Assembly (NCBI GenBank): GCA_003565625.1
Contig: PXBD01000059.1
Location: 1-64,000, forward strand
DNA: 64,000 nucleotides
Reading direction: 5' to 3'
From: Gammaproteobacteria bacterium
GTDB taxonomy: Bacteria; Pseudomonadota; Gammaproteobacteria; Xanthomonadales; Wenzhouxiangellaceae
Position 1 is the first letter of the stretch; each line of letters begins with the position of its first letter. The translations under genes and the position numbers were made by a program. The notes under the pieces were generated by a model. That model was given only the letters and a program-made list of their open reading frames with translations. It ran no database searches and was not told where the DNA came from. This document shows, piece after piece, positions 1 through 64,000 of the stretch.

Positions 1-237
1 CCTAAAAACCAGCCTGCTCCCCATCAGTTGAGCCTGCGCTTCTGAACCGGGGATCATCTAGCAGGATCGCACCGTGTTGCGCCTCAGGGCATTGGTGTTA
101 AATCAAACTGACGCTGGTTGCGACATATGCCCTGCCACTTGGGCGGTGTCGTAACGAGAAAAAATCGAGTGGCTAAGCATGTAGAACCAGGATCAGAAGG
201 TTTGCGGACGCGGGTTCGACTCCCGCCGCCTCCACCA
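1..237 (+). ncRNA. ssrA: tmRNA (ssrA), 3' portion, truncated by window edge
   Basis: The segment ends in the tRNA-like 3' half of tmRNA: a T-arm GGTTCGACTCCCGCC inside GGACGCGGGTTCGACTCCCG, followed by the acceptor strand and an encoded CCA at 235-237. Upstream, CTAAGCATGTAGAACC at about 172-187 matches the conserved block before the last pseudoknot/helix of proteobacterial tmRNA. The 5' half, with the tag reading frame, lies left of the window. tmRNA works with SmpB to rescue stalled ribosomes and tag the nascent peptide. I am confident of the RNA type; the 5' boundary is simply the window edge. Confidence 0.93.
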
Positions 238-270
238 AATTCAGGTCCCCGAGGATAAAACGAAGACCCC

Positions 271-298
271 AAGCCCGCCTGCTGGCGGGCTTTTTTTT
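271..298 (+). terminator. Rho-independent terminator of ssrA
   Basis: The inverted repeat AAGCCCGCC-TGCT-GGCGGGCTT is followed directly by a run of T, a textbook intrinsic terminator 34 bp after the tmRNA CCA. It separates the RNA gene from the methyltransferase gene downstream. Confidence 0.92.
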
Positions 299-374
299 CA
301 TGACTGCGCACCCCGGACGAGCAGACCTGCGAACACACATCCCCGGTGCCCGAACGCCGCAAGCAGAGATTGCC

Positions 375-1055
375 ATGACGCCACCCTGTCCGGTTTGCAC
401 CAGTGCGAATCCGCGGCATCTGCTCACCGTTGCTGGCCGGGTCTACTGGCGCTGCCGGCATTGCCGGGCAAGTTTCCTCGACCCGGCGCAGCGCCCGACT
501 CGGCGCGAGGAACGGGCCGAATACGATCGCCATCAAAACAGCGTGGATGATCCCGGCTATCGTCGCTTTCTGCAGCCGGCCGCCGAAGCGGTTGGCCAGC
601 GGGTGCGCGTCGGTGCAACCGTTCTTGATTACGGCTGTGGACCCGGACCTGCGCTCGGCATGATGCTGCGCGAGCGCGGCTACCGGGTTCGACTCTACGA
701 TCCGCTCTATCGACCGGATCCGTCCTTTCTTGATCAGCGCTTCGAAGCGATCACCTGCACCGAGACCGCCGAGCATTTCCACGATCCGGCTGCCGAATTC
801 GAACGGCTCCATGACCTGCTCAAACCAAGCGGCTGGCTGGTTGTCATGACCCGTTTCCAGACCAACGATAACCGCTTTGCCGACTGGCACTACCGCCGCG
901 ACCCGACCCACGTAGTGTTCTACCGGCCGCAGACCTTTACCGTCCTGGGCCAGAGGTTTGGCTGGCGGGTCGCGACCAGGCGGCCGAACCTTGTGCTGAT
1001 CCAGCGACCGCCGGTACCGATTTCAGCGTCGCGCCACGGCGGGCCGGCACTATGA
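375..1055 (+). CDS. Class I SAM-dependent methyltransferase with N-terminal zinc ribbon
   Basis: The protein has about 226 residues. Two CxxC pairs near the N-terminus (CPVC and CRHC) form a likely zinc ribbon. The SAM-binding glycine motif VLDYGCGPGPALG follows, then a Methyltransf_23-type core with a TETAEHFHDP segment. I chose the ATG at 375 because the zinc ribbon starts directly after it and the 25 codons before it, which start right after the ssrA terminator, look non-coding. The substrate is not predictable from sequence. The 3' end overlaps that of convergent zapG by 6 bp. Confidence 0.8.
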   Translation: MTPPCPVCTSANPRHLLTVAGRVYWRCRHCRASFLDPAQRPTRREERAEYDRHQNSVDDPGYRRFLQPAAEAVGQRVRVGATVLDYGCGPGPALGMMLRERGYRVRLYDPLYRPDPSFLDQRFEAITCTETAEHFHDPAAEFERLHDLLKPSGWLVVMTRFQTNDNRFADWHYRRDPTHVVFYRPQTFTVLGQRFGWRVATRRPNLVLIQRPPVPISASRHGGPAL

Positions 1056-1646
1056 CTCGCGGCGACGTTTCGCCTCTTCGTCCTCATCGGCATCGGCCTG
1101 CGGATCTTCAGGCTGGTCGGGCGTGGGTTCCTGTGATTTCTCAGGCTCTTCCTGTCCTGGATCTTTGGATTCCGGCTCTTTCGCTTCCTGGCTTGGGGTC
1201 TCCGCCTGTTCCCCGGCCAGCTCATCCGCCTCTGGCTCAGCCTCGTTCTGCGGCTTGGTCGTGGCCTCGGCAGGCGCCTCCGACGGCGGCTCAGGCTCGT
1301 CTTCCGGCGCTTGTTCGGTTTCGGCCGGGCGCGGTGAACCGATCCGCTTGAGGCGAACCTCTTCATCGGTGACCTGCGGCATACGCTCGCGCACCACCTC
1401 TGCATCCACCAGTTTCTCGGCGCCGTCACTCAAGTGGTCGAATACCGCCTTGTAGCTGTCGGTCAGCTGGTTGATCAACTCGGCAGTCTGGACAAAATGC
1501 TCGTTGACGTCTTCCCGGAAGCGCGCATTTTCACGCTTGAGTTCGGCCACCGATTGGCCCGAGCCGCCGCCGCGCTGCAGCCACAAGCCCACGATCGCTC
1601 CGCCGACCAGCATTCCGAGGATCAGTCCAACAGTACCCTCCCACAT
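1050..1646 (-). CDS. zapG: ZapG/YhcB family inner-membrane protein (DUF1043) with long acidic tail
   Basis: An N-terminal membrane anchor rich in Gly and Leu (residues ~5-24) is followed by a short coiled segment and the family-typical AELINQLTDSYKAVFDHL region. YhcB/ZapG is a membrane-anchored cell-envelope and division factor in gammaproteobacteria. E. coli YhcB has about 132 residues; this one has 198, and the excess is a Glu/Pro/Ala-rich acidic tail from about residue 100 to the end. The start is an ATG preceded by AGGA at good spacing. The family call is firm; the role of the tail is unknown. Confidence 0.82.
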   Translation of the reverse strand: MWEGTVGLILGMLVGGAIVGLWLQRGGGSGQSVAELKRENARFREDVNEHFVQTAELINQLTDSYKAVFDHLSDGAEKLVDAEVVRERMPQVTDEEVRLKRIGSPRPAETEQAPEDEPEPPSEAPAEATTKPQNEAEPEADELAGEQAETPSQEAKEPESKDPGQEEPEKSQEPTPDQPEDPQADADEDEEAKRRRES

Positions 1647-1718
1647 CAGTTCATTCCTGTTTCATGTAAGCCAGCCGCAATGATACCAAGCCGCCTGCCG
1701 GCACACGTTAACCGGACG

Positions 1719-3284
1719 CTAATCTTTTCCGTTGTCACGAGCCCGCCAGCGCAGCTGGTAGAGATCCAGCCGTCGGTCGGCCAGGTTGCGCACCGATCCA
1801 TGCGAGCGAATCTCGCGCAGGTTGTCCAGGTCGAGGTCGGCAATCAGCATGGTCTCGGTATTAGCCGTGGCCTCATGGGCAATGGCGTCATGCGGAAAGG
1901 CGAAATCCGAGGGCGTGAACACGGCTGCCTGAGAGTACTGCATGTCCATGTTCTCGACCCGCGGCAGGTTGCCGACCGAGCCGGTGATGACCACGTAGCA
2001 CTCGTTTTCAATCGCCCGGGCCTGGGCACAGCGCCGAACGCGCAGGTAGGCGTTCTTGGTATCGGTCCAGTACGGCACAAACAGGATTTGCATCGCCTCC
2101 TCGGCCAGCAGCCGGGGCAGCTCGGGAAATTCGACGTCGTAGCAGACCAGGATGCCGATCTTGCCGAAATCGGTGTCGAAGACGGCCACCTGGTTGCCGC
2201 CTTTCAAACCCCAGTAGCTCTTTTCATCCGGAGTGACATGAATCTTGTACTGACGGTCCCAGGTGCCGTCGCGCCGCAGCAGGTAGCAGACGTTGCGCAG
2301 CTCCTCGCCGTCGTACTCGGGCATGGAACCGGCGACGATGTTGATGTTGTAGGAGACGGCGAAGCGCTGCATCTTGTCGCGAATCTGCTCGGTGTAGCCG
2401 GCCAGCTGGCGGACCGCCTCAGCCGGGCCCTGGTCATTGTAGGCCGCCATCATGGGGCCATTGAAGAACTCCGGGAACAGCACGACGTCGGCCTGGTAGC
2501 CGGACACGGCATCGACAAAGTACTCGATCTGGGAGAACAGGTCTTCGAGCGTGCGGGTCGGGCGCATCTGCCACTGGACCGCACCGATGCGCACGTCCGA
2601 GGGACGTCCTCCGACCGCGCCGGGCATGTCCTCCTCGAAATACACGTTGACCCATTCCAGCAGCACGGCATGGCCGGCCGAGGCCTGATCATCCGGCAGG
2701 TAGCCGCGCACGATCTTGCGGACCTGGAAGTCGTTGGCCAGCTGGAAGGTCAGAATGGGGTCGGTGAGTTCCCGCGAGCGCACCTTGGCCACGTACTGGC
2801 GCGGGGTCAGTTCGTCCTTGTGCTTGTGGTAGCCGGGAATGCGCCCGCCGACCACGATGCCGCGCAGGTTGAGGCTTTCGCACAACTCCTTGCGCGCGTC
2901 GTACAGCCGTCGGCCTAGGCGCAGGTCGCGGTAGTCGGGGTCGACAAACACGTCCACCCCGTAGAGCACGTCGCCCTTGGGATCATGCGTGGTCAGGTAG
3001 CCATTACCGACAATATCCCAGTACTTGTGGTCATGGCCCCAGCGGCTGTACTTGACCACCATGGAGATCGCTGCAGCCACCACCTGGCCGTTGTCCTCAA
3101 TGCACAGCTGGCCCTCGGGGAAGCGCTGAACCTGCGACTCGAATTGGGCCCGGGTCCAGGCACCGTCCAGCCCACCCGGGTACACATTGTCCATGATGGC
3201 AGCTACATCCTGGTAGTCTTCCAGTCGGGTCTGGCGCAGGATCAGGCGGTGCTGCTCGGACGAAAAATCAGCCGTCTCGCTCAT
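1719..3284 (-). CDS. Bifunctional GNAT acetyltransferase / carbon-nitrogen hydrolase
   Basis: The first ~215 residues are a GNAT domain (FVDPDYRDLRLGRRLYDAR, the acetyl-CoA pyrophosphate loop). From about residue 230 a nitrilase-superfamily domain carries the Glu-Lys-Cys triad: Glu in FPEFFNG, Lys in YKIHVTPDEK and Cys in GILVCYDVEFPE. The fusion resembles B. subtilis YhcX. The hydrolase half probably acts on an amide or nitrile; the substrate is unknown. I prefer the ATG at 3284 over a TTG four codons upstream, since CGGA lies just before it. It is divergent from xseA. Confidence 0.85.
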   Translation of the reverse strand: MSETADFSSEQHRLILRQTRLEDYQDVAAIMDNVYPGGLDGAWTRAQFESQVQRFPEGQLCIEDNGQVVAAAISMVVKYSRWGHDHKYWDIVGNGYLTTHDPKGDVLYGVDVFVDPDYRDLRLGRRLYDARKELCESLNLRGIVVGGRIPGYHKHKDELTPRQYVAKVRSRELTDPILTFQLANDFQVRKIVRGYLPDDQASAGHAVLLEWVNVYFEEDMPGAVGGRPSDVRIGAVQWQMRPTRTLEDLFSQIEYFVDAVSGYQADVVLFPEFFNGPMMAAYNDQGPAEAVRQLAGYTEQIRDKMQRFAVSYNINIVAGSMPEYDGEELRNVCYLLRRDGTWDRQYKIHVTPDEKSYWGLKGGNQVAVFDTDFGKIGILVCYDVEFPELPRLLAEEAMQILFVPYWTDTKNAYLRVRRCAQARAIENECYVVITGSVGNLPRVENMDMQYSQAAVFTPSDFAFPHDAIAHEATANTETMLIADLDLDNLREIRSHGSVRNLADRRLDLYQLRWRARDNGKD

Positions 3285-3363
3285 ATTCCGGATCAACTAA
3301 AAAGGGGCGCAAAGGATAGCGCAATTGGCCTGTCCAAAAAGTCTGCGGAGCCTGATCGATCCG

Positions 3364-3369
3364 TATAAT
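3364..3369 (+). promoter_or_regulatory. Perfect -10 hexamer just upstream of xseA
   Basis: TATAAT lies 7 bp before the xseA ATG at 3377. Initiation about 7 bp downstream would fall on or next to the A of that ATG, so the transcript may be leaderless. No good -35 is visible at 17 bp. The hexamer match is exact; its function is inferred. Confidence 0.5.
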
Positions 3370-3376
3370 CCGGGCT

Positions 3377-4762
3377 ATGAGACCTGCTGCCCCCGGCCCT
3401 GAAACCGCCATCTATTCACCCTCCGAGATCAATCGCGAGGTCCGCACCCACCTGGAGGCCGGCTTTGCGCGCATCTGGCTGCGCGGTGAAATCTCCAACC
3501 TGGCCCGACCGGCCTCCGGCCACCTGTATTTCAGCCTCAAGGACGCCAGGGCCCAGATCCGCTGCGCGCTGTTTCGGGGCAATGCCACCGGTCTGGGCTT
3601 CCGACCGGCCAATGGCGATGAGGTCCTGGTTCGCGGCCGCCTGAGTCTGTACGAGCCGCGCGGCGACTACCAGCTGATTGCCGATGGCCTGCTCGCCGCC
3701 GGTGCCGGTGCGTTGCAGCAGGCGTTTGAAGCGCTGAAGCGAAAGCTGGAGCAGGAGGGACTGTTCGCATCGGAGCGCAAACAGCCGCTGCCGGCCTGGC
3801 CGGCGCGCATCGGGGTGATCACCAGCCCCAGCGGCGCGGCCGTGCGCGACATCCTCAACGTTCTGGCCCAGCGCTGGCCGCTGGCCCGGGTGCGCGTGTA
3901 TGCCGCCCAGGTCCAGGGTGAGCAGGCCCCGGCCGAGCTGATCCGGGCGCTGCTTGCGGCCGACCGCGACGGTTTCGCCGAGGTCTTGCTGCTGGCCCGC
4001 GGCGGCGGTTCCCTGGAAGATCTCTGGGCATTCAACGACGAGCAACTGGCGCGCACGATCGCCGCCCTGAAAACGCCCGTCGCCTGCGGAGTGGGCCACG
4101 AAACCGATTTCACCATCGCTGACTTCGTCGCCGACCTGCGCGCGCCGACTCCGAGCGCGGCCGCAGCCGCGGTCACGCCGGACGGCCCGGCCCTGAAGCG
4201 GCAACTGAACGGGCTGGAAGAACGATTGCGCCGCACGACCCAACGCGCGCTGGATCAACAGGCCCAGCGCCTCGATTACCTGGATCGCCGCCTGACCACC
4301 CGGCACCCGCAGCGCCGTCTGCAGGAATCCCTCGATCACTGCATTCGACTCGAGCAACGGCTGGGGCGTGCCATACGCCGAAAAATCCAGTCTGAACAAC
4401 AGCGTGCAGCAGCGCTGGGGCAGCGTCTGCAAAGCGCCTCCCCGCGCAGCCGCCTGAACCATGGACAGGACCGCCTGGCGGCGCTCCGGCATCGCCTGGC
4501 GCTGGCCGTGCGCCGCCAGCTTGATCGGCTCCAGGATCGGCTGACCGGGCAGACCCGGGCGCTCGACAATGTCAGCCCGCTTCGGGTCCTGGAGCGCGGG
4601 TATGCCGTAGTCAGGGATGCTGACGGTACGGCGTTGACCCGGGCCGGACAGTTTCGCGCTGGGCAGGAAGTGCATCTCCTGTTCCGGCGCTTCCAGGTCC
4701 AGGCAACGATTACCCGGAATCCGCTGGATGGCGAACCGGACCAAACCGACCTTACGAGGTGA
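3377..4762 (+). CDS. xseA: Exodeoxyribonuclease VII large subunit
   Basis: The 461-residue protein has the XseA layout: an N-terminal OB-fold ([20 protein letters not shown]), the catalytic core ([18 protein letters not shown], then [29 protein letters not shown]) and a long Arg/Gln-rich coiled coil before the [10 protein letters not shown]-terminus. With XseB it degrades single-stranded DNA to oligonucleotides in repair and recombination. xseB is not in this window. No Shine-Dalgarno sequence is visible, consistent with a possibly leaderless transcript. The 3' end overlaps convergent glmM by 11 bp. Confidence 0.96.
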
Positions 4763-6098
4763 CAGCCCCGGTCACGACTTGGGCCAGCTCGTCTGCAATG
4801 GCCTGAACCTCGGTTCTGTCACGCCCCTCCACGGTCACCCGCACCACCGGTTCGGTCCCTGATGGCCTGAGAATCACCCGGCCCTTCCCGGCCAGGCGCT
4901 GCTCTGCATTGCGTCTGGCCGCTGCCACCTCCGGATCGCTGTCCACCACCTCGCGGGCATTGCCGCTGACCGGCACGTTGATCATGACCTGCGGGTACTT
5001 GTGCATGCCGGTCACCAGGGCGGCCAGGGCCTGGCGACCAGAGGCGACGACCTCAACCACCTGCAGCGCGCTGACGATACCGCAGCCGGTCGAGGCCCGA
5101 TCCAGGCACAGGATATGCCCCGAGGCCTCACCACCCAGCACCCAGCCTTTCCGGCACAGGCACTCGTGGACATAGCGATCGCCCACCTTGCTGCGCTCGA
5201 AGGGCACTTCCAGGCGGGCAAATGCTTCCTCAAGGCCGAAGTTGCTCATTACGGTGCCCACTACTCCGCCGAACATCTGCCCGGCGGCGCGCCGGGCCGA
5301 AGCCAGCAGATACAGAATCTGGTCGCCGTCAACCAGCTCACCTGTGTGGTCGACCATCACCATGCGGTCGCCATCACCATCAAAGGCAATGCCCAGATCG
5401 GCATGCTCGGAACGCACTTTGGCGGCCAGGCTGGCCGGGTGGGTGGATCCGCACTGCTCGTTGATATTGAGCCCGTCAGGGTGATTGTGAATGCAGACCA
5501 CTTCTGCCCCCAGCTCGCGGAACACCTCCGGCGCGATGCGATAGGTGGCGCCGTTGGCACAATCGAGCACGATTTTCAGCCCGTCAAAGCGCGTCCCCCA
5601 GGTCACCGTGCCCTTGCAGTACTCGATATAGCGCCCGACCGCATCATCCACGCGCGCGGCCCGGCCCAGACGATGCGGGTCCACGTGCGTCATCGGCTGG
5701 TCCAGCATGGCCTCAATGGACTGCTGAACCCGATCGTCCAGCTTGAGGCCTTCAGCCGAGAAGAACTTGATGCCGTTGTCTTCGTATGGGTTGTGCGAGG
5801 CCGAGATCACGATCCCGGCTGCCGCCCCCATGCTCCGGGTCAGATGAGCAATCGCCGGCGTCGGCATGGGGCCGAGCAAAAACACATCCACGCCGGCCGC
5901 CGCCAGCCCGGCTTCCAGGGCCGATTCAAACAGGTAACCGGAGATGCGCGTGTCCTTGCCGATGACCACTTTGCAGCGTTCATCGCTGCCCTCGACCAGC
6001 ACCCGCCCGGCCGCCCAACCCAGTTTGAGAACGAATCCAGCAGTAATCGGCGCTTCACCGACGCGACCGCGAATGCCGTCGGTTCCAAAATATTGCAT
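4752..6098 (-). CDS. glmM: Phosphoglucosamine mutase
   Basis: GlmM interconverts glucosamine-6-phosphate and glucosamine-1-phosphate for UDP-GlcNAc, peptidoglycan and LPS synthesis. The 448-residue protein begins [14 protein letters not shown], has the active-site phosphoserine loop [19 protein letters not shown], the metal-binding DGDGDR motif ([13 protein letters not shown]), the sugar loop GGEASGH and the phosphate loop [11 protein letters not shown]. Length is normal. It begins 2 bp after the folP stop, so folP-glmM form an operon, the usual gammaproteobacterial order. The secG gene often found after glmM is absent here. Confidence 0.97.
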
Positions 6099-6100
6099 GT

Positions 6101-6958
6101 TCAGTTTCCTTGTTTTTCTTCCAGTTCAGCCAGGGCCTGCCAGACCTTGAGCGCATCGACCGTTTCGGCCACGTCATGCACGCGCACAATGGCGGCTCCG
6201 CGCTGGGCCGCAAGCAGGGCCGCAGCCACCGAGGCGGCCACGCGCTGGTCAGGAATCTGCCGGCCGGTAATGGCACCCAGCATGGACTTTCTGGAGACAC
6301 CCACCAGCAGCGGGTACCCCAGGCTATTGAGTTCGCGCAGGCGCTGCAACAAGGCCAGGTTGTGTGCCAGGGTTTTGCCGAAACCAAAACCCGGGTCGAG
6401 CACCAGGTTTTCGCGCGCCAGGCCGGCGGCAAGACAAGCCTGGACCCGGCGCTGAAAAAAACCCAGCACCTCGGCGACAACGTCGCTGTACTCGGGCTTG
6501 TTCTGCATGGTGCGCGGACGCCCCTGCATGTGCATCAGACAGACCGGCAACCGGCATTCCAGCGCAGCATCCAGCGCCCCGGGCACGGTCAGGGCGCAGA
6601 CGTCGTTGATCATATCGGCTCCGGCCGCCGCCGCCGCGCGCATCACGGCAGGCTTGGTCGTGTCGATCGAAATGGGCGCCTCGGTTTGAGCGCGCAGGCC
6701 GGTGATTACCGGCACCACCCGGGCCAGCTCCTCTTCCGCGCCAACCGGTTCCGACCCCGGCCGGGTGGATTCACCGCCGATATCCAGCATGTCGGCACCC
6801 TGCTGCAACAGCTCCAGGCCGTGTTCCACCGCCCGCTCGGGCCGATCGAAGCGGCCGCCGTCGGAAAAGGAATCCGGGGTGACGTTGACCACCCCCATGA
6901 CCAGTGGCCGTTCGCTGCGGTGAGCCGCACCGATGCGTTGTGCCAGCGTTTCAGACAT
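6101..6958 (-). CDS. folP: Dihydropteroate synthase
   Basis: FolP condenses p-aminobenzoate with hydroxymethyl-dihydropterin diphosphate in folate synthesis and is the sulfonamide target. The 285-residue protein has the classical blocks [41 protein letters not shown] and [10 protein letters not shown] chose the ATG at 6958 (MSETLAQ); the longer open frame reads back through the terminator upstream and is not coding. It precedes glmM by 2 bp. Confidence 0.97.
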
Positions 6959-7003
6959 GGGGTGTAGTGTACCCTCGGCGCCGTTCCATGGCGGGGCCGC
7001 TAA

Positions 7004-7036
7004 CGAAAACGCCGGCCTCGGGGGCCGGCGTTTTCG
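7004..7036 (-). terminator. Intrinsic terminator between ftsH and folP
   Basis: A perfect 14-bp inverted repeat (CGAAAACGCCGGCC / GGCCGGCGTTTTCG) with a 5-bp loop sits 20 bp past the ftsH stop and 46 bp before folP. The AAAA/TTTT ends of the stem give a short U-tract on either strand. It should end or attenuate ftsH transcription. Confidence 0.75.
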
Positions 7037-7055
7037 CTGGACTGGCAAGCTGGAC

Positions 7056-8975
<1,920 letters not shown>

Positions 8976-9012
8976 CGCTTATCTCCAATTCAGATACAAG
9001 AACATGGCCGAC

Positions 9013-9018
9013 ATTGTA
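9013..9018 (-). promoter_or_regulatory. Possible -10 of ftsH
   Basis: On the minus strand TACAAT (5 of 6 to consensus) lies 37 bp before the ftsH TTG start, giving a leader of about 30 nt. No convincing -35 and no sigma-32 type boxes are seen, so this is only a candidate. Confidence 0.3.
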
Positions 9019-9057
9019 CGCCAGAGCGAGCCTGGCGCCCTCTACCCGGTCGTCACG

Positions 9058-9660
9058 TCATCGCAGGCCGATGCCGACCAGGTAAACTTCCCGGCTTCCG
9101 GCGCGCGAGGCCTCGGGCTTGCGAACCTTGACGGTTCGGAAGGTTTGCCGAAACTCCGCGAGAAGGTCATCGAAGCCTGCGCCCTGGAACACTTTGACCA
9201 CGCATCGGCCCGAACGATCCAGCCAGTCGCGGGCGAACGCCAGGGCCAGCTCGGCCAGATGAACGCTGCGCGCCTGGTCCGACGGTCCGATCCCCGACAG
9301 GTTGGGTGCCATGTCCGACAAGACAAGGTCGACTCGCTCCCCGCCCAGGGCCTCCTCGAGGGCAGCAAGCACCTCGTCTTCACGAAAATCGCCCTGCAGA
9401 AAGGTCACTCCTTCCACAGGAGCCATCTCCAGCACGTCCAGAGCAATCACCCGACCGTGCCCGCCAACCGCCTCCCGGGCCACCTGCGACCAGCTGCCGG
9501 GCGCGGCCCCGAGGTCGACCACGCGCTGCACGCCGTCGAACAGGCGGTCGCGATCAGCCAGTTCGCGCAACTTGTAGGCGGCGCGCGCACGATAGCCGTC
9601 GGTTCGGGCCTGCTGCACGAACGGATCTTTCTGCTGGCGGTTTTTCCAGGCCCTGGACAC
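9058..9660 (-). CDS. rlmE: 23S rRNA (uridine2552-2'-O)-methyltransferase
   Basis: RlmE (FtsJ/RrmJ) methylates U2552 in the A-loop of 23S rRNA on the 50S particle. The 200-residue protein has the KDKE catalytic tetrad in its usual contexts: Lys in RAAYKLREL, Asp in LVLSDMAPNLSG, Lys in RCVVKVFQG and Glu in SREVYLVG. The SAM site is VVDLGAAPGSWSQVA. It sits 82 bp upstream of ftsH on the same strand and is divergent from yhbY, as in many gammaproteobacteria. Confidence 0.97.
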   Translation of the reverse strand: MSRAWKNRQQKDPFVQQARTDGYRARAAYKLRELADRDRLFDGVQRVVDLGAAPGSWSQVAREAVGGHGRVIALDVLEMAPVEGVTFLQGDFREDEVLAALEEALGGERVDLVLSDMAPNLSGIGPSDQARSVHLAELALAFARDWLDRSGRCVVKVFQGAGFDDLLAEFRQTFRTVKVRKPEASRAGSREVYLVGIGLR

Positions 9661-9728
9661 GCGGCACTCTGCCTTTCTCTTTCAGGCGAAAACGGTACAC
9701 TGTGGTTCACCTTATCACCGCCTGCACC

Positions 9729-10022
9729 ATGAGCCTGAGCAATTCCCAACGCAAATATCTCAGGGGCCTGACCCATGACCTCGCCCCTGTCGTCACCGTC
9801 GCCGACAAGGGGCTGACCGACAACGTACGCGCCGAGATCGTTCAAGCCCTCGACCATCACGAGCTGATCAAGGTCAAGCTGCGCGGTGATCGCGCCCAAC
9901 GCGATGACTGGAATGCCGAAATTGTCCGCCTGTCCGGTGCCGAAGCGGTTCACCAGATCGGCCAGGTCGCCTGCTACTATCTACGTCACCCGAAAAAGCC
10001 GCAGATCGTCCTGCCCACCTAG
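9729..10022 (+). CDS. yhbY: CRM-domain ribosome assembly protein YhbY
   Basis: This 97-residue protein is a single CRM RNA-binding domain: YLRGLTHDLAPVVTVADKG near the N-terminus and the KVKLRGD segment. YhbY binds pre-50S particles. I chose the ATG at 9729 (MSLSNSQRKYLRG) because the family begins there; upstream codons overlap the divergent rlmE start. The next gene starts 16 bp downstream. Confidence 0.95.
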   Translation: MSLSNSQRKYLRGLTHDLAPVVTVADKGLTDNVRAEIVQALDHHELIKVKLRGDRAQRDDWNAEIVRLSGAEAVHQIGQVACYYLRHPKKPQIVLPT

Positions 10023-10038
10023 ACTGCGACCGTAGACC

Positions 10039-10419
10039 ATGCTGAACCTGACCGAGCACAAGCCCGGCAATCACCACGCCATCCGTTCCGCCCGGCCAGA
10101 CCGCCTGGTCATCGACGACCGCGAGTTCACCAGCAGCCTGATCGTGGGCGCACGCTTGCTCAACCCCGATTGGCCCGTATGCGCGCTCAGCGACCTTGAC
10201 AAAGACACTGTCGCCGCCCTGCTCGACCCGCAGCCCGAAGTGGTTCTGCTCGGCGCCGGCGACCGGCCCCAGTTTCCCTCCGCCGCCATTCAGCAGCTGT
10301 TTCTGCGCCACGGCGTCGGCTTGGAGTGCATGACCCTGGTCGCTGCCGCGCGTACCTTCAACGTTCTGATGAGCGAGAACCGCCGCGCGTTGGCCGGGCT
10401 GATTCTGCCTGGCAGCTGA
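10039..10419 (+). CDS. Mth938-like domain protein (DUF498/NDUFAF3 family)
   Basis: The 126-residue protein has the Mth938 fold signature: a conserved SSLIVGARLLNPDW segment, the central PEVVLLGAGDRPQFP strand-turn and the C-terminal GVGLECMTLVAAARTFNVLMSENRR helix (quoted in parts). The human homologue NDUFAF3 is a complex I assembly factor; the bacterial role is not established. It lies between yhbY and an S9 peptidase gene, all on the plus strand with short gaps. Confidence 0.82.
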   Translation: MLNLTEHKPGNHHAIRSARPDRLVIDDREFTSSLIVGARLLNPDWPVCALSDLDKDTVAALLDPQPEVVLLGAGDRPQFPSAAIQQLFLRHGVGLECMTLVAAARTFNVLMSENRRALAGLILPGS

Positions 10420-10451
10420 AAATTCAACCTCTTGAACGGAAATTGCCCGCC

Positions 10452-12404
10452 ATGATCCCAACCCGCTCGAAACTTTTTCCCGTTGCGCTGACCGGGCTGG
10501 TGCTCGGCCTCTGGTGTACCGGCCCTGTGGCCGCCGATTCTGAGCCCGAGCGCGTCCAGCAAGGCAATCTGGTGATGGAAAACATCCCCGAGATTCCTGC
10601 CGAGGTGCGCCAGCGCCTGCGCCAGTACCAGAACGTTCGCTCGGCTTCGTTTTCGGACTTTGCCCCCGACGGCGGCATCTACATCCTCACGCGCTTCGGC
10701 GAGACCAACCAGATCCACCACGTGGCCCGGCCCATGGGCCAGCGGCGCCAGATCACTTTCTATGATGAGCGCACCAGCGGGGCCAGCGTACGGCCCGATG
10801 GCTCGGGTCAATTCATGTTCGCCCGCGACGTCGGCGGTGATGAGTTCTTCCAGGGCTTTCTGTTCGATCCGGCGACCGCGCGCAGCATCCAGTTCACCGA
10901 AAGCGGCACGCGCAACTTGAGTCCGAGCTGGTCGCCCGACGGCGCGAAGGTCGCCTGGGCTTCGACCACCTGGGAGGAACCGAACCACAAGATCTGGGTC
11001 GCCGACCCGGCCGACCCCGGCTCGCGCCGTCTGCTTGTGCAGGCCGAGGGCACGACGGTTCCTGCCGAGTGGTCCCCCGACGGTAGCCGACTGCTGCTGA
11101 CGCGCTACATTTCCATCAACGAGGCGCGCCTGTTCCTGCTTAAGCTCGACAGCGGCGAGATGGTGCAGATCAACCCGGATCAGCAGGTCGCCTATGGTGC
11201 GGCCCGCTTCTCGGCCGATGGCGACAAGCTGTTCGTGGTCACCGATGCCGGCGCCGAGTTCCGTCGCATCAAGACCATCGACCTGGACAGCGGCGCCATT
11301 GAACTGGTCAGCGAACATCCCTGGGACGTCCAGGCCATGGACCTGTCGCCCGACGGCCGCCTGCTGGCCTACACCATCAATGCCGGCGGCATCGCCGAGC
11401 TGCATTTCCTGAACCTGGAGACCGGCGAGCGGCCCGAAGCGCCGCAGTTGCCCACCGGGTTGATCGGTGGCTTGCGCTTCAGCCCGGACGGCGAGCGCCT
11501 GGCCTTCAGCCACAGCTACGCCGGCTCGCCGGGAGACGCCTGGGTGCTGGAACTGGACAGCGGCGAGCTGGTGCGCTGGACCGAGTCCGAGGTCGGCGGC
11601 CTGGATACTTCGCGCTTTCAGCCGCCCGAACTGATCCGCTTCGAGAGTTTCGACGGACTGGAAATACCAGCCTTCATCCATCGGCCGGACGGCGAGGGCC
11701 CGCACCCGGTGATCGTCTCCATCCACGGCGGCCCCGAGTCCCAGGCCCGACCGGGCTTCAGCTCCACCTTCATGTACTGGGTCCACGAACTCGGCGCTGC
11801 CGTTGCCGTACCCAACGTGCGCGGGTCCCGCGGCTACGGCAACGAGTTCGTAAATCTCGACAACGTGTTCCTGCGCGAGAACTCCGTGTTCGATATCGGC
11901 GCACTGCTCGACTGGATTGCCGAGCAGCCTGACCTCGACGAGGATCGGGTCGTGGTCTTTGGGGGATCCTACGGTGGCTACATGGTGCTGGCCAGCCTGG
12001 TGCATTACTCCGACCGCCTGGCCGGCGGGATCAACATCGTCGGCATTTCCAACTTCGTCACCTTCCTGGAAAACACCGCCGGCTACCGGCGCGACCTGCG
12101 CCGGGCCGAATACGGCGACGAGCGCGATCCGGAGGTGCGCGAGTTCCTGGAGTCCATTTCGCCGACGAACAACGCCGAGCGCATCACCGCCCCGCTGTTC
12201 ATCATCCAGGGCGCCAACGACCCGCGCGTGCCGGCCTCTGAAGCCGAGCAGATTCTGGAAGCCGTACGCAACGCCGGCGGCGATCCCTGGTACCTGCTCG
12301 CCCTCGACGAAGGCCACGGTTTCTCCCGCCAGTCCAACCGCGACTTCCAGCGCGAAGCCGAAACCCTGTTCCTCCGGGAGGTGCTCGCCCTGGGCGATGA
12401 CTGA
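10452..12404 (+). CDS. Secreted S9 family serine peptidase (prolyl oligopeptidase type)
   Basis: The 650-residue protein starts with a signal peptide (hydrophobic LFPVALTGLVLGLWC, likely cleaved near VAAD). TolB-like beta-propeller repeats follow (SPSWSPDGAKVAW, FSPDGERLAF), then a C-terminal alpha/beta hydrolase with the Ser in FGGSYGGYMV, Asp in QGANDPRVP and His in DEGHGFSRQ. Such enzymes cut short peptides in the periplasm. I chose the ATG at 10452 because the signal peptide begins there. The stop is 2 bp before the next start, suggesting co-transcription with aidB. Confidence 0.9.
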   Translation: MIPTRSKLFPVALTGLVLGLWCTGPVAADSEPERVQQGNLVMENIPEIPAEVRQRLRQYQNVRSASFSDFAPDGGIYILTRFGETNQIHHVARPMGQRRQITFYDERTSGASVRPDGSGQFMFARDVGGDEFFQGFLFDPATARSIQFTESGTRNLSPSWSPDGAKVAWASTTWEEPNHKIWVADPADPGSRRLLVQAEGTTVPAEWSPDGSRLLLTRYISINEARLFLLKLDSGEMVQINPDQQVAYGAARFSADGDKLFVVTDAGAEFRRIKTIDLDSGAIELVSEHPWDVQAMDLSPDGRLLAYTINAGGIAELHFLNLETGERPEAPQLPTGLIGGLRFSPDGERLAFSHSYAGSPGDAWVLELDSGELVRWTESEVGGLDTSRFQPPELIRFESFDGLEIPAFIHRPDGEGPHPVIVSIHGGPESQARPGFSSTFMYWVHELGAAVAVPNVRGSRGYGNEFVNLDNVFLRENSVFDIGALLDWIAEQPDLDEDRVVVFGGSYGGYMVLASLVHYSDRLAGGINIVGISNFVTFLENTAGYRRDLRRAEYGDERDPEVREFLESISPTNNAERITAPLFIIQGANDPRVPASEAEQILEAVRNAGGDPWYLLALDEGHGFSRQSNRDFQREAETLFLREVLALGDD

Positions 12405-12406
12405 CC

Positions 12407-14056
12407 ATGTTCGATGCCACCCACGAGGTGCTCAACCAGCCTGAGCCTCTGGACCAATACAACGCCTACCTGGGCGACACTGCGCTGCGCGCCGCGGTGC
12501 GGCGCGAAGGCGCGGCTGCCTTCGAGGATCGGCTGCAGGCCTACGGCTACATCGCCGGTCACGAAATCCTTGAGCTGGGCGTCCTGGCCAACCGGCACAA
12601 ACCGGAACTGCGCACCCACGACCGCTACGGGCATCGGGTCGATCAGGTCGAGTTCCACCCCAGCTACCACCGCTTGATGGAGCTGGGCATCAGCCACGGC
12701 CTGAGCACCCTGACCTGGAGCGGGCAGCCGGGCGCGCGGGTCGCTCGCTCGGCCCTGATGTATCTGCACAACCAGTTCGAAGCCGGCACCATGTGCCCGA
12801 TCACCATGACCCATGCAGCAATTCCATCGCTGCGCCTACAGCCCGAGGTGGCCGGGATCTGGGAAGCACGCTTACTGGCCGGCGCCTACGACCCGTCCTT
12901 CCGTCCCGCCGAAGCCAAAAACGGGGTCACGCTCGGCATGGCCATGACCGAAAAACAGGGCGGCTCGGATGTTCGGGCCAATACCACCATGGCCCGGCCG
13001 CTGGCAACATCCGGACCCGGCCAGGCCTACGAACTGATCGGCCACAAATGGTTCTGCTCAGCGCCCATGTCGGATGCTTTTCTGAGTCTTGCCCAGACAC
13101 CGGAGGGGCCGGGTTGTTTTCTGGTTCCGCGCTGGCGTCCCGACGGCAGCGTCAACCCGATCCGCATCCAGCGCCTGAAAGACAAGCTTGGCAACCATTC
13201 CAACGCGTCATCGGAAATCGAGTATCCCGGCACCTGGGCCCAGTTGATTGGCGAACCCGGCCGCGGTGTGGCCAGCATTATCCGCATGGTCGGCGAGACT
13301 CGGCTTGATTGTGTCATCGGCTCGGCTGCGCTGATGCGCCAGGCCGTCGCCCAGGCCATCCATCACTGTCACCAGCGCCTGGCGTTCGGCGCTTCACTGG
13401 ACCGGCAGCCGCTGATGATGAATGTGCTGGCCGACCTGGCAGTGGAATCCGAGGCCGCGATGCGGCTGGCGCTGCATCTGGCGGCCCGTTTCGAACAGGC
13501 CAGCGCCGGCGACGAGTTATCCGAACTGCTGGCCCGGATTGCCACGCCGGTGGCCAAGTACTGGGTCTGCAAGCGCGCCGTCGGCGTCATCAACGAGGCC
13601 CAGGAATGCATGGGCGGTGCCGGCTACGTCGAGGAATTCATTCTGCCGCGCCTCTACCGCGAGGCACCGGTCAACGCCATCTGGGAAGGCTCGGGCAATA
13701 TCCAGTGCCTGGACGTGCTGCGCGCCCTGGAGCGTGAACCGCGCTGCCTGGAAGCCCTCGTGGCCCTGATCGAGCCGCATGCGCGCTCCGAGCCCGGCCT
13801 GGCCTTGTGCCTCCAGCGCATCCAGGACGGCGTCGGCGACAGCGCCGGCCGGCCGGCTGGCGCGCGGCGCATCGTCGAGGACATCGCCGTGGCCCTGCAA
13901 GGCGCCCTGATGCTCGACAGCGACACGGACCAGGTCAGCGAGGCGTTCCGGGCCGGGCGCCTGCAGGCCGGGCCCACGAGCCTGTATGGCCAGCTGCCGA
14001 AAGGTCTGGACCTGGAAGCCCTGATCACCCGTGCCCACCCGGTCGCCGCAGCATGA
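12407..14056 (+). CDS. aidB: AidB-type acyl-CoA dehydrogenase-like flavoprotein
   Basis: The 549-residue protein matches AidB (E. coli ~541 aa) rather than shorter catabolic acyl-CoA dehydrogenases. It has CPITMTHAAIPSL, GMAMTEKQGGSDVRANT, and the C-terminal ECMGGAGYVEEFILPRLYRE followed by PVNAIWEGSGNIQCLDVLRA. E. coli AidB is a FAD-binding DNA-associated protein of the Ada alkylation response. No ada or alkB gene is nearby here. The stop overlaps the next start (ATGA), so expression is coupled to a transporter gene. Confidence 0.85.
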   Translation: MFDATHEVLNQPEPLDQYNAYLGDTALRAAVRREGAAAFEDRLQAYGYIAGHEILELGVLANRHKPELRTHDRYGHRVDQVEFHPSYHRLMELGISHGLSTLTWSGQPGARVARSALMYLHNQFEAGTMCPITMTHAAIPSLRLQPEVAGIWEARLLAGAYDPSFRPAEAKNGVTLGMAMTEKQGGSDVRANTTMARPLATSGPGQAYELIGHKWFCSAPMSDAFLSLAQTPEGPGCFLVPRWRPDGSVNPIRIQRLKDKLGNHSNASSEIEYPGTWAQLIGEPGRGVASIIRMVGETRLDCVIGSAALMRQAVAQAIHHCHQRLAFGASLDRQPLMMNVLADLAVESEAAMRLALHLAARFEQASAGDELSELLARIATPVAKYWVCKRAVGVINEAQECMGGAGYVEEFILPRLYREAPVNAIWEGSGNIQCLDVLRALEREPRCLEALVALIEPHARSEPGLALCLQRIQDGVGDSAGRPAGARRIVEDIAVALQGALMLDSDTDQVSEAFRAGRLQAGPTSLYGQLPKGLDLEALITRAHPVAAA

Positions 14057-15528
14057 GCAGCGGACCGGCGCCGCGACGAACGCCGGATACGCTGGTCATC
14101 CTGTTCTGGGTCGCGCTGGCCCTGGTGGTTCTGAGCTTTGTCGTACCGGCCGGCAGCTTCGACGTCCAGACCGATGCCGACGGCAACCTGCAGCCGGTCG
14201 AGCTCTCCAGCTTCCACGTGAGCACCGACGGGGCCCCGGGCACGCCGCTGTTTCGCGCTGACCCCGACGCCGTCGGCTTTCTCAACGCCCCGTTCGAGGG
14301 GCTGACCTCGGGCTCGCGCATGAGTTCGGCCATTGGCATCATGGCCTTTCTGCTGGTGGTCGGGGGCGCCTTCGGCATCATCATGAAGACCGGTTGCATC
14401 GACCGCGGCGTGCGCGCGCTCATCCAGCGCAGCGAGCGCGAGCCCATTGTTGTCCTGCCGCTGCTGTTTTTCCTGTTTTCGCTCGGCGGAGCGATTTTCG
14501 GCATGAGCGAGGAAACCATCGCCTTTGTCATCTTGCTCGCCCCCATCATCGTGCGCCTGGGCTACGACGGGATTACCGCGGTGCTGGTTACCTTTGTCGC
14601 CTCGCGGGTCGGGTTCGCCGCGAGCTGGATGAATCCCTTCAACGTGGCCATCGCCCAGGGCATTGCCGATGTGCCGATCCTGAGCGGCGCGCCGTTGCGC
14701 ATGATCATGTGGGCGGTTTTCACCGTTGTGGGCATTACCATCACCTTGTGGTGGGCGCGCAAGGTCTATCGTTCGCCGGAGGCCTCCCCGGTCCATGAGA
14801 CCGACGAGCATTTCCGCACCATGGGGGTGACCAGCGCGGCACAGGTTCGGTTTTCGGCCCGCGACGCGCTCGCCCTGGGACTGATCGTGACCGGCGTGGG
14901 CTGGGTCATCTGGGGGGTGATGGCTCGCCAGTACTTCATCCCCGAAATCGCGGCCCAGTTCTTTACCCTCGGCCTGGTCATCGGGCTGCTCTACCTGCTG
15001 CCCGGACCGAACCGCCTGCCGGCCAATGACCAGGCCCGGGCTTTCCGGGAGGGCGCGGCCGGGCTGGTGCCGGCCGTGCTGGTGGTCGGGCTGGCCAGCG
15101 GCCTGGTGCTGCTGCTGGGCGGCACCAATCCGGCCGAGGCATCGGTGATGAACAGCATCCTGTTCGCGCTGGCCTCGCTGCTGACCCATCTGCCCGAAAT
15201 GGTCTCGGCCTGGCTGATGTTTTTTGTTCAGGCGGTGCTCAATTTCCTGGTGCCTTCCGGCTCCGGTCAGGCCGCCCTGACCATGCCGCTGATGGCCCCG
15301 CTGGGCGACCTAGTCGGAATTCAGCGCCAGGTCACGGTGTTGTGCTTTCAGCTCGGCGACAGCCTGACCAACCTGATCATCCCGACCTCGGCCACGCTGA
15401 TGGGCGTGCTCGGTGCTGCGCGCATCGACTGGGCCGTCTGGGCGCGCTGGATACTGCCCGTGCTTGCCCTTTACGCGACGCTGGCCCTGCTGTTTATCGG
15501 CATCGCCGTGGCCATTGGCTATTCCTGA
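14053..15528 (+). CDS. yfcC: YfcC family inner-membrane transporter
   Basis: The 491-residue polytopic protein belongs to the YfcC/DcuC-like group (COG1288). Visible blocks are LSFVVPAGSFDV near the N-terminus, GGAIFGMSEETIAFVILLAP, SRVGFAASWMNPFNVAIAQG and the C-terminal FLVPSGSGQAALTMPLMAPL. Family members are predicted to carry basic amino acids or dicarboxylates; the substrate cannot be assigned. The ATG at 14053 overlaps the aidB stop by 4 bp. Its 3' end overlaps the convergent broken GGDEF gene by 10 bp. Confidence 0.85.
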   Translation: MSSGPAPRRTPDTLVILFWVALALVVLSFVVPAGSFDVQTDADGNLQPVELSSFHVSTDGAPGTPLFRADPDAVGFLNAPFEGLTSGSRMSSAIGIMAFLLVVGGAFGIIMKTGCIDRGVRALIQRSEREPIVVLPLLFFLFSLGGAIFGMSEETIAFVILLAPIIVRLGYDGITAVLVTFVASRVGFAASWMNPFNVAIAQGIADVPILSGAPLRMIMWAVFTVVGITITLWWARKVYRSPEASPVHETDEHFRTMGVTSAAQVRFSARDALALGLIVTGVGWVIWGVMARQYFIPEIAAQFFTLGLVIGLLYLLPGPNRLPANDQARAFREGAAGLVPAVLVVGLASGLVLLLGGTNPAEASVMNSILFALASLLTHLPEMVSAWLMFFVQAVLNFLVPSGSGQAALTMPLMAPLGDLVGIQRQVTVLCFQLGDSLTNLIIPTSATLMGVLGAARIDWAVWARWILPVLALYATLALLFIGIAVAIGYS

Positions 15529-16114
15529 CCGCGTCGGCGCACTTTTCGGGCATACATTCTTTCATCGGCGACGGCCATCAACTCCGATTCCCGGACACCG
15601 TCGTCCGGGAAGATGGCAACACCCACCGAGGCATCCAGCCGGATCGGCTCGCGGAAATCGACAATCGGTTCCCTGATCGCGCCCAGCATTGGCTCGATGC
15701 GCGCCAGGACTTCATCGATGTCGCCCGCCTGTTTCAGCACAGCGACAAACTCATCTCCACCGACGCGGCACAGGAAATCGTTCTTGGCCAGGGCCTGGCG
15801 CATGCGCCAGGCAACCTGGCTCAGGACTTCATCGCCGGTCCGATGCCCCATTCGGTCGTTGACCGCCTTGAATCCGTCCAGATCGATATAGACCAGACCA
15901 ACGCATTCACACCAACCCCAACCGCACCCAACTGCCATGCACCGCCCGGAACCGGGATGGTCAGGCGAATCTGATCGTCCTCAAAGAGGCGCTGATTTTC
16001 GATTCGGTATAGAAGCTCGGTAAAAAAACCGAGCACGAGCAACAGCCCCAACCCGACCGCCCAGGATGACCAGTGGAGACGTGCACCGGGCGAATGCTTG
16101 CAATCCCCTTTCAT
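15519..16114 (-). pseudogene. Broken membrane diguanylate cyclase (GGDEF) gene
   Basis: The 5' part, from an ATG at 16114, encodes a membrane anchor (GLGLLLVLGFFTELLYRIENQ) and the start of a CHASE-like sensor (IRLTIPVPGGAWQLGAVG). The frame then breaks near 15915-15935, and a second frame gives the rest of a GGDEF domain, from VYIDLDGFKAVNDRMGHRTGDE through CRVGGDEFVAVL to the C-terminus. The end of the sensor, the second membrane helix and the LTGLPNR-type start of GGDEF are missing, so a deletion plus frameshift is likely. The GGDEF motif itself is intact. A short active fragment cannot be excluded. Confidence 0.7.
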
Positions 16115-16175
16115 CCCCGTATGGTACCCGAGCGTAGAATGGCCGGCGAACTCATCCATCCGGCGCCTCCCAGCA

Positions 16176-17078
16176 ATGAATATCCGGGCCATGCAGTACC
16201 TGGTCACTCTGGCCGATCTACGCCATTTCAGCAAGGCCGCCGAGCGCTGTTTTGTCAGCCAGCCCACCCTGAGCACGCAGATTCGCAAGCTGGAGGAAGA
16301 ACTGGACGTCCAGCTGGTCGAGCGCACCCCGCGCAAGGTCATGCTCACACGCGTCGGCGAGCAGGTGGTCGAGCGCTGCCGGCGCATTCTCGATGAAGTC
16401 GAGGCCATGCGCAGCCTGGCCCGGCAAGCCTGCGATCCCGAAAGCGGCCTGCTCCGGCTGGGGATTTTCCCGACCCTGGCGCCCTACCTGCTGCCTCATG
16501 TAATCCCGACTATCCGGCGGCGCTTTCCGCGCCTGACGCTGCGCCTGTTCGAGGAAAAAACCGAGCATATTCTTGACATGCTGGCCCAAGGGCAGCTCGA
16601 CGCCGGCATCCTGGCCCTGCCGGTCGGCACCGAGCGCCTGGTCACGCGCACCCTGTTCGAGGAGCCGTTCGTGGTGGCAATGCCGGAAGGACACCCCTTG
16701 AGTCGGCTCCAGACGCTAACCCTGGCCGACCTGGAGAATCAGGAGTTGCTGCTGCTCGAAGACGGTCACTGCCTGCGCGAGCATGCCCTGGAAGTCTGCC
16801 AGATGACCGGCGCGCATGAAAACCTGGATTTTCACGCCACCAGCATGGAAACCCTGCGGCAAATGGTGGCAGCCAACACCGGCATCACGCTGATGCCGAC
16901 GCTGTCGGTGAAACCACCGGTCGCGCCCACCGAAAACCTCGTCACGCGAACGTTTTCGGGCCATCCGCCGCGCCGCACCATCGCCATGGTCTGGCGCAAA
17001 AGCTCGGCAATGAACCCGTTTCTTGAGCAAACCGCCGACATCTTCTCCGCGATTGACCCGGCCCTGCTCCAGCCCTGA
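16176..17078 (+). CDS. oxyR: Hydrogen peroxide-sensing LysR-type regulator OxyR
   Basis: The 300-residue LysR-family protein has an N-terminal helix-turn-helix (FSKAAERCFVSQPTLSTQIRKLE) and a C-terminal sensor domain. In the OxyR-diagnostic loop LLLLEDGHCLREHALEVC the two cysteines fall at residues 199 and 208, the same numbers as the redox pair of E. coli OxyR. It should activate peroxide defence genes when the disulfide forms. The start is the ATG at 16176, giving MNIRAMQYL, the usual OxyR start. It is divergent from the broken GGDEF gene. Confidence 0.95.
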   Translation: MNIRAMQYLVTLADLRHFSKAAERCFVSQPTLSTQIRKLEEELDVQLVERTPRKVMLTRVGEQVVERCRRILDEVEAMRSLARQACDPESGLLRLGIFPTLAPYLLPHVIPTIRRRFPRLTLRLFEEKTEHILDMLAQGQLDAGILALPVGTERLVTRTLFEEPFVVAMPEGHPLSRLQTLTLADLENQELLLLEDGHCLREHALEVCQMTGAHENLDFHATSMETLRQMVAANTGITLMPTLSVKPPVAPTENLVTRTFSGHPPRRTIAMVWRKSSAMNPFLEQTADIFSAIDPALLQP

Positions 17079-17087
17079 GAGCGGGTT

Positions 17088-18137
17088 TCAGCTGTCCTGC
17101 GCGACCAGCAGGTCCTCCAGGCGACGGGTCATCAAACCGAACTTGCGCTCGGGCAGGGCGAACTGCCACGACGAAAGACGCGCATCGACCGCTGCGGCGT
17201 CGGCCAGCAGACGCTGTTCGTCGGCCCCTGCCGTAACTTCGACATCGCCAATGTCGCGCACTGCGCTCGGTTCGGCAGTAACCGAAAAATGGGCCCAGTT
17301 ACCCTCCTCGTCAGCAAACAGGTTGACCACGAAATTCAACCCGTCGCGGGTGACATACAGAGCGCGCACGGCATCGGCAGGAGTTTCGGAGTGCGGCCGC
17401 ACCCGCTCGAAGCGGATATTGGCCAGGCCATTGGTGACCGGCTGGATTTCCCAGCGCGGCGCCGCCTCGCGGCCTTCGGGCAGGTCCAGCAATACCCACT
17501 GCTCGCCTTGTTCATCGGCCGGTCGCAGACGCACGCGGTCACCGTCCGGATGAAGAATGGTCACCTCCGCCAGCTCGATCGCTGGAATATCCATGACGCT
17601 GCGCTCAGCCCAGTCCATGTGGTCTTCGGGCAAATCCAGGGGCTGGTCAGTCAACCAGGTCTGGGCTGTGCCAGACAGGCGCGCATAGCGCCCACCGGTG
17701 GTCTGGTCACGATCTCCCAGGATTACTCCCGGCAGGTCGCGACCGGGAAAACTCACCAGCTGGCCGCGGGCATCAGGGTCTTCGATGTCGCTCAGCCCGA
17801 GCCGCGGGTACCACTCGGCCAGGGCCGTGCGCGGCTCGGCACGGGATGCAGCCGCCAGCGCGCGCAGCAAGTCATGCACCCGCCGGAAATCGGCCTCGTA
17901 GCCATGCAGATCCTCGACCCGCCAGCGCTCGCGGTCGCGGCGCAGCCGGACTGCCGTCACACCGCCTGCAGAATGGATATCGATCGCGTCGATCTCGTTG
18001 ACCAACCCGTGCAGCCCCGGGATCAAGGGCTCCCCGTCCAACAGCTCAGGCTGTGAGCGCTGTCCGGTAAAAACCAGCGCCAGGACCATCAGCGCCAGCG
18101 CGGTCAGGCCGAGAACGAAAATGCCGCGCTGGGTCAT
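17088..18137 (-). CDS. DUF4340 domain protein, last gene of Gld-type ABC operon
   Basis: The 349-residue protein has one N-terminal membrane helix (GIFVLGLTALALMVLALVF) and a long extracytoplasmic part typical of DUF4340, with FPGRDLPGVILGDRD and GGRYARLSGTAQTWLTDQPLD. DUF4340 proteins are commonly encoded beside GldG-type ABC transporter subunits. It overlaps the upstream gldG-like gene by 4 bp (ATGA), so it is the last cistron of a four-gene operon. Biochemical role unknown. Confidence 0.82.
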   Translation of the reverse strand: MTQRGIFVLGLTALALMVLALVFTGQRSQPELLDGEPLIPGLHGLVNEIDAIDIHSAGGVTAVRLRRDRERWRVEDLHGYEADFRRVHDLLRALAAASRAEPRTALAEWYPRLGLSDIEDPDARGQLVSFPGRDLPGVILGDRDQTTGGRYARLSGTAQTWLTDQPLDLPEDHMDWAERSVMDIPAIELAEVTILHPDGDRVRLRPADEQGEQWVLLDLPEGREAAPRWEIQPVTNGLANIRFERVRPHSETPADAVRALYVTRDGLNFVVNLFADEEGNWAHFSVTAEPSAVRDIGDVEVTAGADEQRLLADAAAVDARLSSWQFALPERKFGLMTRRLEDLLVAQDS

Positions 18138-19990
18138 GCTGCCCCTCCATCCATCCGCGACCGGAACGCGCGCCGTCGTCGCCAGGCCATGTAGAGCGCA
18201 AACGCGGTCAGCAGCAGCGGCATGAGCACGATGTTGAAGATCTTGATGCGCGTACCCAGGGCTTCTATATCACGATCCAGATCGCGGCGCACCTGGCGCA
18301 GCTGCTGGCGGATTTCCAGCCTGCGGGCAATGAAGCGGTCGATTTCGGCCTCCTGCTCGGCGGTCAGCACGCTCAGGTCGGCGTCGGGACGCGCCTGCTG
18401 CAGTTCGTTGATCCTGCGTTCAGCCTCGGCCAGCTCCGCCTCCAGGCGCTGCTCGGTGGCGCGCAGGCTTTGCTCGGCCGAGCGCCGCAGCTCGTCGACC
18501 AGATCGAACGGCCGGCGCGAGGTGGCCCGACTGCGGATACTGATCAGGTCGGCATTGCCGAGCAGATTGTCGATGGCGTTGATGACGAAATCGGCGTTGT
18601 TGGCAAAGGGCTCGAGCAGGGTTGTGCCAAAAAAGCGCTGGCGCTGGACCCAGTACCGGTCGGCCAGGAAGTCGGCGTCAGCCACCAGTATGGCGTCGAT
18701 GCGGCCGCGCATCGGCGTGGTTCCATCGGCCGGGCCCAGCACGGCGTCGACCTCGCCACTGATCCGTCCGGCCAGAACATAGCGCTCGCCGGTCGGACCG
18801 AACTCGTCGGCCAGCGCGGCCGGGTCGTCAAGAAAACGCAGCCGATCGGTCGGCAGCGGCCCGGCATTGCGGCTGCTGGTCAGCAGGGGCTCGAGATCGA
18901 GCCGGCTGTCCTCGGTCAATTCGAACCAGCCGACCGAGGCCATATTGACCGCCTCCAGCTCGCCGGTGACGACGTCATCGGCATTCATGCTCGCACGATT
19001 CAGACCCAGAATTCCGGGATGGCGAACCGGCGGCTGCCCCTGCTGCAGATTGACCTGCAGCGCCAGGCCAAGGTCGGCAAGAAAGTCTTCAGTCGAAAAA
19101 TCAATCCCCCAGGCCGACAGCAGCGGCTCCAGGGTGGAGTGCACGTCAGCGGTCTGTGGACCAGAGGGATCATTCGGATCAGGCCCGGGGTGGGTTTCGG
19201 CAAACGGGTCGAGAAAGGCCAGCAGGCGGCCGCCGGAGAGCAGGAATTGTTCGACCGCAGCCAGCAGCCGCTCGCCCATTTCGCGCGGGTGAATGAGCAC
19301 CAGCACATCGATATTTTCGGGCAGGGTCTCGGCGCCCGGGTCAATGGTCTCGAGATCGAACAAATCGTCGATCTCTTCGTAAACCGCCCAGGGCTCGGAC
19401 GGCCGGCCGGTGCGAAAATCCATCTCGCCGGTCAGCGGCAGACCGCTGAGCAGCCCCACGCGCGGGCGCTCGGGCTGGATGAGGATGTAAATCATCCGGG
19501 CCAGTTCGTACTCCAGAAAGGCTTCGCGCGCCGGCGAAATGAACGGCAGCACCTCGCGCCCGTCAACCCGGTTGGTCCCGGCAATCCCGAGATACAGCGT
19601 TTCCTGGCCGGGCCCGACCGGCACTCCCTCCAGGCCCAGCAGGGCGGCGCGGTCTTCCTGCTCGCTGAACGGCCGCGGATCGATGCGGCGGATCTCCAGG
19701 CCGCCATCGGCGCGCTGGGCCATTTCATCCAGCAACTCCTGAACTCGCCGGGAAAAGTTGCGCACCATGGGCAGGTCGCGGCTGGCTTCTTCGCTGAAGT
19801 AGAACTCCAGGGTGATGGGCTCGTCGATCGCCTTGAGCAGGTTGATCGTGCCGGGGCTCAGGGTGTAGAGACGGTTTTCGGTCAGATCCAGCCGCGCCCC
19901 GGTCAGATAGGCGCCCGAAAGCATGGTCAGGGCCAGGAACACAACGCCGAGCAGAATCAGGGCGGTAGAGGAATACCAGTGCTTCATCAT
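18134..19990 (-). CDS. GldG-family ABC transporter substrate-binding/auxiliary protein
   Basis: The 618-residue protein has an N-terminal membrane helix (ALILLGVVFLALTMLSG), then LDLTENRLYTLSPGTINLL, the signature start of the GldG/ABC_transp_aux family, a long periplasmic region, a coiled coil (ERRINELQQARPD and flanks) and a C-terminal helix (IVLMPLLLTAFALYMAW) with a basic end. I chose the ATG pair at 19990, which overlaps the permease stop; longer reading upstream is out of frame with the permease and not coding. Homologues in Bacteroidetes gliding belong to the GldAFG complex; in proteobacteria the substrate is unknown. Confidence 0.87.
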   Translation of the reverse strand: MMKHWYSSTALILLGVVFLALTMLSGAYLTGARLDLTENRLYTLSPGTINLLKAIDEPITLEFYFSEEASRDLPMVRNFSRRVQELLDEMAQRADGGLEIRRIDPRPFSEQEDRAALLGLEGVPVGPGQETLYLGIAGTNRVDGREVLPFISPAREAFLEYELARMIYILIQPERPRVGLLSGLPLTGEMDFRTGRPSEPWAVYEEIDDLFDLETIDPGAETLPENIDVLVLIHPREMGERLLAAVEQFLLSGGRLLAFLDPFAETHPGPDPNDPSGPQTADVHSTLEPLLSAWGIDFSTEDFLADLGLALQVNLQQGQPPVRHPGILGLNRASMNADDVVTGELEAVNMASVGWFELTEDSRLDLEPLLTSSRNAGPLPTDRLRFLDDPAALADEFGPTGERYVLAGRISGEVDAVLGPADGTTPMRGRIDAILVADADFLADRYWVQRQRFFGTTLLEPFANNADFVINAIDNLLGNADLISIRSRATSRRPFDLVDELRRSAEQSLRATEQRLEAELAEAERRINELQQARPDADLSVLTAEQEAEIDRFIARRLEIRQQLRQVRRDLDRDIEALGTRIKIFNIVLMPLLLTAFALYMAWRRRRAFRSRMDGGAA

Positions 19991-20724
19991 CAATCGGCCT
20001 TTTTCAGTTCCAGCACGATCCGGTTGGCGGCCAGCCAGAAGCCGATCACCAGCACGAAGTACAGCAGGTCGCGCAAATCCAGCACCCCGCGCGAAATCGA
20101 GCTGAAGTGGACCAGGAAGCTCAGGTTGGCAATGGCGTCGATCAGGGCCTGCGGCAGCCAGCCGCGGAAGACGTCGAGCACCATCGGCAAGCCGGAGAGC
20201 AGAAACAGAAAGCACACTACAACCGACAGGATGAAGGCCACGACCTGGTTGCGAGTGGCCGCCGAAAGGCAGGCACTGATGGCCAGAAACCCGCCCGCCA
20301 TCAGCCAGCTGCCCAGGTAGGCGGCAATAATGACTCCGTTGTCGGGGCGGCCGAGCACATTGACCGTGATCCAGATAGGAAAGGTCAGCGCCAGGGCCAG
20401 ACCGATGAACAGCCAGGCCGCCAGGAACTTGCCCAGGACCGCCTCGGTGGCGGTAATCGGCAGCGTCAGGAGCAGCTCGACGGTACCGGACTTGCGTTCC
20501 TCGGCCCACAGACGCATGCCGATGGCGGGCACCAGGAACAGGTACAGCCAGGGATGAAAGCGGAAAAACGGTTCCAGGTCGGCGATCTCGCGTTCATAAA
20601 AACCGCCCAGGTAAAAGGTAAACACCGCCGACATGATCAGATAGATCACGATGAACACGTAGGCCACCGGGGTGGCGAAGTAGCTGGCCAGCTCACGCCG
20701 CAGCACGACCGCAAGATTGCTCAT
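19990..20724 (-). CDS. ABC transporter permease (GldF/ABC-2 type)
   Basis: This 244-residue ABC-2 permease has about six hydrophobic helices. Motifs include RRELASYFATPVAYVFIVIY at the N-terminus and GMRLWAEERKSGTVELLLTLP, typical of GldF-like permeases. Its start overlaps the ATPase stop by one base and its stop overlaps the gldG-like start, so the subunits are translationally coupled. Confidence 0.9.
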   Translation of the reverse strand: MSNLAVVLRRELASYFATPVAYVFIVIYLIMSAVFTFYLGGFYEREIADLEPFFRFHPWLYLFLVPAIGMRLWAEERKSGTVELLLTLPITATEAVLGKFLAAWLFIGLALALTFPIWITVNVLGRPDNGVIIAAYLGSWLMAGGFLAISACLSAATRNQVVAFILSVVVCFLFLLSGLPMVLDVFRGWLPQALIDAIANLSFLVHFSSISRGVLDLRDLLYFVLVIGFWLAANRIVLELKKAD

Positions 20725-21647
20725 CAGGCCGCCTCCTGCTGGCCGGTGACGGTACGAAAGACCTCGTCCATCCGACCCGATTCGAGCTGGATCTGCGACA
20801 CCGCCCAGCCGGCCGCCTGAACCTCTCGGGTTACGGCCTCGAACAGGTTGCCGCGACCGCTGGGAAACACGGTCAAGCGCCCACGCCGGATTTCAACCTC
20901 GGCCGACTCCTGCAGCGCACCCAGTACCGAGGCAGCCGCCTGGAGATCATCCAGCACCAGGGTTACGGCATTGTGGTAGCGCGAACGGCGCAACAGGCCG
21001 GCCGGCGTATCGTCGGCCAGCAGCCGGCCGCGGGCGATGATCATGGCCCTGGTACACAGGGCGTCGACCTCTTCGAGAATGTGGGTGGAAATGATCATGA
21101 TGCGCTCGCTGGCCATGTCCCGGATCAGCTGGCGAACCTCATGTTTCTGGTTCGGATCGAGACCGTCGGTAGGCTCGTCGAGCACCAGCGCCGGGGGGTC
21201 GTGGAGAATGGCCTGCGCAATGCCGACCCGACGCTTGAAGCCCTTGGAAAGGGTCTCGATGCTCTGCCCGACCACCTCGCCCAGGCTGAGCCGGTCGAGG
21301 GCCGAATGAACGCGCGCAGCCAGTTCGCCCCCCCGAAAACCGCGCGCCTCGCCGACGAAGCGCAGGAAACGGCCTACCGAAAGCTCACCGTAGAGCGGCG
21401 CGCCCTCGGGCAAGTACCCCAGCATCCGGCGCGCAGCCAGGCTGTCGCGGCGAATGTCGTGGCCGAAGATCTCGGCGCTGCCGCTGCTCGGCTCGAGGAA
21501 CCCGGTCAGCATCTTCATCGTGGTCGACTTGCCGGCCCCGTTGGGGCCGAGAAAGCCCAGGATGGTGCCGGGCTCGACTTCGAAAGACAGTCGGTCGACC
21601 GCGATCAGCGGCCCGTAGTGGCGACTCAGCGATTTGGCTTTGATCAT
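20724..21647 (-). CDS. ABC transporter ATP-binding protein (GldA type)
   Basis: The 307-residue ATPase has Walker A GFLGPNGAGKSTTMKML, a Q-loop region around GYLPEGAPLYGELSV, signature LSKGFKRRVGIAQA, Walker B ALVLDEPTDGLDPNQ and the switch His in IISTHILEEV. The C-terminal ~85 residues are the extra domain seen in GldA/CcmA-like ATPases. It is the first gene of the four-gene operon. The 130 bp before it, shared with the divergent M14 gene, shows no obvious promoter. Confidence 0.92.
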   Translation of the reverse strand: MIKAKSLSRHYGPLIAVDRLSFEVEPGTILGFLGPNGAGKSTTMKMLTGFLEPSSGSAEIFGHDIRRDSLAARRMLGYLPEGAPLYGELSVGRFLRFVGEARGFRGGELAARVHSALDRLSLGEVVGQSIETLSKGFKRRVGIAQAILHDPPALVLDEPTDGLDPNQKHEVRQLIRDMASERIMIISTHILEEVDALCTRAMIIARGRLLADDTPAGLLRRSRYHNAVTLVLDDLQAAASVLGALQESAEVEIRRGRLTVFPSGRGNLFEAVTREVQAAGWAVSQIQLESGRMDEVFRTVTGQQEAA

Positions 21648-21776
21648 GCCTGCAGGTCTCTTGCCGTGGTGATGGTGGCCTTCGTTCTCGCCGCCTAGTT
21701 TTGGGGACGATGGAGCGACGGTTCAAGGTGAGCCTAAAGGTGGTAGCTTATAGGGTTGACCGACACAGGATAGCGC

Positions 21777-22847
21777 ATGAAACCGGCCATACTGGATCAT
21801 CTGCCCGACGGATTGCTCGAGCTTCCGGCCACGGAACTGCATCGGCAACTCGACGGCCCGACCCTGATCCATATTCCTGGCCGACGGCCCCAGCCCCTGT
21901 TTGTCTCGGTTCTTCAGCACGGCAACGAGGTCTCGGGCTGGGATGCGGTCCGGCGCCTGCTCAAAAGCCGCTACGGGCGCGATCCCCTGCCGCGCAGTCT
22001 GATCCTGCTGATCTCCAACGTTCGCGCAGCGGCGCGCGGACGTCGCCACCTGGCCGACCAACCCGATTTCAACCGCTGCTGGCCCGGCTCGGATACGGTG
22101 CCAACCATCTGGCACGAGGTGTTCGCCGAAATTACCGATCATGTCCGTCTCAGAAAGCCGGTCGCCAGCATCGACATCCACAACAACACCGGCCGGAATC
22201 CGCACTACTCGGCGGTCAACCGCATCGAACCGCTGCGCCTGCAGCTGGCCTCGCTGTTTTCACGCACCGTGATTTATTTCACCGAACCGCGCGGGGTGCA
22301 GTCCATGGCCTTTGGCGAATTCTGCCCGTCGGTCACGCTGGAGTGCGGCCTGTCCGGCGACAGCGACGGCAGTGACCACGCCATGGCCTATCTGGACACC
22401 ATTCTCAACCTGCCCCAACTGGCATCAACCATGCCGTCTCCGGAAGACCTGGAATTGTTCAGCATGATCGCGACCGTACGGGTGGCCGAGGACGTGGAGT
22501 TCAGCTTCGGTACCGCCGGCGACCTGCGCTTGCCGCCCGATCTCGACCGGCTCAATTTTCGCGAAATGCCGCCCGGCACGCGCCTGGCCGAACACCGCAA
22601 CGGCTGCGGTCAGGCCCTGCTGGCCCAGGGCCACGATGGCCGCGATTTATCCGCAGATTGTTTCCTTCTCAAAGACCAGCAGATCGTGACCCGCAAACCG
22701 CTGATGCCGGCGATGATGACTACCGATGAATTCATTGCCCGCAACGACTGTCTGTGCTATTTCATGGAAAGAGTCAGCGTTGAGCCAGGTGATGCCCCGG
22801 CGGTTGACCGCGGCGAAGATTCCGGGCTGCCGGAGACGCTGCCCTGA
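21777..22847 (+). CDS. M14 family zinc carboxypeptidase-like hydrolase
   Basis: The 356-residue protein has the M14 zinc ligands: H48xxE51 in LQHGNEVSG, a later His in SIDIHNNTGRNPHYS, and a likely catalytic Glu in CPSVTLECG. The last context resembles the succinylglutamate desuccinylase/aspartoacylase branch more than digestive carboxypeptidases. It has no signal peptide, so it should act in the cytoplasm on a small acylated substrate or peptide. It is divergent from the ABC operon. Confidence 0.83.
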   Translation: MKPAILDHLPDGLLELPATELHRQLDGPTLIHIPGRRPQPLFVSVLQHGNEVSGWDAVRRLLKSRYGRDPLPRSLILLISNVRAAARGRRHLADQPDFNRCWPGSDTVPTIWHEVFAEITDHVRLRKPVASIDIHNNTGRNPHYSAVNRIEPLRLQLASLFSRTVIYFTEPRGVQSMAFGEFCPSVTLECGLSGDSDGSDHAMAYLDTILNLPQLASTMPSPEDLELFSMIATVRVAEDVEFSFGTAGDLRLPPDLDRLNFREMPPGTRLAEHRNGCGQALLAQGHDGRDLSADCFLLKDQQIVTRKPLMPAMMTTDEFIARNDCLCYFMERVSVEPGDAPAVDRGEDSGLPETLP

Positions 22848-22942
22848 AAACCCGGCCAAAGCGCCCGGATTGACAATCGCCCGAAGGCACAATCGCAGGT
22901 ATGCTGAAGGTCGGGATTAGCAGCAATACAGGATCGTGAATC

Positions 22943-23152
22943 ATGAACTTGTTCTCCGCCGCCGTAGCCATCGTCGCCATTATGGCCATCGTCTCGATCG
23001 CGGAAAAATGGATTCAGTCGCGCCGCTCCGCCGAAGCGCTTGAGAACTCGGTGGAAGAGGCGCTAGGCGAGTTGCGCGAGCGGATCGAAACACTGGAGCG
23101 CATCGTTACCGACCAGCGCGAAACCCTGCGCCGCAAATTCGATGAACTCTGA
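22943..23152 (+). CDS. Small single-helix membrane protein with coiled coil, PspB-like
   Basis: The 69-residue protein has one N-terminal helix (AAVAIVAIMAIVSIAEKWI) and then a charged coiled coil (ELRERIETLERIVTDQRE). Layout and the RERIETLE segment resemble the phage-shock protein PspB, which couples PspA and PspC, but similarity is short and PspA/PspC genes are absent here. Its last 11 bp overlap the start of the DUF502 gene, so the two are coupled. Function unassigned. Confidence 0.7.
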   Translation: MNLFSAAVAIVAIMAIVSIAEKWIQSRRSAEALENSVEEALGELRERIETLERIVTDQRETLRRKFDEL

Positions 23153-23744
23153 AAATCATCGCTTTGCCGCCCTGGTGCGGCTGTTTTTCAAGGGTCTGGC
23201 AACGATCATCCCGATCGCGCTTACTCTGATCATCGTGTTCTGGCTGGCCGGGCTGGCCGAGGGAGGCGTGGGCCGCGCCATCCAGTTCCTGCTGCCGGAA
23301 AACTGGTACATCCGGGGCATGGGGCTGGTCGGCGGCATCCTGCTGGTGATCCTGATCGGACTGCTCAGTCAGGTTTACCTATTCCGCAAGCTGATCGCCT
23401 TTGGCGAGGGCATCCTCGATCGCATGCCGGTGGTCAAATCGGTGTTTCGCGCCACCAAGGACTTCGTCGAATACTTTTCCGGCGACGATCAGGGCAAGTT
23501 CAACCAGGTCGTACTGGTCCGCCACCCGGATCTGAAGTTCTCCGTACTCGGCTTCATCACCCGGGAAGACTTCTCCAGCCTGCCGTTCGGCAGCGAGGGC
23601 GAAGTCGCGGTGTACCTGCCCCTGAGCTACCAGATTGCCGGCTACACGCTGTTTGTGCCGCGCGAGTGGTGTGAACCGGTCGACATGCCCTTTGAAGACG
23701 CGGTCCGGCTGATCCTGACCGCGGCCATGACGAGGCGAAGCTAG
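23142..23744 (+). CDS. DUF502 family inner-membrane protein
   Basis: The 200-residue protein has two N-terminal helices (GLATIIPIALTLIIVFWLAGL and GMGLVGGILLVILIGLL) followed by the DUF502 core: ILDRMPVVKSVFRATKDFVEYFSG, then VLVRHPDLKFSVLGFITRE and AVYLPLSYQIAGYTLFVPREW (quoted in parts). DUF502 proteins are widespread membrane proteins of unknown role. Co-expressed with the small coiled-coil membrane protein before it. Confidence 0.85.
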   Translation: MNSENHRFAALVRLFFKGLATIIPIALTLIIVFWLAGLAEGGVGRAIQFLLPENWYIRGMGLVGGILLVILIGLLSQVYLFRKLIAFGEGILDRMPVVKSVFRATKDFVEYFSGDDQGKFNQVVLVRHPDLKFSVLGFITREDFSSLPFGSEGEVAVYLPLSYQIAGYTLFVPREWCEPVDMPFEDAVRLILTAAMTRRS

Positions 23745-23755
23745 CGAGCTTCGCC
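23734..23755. terminator. Hairpin between convergent DUF502 and prpC genes
   Basis: GGCGAAGCT-AGCG-AGCTTCGCC forms a 9-bp stem that includes the DUF502 stop codon (TAG at 23742-23744) and ends 9 bp before the prpC stop. No clear T-run follows on either strand, so it is a weak or Rho-assisted bidirectional terminator candidate. Confidence 0.4.
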
Positions 23756-23763
23756 AAATACCT

Positions 23764-24885
23764 CTATCTTTGCCCGATCGGCGGCACGTCGCGGTCGTCC
23801 GGGCCGATATAGTCGGCGCTGGGCCGAATAATGCGGTTGTTGGCGCGCTGCTCCATCACGTGTGCGCACCAGCCGGTCACGCGCGACATGACGAAGATCG
23901 GCGTGAACAGGCCCGTCGGAATGCCCATGAAGTGGTAAGCCGAGGCATGGAAAAAATCAGCGTTGGCGAACAGCTTCTTTTCCTCCCACATGGTCTTTTC
24001 GACCGCCTCGGAGACCGGGAAGAGCACCGTATCGCCCACATCCTCGGCCAGCTTGCGCGACCACTCGCGGATGATTGCGTTGCGCGGATCTTTCTCCCGG
24101 TAGACCGCATGGCCAAAGCCCATGATCTTTTCCTTGGCCGCCAGCATGCGCAGAACGTCAGTGCGCGCCTCTTCGGCCGAACCGTATTTCTCGATCATGG
24201 CCATCGCGCTTTCGTTGGCCCCGCCGTGCAAGGGGCCCCGGAGCGAGCCAATGGCGCCGGTCACGCAGGAATGCAGATCCGAAAGCGTGGAGGCACACAC
24301 CCGGGCGGTAAAGGTGGAGGCGTTGAATTCGTGCTCGGCGTACAGGATCAGCGACACGTCCATGACCCGGGCATGCAACTCATTGGGCGGTTCGCCGCGC
24401 AGCAAGTGCAGGAAATGCCCGCCGATACCATCATCATCGGTCTCCACGTCGATCCGCACACCGTCGTGGCTGTAGCGATACCAGTAGCAGATCATCGAAG
24501 GCAGCACGGCCAGCAGGCGGTCTGCTACGTCGTCCTGCTCCGAGAAATCGTGCTCCGGCTCCAGGTTGCCGAGCATGGAACACCCGGTTCGCATGACGTC
24601 CATCGGATGGGTCGACGCCGGAATGCGCTCGAGGACCTCCTTGAGTGCCGCCGGCAGCGAGCGCAGCGACTGCAGGCGCCGGCTGTAGGCGGTGAGCTCG
24701 GCACCGGATGGCAAATGCCCTTTCAGGATCAGGTGAGCCACCTCATTGAAGCTGGCTTTTTCGGCCAGATCATCCACGGCGTAACCGCGATAGCGCAGGC
24801 TGTTACCCACTGCACCGACGGTGCAGATGGCGGTCTGGCCGGCCGACTGCCCTCTCAGGCCGGCTCCGGTATTCTTCTCGCTCAT
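23764..24885 (-). CDS. prpC: 2-methylcitrate synthase
   Basis: PrpC condenses propionyl-CoA with oxaloacetate in the methylcitrate cycle. The 373-residue protein has the citrate synthase catalytic residues: His in SLRGPLHGGANE, His in IMGFGHAVYREKDPRN and Asp in RPSADYIGP. The short length and N-terminus (RGQSAGQTAICTVG) fit methylcitrate synthase rather than TCA citrate synthase. It follows prpB with TGA directly adjoining ATG. prpD/acnD and prpR are not in the window. Confidence 0.94.
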   Translation of the reverse strand: MSEKNTGAGLRGQSAGQTAICTVGAVGNSLRYRGYAVDDLAEKASFNEVAHLILKGHLPSGAELTAYSRRLQSLRSLPAALKEVLERIPASTHPMDVMRTGCSMLGNLEPEHDFSEQDDVADRLLAVLPSMICYWYRYSHDGVRIDVETDDDGIGGHFLHLLRGEPPNELHARVMDVSLILYAEHEFNASTFTARVCASTLSDLHSCVTGAIGSLRGPLHGGANESAMAMIEKYGSAEEARTDVLRMLAAKEKIMGFGHAVYREKDPRNAIIREWSRKLAEDVGDTVLFPVSEAVEKTMWEEKKLFANADFFHASAYHFMGIPTGLFTPIFVMSRVTGWCAHVMEQRANNRIIRPSADYIGPDDRDVPPIGQR

Positions 24886-25767
24886 TCAGGACTCCTTGCT
24901 GAACAGTTGATCGAGCTTTCGCTCGTACTCGTGGTAGCCGAGCACCTTGTACAAGTCCTCCCGGGTCTGCATGGTCTCGACCACGTTGCGCTGATGGCCG
25001 TCGCGGGCCACGGATTCATAGACAGCCAGTGCCGCTTTGCTCATGGCGCGAAACGCACTGAGCGGATACAGCACCATGGCCACACCAACCGAGCCCAGTT
25101 CGCTGACGCTGAACAACGGTGTGCGGCCAAATTCGGTGATGTTGGCCAGCACCGGTGCCGGCACCTGGCGGGTGAATTCGCGGAATTCCTCCAGGGTGTG
25201 CAGGGCTTCAGCGAAAATCATGTCGGCCCCGGCTTCGACATAGTGGTTGGCGCGCTCGACCGCGGCGGCCATTCCCTCGGACGCATGGGCATCGGTGCGC
25301 GCCATGAACACGAAACTGTCGTCGCGGCGGGCGTCAATCCCGGCCCGAACGCGATCGACCATCTCGGCACAGGAGACCAGCGCCTTGTTGGGCCGATGGC
25401 CGCAGCGCTTGGCCTGGACCTGGTCTTCCATGTGCACGGCGGCAACCCCGGCACGCTCCATTTCACGTACCGTGCGGGCAATATTGAACGCGCTTCCCCA
25501 GCCGGTATCGACGTCCACCAGCAGCGGCAGATCGCACGCATCGGTGATCCGGCGGGCATCGTCTGCCACGTCGGCCAGTTGGCTGATTCCCAGGTCGGGC
25601 AAACCCAGTGACGCGTTGGCCACGCCGGCTCCGGACAGGTAAATCGCCTGATGCCCGGCCTGCTGGGCCAACAGCGCGCTGAAGGCATTCACCGTACCAA
25701 CGATCTGCAGCGGCTCCTTGCCGGTAACCAGCTCACGGAATCTCGCGCCCGCGGTGGACTGGACCAT
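24886..25767 (-). CDS. prpB: Methylisocitrate lyase
   Basis: PrpB cleaves 2-methylisocitrate into pyruvate and succinate. The 293-residue protein has the ICL/PEPM-superfamily motif [13 protein letters not shown] with the catalytic Cys, the metal-binding [13 protein letters not shown] and the [12 protein letters not shown] block. It begins with ATG after a strong GAGGGAGGTG ribosome-binding site and is the first gene of prpBC. Confidence 0.95.
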
Positions 25768-25804
25768 GAAAACACCTCCCTCTTATCGCAACTTTATGGT
25801 TTCA

Positions 25805-25810
25805 ATTCTA
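25805..25810 (-). promoter_or_regulatory. Candidate -10 of prpBC
   Basis: On the minus strand TAGAAT (5 of 6) lies 37 bp before the prpB ATG and upstream of its strong ribosome-binding site. The -35 region is poor, compatible with an activator-dependent promoter. Weak evidence. Confidence 0.35.
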
Positions 25811-25859
25811 GCACGCAGGCCCTGTTCGCGGCCCGCTCCAGGCACCCCGGCGACTGCAC

Positions 25860-27368
25860 TCAGAGCGCTTGAAAAGGCGCGCTTTCAGCCAGCGCCAGGG
25901 CCTCATTGGCCAACCTGGCGGCGGCGTTCCCGGGCAAAAACGGGATGGCAACCGCGCCGTGCGGCAGCACCAGTTCCAGGCTGACCAGATCATGCCGGCG
26001 CTGGGAGGGACTGCTGGTAATGCGGGCCTGCTGTACCTGGCGCAGATCAAAGCCCTCCAGGCGATGGCCCAGCAGGCCACTTCGCACCCACAGACGAAAG
26101 CCCTGGCGGGCCCAGCCCCAGTGCCGGAAGCGCAGGTGGAGAAGCGGCAGCGCCAGGGCCGCCAATACCGCCACCAGCAGCAGCGCCCAGTGGCTCGCGC
26201 CCAGCAGCAGTGCCAGCCCAACCAGCACCAGCAACTGAACCACCAACAGGCGCGACCAGGCAAACCGTCGAAAACGGGGACTGACCCCGTGCAACTCGGT
26301 TGGCCGGACCAGTCCGGGCAGGAGGTGCCGGGTCAACTCCAGGTCGCCAACCGCCAATCCGGGCAGAACAAAGGCGTTTTTCCGGCCGTCGGATTCCAGG
26401 TCGGACGAACGAGTCTGGCGAACGATCACGTGCCAGCTGCCCAGCAGCCGGCCCACGGCCGACTGGCGCAGCACCAGACCGGTCACCTTGGCCTGGCGCA
26501 CGGTCTGCTCGCGCCGGTCGAACAGGCCCGAGCTGGCGACCAGACGGTCGCCGCTTTCGAGCAGCTCAAACCCCCAGAACCGAACAAGCGCCAGCACACC
26601 GGATAACCCGAACAGGATCAGCAGCAGGGCCAGCACCACGGAAAGCCCCAGCAGCCAGTCCGGTGCCGCCAGGGTCAGCGCCTCGGCATTGCCCGCGGCC
26701 TCCTCGAACAAACCCTCCAGGCGCTCTTCGAAACGGTTGAGCAGATTACCGGCGAGGTAGAAAAACAGACCGGCGATCACCCAGACCTGGTTGCTCGACA
26801 AGCCATGCAGGAACAACCTCCCGGGCGTGGCGCGGAACAGGATGGCATCCTCGGCGGGCGCTGCATCGGAATCGGCCAGCTTGTCGTCGGCGAAGTCTGT
26901 GCCGCTGCGGGCCGCGCTGATGCGATCGCGCATGGTCTCTGCCAGCGAGCGATGAATCCCGGGCAGCTCAACCTCTTTGTCCGCCGCCCCCGGGGTCTGC
27001 AAACTGAACCGCACCAGTCCGAAAGGGCGAAAATACAATGGCTGACCGAGCTGGATATTCTGAACCCGGTCAAAGCGCACCCGCACTTCCTTGCGCTCGA
27101 TCAGCCCGCGGCGAACGCGCACCGCATCATCATCCAGCCGAAAGCGGAAGCGCCGATGGTAGATCATGGCCCCCAGCACCGACAACAGAAAAAATACCGA
27201 GACGATCAGCACGAGCTCACGCAACCCCAACCAGTCGGTAAAGGCGGCACCGGCACCGGCACCGGCAAACAGAAACAGGTTTTCACGAACCTGGCGCTGC
27301 AGGCCGCTCAACACCAGAAACACAAGCGCCAGCGGACTCAGCCGCTGCCAGCCATCGGCTGCTGTCAC
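25860..27368 (-). CDS. ydbT: Bacterial PH-domain membrane protein, YdbT type
   Basis: The 502-residue protein has several membrane helices and repeated bacterial PH-like (bPH2) segments: first RVRRGLIERKEVRVRFDRVQNIQ, then VASSGLFDRREQTVRQAKVTG, and a third near the C-terminus (RQGFRLWVRSGLLG; all quoted in parts). This three-copy layout matches B. subtilis YdbT. YdbS/YdbT pairs have been linked to resistance to some antimicrobial compounds in Bacillus, but the molecular role is unclear. It overlaps ydbS by 4 bp. Confidence 0.85.
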   Translation of the reverse strand: MTAADGWQRLSPLALVFLVLSGLQRQVRENLFLFAGAGAGAAFTDWLGLRELVLIVSVFFLLSVLGAMIYHRRFRFRLDDDAVRVRRGLIERKEVRVRFDRVQNIQLGQPLYFRPFGLVRFSLQTPGAADKEVELPGIHRSLAETMRDRISAARSGTDFADDKLADSDAAPAEDAILFRATPGRLFLHGLSSNQVWVIAGLFFYLAGNLLNRFEERLEGLFEEAAGNAEALTLAAPDWLLGLSVVLALLLILFGLSGVLALVRFWGFELLESGDRLVASSGLFDRREQTVRQAKVTGLVLRQSAVGRLLGSWHVIVRQTRSSDLESDGRKNAFVLPGLAVGDLELTRHLLPGLVRPTELHGVSPRFRRFAWSRLLVVQLLVLVGLALLLGASHWALLLVAVLAALALPLLHLRFRHWGWARQGFRLWVRSGLLGHRLEGFDLRQVQQARITSSPSQRRHDLVSLELVLPHGAVAIPFLPGNAAARLANEALALAESAPFQAL

Positions 27369-27949
27369 TCCTCGACCCCGTCGGCTTCAGACCGGAGCGG
27401 CTCGGCGCCGCTGCGAATCTGCTCGAGCAGGTGCTGACGGACCCGGCGGGCGGCGTCCTGTTCCAGTCCCTCGACGATGAGGTCGGCCGCCATGCCGCCG
27501 GCGGTAAAACACTTCACGCGCATCAGCCCGAACGCCCGCTCCAGCGGGCCGGAGGCAGTCTCGACGTGCTGGATCCGGGCAAACGGCAGAATCGAGGTAC
27601 GCCGCCAGATCAGGCCGGCGCGATACATCAGGTCATGCTCGCGCAGCGCCCAACCACGACGCCGCGCGTCCAGCCAGGCCACCGCAGCAAACCAGGCCAG
27701 GGCCAGCAGCGGCCCGGCCGCGATCCAGGCGGGCAGGCCCAGGTTGACAAATGGCAGGCGCGGACCGATCAGCAAGGCCGCACTGAGACCAAGCCAGAAC
27801 AACGCCGAGCTCAGCGCTGCATAGACGGCAAACCGCGGCGAGACCGACTGCAGGGCAACAGCGCGATAGTCCGGTAGTTCGTCCGGGTCGATGGTGCGAT
27901 TGCTGAAAGCCGTCGCCAGATCCGACCCCGCCTCACCAGCATCGCTCAT
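27365..27949 (-). CDS. ydbS: Bacterial PH-domain membrane protein, YdbS type
   Basis: The 194-residue protein has two membrane helices (AVYAALSSALFWLGLSAALLI and IAAGPLLALAWFAAVAWL) and one bPH2 domain (DLMYRAGLIWRRTSILPFARIQ, in parts). It is the small partner of YdbT. I chose the ATG at 27949, which overlaps the stop of the upstream APH-type kinase gene by 4 bp; longer reading would overlap that gene fully. Confidence 0.85.
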   Translation of the reverse strand: MSDAGEAGSDLATAFSNRTIDPDELPDYRAVALQSVSPRFAVYAALSSALFWLGLSAALLIGPRLPFVNLGLPAWIAAGPLLALAWFAAVAWLDARRRGWALREHDLMYRAGLIWRRTSILPFARIQHVETASGPLERAFGLMRVKCFTAGGMAADLIVEGLEQDAARRVRQHLLEQIRSGAEPLRSEADGVEE

Positions 27950-29028
27950 GCGCCCTCCCGTGCAGCCCGGCGAATCACGCGCCGGCAGCGCCAGAGGAGG
28001 TAGTTGACCGCAATCCAGAAATGGCGAAACTGCGGATTGCGGGTCTGGCCATGATGGAAGCGGTAGAAAATCTGCTGGGCGATTACGGCCAGGCGGAACA
28101 ACCCATAGACCTCGTAAAACGCCCAGTTGTCGACCTGACAGCCGGTTTTCCGGCAGTAGTAGTCGACCACCTCGGCGCGGCTGGGCATGCCGGGAATATG
28201 GGTAGGCTGACGCCGAAATCCCTTGAAATACTTCTCGTCGTCGGCCTGAACCCAATACGCCATGGAGTTACCCAGATCCATCAGCGGATCCCCCAGGGTC
28301 GCCAGTTCCCAGTCGAGCACGCCGATGATTTCCAGCGGGTCTTGCGGATTGAGCACGAGGTTGTCGAAACGGTAATCGCCGTGAATGACCCGGATCGATA
28401 CCTCATCGGGAACCCGCTCGGCGAGCCAGTCCATGACGTAACGCCCGGGCAGTACATTCCAGGTTCGGGCGCGCCGAAAACGTTCCGACCAGCCCTCGAT
28501 CTGGCGCCGGTTATAGCCGGCGCCCTTGCCCAATCTTTCCAGGCCGGCCGCGGCCACGTCGACCTGGTGGAGATCGATCAAACGGTCAATCGCGGCCAGG
28601 GCCAGGGTGCGGGCCTGCGCGCTGTCAAGCTCCAGCCCCGGCGGCAGATCAGAGCGCAGGATCACTCCCTCGAGGCGCTCCATGACGTAGAAATCGGCGC
28701 CGATGACCTCGGCATCGGTGCACAGGGCCAGCATTTCGGGGACGTAGGGGTAGACCGGCCTGAGCGCTTTCTGCACCTTGTACTCGCGGATCATGTTGTG
28801 GGCCGACTTCGCCTTCGTGCCGGGCGGCGGACGCCGCAGGATCAGATCCCGACCCGGATAGCGCAGACGATAGGTGAGGTTGGAGGCACCGCGCGCGAAC
28901 TGCTCGACCTCCGGCGTACCCTCCAGGCCGTCGATGTGCGCCTTCAGCCAGGCATCAACCGCCTGGATATCGAAACGATCTTCATCGCGCAGGGGTCTGG
29001 GACGGTCAATCAGAGTGGTCTGGGTCAT
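27946..29028 (-). CDS. APH-fold phosphotransferase (ACAD10/11 kinase-domain type)
   Basis: The 360-residue protein has the aminoglycoside phosphotransferase fold: FARGASNLTYRLRYPGRDLILRRPPPG (nucleotide loop, in parts), Brenner-like catalytic RVIHGDYRFDNLVL and the metal-binding GVLDWELATLGDPLMDLG. These are hallmarks of the ACAD10/11-type kinase rather than antibiotic resistance enzymes. It lies 76 bp after an acyl-CoA dehydrogenase gene on the same strand, the unfused form of human ACAD10/ACAD11. In that pathway the kinase phosphorylates the 4-hydroxyl of 4-hydroxyacyl-CoA. The start is the ATG at 29028. Confidence 0.85.
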   Translation of the reverse strand: MTQTTLIDRPRPLRDEDRFDIQAVDAWLKAHIDGLEGTPEVEQFARGASNLTYRLRYPGRDLILRRPPPGTKAKSAHNMIREYKVQKALRPVYPYVPEMLALCTDAEVIGADFYVMERLEGVILRSDLPPGLELDSAQARTLALAAIDRLIDLHQVDVAAAGLERLGKGAGYNRRQIEGWSERFRRARTWNVLPGRYVMDWLAERVPDEVSIRVIHGDYRFDNLVLNPQDPLEIIGVLDWELATLGDPLMDLGNSMAYWVQADDEKYFKGFRRQPTHIPGMPSRAEVVDYYCRKTGCQVDNWAFYEVYGLFRLAVIAQQIFYRFHHGQTRNPQFRHFWIAVNYLLWRCRRVIRRAAREGA

Positions 29029-29104
29029 GGCTGGCTGACACCCTTTCAACAGGCTGCAAGGATAGCAAGAAGCAGCCCCCGGGCTGCGTTGCGCGGATGG
29101 GTAT

Positions 29105-30313
29105 TCAGTTCCGGTAGCGGGCCAGTTCCAGGCGCGCGATGAGCCCGCGATGAACTTCGTCGGGGCCGTCGGCCAGGCGCAGGGAACGGGCTGCCGTCCA
29201 CGCCGCAGCCAGCGGGAAGTCGTTCGACACCCCGGCCCCACCATGCAGCTGGATGGCCAGATCAATCACTTCCTGGGCCATGCGTGGCACGGCCACCTTG
29301 ATCTGCGAAACCTCGCTCATGGACTGCCGGATACCGTGCTGATCCAGGCTCCAGGCGGCTTTGAGCACCAGCAGCCGGGCCTGCTCGATGGCAATCCTCG
29401 CCTCGGCGATGCGCTCGCCGTTGCCGCCCAGCCGGGCCAGCGGTCGACCGAAGGCAGTACGATCCAAAGAACGCCTGCAGGCCAGTTCCAGGGCGTGTTC
29501 GGCCAGACCGATCAGGCGCATGCAGTGATGAATGCGGCCCGGGCCGAGACGGCCCTGGGCGATCTCGAAACCACGCCCCGGCCCGGCGATGATGTGATCG
29601 AGCGGCAGGCGAACGTCGGTGAAACTGGCCTGGCCGTGACCGTAGGGTGCATCGAGCATGTTCATCGCGGTCAGCATGCGCTCGATCCGGACACCGGCGG
29701 TGTCAAGCGGCACCAAGACCATCGAATGGCGGCAATGGCGATCGGCCTGCGGGTCGGTCAGGCCCATGAAAATGCCGACCTTGCAGTTGGGATGACCCAG
29801 CCCGGTCGACCACCATTTGCGGCCGTTGAGCACGACCTCATCGCCGTCGACTGTTGCCGTGGCTTCCATGTTGGTGGCATCCGAAGAGGCGACATCGGGT
29901 TCGGTCATGAAAAAAACCGAACGAATCTCCCCGGCCAGCAGCGGTTGCAGCCAGCGCGCTTTTTGCGCCTCGGAGCCGTAGTGGTAAAGCACCTCCATGT
30001 TGCCGGTATCGGGCGCGTTGCAGTTGAAGATTTCCGGCGCGATGAAGGACCGGCCCATGCGCTCGGCCAGCGGCGCGTAATCAAGCACCGACAGGCCCTC
30101 TCCCAGCTCGGCATCCGGCAAAAACAGGTTCCACAAGCCCTGCGCCCGCGCCTTGGTCTTGAGATCGGCAATGATCGGCAATTCCTGCCAGGGATCATCC
30201 AGCGCGGCCATATCACGTTGCCACTGCGGCTCCACCGGCTCGACCTCGGCGCACATGAATGCATGCAGACGGCGCGCGATCGCGCGGGCTTTGGCTGTCG
30301 GCGTCAGATCCAT
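29105..30313 (-). CDS. Acyl-CoA dehydrogenase (ACAD10/11 type)
   Basis: The 402-residue flavoenzyme has FFMTEPDVASSDATNMEATA, GRKWWSTGLGHPNCKV, GPGRIHHCMRLIGLAEHAL, DRTAFGRPLARLGG and QLHGGAGVSNDFPLA. These blocks fit the ACAD10/11-like long acyl-CoA dehydrogenases. With the APH-type gene downstream it probably turns 4-phosphoacyl-CoA into an unsaturated acyl-CoA. I chose the ATG at 30313 (MDLTPTAKARAIARR). It starts 10 bp after the diguanylate cyclase stop. Confidence 0.88.
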   Translation of the reverse strand: MDLTPTAKARAIARRLHAFMCAEVEPVEPQWQRDMAALDDPWQELPIIADLKTKARAQGLWNLFLPDAELGEGLSVLDYAPLAERMGRSFIAPEIFNCNAPDTGNMEVLYHYGSEAQKARWLQPLLAGEIRSVFFMTEPDVASSDATNMEATATVDGDEVVLNGRKWWSTGLGHPNCKVGIFMGLTDPQADRHCRHSMVLVPLDTAGVRIERMLTAMNMLDAPYGHGQASFTDVRLPLDHIIAGPGRGFEIAQGRLGPGRIHHCMRLIGLAEHALELACRRSLDRTAFGRPLARLGGNGERIAEARIAIEQARLLVLKAAWSLDQHGIRQSMSEVSQIKVAVPRMAQEVIDLAIQLHGGAGVSNDFPLAAAWTAARSLRLADGPDEVHRGLIARLELARYRN

Positions 30314-30323
30314 GGCGGTTATG

Positions 30324-32123
30324 CTACTGCAAAGCTGCCCGGGCCGGCGCGCCACAGCTGGCGTCCAGGCGGTAGCAGTCGCGGCCATCGCGCTTGGCCT
30401 GGTAGAGAGCCTGATCAGCCCGGTCACGAAGGGTTTCAAGATCATCGCCGGCGCGGAAACAGGCCAGACCGAAGCTCAAGGTCACATCCGGATCGCCGGC
30501 GCGCACGCCATCGGGATCTGCCTGGCGGAATTGCTCGATCCGGGCCAGCACCTGATCGAGATCGGACATCCGCACCAGGATGGCGAATTCCTCGCCGCCA
30601 ATCCGACCGACCAGGGCTGGCTCCGGGAACACTTCGCGCAAACGACGCGCGGTTCGTCCGATCACCTCATCACCCACCCGATGCCCATGGATGTCGTTGA
30701 CCTGCTTGAAATGATCGATGTCGGCCAGGACCATCACGACCACGCCGGATGAGTCGTCCCGATCGGCAGTTTGAAGAACGCGCTGGCCCTGCTCGAAAAA
30801 CCAGCTGTGATTGACCAGCCCGCTGAGTCGATCCTGGCGCGACAAATCGCGAAACCGCAGCCGGCTGCGCACGACCCGAAACAGCAACACCAGGGCCAGG
30901 GCCAGGGTCAGCCCCAGTGACAGGAGGGCAAAGGTTCGAACCCGGCGTTGCTGGGCGGCGGCCTCGGCCTCCAACTGGGCAACCCGGGCGGTTTCGCGCA
31001 GCAACTCGATTTCCTGTTGTTGGGAACGGCTCTCGAACTCGACCTGCAGATAGGCCAGGCGCATGGCCCTGTCGCGCCCCAGAAACGACTCGCGGGCCTG
31101 CAAATAGGCGCGCAAGTGAACCAGCGCGGTCTCGAACTCGGCGCGCTGCTCGGCCTGGCGCGCCTGCAGCCATTCCAGGCGCGCTTGTTGATCCCACAGC
31201 TCGCGCTCGCCGAAGTAGGCCGCCAGTTCGGCCAGTTCGGGCTCCTCCTCCTGGCCCAGCAGGCCCAGGTCATGCAACACTTCGGCGCGCACCATTCGCG
31301 CCTCGAATTCGCCCAAGGGGTAGACCGAGTCGACCAGCGCCGCAATCGCCTCATCGGCCAGCACGAGGGCTTCCCCGGGCCGCTGCGGGCGCAGCAAATC
31401 GGCCAGGCCGTGCTGAAGAACCCCCACGAACAGGGTATTACCCACCGCCTGACAGTCGGCTATCCCCCGGCGGTAGACCTGCTCGGCCTGCACTGACTCA
31501 CCAGCCCATTTGTAGACCGGCGCCAGGCGCTGTCGGGCCACGCAGGCCTGATTCAGGTCGCCACTCTCCTGGGCCAGGGCCAGCGCCAGCTCGCCGAACT
31601 CGATTCCGGCCTGGTGCTCACCCACCCGTCCGAACATGTAGGCCGCCATGTTGAACGTGGCGATGCGTGGTCCGGTGTCATCGGTTTGAGGGTCGAGCTG
31701 CAAGCCCTCGCCCAGAAACTCGAAGGCGGCCTCGTAACGCCTGAGCAACACGCTGATATTGGCGGCAAACTGCAGGGCCCGCAGGCGCTGGCCGGTCGGC
31801 AAATCGAGCTCGAGCAGGCTCATGGCCCGATCCAGGCCCTCGCGACTGCGATCGGCCAGGGCCAGGTGGCGCGCCTCCAGCAGATGGAAATCGGCATACT
31901 CGCGCAGCTCGGCCTGGTCGATCAACGGCGCCAGATCATCGAGCAGTGCCTGGGCATTGCGCCAGTGGTCCTGGTAGCTGACCTCGACCGCCCGATCCAG
32001 TGCCGCGCGAACATCTTGCGGCTCGTCAGCCGTCACTATCGACCAGTGCAGCAGGCCGAGCATCAGGGCCAAGCCACCAGCAACCCTGCTGACGCTTCCG
32101 CCTGATCGATTGGTTCGCCGCAT
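30324..32123 (-). CDS. Membrane diguanylate cyclase with periplasmic TPR sensor region
   Basis: The 599-residue protein has an N-terminal signal (VAGGLALMLGLLHWSIVTA), about 350 residues of helical TPR-like repeats probably in the periplasm, a coiled coil (EIELLRETARVAQLEAEAAA), a membrane helix (FALLSLGLTLALALVLLF) and a C-terminal GGDEF domain with an intact GRIGGEEFAIL site. No RxxD inhibitory site is seen five residues before GGEEF. It should make cyclic di-GMP in response to an envelope signal. It is the first gene of the run ending in ydbT, but co-transcription is inferred from spacing only. Confidence 0.87.
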   Translation of the reverse strand: MRRTNRSGGSVSRVAGGLALMLGLLHWSIVTADEPQDVRAALDRAVEVSYQDHWRNAQALLDDLAPLIDQAELREYADFHLLEARHLALADRSREGLDRAMSLLELDLPTGQRLRALQFAANISVLLRRYEAAFEFLGEGLQLDPQTDDTGPRIATFNMAAYMFGRVGEHQAGIEFGELALALAQESGDLNQACVARQRLAPVYKWAGESVQAEQVYRRGIADCQAVGNTLFVGVLQHGLADLLRPQRPGEALVLADEAIAALVDSVYPLGEFEARMVRAEVLHDLGLLGQEEEPELAELAAYFGERELWDQQARLEWLQARQAEQRAEFETALVHLRAYLQARESFLGRDRAMRLAYLQVEFESRSQQQEIELLRETARVAQLEAEAAAQQRRVRTFALLSLGLTLALALVLLFRVVRSRLRFRDLSRQDRLSGLVNHSWFFEQGQRVLQTADRDDSSGVVVMVLADIDHFKQVNDIHGHRVGDEVIGRTARRLREVFPEPALVGRIGGEEFAILVRMSDLDQVLARIEQFRQADPDGVRAGDPDVTLSFGLACFRAGDDLETLRDRADQALYQAKRDGRDCYRLDASCGAPARAALQ

Positions 32124-32169
32124 CAGACCCTGACCGTGCCCGAAAGCGTGATTATGCCATCGGCCGCCT

Positions 32170-33978
32170 TCAACCGGCCGTGCGCTCGGCGCGTTTGCGC
32201 TCGTTTTCTTTCAGCAGGCGTTTGCGCAGGCGGATGGAGCTGGGCGTGACCTCCAGCAACTCATCGTCGGACAGGAATTCGAGCGCCTGCTCGAGGCTCA
32301 TGCGGATCGGCGGAGTCAGCAGCAGGGCATCGTCCTTGCCGGCGGCACGGACGTTGGTCAGCTTCTTGGTTTTCAGTGGATTGACAACCAGATCATTCTC
32401 GCGCGCGTGCAGGCCGATGATCATGCCCTCATACACATCTTCGCCGGGCCCGACAAACAGCTTGCCGCGATCCTGCAGGTTGAACAACGCATAGGCCACG
32501 GTTGTGCCCTGTTCCATGCTGATCAGGGTGCCGTTGATGCGCGAGGCGAGTTTGTCGGTGGCCGGACCCCAGTGGTCGAAAACGCGGAAAAACAGCCCGG
32601 TGCCGGCGGTCATGGTGCGGTAGTTGGACTGAAAGCCAATCAGACCGCGCGCCGGCGCAATGTAATCCAGTCGGACCCGGCCACGGCCGTCGGGAATCAT
32701 GTCTTTCAGCTGTCCCTTGCGCTCACCCATGGCCTGCATGACCGCGCCCTGGTACTGCTCTTCCAGGTCCAGTACCACCGACTCCCAGGGTTCCTGGATA
32801 TCACCATCGACTTCACGCTTGCGCACTCGCGGCCGCGAAACCGCCAGTTCGTAGCCCTCGCGCCGCATGGACTCGATCAGGACCGACAGGTGGAGCTCGC
32901 CGCGTCCGGCGACGTCGAACTGATCCGGATCCGCCGTGTCGCTGACCTGCAGGGCGACGTTGTGGGTCGCCTCCTGGTACAGACGGGCCCGCAGCTGACG
33001 GCTGGTCAGGTACTTGCCCTCGCGCCCGGCAAACGGTGAGTCGTTGACCTGAAAAGTCATGTGGATGGTCGGCTCGTCCACGGTCAGCGACGGCAGGGCC
33101 TCGACCGCGGCCGGATCACAAATGGTGTCCGAGATCCCGATATTCTCCAGGCCCGAGATCCCGACGATATCTCCGGCTTCGGCCGCCGCAATTTCCTCCC
33201 GCTTCAGGCCCTTGAAACCGAGCACCTGCAGCACCCGGCCCGAGCGTTTCTTGCCGTGCCGATCGATCACGCTGACCGGCTGGTTGGTCTTGACCTTGCC
33301 GCGGCGAATCCGACCGACGCCGATCAGGCCGACGTAGGTTGAAAACGACAGGGTCGAGACCTGCATCTGGAACGGACCATCGGGATCCACCGGAGGAGCC
33401 GGCACGTGTTCGACCAGGGCCTCGAACAGTGGCGTCAGGTCGCCCTCGCGCACGCTCTCGTCAAGCCCGGCGTAGCCATTCAGACCCGAGGCGTAGATGA
33501 CCGGGAAATCGAGCTGCTCATCGCTCGCGCCGAGCTTGTCGAACAGGTCAAAGGTCTGGTTGAGTACCCAGTCCGGACGAGCGCCCGGCCGGTCGACCTT
33601 GTTGATCACAACGATCGGTCTGAAGCCCATATCGAAGGCTTTCTGGGTCACGAAGCGGGTCTGCGGCATGGGGCCGTCGACGGCATCGACCAGCAGCAAC
33701 ACCGAATCGACCATCGACAGCACCCGCTCGACCTCGCCGCCGAAATCGGCATGGCCGGGGGTATCGACGATGTTGATCCGCCAGTCGCGCCAGGTAATCG
33801 CGGTGTTCTTGGACAGGATAGTAATGCCGCGCTCGCGCTCCTGGTCCTCGGAGTCCATGACCCGTTCGGTCAGGCGTTCGTGAGCGGCAAACTCGCCGGA
33901 CTGCCGCAGCAACTGGTCGACCAGCGTGGTCTTGCCGTGATCGACATGGGCGATGATAGCGATATTGCGCAGTTTCAT
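32170..33978 (-). CDS. typA: Ribosome-associated GTPase TypA/BipA
   Basis: The 602-residue translational GTPase has G1 [10 protein letters not shown], the switch segment [13 protein letters not shown]3 [15 protein letters not shown] and G4 [14 protein letters not shown]. The C-terminal half has the BipA-specific region ([18 protein letters not shown], then the [10 protein letters not shown]-type block seen as [15 protein letters not shown]). It assists 50S assembly at low temperature and under stress. Length is normal. The start is ATG at 33978. Confidence 0.97.
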
Positions 33979-34007
33979 TCGAGGCAGGCTCAGACCGAGG
34001 GCCGCGA

Positions 34008-34013
34008 ATTATA
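34008..34013 (-). promoter_or_regulatory. Perfect -10 hexamer upstream of typA
   Basis: On the minus strand TATAAT lies 29 bp before the typA ATG, giving a predicted leader of about 23 nt. It sits in the 42-bp gap after the upstream gene, so typA likely has its own promoter. No strong -35 is visible. Confidence 0.5.
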
Positions 34014-34020
34014 CCTGCCC

Positions 34021-34743
34021 TCAGGGTCCCCGACCGATCCATTCCTCAAATGGCCAGTCACTGCCCGCGCGCATGCGCTCCAGGGCTGCGCCCTCGCGTG
34101 TGCTGATCGTCTCCAGAAAATAGTCGGCCTGGCCCATTTCAGCAAACGCGTCCAGGCCGTCGCGGAGGAACTCCTGCAGCATCCCGAAGCCGGCCAGCAC
34201 CGCGGGCCCGTGCATCAGCCGGATCAGGCGGTGAACCAGCGGTTTTTGCACGGTCTCACCGAGCAGCTCGCCCACTTCGCGGATCAACACCAGCTGGCGC
34301 TCACGACCGGCCCAGTCACCCTGCTGTCGATACGCTCCGGCATAGTCCGGCTGGGTGATCGGGTCGACTTCGACCAGCAGGTCGGCCAGGGCCAGGTCAA
34401 ACTCCAGGCTGATCGCCTGCAGCTGCATTGCATCGCCTACCGCGGCCAGCAGGTGATCGGGCAGAAAGCGGCGCATTACCGGCGCGGCGCGCTTGAGCTG
34501 CTGATCGCGCTCGAAAATCTCGGGTCCACCGTAGAGCTCGCCGAGAAAAAACTCGCACGCCGGCAGATAGCGCGGCTGGTCACGCAGATCCTGGTAGGTG
34601 GCATCGAGCCGACGGCGCTGCCAATGCTGAAGCCGGGCCAGCGAGCGCGCCCGCGGCACGTCCAGCTCGGCGACGAACGCCCCGATGTTCTGGTTGTGCC
34701 GGATCTGCTCGTGCAGATGGAGATAGGCGGTTGAGTCGCTCAT
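34021..34743 (-). CDS. Conserved protein of unknown function, coupled to peroxiredoxin
   Basis: I do not recognise this 240-residue protein. It is soluble, with no signal or membrane helix, mostly alpha-helical by composition, and has a striking CEFFLGELYGGPEIFERD segment around residues 63-80 and KPLVHRLIRLMHGPAVLAG in the second half. Its ATG overlaps the stop of the peroxiredoxin gene by 4 bp, so both come from one message, which hints at a redox or stress role. That hint is inference only. Confidence 0.65.
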   Translation of the reverse strand: MSDSTAYLHLHEQIRHNQNIGAFVAELDVPRARSLARLQHWQRRRLDATYQDLRDQPRYLPACEFFLGELYGGPEIFERDQQLKRAAPVMRRFLPDHLLAAVGDAMQLQAISLEFDLALADLLVEVDPITQPDYAGAYRQQGDWAGRERQLVLIREVGELLGETVQKPLVHRLIRLMHGPAVLAGFGMLQEFLRDGLDAFAEMGQADYFLETISTREGAALERMRAGSDWPFEEWIGRGP

Positions 34744-35189
34744 TCGAGACCGCGGATCGCCTCGATCAGTTCATCGCGCTTGCGCCGGAAGACCGCTACG
34801 GCTTCGACATGGCGATAGCGTATGGTCCGCTTTTCATCCAGCAGATAGATGCCTCTTTTCATTCCAATCAATGCCTTGCAGCCATATTCTGAGGCAACTT
34901 CCAGATTCTGGTCACTGAGCAGGGTGAACGGCAGGCCATGGCGGGCGCGAAAATCACGATGCGACTCCGGAGAGTCGGGGCTGATGCCAATCACGTCCAC
35001 GCCCAGGTCGGCGAAGGCCTCGATGCCGTCGCGGTAGTCACACAACTGAGCGGTGCAAACCGGGGTGTTGTCGCCGGGATAAAACACCAGCAGCAAACGC
35101 CGCGCCGGCTGCTCCGACAAGCGAAAGAGATTGCCGTCCTCGTCGGACAGCTCGAAATCCGGCGCGGTGCGGCCGACGGGAAGAGTCAT
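34740..35189 (-). CDS. bcp: Peroxiredoxin of the BCP/PrxQ type
   Basis: The 149-residue thioredoxin-fold peroxidase has the peroxidatic site LVFYPGDNTPVCTAQLCDYRD (quoted as a short block), with a second Cys five residues later (CTAQLC), the PrxQ/BCP atypical two-Cys pattern. The PDFELSDEDGN start and GISPDSPESHRDF segment also fit. It reduces peroxides and lipid hydroperoxides using thioredoxin. First gene of a two-gene unit with the unknown protein downstream. Confidence 0.88.
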   Translation of the reverse strand: MTLPVGRTAPDFELSDEDGNLFRLSEQPARRLLLVFYPGDNTPVCTAQLCDYRDGIEAFADLGVDVIGISPDSPESHRDFRARHGLPFTLLSDQNLEVASEYGCKALIGMKRGIYLLDEKRTIRYRHVEAVAVFRRKRDELIEAIRGLE

Positions 35190-35232
35190 GTAAGCGATGC
35201 CTCGATGCTGAAATCCTGAACAGTGGCTGCAT

Positions 35233-35238
35233 TATAAT
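35233..35238 (+). promoter_or_regulatory. Perfect -10 hexamer upstream of the patatin gene
   Basis: TATAAT spans 35233-35238 and overlaps an in-frame ATG at 35237, which therefore cannot be in the transcript. CTGAAA at 35208-35213 is a partial -35 with a 19-bp spacer. Initiation near 35245 would leave the AGGAG site at 35247-35251 for the ATG at 35261. Confidence 0.55.
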
Positions 35239-35260
35239 GAAGCAACAGGAGATCGAATTG

Positions 35261-36493
35261 ATGCTCAAGCTCACGCCCGCCACTCATGCCCGTCCGCCGA
35301 ACCGTCCACCCACGATTGGGCTGGCCATCGCCGGCGGCGGTCCGCTTGGTGCCATTTATGAACTCGGTGCCCTGCAGGCGCTCGAGGAGGCGATCGACGG
35401 CGTTCGCATGCATGATCTGGACGTCTACGTTGGCGTGAGCTCAGGCTCGTTCCTGTCGGCCAGCCTGGCCAACCGCATCACCACGGCCCAGATGAGCCGG
35501 ATTTTCATGAGCGCTCCGGAAGCGGAGTTCCAGTTCCAGCCCGATCTGTTCCTGCGCCCGGCGGTGCGTGAATACTTCAACCGCGCCATGAGCGTGCCTG
35601 GCGTGGTCCTCGACATCCTCACCGAGGTCATGCGCCACCCCGAACGCATTGCCCACCTGGAGAGTATCGAAAGCCTCTCTCGACTGATCCCGACCGGGAT
35701 TTTCGACAACCACAGCATCGACCGCTTCATTGCCGGGGTTCTGTCCCAGCCGGGCCGCTCGAACGATTTCCGCCACATCGGTGCCGTGCTTCGAATCGTC
35801 GCCGTCGACCTGGAGACCGGCCAGGCAGTGCGCTTTGGCGAACCCGGCCTCGATCACGTCCCGATTTCCAGCGCCGTCCAGGCCTCGGCCGCCCTGCCCG
35901 GCCTGTATCCACCAGTGGAAATTGACGGCCATTACTACGTTGACGGCGCCCTGCGCCGGACTCTGCACGCATCGGTTGCATTGCGCGCAGGCGCCGATCT
36001 GCTGATCGGGATCAATCCGCTGGTTCCCTACGATGCCGAACTCGACCCCACAGTCCCACCCGATGGGCGCAGCTCCAGCCGCATGATCAAGGGCGGGCTG
36101 CCGGTGGTCCTGTCGCAGACCTTTCGCTCGCTGATCCAGTCGCGCATGCAGGTGGGGATGGCGAAATACCAGGTTGACTTCCCGGCGGCGGGGATTCTGC
36201 TGGTCGAACCCAACCGCAACGACGAGCGAATGTTTTTCACCAATGTGTTCAGCTACAGCTCGCGCAACGAGCTGGCCGATCACGCCTACCGCACCACCCG
36301 CGCCGAACTGCTGGCGCGCGCCGACGAACTCGAGCCGTTCCTGGAAACCTTCGAGCTGGGGCTGAACCGCCGCCTGCTGGAAACCGAGCGCAGCTTCGTC
36401 GACAGCATGAATGCCGAGAAAAGCTATCTCGCGCCCACCGGCAACAGCCTCGCTCGCAGCCTCGACCTGCTGGAACGCATTCTGCGCAACTGA
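35261..36493 (+). CDS. Patatin-like phospholipase
   Basis: The 410-residue protein has the patatin catalytic layout: oxyanion-hole IAGGGPLGAIYELG, nucleophile Ser in VGVSSGSFLSA (GxSxG) and Asp in YYVDGALRRT (DGA). The enzyme should hydrolyse acyl esters of phospholipids or neutral lipids. No signal peptide is seen. I chose the ATG at 35261, which has AGGAG 9 nt upstream; the ATG at 35237 overlaps a perfect -10 box. It converges with the fatty acyl-CoA reductase gene and may belong to the storage-lipid neighbourhood. Confidence 0.9.
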   Translation: MLKLTPATHARPPNRPPTIGLAIAGGGPLGAIYELGALQALEEAIDGVRMHDLDVYVGVSSGSFLSASLANRITTAQMSRIFMSAPEAEFQFQPDLFLRPAVREYFNRAMSVPGVVLDILTEVMRHPERIAHLESIESLSRLIPTGIFDNHSIDRFIAGVLSQPGRSNDFRHIGAVLRIVAVDLETGQAVRFGEPGLDHVPISSAVQASAALPGLYPPVEIDGHYYVDGALRRTLHASVALRAGADLLIGINPLVPYDAELDPTVPPDGRSSSRMIKGGLPVVLSQTFRSLIQSRMQVGMAKYQVDFPAAGILLVEPNRNDERMFFTNVFSYSSRNELADHAYRTTRAELLARADELEPFLETFELGLNRRLLETERSFVDSMNAEKSYLAPTGNSLARSLDLLERILRN

Positions 36494-36502
36494 AACCAAC
36501 AG

Positions 36503-36528
36503 CGGTCGCGGGCAGCAACCCGCGACCG
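36503..36528. terminator. Hairpin between convergent patatin and FAR genes
   Basis: CGGTCGCGGG-(6 nt)-CCCGCGACCG forms a 10-bp stem starting 9 bp after the patatin stop and ending 13 bp before the FAR stop. Only short T-runs flank it. It probably acts as a shared bidirectional terminator. Confidence 0.55.
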
Positions 36529-36541
36529 AAGCCTGTTTCTC

Positions 36542-38530
36542 CTACCAGTGAATGCCGCGCATCACCGAAGCGAACGCAACCTGCTCCTGGGTTGGCTGAT
36601 CGTGCTGATCAGACTCCACCCCACGAGCGGCCGAAGAGTCCGGGAACATGCGGAAAGCAGAATTCATGATGATCTCCGAACTCTTCGGCGCGACCGCGTG
36701 CAGCACCTGGGCAAAAATTCCGAGCCGGGTGGCAATCCGCTGCGGGCGGTAGATCACAGCCTGCTTGACCATGTCGGCGGCGTCTTCCGGGGTAATCGTC
36801 GGCACCGAATCGTACATCTTGGTGGGCGCGATCATGGGCGTGCGCACCAGCGGCATATTGATCGTGGTGAACGAAATCCTGGCGTCGTTGAATTCCGACG
36901 CGGCGCAGCGCGCGAACGCGTCCAGAGCCGCCTTGGAGGCCACGTAGGCCGAAAACCTGGGCGCGTTGGACAGCACGCCGATCGAGGAGATGTTGATGAC
37001 CTGACCCTTGCGCTGTTGTTCCATGACCGGCAGGAAACCCATGGTGAGCTTGAGCGCGCCAAAGTAGTTGAGCTGCATGCAGCGCTCGTAGTCATGAAAG
37101 CGGTCGTAGGACAGTGAGATCGAGCGGCGGATGGAACGGCCGGCATTGTTGACCAGAATGTCGACATGACCGTGGTCGCTCAGCACCTGCTGGATCAGAC
37201 GCTCGGCGTCCTCGAGATCGGCCAGGTCGCAGGTGTAGGCGAACGCCTGGCCGCCAACGGCCTCGATTTCGGCCTTGGTCTCGAGCAACTGCTCTTCGCC
37301 GCGGGCAACGATCACGGTTTTCGCGCCGGCCTCAGCCATCATCAAGGCGGTCGCCTTGCCGATACCCGATGATGCACCGGTAATGACGACCACCTTGTCA
37401 CGCACCTTGCCCGAAAGAGAACGATCGATGAAAAGCTCCGGATCGAGGTGGCGCTCCCAGTAGTCCCAGAGTACCCAGGCATAGGTGTCCAGCGACGGTA
37501 CGCTGATACCCGAGCCTTTGAGCGCGCGGTCGGCCTCGCGCGTATCGAAATGCGTCGGATAGTTGAAAAACGACAGCATGTCCTTGGGGATACCGAGGTC
37601 CTTGAGCACCTGGTTGATGATGCGTCGCACCGGCGGCAGCATGCCCAGACCCTGCTTGACCGGAGCCGGGATGAGCGAAAACAGGCGCGCATCCAGGCGC
37701 ATGGACATCAGCGGCGCATGGGCCGCCTCGGCGAACAGGTTCATGATCTCGCCAATGCGCTTCGGGTTCGGATCGGTAAGATGGAAACATTGGTTGTCCA
37801 GCTTCGGCTTGTGGGCAATGTGATCCATGGCCCGGGCGACAAAGTCCACCGGCACGAGGTTGACGCGCCCGCCCTCCAGGCCCAGCGTCGGCACCCAGGG
37901 CGGCAGCATGCGGCGCATCTTCTGGATGAGCTTGAAAAAGTAGTAGGGTCCGTCGATCTTGTCGATCTCGCCGGTTTCGGAATGGCCCACCACGATGCCC
38001 GGCCGATAGACCCGCCACGGGATACTGCAGTGCTTGCGCACCAGCCCTTCGGAATCATGCTTGGTGCGAAAGTAGGGATGGTCCAGGCCGGTCGCTTCCT
38101 CGAACATGTCTTCGCGGAACGTGCCGCGATAGAGTCCGGCGACCGCAATCGAAGAGGTGTGATGGAAACAGCGGGCCTTCAGCGCCTCGGCGCACTGGAT
38201 GGCGTGCTGCGTGCCGTCGATGTTGGCCGCCTGGTTGGCCTCGGCGGTGGCCTGCAGGTCATACATCGCGGCCAGATGAAAGAAATGACGGATCTTTCCG
38301 GTCAGCGCCTCGCGGTCGGCCGCGCTCAGGCCCAGCGCCGGCTTGGTCAAGTCCCCGCTCACAGCCACCACCCGCTTGCGGTGGTCGGGCCAGCGTTCGT
38401 CTACCAGGCGGTTGAATTTCTTCTTCGATCCGCGCCGCACGAGCACGTGCACGGTGCCCTTGCGCGCCAGCAACTGATCAATCAGGTTGCGGCCGATGAA
38501 GCCGGTTCCCCCGGTGACGAAATAGGTCAT
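36542..38530 (-). CDS. Two-domain fatty acyl-CoA reductase (alcohol-forming type)
   Basis: The 662-residue protein fuses two SDR domains. The N-terminal extended SDR has YFVTGGTGFIGRNL and the catalytic pair Y153xxxK157 (YFRTK). The C-terminal classical SDR, from about residue 385, has VVVITGASSGIGKATA, ILVNNAG and SAYVASKAALDAF. Length and order match Marinobacter-type FAR (Maqu_2507-like), which reduces acyl-CoA or acyl-ACP via aldehyde to fatty alcohol with NADPH. An ACBP gene is divergent and a wax ester synthase gene lies 3 kb away, which supports a wax-ester role. An oxidoreductase with another substrate remains possible. Confidence 0.82.
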   Translation of the reverse strand: MTYFVTGGTGFIGRNLIDQLLARKGTVHVLVRRGSKKKFNRLVDERWPDHRKRVVAVSGDLTKPALGLSAADREALTGKIRHFFHLAAMYDLQATAEANQAANIDGTQHAIQCAEALKARCFHHTSSIAVAGLYRGTFREDMFEEATGLDHPYFRTKHDSEGLVRKHCSIPWRVYRPGIVVGHSETGEIDKIDGPYYFFKLIQKMRRMLPPWVPTLGLEGGRVNLVPVDFVARAMDHIAHKPKLDNQCFHLTDPNPKRIGEIMNLFAEAAHAPLMSMRLDARLFSLIPAPVKQGLGMLPPVRRIINQVLKDLGIPKDMLSFFNYPTHFDTREADRALKGSGISVPSLDTYAWVLWDYWERHLDPELFIDRSLSGKVRDKVVVITGASSGIGKATALMMAEAGAKTVIVARGEEQLLETKAEIEAVGGQAFAYTCDLADLEDAERLIQQVLSDHGHVDILVNNAGRSIRRSISLSYDRFHDYERCMQLNYFGALKLTMGFLPVMEQQRKGQVINISSIGVLSNAPRFSAYVASKAALDAFARCAASEFNDARISFTTINMPLVRTPMIAPTKMYDSVPTITPEDAADMVKQAVIYRPQRIATRLGIFAQVLHAVAPKSSEIIMNSAFRMFPDSSAARGVESDQHDQPTQEQVAFASVMRGIHW

Positions 38531-38716
38531 GCTCTCTCTCCCTGACAGTCGATGTTTTTACGAATTGCGTTTCCAGAGTCTGTAAGATACCGCGCCGCTC
38601 GCGCTTGCGCCAGTTTCGGTGACCGACGAGGCCGCGGATGCCCGGTCTGATTGACCGCAACCCGCGCTCATGCTAGAAAGGTTCATACCACCGCCATGGA
38701 ACCTGGAAGCCGCACG

Positions 38717-38974
38717 ATGACCGAACTCGACAAGCGTTTCGAACAGGCGCAGGCCGACGCCAAGCAACTGCCCCAACGGCCCGACAACGACATGATGCTC
38801 AAGCTCTACAGCTATTTCAAGCAGGGGACGGAGGGCGACGTCAGCGGCGAAAAACCGGGCTTTTTTGATTTCGTCGGCGTTGCCAAATACGAGGCCTGGG
38901 AAAAACGCAAGGGCATGCCGGCCGAAGAGGCCAAGCAGAAGTACATCGAGCTGGTCGACTCGCTCGAGGGCTGA
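38717..38974 (+). CDS. Acyl-CoA-binding protein
   Basis: The 85-residue protein is a stand-alone ACBP domain: MTELDKRFEQAQADAKQLP, the Tyr-Lys ligand region LYSYFKQGTEGDVSG, and KPGFFDFVGVAKYEAWEKRKG. ACBP binds long-chain acyl-CoA and donates it to acyltransferases. It is common in eukaryotes and sporadic in bacteria. I chose the ATG at 38717 because GGAAG lies 7 nt upstream and the family starts there. It is 32 bp before the TetR gene on the same strand. Confidence 0.92.
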   Translation: MTELDKRFEQAQADAKQLPQRPDNDMMLKLYSYFKQGTEGDVSGEKPGFFDFVGVAKYEAWEKRKGMPAEEAKQKYIELVDSLEG

Positions 38975-39006
38975 GTCACGCAGTCGAGGCCCACCATTTC
39001 CGGCAG

Positions 39007-39624
39007 ATGGCCCGCAACACCCGACAACGCATCCTCGAGACCGCTCTGGCGTTGTTCAACGCCGAGGGCGAACCCAACGTCACCACCAACAGGGTGGCCG
39101 ATGAACTCGAGATCAGTCCCGGCAACCTGCACTACCACTTCCGCACCAAAGCCGACCTGATCGAAGCGCTGTTTGACGATTTCGAGCACCGGATGCTGCA
39201 GATCCTGTCTGCACCCGAGGAGCGGCCGGCCGACATCGAGGATATCTGGTTTCTACTCCATGTTGCCTTTGAAACCATCGGCGAATATCGCTTCATTTAC
39301 CGTGACCTGACTGACCTGTGTGGCCGCTACCGAGGCCTCCATCAGCGTTTTCGCGGCATTTTGCGCCTGACCATGGAAGCGGCACGTTCGCTGTGCGAAG
39401 ACCTGATCGCGGCCGAGCGCATGGATGCCTCGCCGAGCGAACTCGATGCCGTGATTCGCAACATTGCCCTGGTCAGCACATTCTGGCTGGCGTTCGACCA
39501 GGTACATGATGCCGACGGCGTCCGCCCCGACCGCGCCGCCTGGCAGGTGATGAGCCTGATCAGCCCGTATCTGGTAGGCGAAGCACGCACCCTCCTGCAG
39601 GCGTTGGCCGACGCCTACGCCTAG
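39007..39624 (+). CDS. TetR/AcrR family transcriptional regulator
   Basis: The 205-residue protein has an N-terminal TetR helix-turn-helix (RQRILETALALFNAEGE, NRVADELEISPGNLHYHFRTK) and a C-terminal ligand domain. The segment NLHYHFRTKADLIEALF is canonical. It follows the ACBP gene by 32 bp, so an acyl-CoA or fatty-acid ligand and control of the adjacent lipid genes are reasonable guesses. I could not identify its operator. Confidence 0.9.
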   Translation: MARNTRQRILETALALFNAEGEPNVTTNRVADELEISPGNLHYHFRTKADLIEALFDDFEHRMLQILSAPEERPADIEDIWFLLHVAFETIGEYRFIYRDLTDLCGRYRGLHQRFRGILRLTMEAARSLCEDLIAAERMDASPSELDAVIRNIALVSTFWLAFDQVHDADGVRPDRAAWQVMSLISPYLVGEARTLLQALADAYA

Positions 39625-39631
39625 TAAGACA

Positions 39632-39757
39632 CTAGATCGAACCCATCAGAACCCAGGTGATATAGCTCACCATTGCGGACAAACCGAGTATGGCCAGAGC
39701 AGCCAGGAGGATACTCCGGCGGTTGTGTCGTTGCTTTGTAGCCATATTTTCGGTCAT
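39632..39757 (-). CDS. 41-residue single-helix membrane microprotein
   Basis: The short frame starts with ATG at 39757 and ends with TAG at 39632-39634. It has a basic N-terminus (MATKQRHNRRS after four residues) and then one hydrophobic helix (ILLAALAILGLSAMVSYITW). A strong AGGAG lies 7 nt before the ATG, and this site directly follows the U-tract of the phasin terminator. The good ribosome-binding site, uninterrupted frame and clear topology argue for a real gene; no homologue can be named. It is convergent with the TetR gene, 7 bp apart. Confidence 0.6.
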   Translation of the reverse strand: MTENMATKQRHNRRSILLAALAILGLSAMVSYITWVLMGSI

Positions 39758-39771
39758 CCGGATTCTCCTGT

Positions 39772-39800
39772 AAAAAAAAGCCCGGGCGTGCGCCCGGGCC
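39772..39800 (-). terminator. Intrinsic terminator of the phasin gene
   Basis: On the minus strand GCCCGGGCG-CA-CGCCCGGGC is followed by eight T, a strong Rho-independent terminator 56 bp past the phasin stop. Its T-run runs directly into the ribosome-binding site of the 41-residue microprotein, so that gene would be expressed only by readthrough or an internal start. Confidence 0.88.
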
Positions 39801-39855
39801 AACAGCAGCAGTCTTGATCGGGCCGAGGGAAGCCCGGACTGCTTCGGGGTAGTCG

Positions 39856-40452
39856 TCAGGCCGGATCCGACTTCGGCGCCGGCGTTTCATCAGGCTTGGC
39901 GGCAACTTTCTTGGCCACCTTTTTGCTTGCCGCCGGCTTCGGAGCCTGCTGCTTGCGGGCCAGTTCGGTCACACGCTTGTTGAGTTCGGCGACGCGGTCG
40001 CTCAACTCGCGAATTTCCTCGGAGGTCGGAACGCCGAGGCGGCTCAGGGCGCGGGCGACGCGCTGCTCGAAGACCTTTTCCAGCTTGTCCCAGTTGGTCT
40101 GGGCACTCTTGCGTACTTCGTCCATACGGTTTTCCACATCACCACGGACACCGCCAACGGCGTCGGTCGCCATCTTGCGGCCCTTGTTTTCCAGCTTCGA
40201 GCCTTCCTTGACCAGGCGCTCGAACAACTTGGCCGACTCGCCGACCATCTTGCTGGTGGTATCGTCGATGCGCTTGCTGCTCTGCTTGAACAACTTGCTG
40301 CCTTCGTCCTGGGCCATGGCAAAGGCACCGAGCCCGGCCAGCCAGATTTCGTGGGCGTAATCCTGTGCCTGGTTCGCGACATTCTTGCTCGCTGCAGACT
40401 TGCGGGTCACCTTCTTCTTGGCAACCTTTTTCTTTGCGGTTTTCTTCGCCAC
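39856..40452 (-). CDS. Phasin family protein with Lys/Ala-rich ends (PhaF/PhaI-like)
   Basis: The 198-residue protein has the phasin core AHEIWLAGLGAFAMAQDEGSKLFK, ERLVKEGSKLENKGRKMA, then long amphipathic helices with LSRLGVPTSEEIRELSDRVAELN. Both ends are rich in Lys and Ala (AKKTAKKKVAKKK; AASKKVAKKVAAKPD), like histone-H1-type tails of PhaF, which binds PHA granules and DNA. Start is GTG with AGGAG 9 nt upstream. No PHA synthase is in the window, so it may coat wax-ester or triacylglycerol granules instead. Confidence 0.88.
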   Translation of the reverse strand: MAKKTAKKKVAKKKVTRKSAASKNVANQAQDYAHEIWLAGLGAFAMAQDEGSKLFKQSSKRIDDTTSKMVGESAKLFERLVKEGSKLENKGRKMATDAVGGVRGDVENRMDEVRKSAQTNWDKLEKVFEQRVARALSRLGVPTSEEIRELSDRVAELNKRVTELARKQQAPKPAASKKVAKKVAAKPDETPAPKSDPA

Positions 40453-40548
40453 TGTCTTGATCTCCTGTATCTGTTGTGCTGAAACGCTGCCCTATCCGGC
40501 AGCCATGGAGCTAAGATACGAGAGAGTTCTAGAGCAGTCACACTAAAA

Positions 40549-41385
40549 ATGAAAACTTCTGCGTGGGCAAGATTTCCGCACTCCAATACAACCTATGAAT
40601 ATCCGGCCGACGCCCTGGCCGATGCCTGGGAGCATCTGCACCGCGGCGATCGGGAGCCGTTTCCGGACGCAGAGCGTATCCATGCGCTGGATCCAGACTG
40701 CACCGATCCGAACCAGGTGGCCGAACGCCTGCAACAGGCCTGGCGCGATTACCACGCCGGTCGCTTAGCCGCCGCCGTGGAAGCGGCCCTGGAGTTGGGG
40801 CCGATCGCCCACGCCGTCGCCAACAAGGCCAGCGGGATCTATGCCGACTACCTGGAAGAGGAAGACGCGGCCAGGCTGGCCATCTACCAGGCCGGCATCC
40901 AGCGCGCCGAACAGGCCATCGCAGCCTTCCCGGAAGACCCCAACGCGCACTACTTTCATGCTTTTTTGCTGGGCCGCTACAGCCAGTGCATCTCGGTTGC
41001 CAAGGCACTCGCCCAGGGCGTGGGCGGCAAGATCCGCCAGTCCCTGGACCGGGCACTGGAACTCGAGCCCGGGCATGCTGAAGCGCACACCGCCCTCGGG
41101 GTCTATCACGCCGAGATCATCGACAAGGTCGGCAAGATGGTGGGACGCATGACCTATGGCGCAAGCGCCGACAAGGCAGAAGAAGAATGCAGGCGCGCCC
41201 TGGAACTGACCCCGGAGGCACCGATTGCCCACCTCGAGTACGGCAACGCGCTCTACTTGCTCTACGGCGATCGACGCCTCGATGAGTCCAACAAAGCCTA
41301 CGCCACCGCGGCCAAACTGAAGCCGGCAGACGCGATGCAGAAACTCGACGTTGAATACGCCCGCAGTTACGCCGCCGGGGACTGA
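40549..41385 (+). CDS. TPR-repeat protein of unknown function
   Basis: The 278-residue soluble protein has an atypical N-terminus (YEYPADALADAWEHLHRGD) and at least three TPR-like helical pairs, e.g. AERLQQAWRDYHAGRLAAAVE, SLDRALELEPGHAEAHTALGVY and ECRRALELTPEAPIAHLEYGNALYLL (quoted in parts). No enzyme motif is visible. It lies divergent to the phasin gene and ends 3 bp before the stop of the convergent wax ester synthase gene. A scaffold role in lipid-granule metabolism is a guess from position only. No clear Shine-Dalgarno is seen. Confidence 0.7.
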   Translation: MKTSAWARFPHSNTTYEYPADALADAWEHLHRGDREPFPDAERIHALDPDCTDPNQVAERLQQAWRDYHAGRLAAAVEAALELGPIAHAVANKASGIYADYLEEEDAARLAIYQAGIQRAEQAIAAFPEDPNAHYFHAFLLGRYSQCISVAKALAQGVGGKIRQSLDRALELEPGHAEAHTALGVYHAEIIDKVGKMVGRMTYGASADKAEEECRRALELTPEAPIAHLEYGNALYLLYGDRRLDESNKAYATAAKLKPADAMQKLDVEYARSYAAGD

Positions 41386-41388
41386 ACC

Positions 41389-42864
41389 TCAGTCGATCGA
41401 GGCCTCGATCCAGTCGTGTACCAGCGCGAAGGTTTCGGGCGTTACCGGCGAGTCCTGTGGCCCGATCAGCAGGGTCAGATGCAGCAGATCGTTGAACTCG
41501 TCGACAAAATGGTCGATCACCCGCTGCGGATCGGGTACCAGCTTGTTGTCGGTGATCAACCCGCAAAACACCTGGCCCTGGTAGCTGATGATGCTGATTC
41601 CCATGCCGATGGAGCCGGTCTGCGGCACCCAGAACATCATTTCCCGGATCGGAGCCCCGGCCAAGTAGAGGGTTTGCTGAGGACCTGGAACGTTGGTCAG
41701 GACCGTACTGGCCTTGCGGCTGAACAGCTCAAGAGCAGGTTTTTGCAGGGCGGCCGGGCCCATACCCAGCACGGCCAACAGGCCCAGTGACATCACCGCC
41801 TGCTTGGATTTTTTCAGCCGCTGCATGAACTCCGCCACCTGGTAAAGCCGCGCCAGCGGATTGGTCTCGCTGATCGGCAGATCAAGAAACACCAGGCCAA
41901 AGTGATTGCCCAGATCGCGGGCATGTTCGAGCGGCCGGAGGTTGACCGGCACGGTGGCTCGCATGGTCAGGCTGCCGGGCTCATCACCTGCCTCGACCAG
42001 GTAGCGGTGCAGCGCTCCGGTCATGGTTGCAATCAGCACATCGTTGACCGTGGCCCCCAGCGCATGGCCAACCGCCTTGACCTCTTCCAGATCCAGCGGC
42101 GGCGCCCAGGACACGCGTTTTCGCACCCCCAGCGCGCCCTTGAAACGCGATGGCGGATCGTCATCGAGCAGCAGCGCGGTGGCCAGCTCGGACACGATTT
42201 CGCCGGCACCAAACAAGTAGTCTGTGGCCTTGTGCGGCTCGCGCAGCAGTTCTGTTGCCTCATCGACCACTTTCTGGCTGACGTTCTGGATCAGGCCTGC
42301 ACTCTCGCGCGCCGGTGCCGTGAGCCGCTGGAAGATGCTGGATTCGGCCGCACGGCGTTGCTTCCAGGCCTCCTGCTCGACCAGCCGGTTCGAGGCCTGC
42401 GCCGACGGTTCGGTCAGCGACAACATGACCTGGACCAGAGCGATGCCATCGGCGTAGCAGTGATGGATGCGGCTGATGGCGACGGGCCCGCCGCTGTAGT
42501 TTTCGACGAAATGGAACTGCCACAGGGGTTTGGTCTTGTCGAGCGGCGTCGAGGCCAGTTCCGAGACCAGCTCCTCGAGTTCCGCCTTGCCGGCTTGCCC
42601 GGGCAGCGCAGTGCGCCGGATATGGCTGCTGATCTCGAACTGCTCGTCTTCCTCCCACCAGCAACCGCGCGGATGATCGACGGCTCGCTGACGAAAGCGC
42701 GGAAAGGCAAGGAAACGGTTGGCGACAATCCGCCGGAAGTGCTCGAACTCGACCGCTTCGGCCAGTTCAATCACCCCGGTGATCATCATCAGGTTGGTTG
42801 GCTGCTCCATGCGCAGCCAGGCCGTGTCGACCTTGGCAATCGGTTCCCTGCGCGAAGTGCTCAA
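41389..42864 (-). CDS. Wax ester synthase / diacylglycerol acyltransferase (WS/DGAT)
   Basis: The protein (491 residues from the chosen start) has the catalytic H134H135xxxD139G in SRIHHCYADGIALVQ, the PLW block KTKPLWQFHFVE, the ND motif ATVNDVLIATMTGAL and the NVPGP block VLTNVPGPQQTLYLAG, all typical of bacterial WS/DGAT. It joins acyl-CoA to a fatty alcohol or diacylglycerol. I prefer a TTG start at 42864 (then STSRREPIAKVDTAWLRME) because AGGGAG precedes it and family members start there; a longer form from an ATG at 42930 is possible. It belongs with FAR, ACBP and phasin nearby. Confidence 0.9.
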   Translation of the reverse strand: MSTSRREPIAKVDTAWLRMEQPTNLMMITGVIELAEAVEFEHFRRIVANRFLAFPRFRQRAVDHPRGCWWEEDEQFEISSHIRRTALPGQAGKAELEELVSELASTPLDKTKPLWQFHFVENYSGGPVAISRIHHCYADGIALVQVMLSLTEPSAQASNRLVEQEAWKQRRAAESSIFQRLTAPARESAGLIQNVSQKVVDEATELLREPHKATDYLFGAGEIVSELATALLLDDDPPSRFKGALGVRKRVSWAPPLDLEEVKAVGHALGATVNDVLIATMTGALHRYLVEAGDEPGSLTMRATVPVNLRPLEHARDLGNHFGLVFLDLPISETNPLARLYQVAEFMQRLKKSKQAVMSLGLLAVLGMGPAALQKPALELFSRKASTVLTNVPGPQQTLYLAGAPIREMMFWVPQTGSIGMGISIISYQGQVFCGLITDNKLVPDPQRVIDHFVDEFNDLLHLTLLIGPQDSPVTPETFALVHDWIEASID

Positions 42865-42939
42865 GGCGTTCTCCCTGCTGGCAGTTGTCGGTACCGGGCA
42901 GATTCTTTCACGCCCCCGGCGTGGGGTCAATTGATGACA

Positions 42940-43392
42940 TCAATGCAGCTGGCGACCGTCGGTCGCGCTTTCCTGCGGTTTGACCAGGTCGTAGGGCAAC
43001 TTGACCTGGTCGAGACCAAATTGCTTGAACACCGGCTGCAGCTGATGGTGGATCAACGGATAGAGCTGGCGGGTCAGGCTGGCGTGGGAACTCGAGAAGG
43101 CCTCGAAGCTCACCGGCTCGCCTTGGAACTGGCGGTACACGGTCTGCATGACCAGCTCGATCTCGAACAACGCTTCCTCGGGGTCATCGGCGGCCCGGCT
43201 GCCGCGGCAGATCAAGCGGGCCGTGACCTGGTACTGGTTGACACCCTGGTCCGGCTGCAGCTCGCGCGGCGTGAGTTTGAGCTCCACCTTGGCCCGATAC
43301 GACTGGTCAGCCGGCACGATCTCTTTCAGATCGGCGTTCAGGCGAGTGAGCTGGGTATGCGCCAGGGCGAATCGGTCGAGCAGATCCAGCAT
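42940..43392 (-). CDS. Conserved protein of unknown function, SecB-like fold possible
   Basis: The ~150-residue protein is not one I can name. It has alternating strands (YRAKVELKLTP, YQVTARLICRG, ALFEIELVMQTVYRQF) and a C-terminal helix then KLPYDL, a pattern like the export chaperone SecB, but the SecB consensus is absent. I chose the ATG at 43392 since GGAG lies 8 nt upstream; an ATG at 43446 would add 18 poorly coding residues. It lies 75 bp upstream of WS/DGAT on the same strand, so co-transcription is possible. Confidence 0.6.
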   Translation of the reverse strand: MLDLLDRFALAHTQLTRLNADLKEIVPADQSYRAKVELKLTPRELQPDQGVNQYQVTARLICRGSRAADDPEEALFEIELVMQTVYRQFQGEPVSFEAFSSSHASLTRQLYPLIHHQLQPVFKQFGLDQVKLPYDLVKPQESATDGRQLH

Positions 43393-43453
43393 GGGTCGGT
43401 CTCCGGTCTCGGGTCCATCAGGATATCGCGGCCACCAGGCCTGCACTGCAAAG

Positions 43454-43485
43454 CAGGGCGCCCGCGCTTCAGCGCGGGCGCCCTG
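43454..43485. terminator. Strong GC-rich hairpin between acylase and SecB-like genes
   Basis: CAGGGCGCCCGCGC-TTCA-GCGCGGGCGCCCTG is a perfect 14-bp stem with a 4-base loop in the gap after the acylase stop. No T-run follows, so it could be a Rho-assisted terminator, an RNA-stabilising stem or a processing site. Confidence 0.45.
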
Positions 43486-43525
43486 GTCCGGTCCAGTGCC
43501 TCCTGGTGGGAGGCCAGCTACGCAA

Positions 43526-46390
43526 TCAGCGCGGCTGGAAGGTGGTCACCCGGGCTGCGTCCTGCCCCGCCTGCTCTTCACCAATAGCCAGCGGCAGGTA
43601 GTCGTTGACCAGCCACAAGCGCAACTGATTGGTATAGAACGGGCTCAGGAACACACCGCTGCGACCGCCGGGGATGATCTCCTCGGCTGCAGGGCCTTCG
43701 GGCGTGACCACGGCGACGTTGCGCCGGGCTGCGCCGGCACTGAAGGTGAATGCATTTTCAGAGCGCGCGCGCGAACTGTGGCTGGAGGCGTCAACGACTT
43801 GGAAGCCACCGGCTCGCGCCACACCGGGCAGCGCCTCGTCGACGTCGGCAAAACCACCGGCTCCGGGCACATTGAACGGCGCGGTATTAAGCGGGTGATC
43901 AAATACAATCCGATGCAGACGTCCCCAGCGATAGTCGTTCTGGTCCTCGGAAAAGCCGAAGGCATTGGCGAACGGCTCACCGGCCAGACGATCCAGCGCA
44001 CCCTGCAACGACGCCAGCAAGACCGTGTCGCGGGCGTCAGCCGGCTCGAGATCCGGCGCATCCGGAACATTGAAATACGTCAGCCCGGAGGCAGCCTGAC
44101 CCTGGGTCAGCGGGAACAGGCGCAGCTGGTTGACCAACGAACGCCAGGCCAGCTTGCTGCCCGGCAGCTGGTCTCCCAGACCGACCGCGCGCAACGTGGC
44201 ATCAATCGTGTTGGTGATGACTTCACCGCGCCAGACGCTGTAAATGGTGGCCGCGATGCTGTGCGCGATCTGCTCATCACTGGGCACGCTGTTGCCGGTC
44301 GGGTCACCGCCAGGATCAAAACCACCCGCCAGTCCGGTCGGGGTGGAGAAGTCCCAGTTGGCCAGGCGACCCATGGCCTCCTGGACCCGTTCATCGGCGG
44401 CAATTGCCGCCAGCGGCAGGGCGGCGTCCTCGGCGGTCGCGTTCTCGAAAGCCTGGAGCAGGAACGGCAGCAGCAGCTCGGCGTCGAGCAGGCGATTGTT
44501 GGCCTGGACCGCCTTCATGTCATCGATGGTGACGTTGCCGCGCGCGACCAGGCCCTGCAATTCGCGATCCACTCGCCCCATGCGCAGGTCGGAGTAATTG
44601 GTGTTGAGGTAGTAGATACCGTCACCGCCCGGACGCAGCTGACTCAAGGGATTGCCGTCGAGACTGGTACCGACCGGATCGTTGTTGGCGTTGGCAATAT
44701 AACCCCATGGTGGATTGACCACCTGCGGCATTTCATCGCGCGGAATCAGCGCATACGGTGTCGCCTGACCCGGCTGCGGGTCGGGATCGATCAACCACTC
44801 GTGATTCAGTGCCCCGCTGCCGTCGCGGATGAACCAGGGCGGACGGCCGCCATCGGCGGTCAGCTCATTCTGGAGGTCGGCGCGCAGCGGCATCTCTCCG
44901 CCGATGAAGTAGGCGATATTGCCTTCGATATCGGCGTACAGAAAGTTCTGCGAACCAAACGCGAAGTCACGCAGGCCGGCCTCGAAATCAGCCTGGCTGC
45001 GGGCACGGGCCCAGGAGCGGAACGCGGACAACTCGAAGGTCGGGCCCCAGCCGGTGTACTGAACGGTCAGCGCGCTGTCGTCCAAGAGCTGCAGGATCGG
45101 CCCGTTATTGCGGCGCGGAACGATAAAGGTGATTCCACCGGCATCGAAACCGACGTTCAGCCGGCCGACGTCATCCAATGTGCCGTTGCCCGGGGTGTTG
45201 GCAAAGTACGACTGGAAGACATACAGGATGCGCTCGGGCACGCCCTTGTGGATGGTGTGGGTCGGCAAACCGAAATTGTTGACCAGGATCGGATCCTGGA
45301 AGACATCGGTGACGTCGAGACGGTTGACGGTTGAACCCCAGCACAGGAAGGGCGTACAGGCCTGAGCGGCGACCGGTGCCCCGGGGAAAACGACCCCGCT
45401 GACGGCCACCTCTTCATCACGGATGACCAGGTTTTCGCTCATGAAGATGGGCGGCATGGTCAGGCCCAGGTGGGGGTCGTTGGCAAACAGCGGGTAGCCG
45501 GAAGCGGTGTGCTCTCCGGATACCGCCCACCAGTTGCTGCCCAGGTCCATGTTCTCGCCGAGGAACGGCAGATCCTGAACACGCTCCAGGTACAGACGTC
45601 CCAGTTCGACCAGACCATCATCCAGGCGCGGCACGGTATAGCCCGGCGCCGACGAACCGTCGACCTGCTGCAGCCCGGCGGCCGGATCGGCCTTGCCTTC
45701 GCCCTGCCCCGACTCCGGCACCATGATGCCAATCCGGTCGAAGAAATCGGGTATCGAGACCCGGCCGTCGACCGGAATGGTCGGGTTGAGGTCCTGCAGA
45801 AACAGTGCCGTACCGTCAAAACCGACGATCTCACCAACTGCCTGGTAGGTGCCGATGCGCACCGTGTTGCCAATCGCCGACAGGCTCTGGTCAAACGACA
45901 ACTGGAAGGCCAGCAGCTTGCCGATGGCCAGCGAGTCCACCGGCGACCACGGCTCGGCTGCGCTCAATTCCAGGCCGCCGTACTCCGGCGGCAGCTCATT
46001 GGTCGCCAGCCAGTGGTTGACGCCGTCGGCATACGCCTTGACCCAGGCTGCCTCTTCGGCATCGAGACCGGCGAAAGTGGCCCAGGCCGCCCGGCGCAGT
46101 CCGAGCGTGCGCAGCTGGACATCGTTGTCCAGCGCCGGGGCACCGACCAGTTCGGCCAGGGTGCCCGAAGCCACTCGACGCAGAAAATCCATCTGGAAAA
46201 AACGGTCCTGGGCGTGCAGATAGCCCTGGACGAAAGTGACATCGGCTTCGGTCTCGCCGACGATGGTCGGAATGCCGTTGGCGTCGGTAAAAACGTTCAC
46301 GTCCGCCTGAATGCGCGGTGCGTCCAACGTCTGCGCCGATGCCAGTGACGCCGCCAGCATGCCAGCGGCGAATAAGGAAAGTCGCCTCAT
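43526..46390 (-). CDS. Secreted penicillin-acylase family (S45/Ntn) hydrolase
   Basis: The 954-residue preproenzyme has a signal peptide (LFAAGMLAASLASA), an alpha-chain region with VQGYLHAQDRFFQMDFLRR, and the autocleavage/nucleophile site at Ser285 in DLGSNWWAVSGEHTASG. Later blocks FANDPHLGLTMPP and VTDVFQDP continue the beta chain. Processing should give an alpha/beta heterodimer in the periplasm. The family includes penicillin acylases and acyl-homoserine-lactone acylases such as PvdQ; which amide is cut cannot be read from sequence. It is divergent from pdhA. Confidence 0.9.
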   Translation of the reverse strand: MRRLSLFAAGMLAASLASAQTLDAPRIQADVNVFTDANGIPTIVGETEADVTFVQGYLHAQDRFFQMDFLRRVASGTLAELVGAPALDNDVQLRTLGLRRAAWATFAGLDAEEAAWVKAYADGVNHWLATNELPPEYGGLELSAAEPWSPVDSLAIGKLLAFQLSFDQSLSAIGNTVRIGTYQAVGEIVGFDGTALFLQDLNPTIPVDGRVSIPDFFDRIGIMVPESGQGEGKADPAAGLQQVDGSSAPGYTVPRLDDGLVELGRLYLERVQDLPFLGENMDLGSNWWAVSGEHTASGYPLFANDPHLGLTMPPIFMSENLVIRDEEVAVSGVVFPGAPVAAQACTPFLCWGSTVNRLDVTDVFQDPILVNNFGLPTHTIHKGVPERILYVFQSYFANTPGNGTLDDVGRLNVGFDAGGITFIVPRRNNGPILQLLDDSALTVQYTGWGPTFELSAFRSWARARSQADFEAGLRDFAFGSQNFLYADIEGNIAYFIGGEMPLRADLQNELTADGGRPPWFIRDGSGALNHEWLIDPDPQPGQATPYALIPRDEMPQVVNPPWGYIANANNDPVGTSLDGNPLSQLRPGGDGIYYLNTNYSDLRMGRVDRELQGLVARGNVTIDDMKAVQANNRLLDAELLLPFLLQAFENATAEDAALPLAAIAADERVQEAMGRLANWDFSTPTGLAGGFDPGGDPTGNSVPSDEQIAHSIAATIYSVWRGEVITNTIDATLRAVGLGDQLPGSKLAWRSLVNQLRLFPLTQGQAASGLTYFNVPDAPDLEPADARDTVLLASLQGALDRLAGEPFANAFGFSEDQNDYRWGRLHRIVFDHPLNTAPFNVPGAGGFADVDEALPGVARAGGFQVVDASSHSSRARSENAFTFSAGAARRNVAVVTPEGPAAEEIIPGGRSGVFLSPFYTNQLRLWLVNDYLPLAIGEEQAGQDAARVTTFQPR

Positions 46391-46521
46391 GATTACTACC
46401 CCGAGTTGTTTTGTTTGGAGCCACGATTATGGCACAGCCGCAGGTGGCCGCAAGCAGACTGAACACGGAGTTGGGCGGCCGCTGGATCGCAGCTTCGGTG
46501 TAACGACGCGAGGCGCGCGCG

Positions 46522-46527
46522 TATAAT
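46522..46527 (+). promoter_or_regulatory. Perfect -10 hexamer of the pdh operon
   Basis: TATAAT lies 75 bp before the pdhA ATG, giving a predicted leader of about 70 nt. TGTAAC at 46499-46504 is a weak -35 with a 17-bp spacer. It is the only strong hexamer in the 212-bp gap shared with the divergent acylase gene. Confidence 0.5.
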
Positions 46528-46602
46528 CTGCAATGAGCATCGGGCCATCACTGTCGGGGTCGCCGGTCCGGTTCCATCAGAATCAACGCAAAGAGGTGTC
46601 TC

Positions 46603-47703
46603 ATGGCGCGAACCGTCGCCGCCTTCAAAGTCGATTACTTTCAGTTTCTGAATCCGGATGGCCAACTGATCGAGGGGCAGCAGCTGCCCGCCCTGGCGCG
46701 GGACTTCGAGCGCCTGGTCACGATGTATCGGCAGATGGTACGGACCCGCGTGTTCGACAAGAAAGCCATTGCCCTGCAGCGAACCGGCAAGCTGGGAACC
46801 TATGCCTCCTGTCTGGGCCACGAAGCATCCCATGTCGCGATCGGGTCGGCAATGCGGCCGGAAGACTGCTTTGCGCCCATGTATCGGGAATACGGGGTTC
46901 AGTTCTGTCGCGGTGTCACCCTGACCGATGTGTTGCTGTACTGGGGCGGGGACGAGCGCGGCAGTGATTACGCTCACGCCCCGCACGATTTCGCCTGGTC
47001 CGTTCCGATCGCCACGCAGTGCCTGCATGCGGCCGGTGCCGCCTTGGCCTACAAGCTTCGTAACGAGCCGCGGGTGGCGGTGTCGGTGGTCGGCGACGGC
47101 GGTTCATCCAAGGGTGACTTCCTCGAGGCCATCAACGCCGGCAGCGCCTGGAAACTGCCCCTGGTGCTGGTGATCGTCAACAATCAGTGGGCCATCTCGG
47201 TACCGCGCTCGCGCCAGAATACCGCCGCCACCCTGGCCCAGAAAGGCATCGCCGGCGGACTGCCCAGCATCCAGGTCGATGGCAACGATCTGATCGCCTG
47301 CCTGTGGGCGATGGAAAAAGCGATCGAGGCCGCGCGCAAGGGCCACGGCAGTTTCGTGGTCGAAATGCTGACCTATCGCATCAGCGATCACACCACCGCC
47401 GATGACGCCCGCCGTTACCGCCCCAACGAGGAAGTCGAAGAGGCCTGGGCCAAAGAGCCCGTGGCCCGGTTGCGCAGCTACCTGATGGACCAGGGTGCAT
47501 GGGACGAAGGTCAGGAGCAGGCGCTGCTCGCCGAGTGCACCGCCGAGGTCCAGCAGGCCGCTGACGAATATCTCGATATCGTCACCAATGACCCGCAGCC
47601 GGTCACGACCATGTTTGATTTCATGTTCGCCGAGCTGCCCCACGATCTGGCCGAACAACGCGCCCAGGCCGAGCATTACCAGGACACCGGAGGACAGCAC
47701 TGA
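46603..47703 (+). CDS. pdhA: 2-oxoacid (pyruvate) dehydrogenase E1 alpha subunit
   Basis: The 366-residue thiamine-diphosphate enzyme subunit has MVRTRVFDKKAIALQRTGKLGTYA (in parts), the TPP motif VVGDGGSSKGDFLEAIN with the closing LVIVNNQWAIS, and the phosphorylation-loop-like YRISDHTTADDARRYR. The alpha/beta form is typical of Gram-positive and mitochondrial PDH and of BCKDH, and differs from single-chain AceE of most gammaproteobacteria. Pyruvate is the likely substrate, branched-chain 2-oxoacids an alternative. It is the first gene of a coupled operon; GAGGTG precedes the ATG. Confidence 0.87.
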   Translation: MARTVAAFKVDYFQFLNPDGQLIEGQQLPALARDFERLVTMYRQMVRTRVFDKKAIALQRTGKLGTYASCLGHEASHVAIGSAMRPEDCFAPMYREYGVQFCRGVTLTDVLLYWGGDERGSDYAHAPHDFAWSVPIATQCLHAAGAALAYKLRNEPRVAVSVVGDGGSSKGDFLEAINAGSAWKLPLVLVIVNNQWAISVPRSRQNTAATLAQKGIAGGLPSIQVDGNDLIACLWAMEKAIEAARKGHGSFVVEMLTYRISDHTTADDARRYRPNEEVEEAWAKEPVARLRSYLMDQGAWDEGQEQALLAECTAEVQQAADEYLDIVTNDPQPVTTMFDFMFAELPHDLAEQRAQAEHYQDTGGQH

Positions 47704-48683
47704 TGGCCGCAATCACCCTGATTGAGGGCGTGACCCTGGCCCTGGCGCGCGCCCTGGAAGAAGATCCCGGGGTCATCGTGCTGGGCGAGGATGTAGGCGT
47801 CAATGGTGGCGTGTTCCGGGCCACTGCCGGGCTGCAGCAACGCTTTGGCGAGCAGCGTGTACTCGACACACCGCTGGCCGAGGTCATGATTGCCGGCATG
47901 AGTGTGGGCATGGCCGCGCAGGGTCTCAAGCCGGTGGCCGAGGCCCAGTTCTGCGGTTTCACAATGCCCATGGTCGATCACCTGATGTGCCATGCCGGGC
48001 GCATGCGCAACCGCACCCGCGGCCGCCTGAGTTGCCCGATGGTGCTGCGTTTTCCCACCGGCGGCGGGATCCACGCGCCCGAACACCACTCCGAGAGCCC
48101 GGAAGCGCTGTTTGCCCACATGCCCGGCATCCGCGTGGTCATGCCGTCGTCGCCGGGGCGCGCCTACGGCTTGCTGCTGGCCGCGATCCGCGACCCCGAT
48201 CCGGTCGTGTTCATGGAACCCAAACGCATCTACCGCTGGCAGAAAGAAGAAGTGGAAGACAACGGCGAGGAGCTGCCGCTGGATGTCTGTTTCACCTTGC
48301 GCGACGGCAGCGACATCACCCTGGTGACCTGGGGAGCCATGATCAAGGAAACCCTGCAGGCTGCCGACCAGCTGGAAAGCGAAGGCGTCAGCGTCGAGTT
48401 GATCGATGTGGCGACCCTGAGCCCGCTGGACATGGAAACCATCCTCGAGTCGGTCAGCCGCACCGGTCGCTGCGTCATCATCCAGGAAGCTCCTCGCCAC
48501 TGCGGCGTGGCGGGCGAGATCGCCGCCGGACTGGCCGATGCCGGCATCTGGAATCTGCTGGCGCCGGTCAAGCGGGTTTGCGGCTACGATACGGTCATGC
48601 CCCTGTACCGCAACGAACTCAACTACATGCCCAGCGTTCGGCGCATTGTCGACGCAGCCCACCAGGTTCTGGAGGTCTCATGA
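47703..48683 (+). CDS. pdhB: 2-oxoacid (pyruvate) dehydrogenase E1 beta subunit
   Basis: The 326-residue beta subunit has EDPGVIVLGEDVGVNGGVFRATAGL (in parts), TPLAEVMIAGMSVGMA, FPTGGGIHAPEHHSESPEAL and VVMPSSPGRAYGLLL, the usual E1-beta blocks including the His before the SPE segment. It completes the TPP site with PdhA. The ATG shares one base with the pdhA stop. Confidence 0.9.
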   Translation: MAAITLIEGVTLALARALEEDPGVIVLGEDVGVNGGVFRATAGLQQRFGEQRVLDTPLAEVMIAGMSVGMAAQGLKPVAEAQFCGFTMPMVDHLMCHAGRMRNRTRGRLSCPMVLRFPTGGGIHAPEHHSESPEALFAHMPGIRVVMPSSPGRAYGLLLAAIRDPDPVVFMEPKRIYRWQKEEVEDNGEELPLDVCFTLRDGSDITLVTWGAMIKETLQAADQLESEGVSVELIDVATLSPLDMETILESVSRTGRCVIIQEAPRHCGVAGEIAAGLADAGIWNLLAPVKRVCGYDTVMPLYRNELNYMPSVRRIVDAAHQVLEVS

Positions 48684-50221
48684 CGGTTTTCAAACTACCC
48701 GATCTGGGCGAAGGCCTGCCCGACGCCGAAATCGTGAACTGGCTGGTCAATGAAGGCGATGAGGTCCCCCTCGACCAGCCGCTGGTGTCGATGGAAACCG
48801 CCAAGGCGGTGGTCGAAGTACCCAGCCCGGTGACCGGACGAGTAATCCGTTTCCACGGCCAGGCCGGTGACGTGATTCAGACCGGCGCCCCGCTGGTCGA
48901 GTTCGAGGTCGAGGGCGAAACCGCGCAAGCGGCGGCCGAGCCCGAGCAAGAGTCGATACCCGAAGAGGAATCACTGCCGCAAGAAGATCCGGAACCGGAT
49001 CCCCAGGCCGATGAGGCAGACGACAACGACCCGATCGCGGCCGCGCTGGCCGCCGACCTGGCGCCCGGGGACGACGCGCCGGTCGACGAGCCCCATGGTC
49101 CGGAAGAACTCTACGACGAATTCAGCGGCGCCAGCGAAGATTCGCTTGCCACGGCCACCGAGCCGGCCAATCAACCGCAGAATGCAGCGCAAACGGAACC
49201 GCCCGATGACTCGCAGCAGGCATCGGATACGGCCAAACTGCGCGACGATAGCGGCACCGTGGTCGGCAACGTACAGGCCGGCAATGAACTGCTGCAGGAA
49301 CGCGCCAGCGAGGTCGGCGGGGCGCGGGTCACCCCGGCCGTGCGTGCCCTCGCCCGCAAGCTTCGGGTCGACATCCGCCAGGTTCGACCGACCGGCGCCG
49401 GCGAGGTCATCACCGCCGCCGACGTCCGTCAGGCCGCCGCCGACGGCAGTGCGTCGGCAGAGCCAGGCCCTGCGCCGGCGGCCCCAACCGCCCACACAGC
49501 CCCAACAGCGGAGCCTCCGGCAGAGCCCGAAGCGGTCGAGGAACCCGCAGCCGCTCCCGTGCCCCAGCCTGCCGGTGACGGCGAGGCGGAGTGGACCCCG
49601 GTTCGTGGTCCGCGCCGCACCATGGCGCGGATCATGGCCGCCTCGCACCGCAGCGTTGTCCCAACCACGCTGATGGACGACGCCGACATTCATGCCTGGC
49701 GACCCGGCGAGGACATTACCGTGCGCCTGATCCGCGCCCTGTGGGCCGGGGCCTCGGCAGAGCCGGGCCTGAACGCCTGGTTCGACGGTGACAACGGTCT
49801 GCGCATGCTGCACAAGAACCTGCATGTAGGCATGGCCGTGGACACCGAAGACGGGCTGTTCGTGGCGGCCTTGCGCAACGTCAACCGGCTCGAGCGCACC
49901 GAACTGCGAGCCGAGATCAACCGTCTGCGTGACAATGCCGCCAACCGCTCCATCCCGCCGGAAGACCTCAAGGACTACACCATCGTCCTGTCGAACTTCG
50001 GCAAGTTCGCCGGCCGCTACGCCACCCCCGTGATCACGCCCCCGTGTGTGTCCATCGTCGCCGCCGGCACCCTCCGGCACGAGGTGGTGCCGGTGCTGGG
50101 CGGCATGGAAGTCCACCGGGTCCTCCCGCTGTCGCTGACTTTCGACCACCGCGCCTGCACCGGCGGTGAGGCGGCGCGCTTCCTCAAGGCCATGCTCGAC
50201 GACCTGGCCCGGGCTGAATGA
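48680..50221 (+). CDS. pdhC: Dihydrolipoamide acyltransferase (E2) with altered HxxxDG motif
   Basis: The 513-residue E2 has one N-terminal lipoyl domain with lipoylated Lys42 in SMETAKAVVEV, a long acidic Glu/Asp/Pro-rich linker, an E3/E1-binding domain (VTPAVRALARKLRVDIRQVR) and the C-terminal catalytic domain. The catalytic motif usually reads HRxxDG; here it is H490RACTG, with Thr494 at the Asp position. This could reduce activity or mark a subfamily. The ATG at 48680 overlaps the pdhB stop (ATGA). The E3 gene (lpd) is not in the window. Confidence 0.88.
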   Translation: MTVFKLPDLGEGLPDAEIVNWLVNEGDEVPLDQPLVSMETAKAVVEVPSPVTGRVIRFHGQAGDVIQTGAPLVEFEVEGETAQAAAEPEQESIPEEESLPQEDPEPDPQADEADDNDPIAAALAADLAPGDDAPVDEPHGPEELYDEFSGASEDSLATATEPANQPQNAAQTEPPDDSQQASDTAKLRDDSGTVVGNVQAGNELLQERASEVGGARVTPAVRALARKLRVDIRQVRPTGAGEVITAADVRQAAADGSASAEPGPAPAAPTAHTAPTAEPPAEPEAVEEPAAAPVPQPAGDGEAEWTPVRGPRRTMARIMAASHRSVVPTTLMDDADIHAWRPGEDITVRLIRALWAGASAEPGLNAWFDGDNGLRMLHKNLHVGMAVDTEDGLFVAALRNVNRLERTELRAEINRLRDNAANRSIPPEDLKDYTIVLSNFGKFAGRYATPVITPPCVSIVAAGTLRHEVVPVLGGMEVHRVLPLSLTFDHRACTGGEAARFLKAMLDDLARAE

Positions 50222-50679
50222 ACCGGCACATCGCCCCGAGCATGATCATCGGCGCCTGCGAATGGGTAGCCCTGCCGGAGCTGGGCATCGACCGCCTGCG
50301 CGCCCGGGTCGATACCGGAGCCAAGTCCTGCGCCCTGCACGCTTCCGAGATCGAGCCGTTTACGCGCGAAGGCGCCGACTGGGTTCGCTTCCGGATTCAT
50401 CTGGGCCATCCCAGGCCGCGCGACGAGCGTCCCTGCGAGTGCCTGCTGGCCAGCGTGCGCAAGGTACGCCCTACCTCGGGTGAACCGGAGCCGCGCTTTA
50501 CCATTCGCACGCCCATCATCATCGGGCATTCGAGCTGGCTGGTGGATATCACCCTGACCGACCGTGGCCGCATGCGCTATCGTATGCTGCTGGGTCGCAA
50601 GGCCATGGAGAATCACGCGCTGGTCTATCCCGCCCGCACCTTCCTCCAGGGCAAACCGCGCCTCGATGCCACTACCTGA
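50218..50679 (+). CDS. rimB: RimB-type retropepsin-like protease (ATP-dependent zinc protease family)
   Basis: The 153-residue protein is a compact aspartic-protease-like domain with the core [19 protein letters not shown] and a second-half [19 protein letters not shown]. In Pseudomonas such a gene (rimB) lies beside rimK and acts on the polyglutamate tail added by RimK. Here it overlaps the pdhC stop by 4 bp and precedes rimK by 25 bp, which supports that assignment. Confidence 0.85.
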
Positions 50680-50704
50680 AAGCCAACATGCGGAGGATCC
50701 CGGC

Positions 50705-51610
50705 ATGAGAATCGTCATCCTGTCCCGCAACCGCAGGATTTACTCGACCCGACGACTGGTCGAGGCCGCCGAAGAGCGTGGTCACGAAGCCCAGGTGGTC
50801 GACACCCTGGGCTGCTACATGAACATCGCCTCGCACCGACCCACGATTCACTACCGCGGCAAACAGCTGGAGCCCTGTGACGCCGTGATTCCGCGTATCG
50901 GTGCATCAATTACTTTCTACGGCACCGCCGTGCTGCGCCAGTTCGAGATGATGGGCACCTTCCCGCTCAACGAATCGGTTGCCGTGACTCGCTCGCGCGA
51001 CAAGTTGCGGTCGCTGCAGCTGCTGTCGCGACGCGGCATCGGCCTGCCGGTGACCGGCTTTGCCCGCCAGGCCAGCGACATCGGCGACCTGATCGAAATG
51101 GTCGGCGACGCACCGCTGGTGGTCAAGCTGCTGGAAGGCACCCAGGGGATCGGCGTGGTCTTGTGTGAAACCCGCAAGGCCGCCGAAAGCGTACTCGAAG
51201 CCTTCATGGGCCTGAATGTATCGATCATGGTGCAGGAGTACATCAAGGAAGCGGGTGGCGCCGATATTCGCTGTTTCGTGATCGGCGACAAGGTCGTCGC
51301 CGCCATCAAGCGTCAGGCCAAGCCGGGCGAGTTCCGCTCCAACCTCCATCGCGGCGGTACCGCCTCGCTGGTCAAGATCACCCCGCAGGAGCGTTCGGTG
51401 GCCGTGCGCGCCGCCAAGATCATGGGGCTGAACGTAGCCGGGGTGGACATTCTCCGGGCCAATCACGGTCCGGTGATCATGGAGGTCAATTCCTCGCCCG
51501 GGCTGGAGGGAATCGAGACCTCGACCGGCAAGGACGTTGCCGGGATGATCATCGGCTTCCTGGAAAAGAATGCGCGCAAGGACAAGACGCGCACCCGCGG
51601 CACGGGCTGA
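50705..51610 (+). CDS. rimK: Ribosomal protein S6 glutamate ligase RimK
   Basis: The 301-residue ATP-grasp ligase has [20 protein letters not shown] at the N-terminus, the ATP-binding [17 protein letters not shown], the metal site [15 protein letters not shown] and C-terminal basic residues. E. coli RimK has 300 residues and adds glutamates to the C-terminus of ribosomal protein S6. The ATG at 50705 follows GGAGG. It converges with the fluC gene with stops directly adjoining. Confidence 0.94.
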
Positions 51611-52003
51611 TCAGCCGCCGCCAAGCCGAAAGCCGGCCCAGACCGACGCCATCCAGACCAGCACCGACGCCAGCACGTAGGCTCCAGCCAGCCCAACCCG
51701 GCCGGCGTCGACCAGCAACAGACACTCAAAACTGAAAATCGAAAAGGTGGTCAGCGAACCACAAAAGCCCGCCATCAGGCCGGCCCGACGTCCGGCATCC
51801 AGCACCAGGCGTCCGCTCAGTGTGCCGGCATACAGCCAGCCGATCACAAACGAGCCAACCGCATTGGCGGTGAGCGTGGGCCAGGGCAGACCCAGATCGC
51901 TCCAGCTCAGCCCGGCCACCGCGACCACGTAGCGCAACAGCCCACCGGCAACGGCCCCGCCGGCCACCAGGGCATACAGTCGCACCGTATCGCGCCGCAT
52001 CAT
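51611..52003 (-). CDS. fluC: Fluoride channel subunit FluC/CrcB with intact Phe box
   Basis: The 130-residue membrane protein has four helices and the FluC hallmarks: GGLLRY in helix 1, pore Asn47 in TANAVGSFVIG, and FCGSLTTFSIFSFE with pore Phe87 and Phe90. FluC dimers export fluoride. It overlaps a second FluC gene by 4 bp (ATGATG start at 52003 over its stop), so the two are coupled and may form a heterodimer. No fluoride riboswitch is recognised upstream. Confidence 0.92.
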   Translation of the reverse strand: MMRRDTVRLYALVAGGAVAGGLLRYVVAVAGLSWSDLGLPWPTLTANAVGSFVIGWLYAGTLSGRLVLDAGRRAGLMAGFCGSLTTFSIFSFECLLLVDAGRVGLAGAYVLASVLVWMASVWAGFRLGGG

Positions 52004-52395
52004 CCCGCTGCCAGACGGGTCAGGACCAGGCCCGCCGCGGCCAGCAACAGGCCTCCGCCCAGGTTGGCCGCCAGGTTCAGGGCAGCAGCCCGGAAAGATC
52101 GCGAACGGGTCAGCACCAGGGTGTGCAGACTCACGGCCGAAACCGTGGTGTAACTGCCCAGAAAACCGGCCACCAGCAGGGCAGCCGGGCGTGGATCCAG
52201 CCCCGGCGCCAGTCCTGACAGGCAGCCGATGACAAACGAGCCGCTTAAGTTGAAGAGCAGGGTATCGCGAGCGATCAGCCGGTCCGGAGCAGCCACCAGA
52301 TGGCGCGAGATGGCGACCCGGGCGACGGCCCCCGCCATGCTGCCCAGCGCCACCAGCAACAGCAAAGCGGGAGCCAGCAATTCGCCGCGGCTCAC
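52000..52395 (-). CDS. Second FluC/CrcB-like subunit lacking both pore phenylalanines
   Basis: The 131-residue protein has the same four-helix plan: GAVARVAISR in helix 1, pore Asn49 in LFNLSGSFVIG, and FLGSYTTVSAVSLH, where the two Phe positions are Val85 and Val88. The start is likely GTG at 52395 with GAGGG upstream, 2 bp after the FAH stop. The change suggests a subunit specialised for one side of a heterodimeric channel, or a weakened paralogue. Confidence 0.85.
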   Translation of the reverse strand: MSRGELLAPALLLLVALGSMAGAVARVAISRHLVAAPDRLIARDTLLFNLSGSFVIGCLSGLAPGLDPRPAALLVAGFLGSYTTVSAVSLHTLVLTRSRSFRAAALNLAANLGGGLLLAAAGLVLTRLAAG

Positions 52396-52397
52396 GC

Positions 52398-53078
52398 TCA
52401 ACCCTCGCCGATCGCGAATTCCAGCATCGGCAGGCCCTCGATCGCAGCCCGCACCCGATCGCCGGGCAACAAGGGCCCGACACCGGCCGGAGTTCCGGTG
52501 AAGACCACATCGCCTGCCGCCAGAGTCACCTCGCGCGACAGCCGCGAGAGCAGCTCCGCCACCGGCCAGATCATCGCGCCGAGGCAGTCGCTCTGGCGCA
52601 GCTGACCGTTGACCTCCAGCCGAATGGCCTGATCCGCCTGCGGCCGCCATTCAGCCAGCGGCATGATGCTGCCCACCGGGCCCGACTGATCAAACCCCTT
52701 GGCCATTTCCCACGGCTCACCGGCCTGCTTGGCCCGGGCCTGGAGATCCCGTCGGGTCAGATCGACGCCCACCGCATGTCCGTAGATACAGGCCGTGCTG
52801 TCGACCGGAGCCAGATCGCGCCCGCCATCGGCCAGGAACACGACCAGTTCGACTTCATGATGCAGGTTGGTGGTACGCGGGTAGCCGATGCGGGACTCCG
52901 CCACCAGCGCCTGGGCCGGCTTGGAGAAAAATACCGGGGGCTCACGGTCCGGGTCACTGCCCATTTCGCGGGCATGATCGGCGTAGTTGCGTCCCACACA
53001 CCAGACGTTGCGCACCGGGAAGCTGCCGCCGCCGACCACGGCCAGCAGCCTTGGGGTCCATTCGACTACGCGATCCAT
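52398..53078 (-). CDS. Fumarylacetoacetate hydrolase family protein
   Basis: The 226-residue protein is a single FAH domain: VWCVGRNYADHAREMG, the metal-binding NLHHEVELVVFL, the YGHAVGVDLTRRDLQ block and VVFTGTPAGVGPL. Such enzymes cleave C-C bonds in acylpyruvates (fumarylpyruvate hydrolase, oxaloacetate decarboxylase FAHD1-type). The exact substrate is unknown. It starts 9 bp after trpS ends, on the same strand. Confidence 0.88.
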   Translation of the reverse strand: MDRVVEWTPRLLAVVGGGSFPVRNVWCVGRNYADHAREMGSDPDREPPVFFSKPAQALVAESRIGYPRTTNLHHEVELVVFLADGGRDLAPVDSTACIYGHAVGVDLTRRDLQARAKQAGEPWEMAKGFDQSGPVGSIMPLAEWRPQADQAIRLEVNGQLRQSDCLGAMIWPVAELLSRLSREVTLAAGDVVFTGTPAGVGPLLPGDRVRAAIEGLPMLEFAIGEG

Positions 53079-53087
53079 GCTCCCAGC

Positions 53088-54098
53088 TCAAGCCAGGGTG
53101 CGAATGCCGACCGCTGCCCGCAAGCGGTCCATCAGCGGCCGGGACAAGGCACGCGCCTTCTCGGCACCACGCCGCAACTCCCCTTCGACCCGGCCGGGAT
53201 CGGCCAGCAGCGCTTCGTAGCGCTCGCGCGGCGCGGCCAGCTCGGCATTGACCAGCTCGAACAACTGCTGTTTGACCTCGCCCCAGGCAATTCCCTGGGC
53301 GAATGCCTCGCGCATGGCCGTACGCTGCTCCGGACGGGCGAAGGCGGCATAGATGGCATACACCGGCGCGCTGTCGGGATCCTTGGGCTCACCCGGCTCC
53401 AGCGAGTTGGTCTTGATTTTCATGATTGCCTTGCGCAGCTTCTTTTCCGGCAGCCACAGCGGGATGGTGTTGTCGTAGCTTTTCGACATCTTGCGCCCAT
53501 CCGTCCCCGGCAGGGTGGCAACGTGCTCATCGACCACCGCCTCCGGGGCCACGAAGTGCTCGCCGTAGCGATGGTTGAAACGCTGGGCGATATCACGCGC
53601 CATTTCCAGGTGCTGCATCTGGTCCTTGCCAACCGGCACGCGGTGGGCGTTGAACATCAGGATATCGGCCGCCATCAGCACAGGGTAGGAAAACAGCCCC
53701 ATCGTGACCCCTTGATCGGTGTCCTCGCCAGCCGCAGCGTTGTCGTCTACTGCCGCCTTGTAGGCGTGGGCGCGGTTCATCAAACCCTTGGCCGTCACGC
53801 ACGATAAAAGCCAGGTCAGCTCCGGTATTTCAGGCACGTCGGACTGGCGATAGAACACCGCGCGCTCGGTGTCCAGGCCAAGCGCCAGCCAAGTGGCGGC
53901 AATTTCCAGGGTCGAGCGCCGGACACGCTCAGGCTCCTCGCACTTGACCAGGGCATGGTAATCGGCCAGGAAATAGAAAGAGTCGGTGGTCTCGTCATGA
54001 CTGGAGGCAATGGCCGGCTGGATGGCGCCGACGTAGTTGCCAAGGTGGGGCGTTCCGGTGGTGGTAATGCCGGTCAGGACGCGTTGCTTGTTGCTCAT
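53088..54098 (-). CDS. trpS: Tryptophanyl-tRNA synthetase
   Basis: The 336-residue class I synthetase has the HIGH-type [16 protein letters not shown], the ATP-binding [18 protein letters not shown] and the KMSKS loop [10 protein letters not shown]. Length is normal for bacterial TrpRS. It charges tRNA-Trp. It leads the minus-strand run trpS-FAH-fluC-fluC with very short gaps. Confidence 0.97.
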
Positions 54099-54184
54099 CG
54101 GGATTCCGGAGGCAGCGGCCAGGAAGAGTCAAAGCCGGTATTGTAGTCGCCTAAAACCTCACTTGCGACGACAGCGGAGATAAC

Positions 54185-55306
54185 TTGGAAGTGGATCTGA
54201 TCAAGGCAGCGTATGTGGCCACCGAACCCGACCGGGATCCGTCCACTCTGGCGGAAAATATCGCCCGCGAGCAAAGCCTGGAGCTGACCCGGGAACTGAT
54301 TCCGCCGGCCATCGCCGAAAGCCTTTTAGGCCGGGTGCTGAGCGTGGAGCGACTGGAGGCAGGACGCTGGCGTTTCGAAATCGGCTATCCGGTCGAACTG
54401 GCCAGCGGCCAGATCGGCCAACTTCTGCACCTGCTCTACGGGAACATTTCGTTTTACCCGCGCATCCGGCTGGAGCAACTCGTCCTGCCCGAGCCGTTGC
54501 TGGGCGAACTGCCCGGCCCACGGGCTGGTCTGCCCGGTATCCGCGCCTGGGTCGAGGTACCACAGCGGGCCCTGCTGATGACCGTACTCAAGCCGCGCGG
54601 CAGTTCGCCGGCGGTTCTGGCCGACCTGGCGCTGGCTTTTGCCCGCGGCGGCGGCGACCTGATCAAGGACGACCAGAACCTGGTCGAGCGCGATGCCGTC
54701 GCCTTCCGACGGCGCGTGACCGCCTGCGCCGAGGTTCTCGCCCGGGCCGCTGACGAAACCGGACGGCGCTGCCTCTACCTGCCGCACGTGGCCGGCAGCG
54801 GCGACCATCTCCATCGCCAACTCGATGTTGTAGTGGAACTGGGGCTGGCTGGCGTCGTGCTGTGCACCTGGATCATGGGGCTGGAGACCGCCGCGAGTGC
54901 AGCGCGGGCGCGCAAGCTGATGTGGCTGGCCCACCCGGCCATGGCCGGCGTGCTGACCGAGCCGGCCGACCGCGGCATTGCCAGCCCGGTTTTGTTGGGC
55001 ACGCTGGTGCGCGCTGCCGGAGCAGACATCAGCATTTTCCCGGGGCCGGGCGGGCGCATTCGCTCGCGCCAGTTCAGCGACATCGAGGCCACCTGCCGGG
55101 CCCTGACCAGGCCCATGGGCTCGCTAGCCCCCACCCTGCCCTGCTTTGGTGGCGGCAAGACCCTCGACCAGGCCCCCGAAATCGCCACCGCCCAGGGCCC
55201 CGACTGCGCGCTGCTGGTGGGCGGAGACCTGATCGGGCGCGGGGCTGACATCCGAGCTGATACCGCCCGCACCATCGACGCGCTCGACGCGCTGACCCGG
55301 CCCTGA
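54185..55306 (+). CDS. RuBisCO-like protein (form IV) with altered active site
   Basis: The 373-residue protein aligns by eye with the RuBisCO large subunit: MTVLKPRGSSP (Lys136 at the catalytic-Lys175 position), FARGGGDLIKDDQ with Lys161, Asp162, Asp163 in the carbamate/Mg site but Gln164 where RuBisCO has Glu204, then LAHPAMAG and CFGGGKTL in the C-terminal barrel. Form IV proteins do not fix CO2; known ones act in methionine salvage or sugar-acid pathways. The start is probably TTG at 54185 after GGAG; GTG at 54191 is an alternative. Neighbours trpS and slyD give no functional hint. Confidence 0.85.
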   Translation: MEVDLIKAAYVATEPDRDPSTLAENIAREQSLELTRELIPPAIAESLLGRVLSVERLEAGRWRFEIGYPVELASGQIGQLLHLLYGNISFYPRIRLEQLVLPEPLLGELPGPRAGLPGIRAWVEVPQRALLMTVLKPRGSSPAVLADLALAFARGGGDLIKDDQNLVERDAVAFRRRVTACAEVLARAADETGRRCLYLPHVAGSGDHLHRQLDVVVELGLAGVVLCTWIMGLETAASAARARKLMWLAHPAMAGVLTEPADRGIASPVLLGTLVRAAGADISIFPGPGGRIRSRQFSDIEATCRALTRPMGSLAPTLPCFGGGKTLDQAPEIATAQGPDCALLVGGDLIGRGADIRADTARTIDALDALTRP

Positions 55307-55390
55307 TTGCTGCCCTGATTGCGGCCACCCCGGCGGTATCGGAACCAGCTGCATGTTACCCTCTGGCCTCCACTCGAATCGGGATATCCA

Positions 55391-55855
55391 ATGGAAATCA
55401 AGAACGACACCGTCGTCAGCATCGACTACACCCTGACCGGTGCCGACGGTCAGATCATCGACACCTCGGATGGGCGCGAACCGCTGGTGTATCTGCATGG
55501 CCACGGCAATATCATTCCAGGCTTGGAAAAGGCCATCGAGGGCAAGACCGAAGGCGATGAACTGGCGGTCAGCATCGAGCCGGAGGAAGCCTATGGCCCC
55601 TACCGCGAAGAACTCGTCCAGGAGGTTCCGAAATCGGCCTTCGACGGCATCGACAAAGTCGAGCCAGGCATGAGTTTCCGGGCCGAGTCCTCGGCCGGGC
55701 CGATGACGGTAACCGTTCGCGAAGTCGGCGAGGAAACCGTCACCGTCGACGGCAACCACATGCTCGCCGGCCAGGTCCTGAACTTCAAGGTCGAGGTCAA
55801 GGACGTACGCGAAGCCACCGAAGACGAAAAAACCGAAGGCGCCGTAGCCGGATAG
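55391..55855 (+). CDS. slyD: FKBP-type peptidyl-prolyl isomerase SlyD
   Basis: The 154-residue protein has the SlyD FKBP core split by the insert-in-flap domain: VVSIDYTLTGADGQIIDTSD, YLHGHGNIIPGLEKAIEG, EEAYGPY, then VDGNHMLAGQVLNFKVEV. The His/Cys-rich metal tail of E. coli SlyD is missing, as in many SlpA/SlyD relatives, and the end is acidic instead. It speeds proline isomerisation and acts as a chaperone. Confidence 0.92.
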   Translation: MEIKNDTVVSIDYTLTGADGQIIDTSDGREPLVYLHGHGNIIPGLEKAIEGKTEGDELAVSIEPEEAYGPYREELVQEVPKSAFDGIDKVEPGMSFRAESSAGPMTVTVREVGEETVTVDGNHMLAGQVLNFKVEVKDVREATEDEKTEGAVAG

Positions 55856-55870
55856 CGACTGGTTTTTCTT

Positions 55871-55907
55871 TCGGCCGGCCGTGCGGTACACGCGCATGGC
55901 CGGCCGA
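55871..55907. terminator. Long GC-rich hairpin after slyD
   Basis: TCGGCCGGCC at 55871-55880 pairs with GGCCGGCCGA at 55898-55907, and five more inner pairs extend the stem to about 15 bp, starting 15 bp after the slyD stop. Only three T follow on the plus strand. A terminator is likely but not classical. Confidence 0.55.
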
Positions 55908-55997
55908 TTTCGTGCCCACTGTGCAACGCACTACTTTTCAGCGGCGTGGTTTTTCGCTACCCTTGGCGCTGCGACCCATAGACCAAGACCGTACCCG

Positions 55998-58673
55998 ATG
56001 ACCAATTCGCCGCCTCCCTGGCACGCGCTCAGGGAACAGGAACTGCTGGAAAACCTGGAAACCGAGCGCAGCGGGCTGGATGCCGCAGGGGCTGAAGAGC
56101 GTCTGGCCCGCTTTGGACCCAACCGTTTGCCGGAGCCGCCCAAGAAACCGGCCATCCTGCGCTTCCTGGCGCAATTTCATAACCTGCTGATCTACATCCT
56201 GATCGTCGCCGGTGCAGCGGCGCTTGCCCTGGGCGAGACCATTGACGCTATCGTCATCCTCGCGGTGGTCGTAATCAATGCCCTGATCGGCTTTATCCAG
56301 GAAGGCAAGGCCGAACAGGCCATGGCCGCCATCGGCAAGATGCTGGCCCTGAAAGCGACGGCCCGGCGTGACGGCAGCTGGCGTGAAGTGGCCGCCGATT
56401 CGCTGGTGCCGGGGGATATCGTTCAGATCAAGGCAGGTGACCGGGTTCCGGCCGACATCCGGCTGCTGGACGCTCACGGCCTTCGGGTCGACCAGGCGGC
56501 CCTGACCGGAGAGTCGGTACCGGTTGGCAAAACCCCTGATGTCCTGGCCGAGGACACCGACCTGGCCGATCGACGCAGCATGATCTACTCCGGGTCCATG
56601 ACCACCAGCGGCCAGGCAGTCGGAGTCGTGGCCGTGACCGGCAGCCAGACCGAGCTGGGCCGAATCAGCGACATGCTGCAGAACGTGGAAAAGCTGACCA
56701 CGCCGCTGCTGCTGAAAATCAATCGCTTTGCCCGGGTACTGACGATCATCATCCTGGTGCTGACTGCGCTGGTGGTTACCCTCGGTGCCGTACTCCACAG
56801 CATGCCGCTGGGCGAAGGCCTGCTGGCCGGCATCGCCCTGGCCGTGGCCGCGATTCCCGAGGGCCTGCCCGCGATCATCACCATCACCCTGGCAATCGGG
56901 GTCCAACAGATGGCCCAGAAAAATGCCATCGTCCGGCAGTTGCCGGCGGTGGAAACACTGGGCTCGGTCACGATTGTTTGCAGCGACAAGACCGGCACCC
57001 TGACCGCCAACGAGCTGAAAGCTCGCGCCATTGCCCTGGTCGAAGGCATGCGCGATCCCGAGGAGGACCGGCTCGAATCCGCTGCTGGCGAAGCCTTGTT
57101 GCGCGCCTCGGTGCTATGCAACGACTTTGATCCCGGCTCCAACAGCGGCGACCCGCTGGAGCGTGCGCTGGTGCTGGTAGCCGAAGACCAGGACGTGGAC
57201 ATCCGCGCCCTGCGCGAGCAACGCCCGCGCACCGGGCTGATCCCGTTTTCATCCGACCACAAGTTCATGGCCAGCCTCAGCCAGGGCCTGATCAGCATGA
57301 AAGGCGCCCCCGAAGCCATCCTGGCGCGCTGTGATTTCCAGCACAACGGACGGGAGTCTGAAACGCTCGACCACGATTTCTGGAACGACTGCCTGAACCG
57401 GATGACCGGCGACGGGCTGCGGGTGCTGGCGGTGGCCGAAAAACACGTCGACGACGATGTCGAAGCACTGGATCACGAGCATCCACCCGAAGGCCTGACC
57501 CTGCTCGGGCTGGTTGGATTCGCCGATCCGCCGCGCAAGGAAGTACCCGAGGCCATTCGCTCGTGCCAGAGCGCCGGCATCCGGGTCAAGATGATCACCG
57601 GCGATCACGTCTCGACGGCTCGCGCCATTGCCATCGAGCTGGGCCTGATGCCGGCCGACGGCAAGGCCATGACCGGGCACGAACTGGATCGCATCAGCGC
57701 CGAAGAACTGCACGAGCGAGTCCTCGAGACCGATGTGTTCGCCCGCACCACTCCCGAACACAAGCTGCGCCTGGTCAAGGCGCTGCAGGCCCATCGCCAG
57801 GTGGTGGCCATGACCGGCGACGGAGCCAACGACGCGCCCGCTCTCAAGCGCGCCGACATCGGTGTAGCCATGGGCATCAAGGGTACCGAGGCCTCGCGCC
57901 AGGCCGCCGAGATGGTGCTGGCCGACGACAACTTCGCGACCATCGTCAACGGTGTCGAAGAAGGGCGCGGCGTGTACGACAACATCCGCAAGGCCATCCT
58001 GTTCGTGCTGCCGACCAACGCCGCCCAGGCGCTGGTGATCGTACTGGCCGTGCTGGCCGGACTGACCCTGCCGATTACGCCGGTCCAGATTCTGTGGGTC
58101 AACATGGCCATTGCCGTTACCCTGGCGCTGTCGCTGGCCTTCGAACCCCTGGAAAACGATGTCATGCGACGTCGGCCGCGACCGCTGGACCAGGAATTGC
58201 TGACCTCATTCGTCGTCACCCGCATTCTGTGGGTAGGCCTGGTCCTGACTGCCGGCACGTTCCTGCTGTTCAATCAGGTTCTGGCCGAAACCGGCGATGA
58301 AATACTGGCTCGAACCATGGCCGTCAACGTCCTGGTGGCCGGCCAGATCACCTACCTGTTCAACTGCCGGCGCTGGCAGGCAGCCAGCTTCACGCCCGAG
58401 GCCTTGTTCAGCAACCGCTGGGCTTGGTTGAGCGTGGCCCTGCTGGTGGTCATGCAGCTGTTGTTTACCTTTCTGCCGGCCGCCCAGACCATCTTCGGCA
58501 CCACCGGATTGCCGCTGGAGTACTGGTGGATGGTCGGTGCATTCGGCGCCTTGGTATTTGTTCTGGTCGAAGTGGAAAAAGCGGTCACCCGCCAGCTCAA
58601 TATTGGCTGGGCAGCGCCCGATGGCAGGCGACTGCCTGCCCAGGCAAGCGCGACCGAGCCTGGCCAAGGCTGA
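55998..58673 (+). CDS. Cation-transporting P2-type ATPase
   Basis: The 891-residue pump has an N-terminal cation-ATPase domain (RLARFGPNRLPE), the actuator ALTGESVPVGK, M4 AAIPEGLPAIITI, phosphorylation site VCSDKTGTLTANE, hinge MTGDGANDAPALKRADIGVAMG (in parts) and M6 LWVNMAIAVTLALSLAFEP. IPEGLPA with the M6 N..AVTLA pattern fits Ca2+-ATPase/PMR1-like or related bacterial pumps; Na+, K+ or Mg2+ transport cannot be excluded. I chose the ATG at 55998 (MTNSPPPWHALREQE). The Anbu gene begins 17 bp downstream. Confidence 0.88.
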   Translation: MTNSPPPWHALREQELLENLETERSGLDAAGAEERLARFGPNRLPEPPKKPAILRFLAQFHNLLIYILIVAGAAALALGETIDAIVILAVVVINALIGFIQEGKAEQAMAAIGKMLALKATARRDGSWREVAADSLVPGDIVQIKAGDRVPADIRLLDAHGLRVDQAALTGESVPVGKTPDVLAEDTDLADRRSMIYSGSMTTSGQAVGVVAVTGSQTELGRISDMLQNVEKLTTPLLLKINRFARVLTIIILVLTALVVTLGAVLHSMPLGEGLLAGIALAVAAIPEGLPAIITITLAIGVQQMAQKNAIVRQLPAVETLGSVTIVCSDKTGTLTANELKARAIALVEGMRDPEEDRLESAAGEALLRASVLCNDFDPGSNSGDPLERALVLVAEDQDVDIRALREQRPRTGLIPFSSDHKFMASLSQGLISMKGAPEAILARCDFQHNGRESETLDHDFWNDCLNRMTGDGLRVLAVAEKHVDDDVEALDHEHPPEGLTLLGLVGFADPPRKEVPEAIRSCQSAGIRVKMITGDHVSTARAIAIELGLMPADGKAMTGHELDRISAEELHERVLETDVFARTTPEHKLRLVKALQAHRQVVAMTGDGANDAPALKRADIGVAMGIKGTEASRQAAEMVLADDNFATIVNGVEEGRGVYDNIRKAILFVLPTNAAQALVIVLAVLAGLTLPITPVQILWVNMAIAVTLALSLAFEPLENDVMRRRPRPLDQELLTSFVVTRILWVGLVLTAGTFLLFNQVLAETGDEILARTMAVNVLVAGQITYLFNCRRWQAASFTPEALFSNRWAWLSVALLVVMQLLFTFLPAAQTIFGTTGLPLEYWWMVGAFGALVFVLVEVEKAVTRQLNIGWAAPDGRRLPAQASATEPGQG

Positions 58674-58690
58674 CCGACGACTTCCGGCCG

Positions 58691-59431
58691 ATGACCTACT
58701 GCCTGGGTCTGCGCCTGCATACCGGCCTGGTGCTGGCTTCGGATTCCCGAACCAGCGCCAGCGTCGACGACATCAGCGTGTATTCCAAGATGCACGTCTT
58801 CGAGACCCGGGCCGACCGCGTCCTCGTGCTGTTGTCGGCGGGCAACCTGGCGACCACGCAGGCCGTTCGCCACCAGATCCAGCGCGACCTGGGCAACCCG
58901 CAGGCCGAGCGCAATCTCGACACCCTGGATCATCTGGACGAGGCAGCCGCCTACATCGGGGAAATCAACCGCCAGGTTCAGCAAAACTCGGCCCCGGACG
59001 GCGAGCAGCCCAGCGGTTTCAACCCGGAAGCCACGTTTCTGCTCGGCGGCCAGATCGGTGACGGACCGCATGACCTGTTTCTGATCTACCCCCAGGGTAA
59101 CTACATCATGGCCTCGCGCCAGAAACCCTTTCTCCAGATCGGCGAGACCAAGTACGGCAAGCCGATCCTGTCGCGCCTGGCCGATGGCGATCTTTCGCTG
59201 GACCTGGGGGCACGTCTTGCCCTGGTATCCATGGATGCCGCAATGCGCTCCAACCTGTCGGTCGGCCCGCCGGTCGAGGTTGCGATCTGCCCAAGCGGAG
59301 AACACCGCGTTGCGCGCCGGCTCAAGCTGCCTGAGCAGGATCCCTACCTGGCCGACCTGGCCGAACGCTGGAACCAGAAACTGCGCCAAGCCTTTCTCGA
59401 CCTGCCCGACCCGGACGGCTGGCAAGAGTGA
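58691..59431 (+). CDS. Anbu, ancestral proteasome-like beta subunit
   Basis: The 246-residue protein begins MTYCLGLRLHTGLVLASDSRTSASVDDIS, the Anbu N-terminus (quoted in part): removal of Met exposes Thr as the Ntn nucleophile, and the ASDSRTSA block is family-specific. Anbu forms open-ring or lock-washer assemblies related to HslV and the proteasome; its substrates are unclear. Anbu genes usually sit with alpha-E, ATP-grasp and transglutaminase genes, and the first two lie directly downstream in convergent orientation here. The start is an ATG at 58691. Confidence 0.9.
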   Translation: MTYCLGLRLHTGLVLASDSRTSASVDDISVYSKMHVFETRADRVLVLLSAGNLATTQAVRHQIQRDLGNPQAERNLDTLDHLDEAAAYIGEINRQVQQNSAPDGEQPSGFNPEATFLLGGQIGDGPHDLFLIYPQGNYIMASRQKPFLQIGETKYGKPILSRLADGDLSLDLGARLALVSMDAAMRSNLSVGPPVEVAICPSGEHRVARRLKLPEQDPYLADLAERWNQKLRQAFLDLPDPDGWQE

Positions 59432-59457
59432 AAGCGGGCCGGGGCCGCGCCGGCGAT

Positions 59458-60399
59458 TCAGTAATTGCCCGACTCCGCCTGGAACCAGGTCTGGGTGATG
59501 GTTTCGCCCAACCCGATCAACTCCACCTGCAACTCGTCCACGAACCGGCTCAGGCCGCCGCGAACCAGCGCCTCGGCATCCATTCGGTCAATCCGCTGCT
59601 GGATGCGGCCAACCGCATCCAGCGCGGCCTGATGCCTGGGCAAGGTCTGGAGGCGCTCGCCCAGCGCAGCGAGGCAGAAACAGACCGAACGCGGAAACAG
59701 CGGATGACCGAGCAAAAAGCGCAGCACGTCGGCGCCATTGACTCGCAGGCGCACGTGGCGCCGATACATCTGGTAGCCGGTCAGTGACTTGAGCACGCTC
59801 ATCCACTGCAGCTGATCGAACGGCTGGATCTCGTCAACGCCGCGCAGCAGGTGAGCCGAGCGCACGTCAAGAATGCGCGTGGTCATGTCGGCGCGCTCGT
59901 GGTAGCGGCCCAGCAGGATGAAATCCCAGGCATGATCGTGGCTCATACTGTCGGATAACATGCCGATCAGTTGCTGGCAGCGCCGGATCATGTCGTCGAT
60001 GAAATCATGCCGCCGGCGCTTGGCCAGGTGACCGGAGAGTTGTTCCCGCGCCAGCAGGTACAAATCGTTGGTTTGTTCCCAGACCTCGCGCGGCACCATG
60101 TCGCGCGCTGCCAAAAGGTTTTCTCTGGCGCTGGCCAGGCACGACAGCACCGAGCCTGGATGGCGGGGATCGGCCAGCAGAAACCGCACGACCTGGCGTT
60201 CGTCGGCTTCCTCGTAGAGTTCGTCGAACAGCGCCTGGCTACCGGTAATGCGCACCAGCGGCGCCCAGCCGGCGGCGAGTCGCCGCGGCAGGTCGAGCAT
60301 GAGATGGGCATTGACGTTGACCATGCGGCCAAGATCCTCGGCCCGCTCCATGTAACGCCCATACCAGTACAGATTTTCGGCCACCCGCGAGAGCATCAT
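59458..60399 (-). CDS. Alpha-E domain protein (DUF403)
   Basis: The 313-residue alpha-helical protein has the alpha-E signature MLSRVAENLYWYGRYMERAED, then WEQTNDLYLLAREQL, DDMIRRCQQLIGMLSDSM and FILLGRYHERADMTTRILDV (in parts). Alpha-E proteins are encoded next to circularly permuted ATP-grasp proteins and are thought to work with them and a transglutaminase in peptide or peptide-tag chemistry. It overlaps the upstream ATP-grasp gene by 4 bp. Confidence 0.92.
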   Translation of the reverse strand: MMLSRVAENLYWYGRYMERAEDLGRMVNVNAHLMLDLPRRLAAGWAPLVRITGSQALFDELYEEADERQVVRFLLADPRHPGSVLSCLASARENLLAARDMVPREVWEQTNDLYLLAREQLSGHLAKRRRHDFIDDMIRRCQQLIGMLSDSMSHDHAWDFILLGRYHERADMTTRILDVRSAHLLRGVDEIQPFDQLQWMSVLKSLTGYQMYRRHVRLRVNGADVLRFLLGHPLFPRSVCFCLAALGERLQTLPRHQAALDAVGRIQQRIDRMDAEALVRGGLSRFVDELQVELIGLGETITQTWFQAESGNY

Positions 60400-61868
60400 G
60401 AGCCTCCTGCCCCGTCAACGTCGACGATCCAGGTGTCCTTGCTGCCGCCGCCCTGGGAGGAATTGACCACCAGCGAACCGGCACGCATGGCTACCCGGGT
60501 CAGGCCGCCGGTGGTTACATACTGCTCCTGCCCCGACAGAATGAACGGACGCAAATCGACGTGGCGCGGCCCCATGCCGCCCGGCACCAGGGTTGGACAG
60601 GTCGAGATCGCCAGGGTCGGCTGGGCGATGTAGTTGCGTGGATCCGCCTTGACCAGGCGCTTGAAGCGCTCGCGCTCCTTGCGGCTGGCGTGCGGGCCGA
60701 TCAACATGCCGTAGCCACCGGATTCGTTGGCCGGCTTGACTACCAGTTGATCAATATTGGCCAGGACATGATCGAGTTCGGAGCGAATGCTGCAGCGCCA
60801 GGTCGGGACGTTGGGCACCAGGGCATCCTGGTCGAGGTAGTAGCGGATGATCTCCGGCAGGTAGGAATAGACCACCTTGTCGTCGGCAACCCCGGCGCCT
60901 GGCGCATTGGCCAGGGCCACCTTGCCCGCTTTCCAGGCTCGCATCAGGCCAGGCGCGCCGAGCACCGAATCCTCGCGAAACACCTCGGGGTCGAGGAAGG
61001 CATCGTCGATGCGGCGGTAGATCACGTCCACCCGCTGCAGGCCCTCGATCGTGCGCATGAACACACAATCGCTGTCGTCGACCACCAGATCGCGCCCCTC
61101 GACCAGCTCCACCCCCATCTGCTGGGCAAGCCAGGCATGCTCGAAGTAAGCCGAGTTGAACATTCCCGGGGTCAGCACCACCACCGTGGGGTCGTCGGCC
61201 GGCCGCGGTGAAAGCCCGGCGAGCATGTCGAGCAGGCGTGCCGGATAGTCGTCTACCGGCTGGATGTCGATGTCCTCGAACAGTTCGGGAAAAACCTTCT
61301 TCATCACCTGCCGGTTTTCCAGCATGTAGGACACGCCCGAGGGCACGCGCAGGTTGTCTTCGAGCACGTACATCGTGCCATCGGCATCGCGCACCAGGTC
61401 GCTCCCGCAGATGTGCGCCCAGACCCCGTAACGCGGCCGCACACCAACGCACTGGCTGCGGAAGTTGGCCGAGCCGGCCAGGATTTCGCTCGGGAACACA
61501 CCATCGCGCACCACTTTCTGCTCGTGGTAGAGATCGTCGATGAACAGGTTGAGCGCCGTGACCCGCTGCTCCAGGCCGGCACTGATCCGTTGCCACTCGC
61601 CCAGCGGAATGACGCGCGGAATCAGATCGAACGGCATGGCGCGATCGGCGCTGCCCTCGTCGTGATAGACCCGAAAGGTGATTCCGGCCACCAAGGCGGC
61701 GATTTCGCAGGCATCGCGCCGTTCGAGCAACTCGTTGCGGTCAAGCCCGCGCAGATACTTCCACAGGCGCCGCGCCGCCTGGCGCGGGCCGCCGCGCGGA
61801 CCGATCAGCTCATCATGAAAATCGCTGCGGTAATGCCAGTCCAGATCATTCGCATGCTTGCGGTTCAC
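60396..61868 (-). CDS. Circularly permuted type 2 ATP-grasp protein
   Basis: The protein (490 residues from the chosen start) has family blocks GITFRVYHDEGSADRAMPFDLIPR, GVWAHICGSDLVRDADG, YVLEDNLRVPSGVSYMLENR, VVVLTPGMFNSAYFEHAWLA and KPANESGGYGMLIGPHA (in parts). No upstream in-frame ATG exists; I prefer GTG at 61868, which follows a purine-rich stretch, over TTG at 61910. It probably ligates an amine to a carboxylate, in tandem with the alpha-E protein. First gene of the two-gene operon. Confidence 0.88.
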   Translation of the reverse strand: MNRKHANDLDWHYRSDFHDELIGPRGGPRQAARRLWKYLRGLDRNELLERRDACEIAALVAGITFRVYHDEGSADRAMPFDLIPRVIPLGEWQRISAGLEQRVTALNLFIDDLYHEQKVVRDGVFPSEILAGSANFRSQCVGVRPRYGVWAHICGSDLVRDADGTMYVLEDNLRVPSGVSYMLENRQVMKKVFPELFEDIDIQPVDDYPARLLDMLAGLSPRPADDPTVVVLTPGMFNSAYFEHAWLAQQMGVELVEGRDLVVDDSDCVFMRTIEGLQRVDVIYRRIDDAFLDPEVFREDSVLGAPGLMRAWKAGKVALANAPGAGVADDKVVYSYLPEIIRYYLDQDALVPNVPTWRCSIRSELDHVLANIDQLVVKPANESGGYGMLIGPHASRKERERFKRLVKADPRNYIAQPTLAISTCPTLVPGGMGPRHVDLRPFILSGQEQYVTTGGLTRVAMRAGSLVVNSSQGGGSKDTWIVDVDGAGGS

Positions 61869-61957
61869 GCCCTCTCGCAGCCTCTTTCTGTTCAGGATGC
61901 CAGGGCGCAAGCATAGCGCAAGCCACGGCTCGGCGACAGCGGCCGCGGTTCGGTACC

Positions 61958-63853
61958 ATGCCGGACATGTCTTTGATGTCTCTCAAGCAAATCGAGTTCA
62001 GTGTCGGCGGCCCCCTGCTGCTCGACGGCGTCGATCTGGAAATCGAGCGCGGCGAACGCATCGCCCTGGTGGGGCGCAACGGTACCGGCAAATCCACCCT
62101 GCTGCGCCTGCTCGATGGCACGCTGACGCCCGATGACGGGCGCATCATCAGTAGTACCGGCACTCGGATCGCCCGTTTACAGCAGGAAGTGCCGGCCAGC
62201 GCCACGGGCAGCGTATTCGACCAGGTCGCCGCCGGACTCGGTGCGCTGGGCCAGTTGCTGAGCGACTACCATGCGACCAGCCAGGGCGAGCCCGACACCG
62301 CCCGGCTGGCCGAGCTGCAGGCCCGCATCGAGGCCGCCGGCGGCTGGGACCTGGAGCAGCAGGTCGAACGGGTGCTGGCGCAGCTGGAACTCGACGGCGA
62401 AATACCGTTCGAGCAACTCTCGGGCGGGCTCAAGCGCCGCGTGCTGCTGGGCCGGGCCCTGGTCTGCAAGCCCGACGTGCTGCTGCTGGATGAGCCGACC
62501 AACCACCTCGACATTGAAGCCATCGAGTGGCTGGAGGGTTTCCTCAGCCAGCTGCCGGCGGCCCTGGTGTTTGTCACCCACGACCGCCGCTTTCTGCAGA
62601 AACTGGCCACCCGCATCATCGAGCTCGATCGCGGTCAGCTGACCTCCTGGCCGGGCGACTGGAACAACTACCTGCGCCGGGTCGCCGAACGCCAGCACGC
62701 CGAAGACCTGGAAAACCAACGCTTCGACAAGCGCCTGGCCGAAGAAGAGGTGTGGATTCGCCAGGGCATCAAGGCGCGCCGGACGCGCAACGAGGGCCGG
62801 GTGCGGGCGCTGAAGAAAATGCGCAGCGAACGGGCCGAACGGCGCGAGCGCATGAGTTCGGTCAACATGCGCGTCAGCCACGCCGCGCCCTCGGGCAAGA
62901 AGGTCATCACCGTCGAGGACCTGCGCTTTGCCTGGGGCGAGAAGCCCATTGTTGACGGTTTGTCCACCACCATTGTTCGCGGCGACCGGATCGGCCTGAT
63001 TGGCCCCAACGGATCCGGCAAGTCGACCCTGATCCAGCTGCTGCTCGGCCAGCTCGAGCCCGACAGCGGCGAAGTCAAGCTTGGCACCAGCCTCGAGATC
63101 GCCTACTTCGACCAGCAGCGCGCCGTGCTCCGGGACGACTGGAGCGTGGCCGACAACGTCGCCGAGGGCCGCGACTTTGTCGAAATCAACGGGCAATCCA
63201 AACACATCATCGGCTACCTGCAGGATTTTCTGTTCACCCCGGAGCGGGCGCGCGCGCCGATCACCAAGCTCTCCGGCGGCGAGCGCAACCGCCTGCTGCT
63301 GGCGCGCCTGTTCGCCAGGCCCTCCAACCTGCTGGTGATGGACGAACCGACCAACGACCTGGACCTGGAAACCCTGGAACTGCTCGAAGAACTGCTGCTG
63401 GACTATCCCGGCACGCTATTGCTGGTCAGCCACGACCGCGACTTCCTCGACAACGTCGTCACCTCCACCCTGGTGATGGAAGGCCAGGGCCGCGTTGGTG
63501 AGTACGTCGGCGGCTACAACGACTGGCTGCGCCAGCGCCGTGACCCGAGCGCAGATGACCAGCCGGAAGCTCCGGTTACCGCTGCGCACACCAAACAGGC
63601 AGCCAGCCCCGCGCCGGCACCCCACCCGGCCAAGCTCAGCTACAAGCTGCAGCGAGAACTCGAGCAGCTGCCGGCCCGGGTCGAAGCCCTGGAAGGAGAG
63701 ATCGAAACCCTGGGCAAGCGCATGAACGACCCGGACTTCTTCCGCAGCGACCCGGAAGAGCTCGCCCGCGCCGGCCAGACCCTCAGCCGCCTGCAATCCG
63801 AGCTGGACGCGGCCTACGCGCGCTGGGAGGCGCTGGAAAGCGGCACGGGCTGA
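61958..63853 (+). CDS. uup: ABC-F ATPase Uup
   Basis: The 631-residue protein has two ABC domains, with Walker A GRNGTGKSTLLRLL and GPNGSGKSTLIQLL, signatures LSGGLKRRVLLGRAL and LSGGERNRLLLARLF, joined by the ABC-F linker, and a C-terminal coiled coil (ELEQLPARVEALEGEIETLGKRM, in parts) that marks Uup. It binds DNA and ribosomes in E. coli. Three in-frame ATGs (61958, 61967, 61976) are possible starts with no clear ribosome-binding site; I keep the first. It is divergent from the ATP-grasp gene. Confidence 0.93.
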   Translation: MPDMSLMSLKQIEFSVGGPLLLDGVDLEIERGERIALVGRNGTGKSTLLRLLDGTLTPDDGRIISSTGTRIARLQQEVPASATGSVFDQVAAGLGALGQLLSDYHATSQGEPDTARLAELQARIEAAGGWDLEQQVERVLAQLELDGEIPFEQLSGGLKRRVLLGRALVCKPDVLLLDEPTNHLDIEAIEWLEGFLSQLPAALVFVTHDRRFLQKLATRIIELDRGQLTSWPGDWNNYLRRVAERQHAEDLENQRFDKRLAEEEVWIRQGIKARRTRNEGRVRALKKMRSERAERRERMSSVNMRVSHAAPSGKKVITVEDLRFAWGEKPIVDGLSTTIVRGDRIGLIGPNGSGKSTLIQLLLGQLEPDSGEVKLGTSLEIAYFDQQRAVLRDDWSVADNVAEGRDFVEINGQSKHIIGYLQDFLFTPERARAPITKLSGGERNRLLLARLFARPSNLLVMDEPTNDLDLETLELLEELLLDYPGTLLLVSHDRDFLDNVVTSTLVMEGQGRVGEYVGGYNDWLRQRRDPSADDQPEAPVTAAHTKQAASPAPAPHPAKLSYKLQRELEQLPARVEALEGEIETLGKRMNDPDFFRSDPEELARAGQTLSRLQSELDAAYARWEALESGTG

Positions 63854-63964
63854 TCAGTCCGAACCCGCGCCCACCCGTTCGACCAGTTTTTTCCGCAGAT
63901 TGATGACAATTCTGGCCCCGGACGGGCCGTCAATGCCTTGCACGGCATTCCCGGATTCACGCAT
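63854..63964 (-). CDS. Possible 36-residue protein or frameshifted gene tail
   Basis: A short frame from ATG at 63964 encodes GNAVQGIDGPSGARIVINL in its middle and a basic KKLVERVG end. It overlaps the end of a longer frame by 8 bp and its stop directly adjoins the uup stop. It could be a small gene, or the true end of the edge gene displaced by a frameshift. No homologue recognised. Confidence 0.3.
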   Translation of the reverse strand: MRESGNAVQGIDGPSGARIVINLRKKLVERVGAGSD

Positions 63965-64000
63965 CCGGCGCGTAGGCCAACCTCAACCGCTCCGCCGCCT
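63957..64000 (-). CDS. 3' end of a gene running off the window
   Basis: An open frame entering from the right edge ends with AAERLRLAYAPDA and a TGA at 63957-63959. Only 13 codons are visible, so the product cannot be named. Codon use and orientation, convergent with uup, are compatible with a real gene end. Confidence 0.35.
   Translation of the reverse strand, partial: AAERLRLAYAPDA

Follow-up and report, generated by a model that had tools for sequence, protein, structure and literature searches.

The locus described here is probably a module for the synthesis and storage of wax esters, with a dedicated phasin under a promoter site of its own and with PHA granules kept as a separate system. 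It lies in a window of 64,000 nucleotides (the whole stretch of DNA that was analyzed) from a Wenzhouxiangella-like genome. An earlier note had read it as a regulated route from acyl-CoA to wax ester with a phasin acting as granule coat, and this overall reading was borne out in part. Two elements are new: a 17-bp site at the phasin promoter, and the predicted fold of a TPR protein, which is of the BstC/PTPIP51/TatT-like kind.

Genes of the locus

All six genes named in the earlier note were confirmed as real, with family scores above curated cut-offs and catalytic motifs intact for the assigned enzymes, ACBP and phasin. The FAR gene (36542..38530, minus strand) encodes a two-domain fatty acyl-CoA reductase (SDR + SDR, NF005539/PRK07201 type), which reached 996 bits against NF005539 over its full length (residues 1–662; curated cut-off 549). 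The YxxxK motifs of both SDR domains, at residues 153 and 529, were invariant in 116/116 rows (106 distinct proteins). Family and motifs predict that the enzyme reduces acyl-CoA to fatty alcohol, the product described for two-domain reductases of this type in the available text of two studies (PMC3522743, PMC8401914). Marinobacter MAQU_2507, Mycobacterium FCR1 and Rhodococcus FcrA, reported there to supply the alcohol of wax esters, belong to the same two-domain size class. Against a wax-ester reading counts the deletion of the homologous fcrA in Rhodococcus, after which wax ester was reported to stay at the wild-type level (PMC8401914).

The ACBP gene (38717..38974, plus strand) encodes a stand-alone acyl-CoA-binding protein of 85 aa, scoring 100.7 bits against PF00887 across the full-length domain (cut-off 28.3; 5e-29 for the listed ORF). 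Its ATG is 66 bases downstream of position 38651, at which the listed ORF begins. It is followed by a TetR-family regulator (39007..39624, plus strand; PF13972, PF00440), whose nearest solved relatives were 3nnr (Maqu_3571, Marinobacter) and 3rh2 (Sama_0099, Shewanella), and whose predicted model had the standard TetR fold. The phasin (39856..40452, minus strand) carries lysine-rich N- and C-terminal tails and scored 138 bits against PF05597 (cut-off 28.8) and 112 bits against TIGR01837 (cut-off 94.7). For the wax ester synthase/diacylglycerol acyltransferase, WS/DGAT (41389..42930, minus strand), 413 bits were obtained against TIGR02946 (cut-off 310), and the catalytic motif HHCYADG was intact. 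HHxxxDG was present in 37/41 WS/DGAT rows, the remaining four being fragments of 1 or 11 residues; relatives in the PDB were 7nxg and 6chj.

Two further genes adjoin the six. A patatin-like lipase (35237..36493, plus strand; PF01734), just outside the span of the earlier note, showed GxSxG in 64/64 rows (60 distinct) and is a probable module member and candidate granule lipase. Immediately upstream of WS/DGAT and on the same strand, the protein g42940 (42940..43446, minus strand), of unknown family, gave zero matches in Pfam and NCBIfam, and its membership in the module is uncertain.

For the TPR protein (40549..41385, plus strand), a fold was predicted. The model (pLDDT 97.4) gave Z values of 19.0 with BstC, a sterol carrier, 18.1 with TatT (Tp0956) and 18.4 with PTPIP51/RMDN3. 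Values from 18.0 to 20.5 were obtained for structures of the BstC/TPAT/PTPIP51/TatT type as well as for the TPR protein 2pl2, with the next row at 16.2, and a profile search from the TPR protein reached 7cc7 with an E of 6e-4. The predicted fold resembles those of BstC, PTPIP51 and TatT; the sequence remained below the curated cut-off of BstC (NF045602; 22 bits versus 350) and below the gathering score of RMDN/PTPIP51 (RMD1-3, PF21033; 21.1 bits versus 26.7). The Foldseek hits to this model included numerous OGT chains and designed TPR chains, and the Z ranking was used instead. Upon inspection of the sequence for an export signal, none was seen, so the protein is probably cytoplasmic.

Conservation and co-occurrence among relatives

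The set of relatives comprised 61 genomes, 45 of them at least 90% complete and 16 below 90%; its rows are not independent, because 30/61 genomes (25/44 of those with FAR) belong to one genus and because of the 16 less complete genomes. Four of the FAR matches were partial. FAR, ACBP, the TetR ortholog, a WS/DGAT and a PF05597 phasin occurred jointly in 43/61 relatives. The TetR ortholog (>150 bits) was detected in 44/44 genomes with FAR and in 0/17 of the others. Of the 45 genomes with a completeness of 90% or more, all four of FAR, ACBP, WS/DGAT and phasin were present in 32, and 13 were without both FAR and WS/DGAT. A WS/DGAT was also present in 35/35 FAR-bearing genomes reached via other loci, three of which (L044, L045, L047) overlap with the set of 61.

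Single exceptions were noted. One genome (G003) contained FAR and ACBP and lacked WS and phasin, and three FAR genomes (G046, G051, G055) had WS/DGATs only of another, higher-scoring type, so that the statement is limited to "a WS/DGAT" and makes no claim of orthology.

WS/DGAT enzymes are promiscuous, and triacylglycerol may be formed in place of wax. The product could accordingly be mainly triacylglycerol or another fatty-alcohol lipid, with WS/DGAT acting as a DGAT and FAR feeding some other use. This is unlikely, if still to be reckoned with: WS without FAR was found in three less complete genomes (G001, G011, G013), and outside the family WS/DGAT mostly does not adjoin FAR, whereas in the near-complete genomes it was present in every FAR-bearing and in no FAR-less one (32 versus 13), the 35 further genomes agreed, and the ten proteins examined in the region of the cluster included none of the Kennedy pathway.

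The gene order showed a tight core of FAR, ACBP and TetR, with phasin, TPR protein and patatin-like lipase often near and WS/DGAT as the loosest neighbour. Within the 44 FAR genomes, ACBP and TetR were at most 1.5 kb apart in all 44, FAR and ACBP at most 3 kb apart in 41, the phasin was no more than 10 kb from ACBP in 34, and WS was no more than 10 kb from FAR in 23, representing 5/18 genera of the relatives set. For 80 wider FAR loci, ACBP was found within 2 kb in 69/80, TetR within 3 kb in 72/80 and the patatin-like lipase within 8 kb of FAR in 46/80, while WS/DGAT was near FAR in 13/80. Within the genus, the homologue of g42940 lies on the side of WS; it was found in 5/80 wider loci.

The earlier note had linked the genes functionally from their proximity, and co-occurrence, synteny and a single case in which most of the block was lost now give this link good support. 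That loss was observed in a small genome (G023, locus L154), in which ACBP adjoins the g42940 homologue and WS, TPR protein, phasin, TetR and FAR are gone from the stretch; a genome-wide search of G023 for FAR, WS, phasin and TetR found none of them. The note had further held that scattering of the genes in close relatives would point to coincidence. Within the genus no such scattering appeared except in isolated genomes such as G027, in which phasin, TPR protein and WS lie 0.3 Mb away from FAR, ACBP and TetR; outside the family, WS/DGAT is mostly at another place in the genome.

Coincidental proximity, in the sense of a slowly evolving chromosome stretch shared by close relatives, draws on the fact that the block order is largely common to one genus. 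It is highly improbable and is largely excluded by the control genes: TypA, PDH-alpha and Bcp were near FAR in just 2, 5 and 9 of the 80 loci versus 69 and 72 for ACBP and TetR, so the grouping of FAR, ACBP and TetR exceeds chance. The joint loss in G023 argues against it too, as does the regrouping of the same genes in different orders in other families.

Promoter regions and the phasin site

The earlier note had also assumed regulation by TetR. Its orthologs match the FAR genomes exactly (44 of the 61), a correlation, and no operator was found at the regulator's own promoter. The divergent region between FAR and ACBP-TetR (38531..38716), conserved across 23 aligned sequences from the genus or its vicinity, is a putative promoter region. 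It contains a promoter-like TTGACC-N17-TGCTAGAAA directed toward ACBP, whose -35-like box begins at 38651, and a -10-like box TATCTT for FAR (38584–38589, minus strand). When the FAR/ACBP intergenic regions were aligned and searched for an operator (23 from the genus or close to it, plus 20 more, chiefly from Lysobacteraceae), only promoter-like boxes were recovered. In Marinicella loci and a few MAGs, a longer inverted repeat across the ACBP promoter was noticed by eye.

A site of a different kind was found upstream of the phasin. The 17-bp sequence CTAGAGCAGTCACACTA (40529..40545, plus strand) is an imperfect dyad with CTAG at its left end. A putative phasin -10 box TATCTT (40513..40518, minus strand) lies at a spacing from the site that is alike in most rows of the genus. 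The consensus CTAGAG-N4-CACACTA was located upstream of nearly all module phasins and was rare elsewhere; its count over phasin upstream regions comprised 104 rows (a second L080 row was left out) and is partly circular, because the pattern was defined on those regions.

With the strict pattern, 37 genomes gave 19 matches, 18 of them at phasins; 18/27 FAR-bearing genomes had a match, 9/27 did not, and FAR-less genomes had none (0/10). With a looser pattern, 10/10 outlying phasins of FAR genomes matched at 0–1 mismatch, compared with 0/5 phasins of genomes without FAR, WS and TetR and 0/5 PhaE/class III PhaC regions. An exact loose site was present upstream of the phasin at L047 and L171, which belong to the same genome, and three FAR loci with a phasin (L072, L080, L112) had no good site. 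The exact 17-bp pattern occurred in 1/369 genomes sampled across the class, namely the genome studied here; this search covered the exact pattern only, and the sample includes a FAR genome (G047) whose phasin site departs from it.

The whole module is not established as one regulon, because the site was missing upstream of TetR (0/98 regions above 10 bits), ACBP (0/103 above 10 bits) and the patatin gene, and nearly missing upstream of WS (one weak match in 35, with one also in the shuffled control) and FAR (3/106, beside a phasin). The foremost candidate for a factor that reads this site is the neighbouring TetR. PhaR was considered and rejected: it had no match in 12 near-complete genomes carrying the site, and it was present in five genomes (G037, G048, G049, G057, G058) whose phasins are without it. 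The PhaR/PhbF patterns given in the available text of PMC3206438, TG[N]TGC[N]3GCAA or CTGC[N]3GCAG, were found, searched exactly and with no mismatches, in just 1/86 distinct phasin upstream regions, and the phasin of the window was without them. A hairpin conserved in the 5' leader of phasin mRNA was likewise discarded, stems of at least 6 bp in 16/70 leaders being too weak.

The claim that no PHA synthase lies near the phasin held for the genes examined at the locus; the same genome does have PhaC, on another contig (C44), in a PHA locus with PhaR and a different phasin (Phasin_2). With up to 2 mismatches allowed, no copy of the site was found in this PHA locus. In twelve family members of at least 90% completeness, the PF05597 phasin occurs together with FAR and WS, and searches of these twelve for PhaC (class I and class III) and PhaR gave no match; all 12 phasins carry the promoter site with at most one mismatch. 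PHA synthase and PhaR thus did not accompany the phasin, either in these relatives or on its own contig.

These sequence comparisons lend support to the phasin as candidate coat of wax-ester granules. That it serves PHA granules and stands here by history, next to a separate FAR/ACBP/WS lipid pathway, is quite improbable. Phasins of the PhaF/PhaI kind are described as PHA granule proteins in Pseudomonas (PMC9049629), the genome itself has PhaC, and the five FAR-less genomes keeping a PF05597 phasin above the cut-off all have class III PhaC. The twelve relatives, a distinct PHA locus that has Phasin_2 and PhaR to itself, the proximity of phasin to ACBP, and a phasin site that follows FAR and TetR and not PhaC speak against it.

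Proposed route and related systems

In the wax-ester module that we favour, ACBP would hold and deliver long-chain acyl-CoA, FAR would turn part of it into fatty alcohol, and WS/DGAT would join alcohol and acyl-CoA to wax ester, possibly with some triacylglycerol. The wax ester would collect as inclusions in the cytoplasm, with the PF05597 phasin as their coat; through its lysine-rich tails this phasin may anchor the granules on DNA, a role reported for PhaF and MLDS. Binding or transport of a lipid is the probable task of the TPR protein, and mobilization of the store is that of the patatin-like lipase. The level of phasin would be set via CTAGAG-N4-CACACTA, read by a factor travelling with the module, and PHA granules, with PhaC, PhaR and Phasin_2, would form a separate system.

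More tentatively, the inclusion may possess a circuit of its own: a re-used PHA-type phasin, a dedicated operator, a module-borne reader independent of PhaR (probably TetR, sensing acyl-CoA or the granule) and a lipid-carrying cytoplasmic TPR protein of the BstC/PTPIP51 fold. PHA and wax granules would then coexist in cells such as this one, and each kind would have a separate phasin and regulator.

Published work on metagenomes from coastal sediment (Galvan et al. 2023, PMC10351704) already describes ws/dgat genes clustered with ACBP and FAR. There too, ACBP adjoins ws/dgat, a FAR-like SDR related to MAQU_2507 is nearby, and one betaproteobacterial scaffold contains a putative phasin; unlike here, TetR and patatin are absent from its main text, and its available passages contain no phasin-promoter site, PHA synthase test or family-wide co-occurrence count. 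In Pseudomonas, as far as PMC9049629 describes it, the phasins PhaF/PhaI include a histone-like DNA-binding tail and the TetR-like PhaD acts on the phasin promoter, which recalls the neighbouring TetR of our locus; those phasin genes sit with phaC and phaZ, whereas the neighbours of our phasin gene are FAR, ACBP and WS/DGAT, and its relatives are kept in genomes without a PhaC match. By description, MLDS/MLDSR of Rhodococcus jostii is also similar, with a droplet coat, a lysine-rich DNA-binding tail, a short palindrome and a dedicated regulator (PMC5504291). The MLDS box reported in that source, GNT(T/A)GCTNNTGCTANC, differs from CTAGAG-N4-CACACTA, and the regulator in that system is encoded within the MLDS operon.

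If the proposed module is correct, phasins would not be bound to polyester granules, and a lineage of environmental bacteria would employ one, under a separate switch, in oil-type storage. The phasin-promoter site would then serve as a marker of wax-ester storage in genomes and metagenomes, the TPR protein would be a candidate lipid-handling protein of bacterial lipid droplets, and the locus would offer a compact gene set for wax-ester production. The coat and control of wax-ester granules in Gram-negative bacteria would thereby become directly testable.

Genes of the block and their clustering around FAR

The six genes that the earlier note had grouped as a wax-ester neighbourhood were all present as described, with coordinates and families checked. 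The two-domain fatty acyl-CoA reductase (FAR; 36542-38530, -) matched NF005539 over its full length (996 bits, cut-off 549), and its catalytic YxxxK motifs, at residues 153 and 529, were invariant in 116/116 locus rows (106 distinct proteins). The acyl-CoA-binding protein (ACBP; 38717-38974, +) and the TetR regulator (39007-39624, +) were assigned by profile, the nearest solved relatives of the latter being Maqu_3571 from Marinobacter aquaeolei VT8 and Sama_0099 from Shewanella. The phasin (39856-40452, -) scored above the PF05597 and TIGR01837 cut-offs and lies next to a divergent TPR protein gene (40549-41385, +). The WS/DGAT (41389-42930, -; TIGR02946, 413 bits, cut-off 310) carries an intact HHxxxDG motif, HHCYADG. 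A patatin-like lipase (35237-36493, +), outside the span originally proposed, adjoins FAR, with GxSxG present in 64/64 rows (60 distinct).

WS/DGAT is preceded on its own strand by genes for a penicillin-amidase family protein (43526-46390, -) and a 168-aa protein without Pfam or NCBIfam match (42940-43446, -), both of which keep to the WS side in most stretches from the genus. A tmRNA at 1-237 (+) is truncated by the window start.

Thirteen window genes were compared with 80 FAR loci taken from the species collection. Some absences near FAR are contig ends, because only 51 of these loci extend 8 kb or more in both directions; values for the 51 are given in brackets. ACBP lay within 2 kb of FAR in 69/80 loci (43/51) and TetR within 3 kb in 72/80 (46/51). 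Within 8 kb, the phasin was found in 56/80 (40/51), patatin in 46/80 (32/51), TPR in 43/80 (32/51) and WS/DGAT in 13/80 (8/51). Control genes of the window were rarely near FAR (TypA 2/80, PDH-alpha 5/80 within 10 kb, Bcp 9/80); the gene link is therefore specific. The closest named FAR loci are labelled Wenzhouxiangella, Wenzhouxiangellaceae or merely Gammaproteobacteria. A gene at 34021-34743 (-; 240 aa, no Pfam match) was within 8 kb of FAR in 40/80 loci and is a possible further member of the module.

The co-localisation proposed in the earlier note was also followed in 61 relative genomes, 44 of them FAR-bearing. ACBP and TetR lay within 1.5 kb in 44/44, FAR and ACBP within 3 kb in 41/44, and within 10 kb ACBP and phasin in 34/44, phasin and WS in 29/44, and FAR and WS in 23/44, some misses being broken contigs. 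In relative G027, on one contig, phasin-TPR-WS stood 0.3 Mb away from FAR, and in other families the same genes were regrouped in different orders. The 80-locus and 61-genome counts overlap, since the DNA of at least 10 loci also forms part of the 61 genomes.

Co-occurrence across genomes

FAR, ACBP, phasin and WS/DGAT were all present in 43/61 relatives (own genome included; four FAR matches in this set were partial). Among the 45 relatives at least 90% complete, 32 had all four genes and 13 had neither FAR nor WS/DGAT; of these 13, five retained only the phasin, one (G023) only ACBP, and the remaining seven had none of the four. In the 16 genomes of lower completeness, G001, G011 and G013 had WS without FAR, and G003 had FAR and ACBP only. 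Counted by genus, FAR occurred in 18/25, and the other three genes in each of those 18. Fisher values for co-occurrence are not to be taken at face value, because 30/61 genomes belong to one genus.

The distribution of a TetR ortholog (>150 bits) coincided exactly with that of FAR, with 44/44 FAR genomes and 0/17 others carrying it. WS/DGAT was present in 35/35 genomes traced from the 80 FAR loci, 33 of the 35 traced loci being without WS; three of the 35 (L044, L045, L047) are also within the 61 relatives. In G023 (L154), the WS-TPR-phasin-TetR stretch that would separate ACBP from the 42940-gene homologue was missing, and FAR was not beside it; FAR, WS, phasin and TetR were not found elsewhere in the genome. 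The own genome (2.8 Mb, 95 contigs, 89.5% complete) also carries a second WS/DGAT, of another type that scores higher (L153, G000:C71, 7803-9218), beside a GGDEF/GAF/PAS protein.

A putative site at the phasin promoter

A putative promoter site, CTAGAGCAGTCACACTA, lies at 40529-40545, between phasin and TPR. A scan of 37 genomes with the strict pattern TAGAGYRRNCACACTA gave 19 matches, of which 18 stood directly upstream of a phasin by position (exception G007:C228); by genome this meant 18/27 FAR-bearing and 0/10 FAR-less. The reversed pattern gave 2 matches. Of the 104 phasin rows, 103 were usable (loci partly duplicated), and 99 of these had the site at 0, 1, 2 or 3 mismatches (37, 23, 23 and 16, respectively), the phasin of L080 being counted at 3 and having no site at up to 1 mismatch. 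Random stretches of the same loci, some of which include the site itself, had a mean best of about 5 mismatches. Of the four rows beyond 3 mismatches, two had a loose site (start misestimated), and L072 and L112 lacked a good one.

A matrix scan placed 83/86 distinct phasin upstream regions above 10 bits, as against 0/98 for TetR, 0/103 for ACBP and 0/60 for patatin. WS reached this level in 1/35 (12.8 bits), as did one shuffled control; the 34021 gene (1/53) and FAR (3/106) did so in four cases, all beside a phasin. TPR regions scored in 30/67, because TPR is divergent from the phasin.

These mismatch and matrix counts are partly circular, and a fairer test used phasins not used before, except one already met in the strict-pattern scan. 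The site was found at 10/10 phasins of FAR-bearing genomes (0-1 mismatch to TAGARYNNNCACACYA), at 0/5 of FAR-less genomes (at least 4 mismatches) and at 0/5 PhaE/class III PhaC gene regions, two of these stretches having a 2-mismatch match elsewhere. The site therefore tracks FAR/TetR/WS and not PHA synthesis, and PhaR was rejected as its reader. Published PhaR/PhbF patterns (PMC3206438) occurred in 1/86 phasin upstream regions.

The exact 17-bp pattern was found in 1/369 genomes of the class sample, the own genome. It is thus very specific, and its spread outside the Wenzhouxiangella-like group rests on few loci, e.g., the Burkholderiales-labelled L063. The phasin 5' leader contains a hairpin with a 6-bp stem (40486-40503); similar short stems occur in many same-genus leaders, with no conservation beyond the genus in the leaders compared. 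In Marinicella loci L090, L092, L105 and L107, an inverted repeat TTGAC...GTCAA, seen by eye, covers the ACBP promoter in the FAR-ACBP gap and may be a TetR operator there.

The proposed pathway and its relation to the PHA system

The TPR protein was modelled from 36 homologues (mean pLDDT 97.4). Its top structural match was the TPAT family transporter 8g52 (Z 20.5), followed by the bacterial sterol carrier BstC (7t1s, Z 19.0), the TPR domain of the lipid-transfer protein PTPIP51 (7cc7, Z 18.4), the TPR protein 2pl2 (Z 18.2) and TatT (3u64, Z 18.1; 4di3, Z 18.0), with the following entry at 16.2. Its sequence stayed under the cut-offs of both the BstC and PTPIP51 families; a profile comparison matched 7cc7 weakly. 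Sterol binding by BstC, which contains a hydrophobic cavity, is described in PMC10942540. The TPR protein may be a cytoplasmic lipid carrier.

In the proposed pathway, ACBP would present acyl-CoA, FAR would reduce it to fatty alcohol and WS/DGAT would form the ester; the phasin would coat the inclusion, the TPR protein would take part in lipid handling, and the patatin-like lipase would mobilise the store. PMC3522743 and PMC8401914 describe two-domain FARs of this kind as the alcohol source for wax esters in Mycobacterium; in Rhodococcus, overexpression of a two-domain FAR raises wax ester, and deletion of the gene leaves the level unchanged. Parallels are offered by MLDS/MLDSR for a droplet coat with a dedicated regulator (PMC5504291) and by PhaD for TetR action on a phasin promoter (PMC9049629). 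Gene neighbourhoods with ACBP adjoining ws/dgat and with a FAR-like SDR, and a phasin in one scaffold of this sort, have already been published (PMC10351704). The matches listed from the open-access literature included none describing a wax-ester coat phasin that has a dedicated promoter site; subscription journals lay outside this scope, and absence is not proven.

The earlier note had described the phasin as lacking a PHA synthase nearby. This holds for the genes examined around the block and not for the genome, which has PhaC on another contig (C44). The PHA locus (L152, G000:C44:16000-32000, at 6765-11379) comprises PhaC, an SDR, PhaR (PF07879), Phasin_2 (PF09361) and another SDR. FAR, WS/DGAT and a PF05597 phasin were present in twelve relatives at Wenzhouxiangellaceae level with completeness of 90% or more (G002, G006, G010, G018, G024, G026, G027, G031-G034, G036), G018 and G026 being single-contig genomes. 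Searches of these twelve genomes gave no match to class I PhaC, class III PhaC or PhaR; the PF05597 phasin therefore persists where polyester synthase was not found. In four of the twelve it lies outside the FAR block proper (G027, G031, G033 and, at 5 kb, G032). Class III PhaC was present in 5/5 FAR-less genomes retaining a PF05597 phasin above cut-off. The window phasin is probably distinct from that of the PHA system, and the own genome probably has two storage systems side by side.
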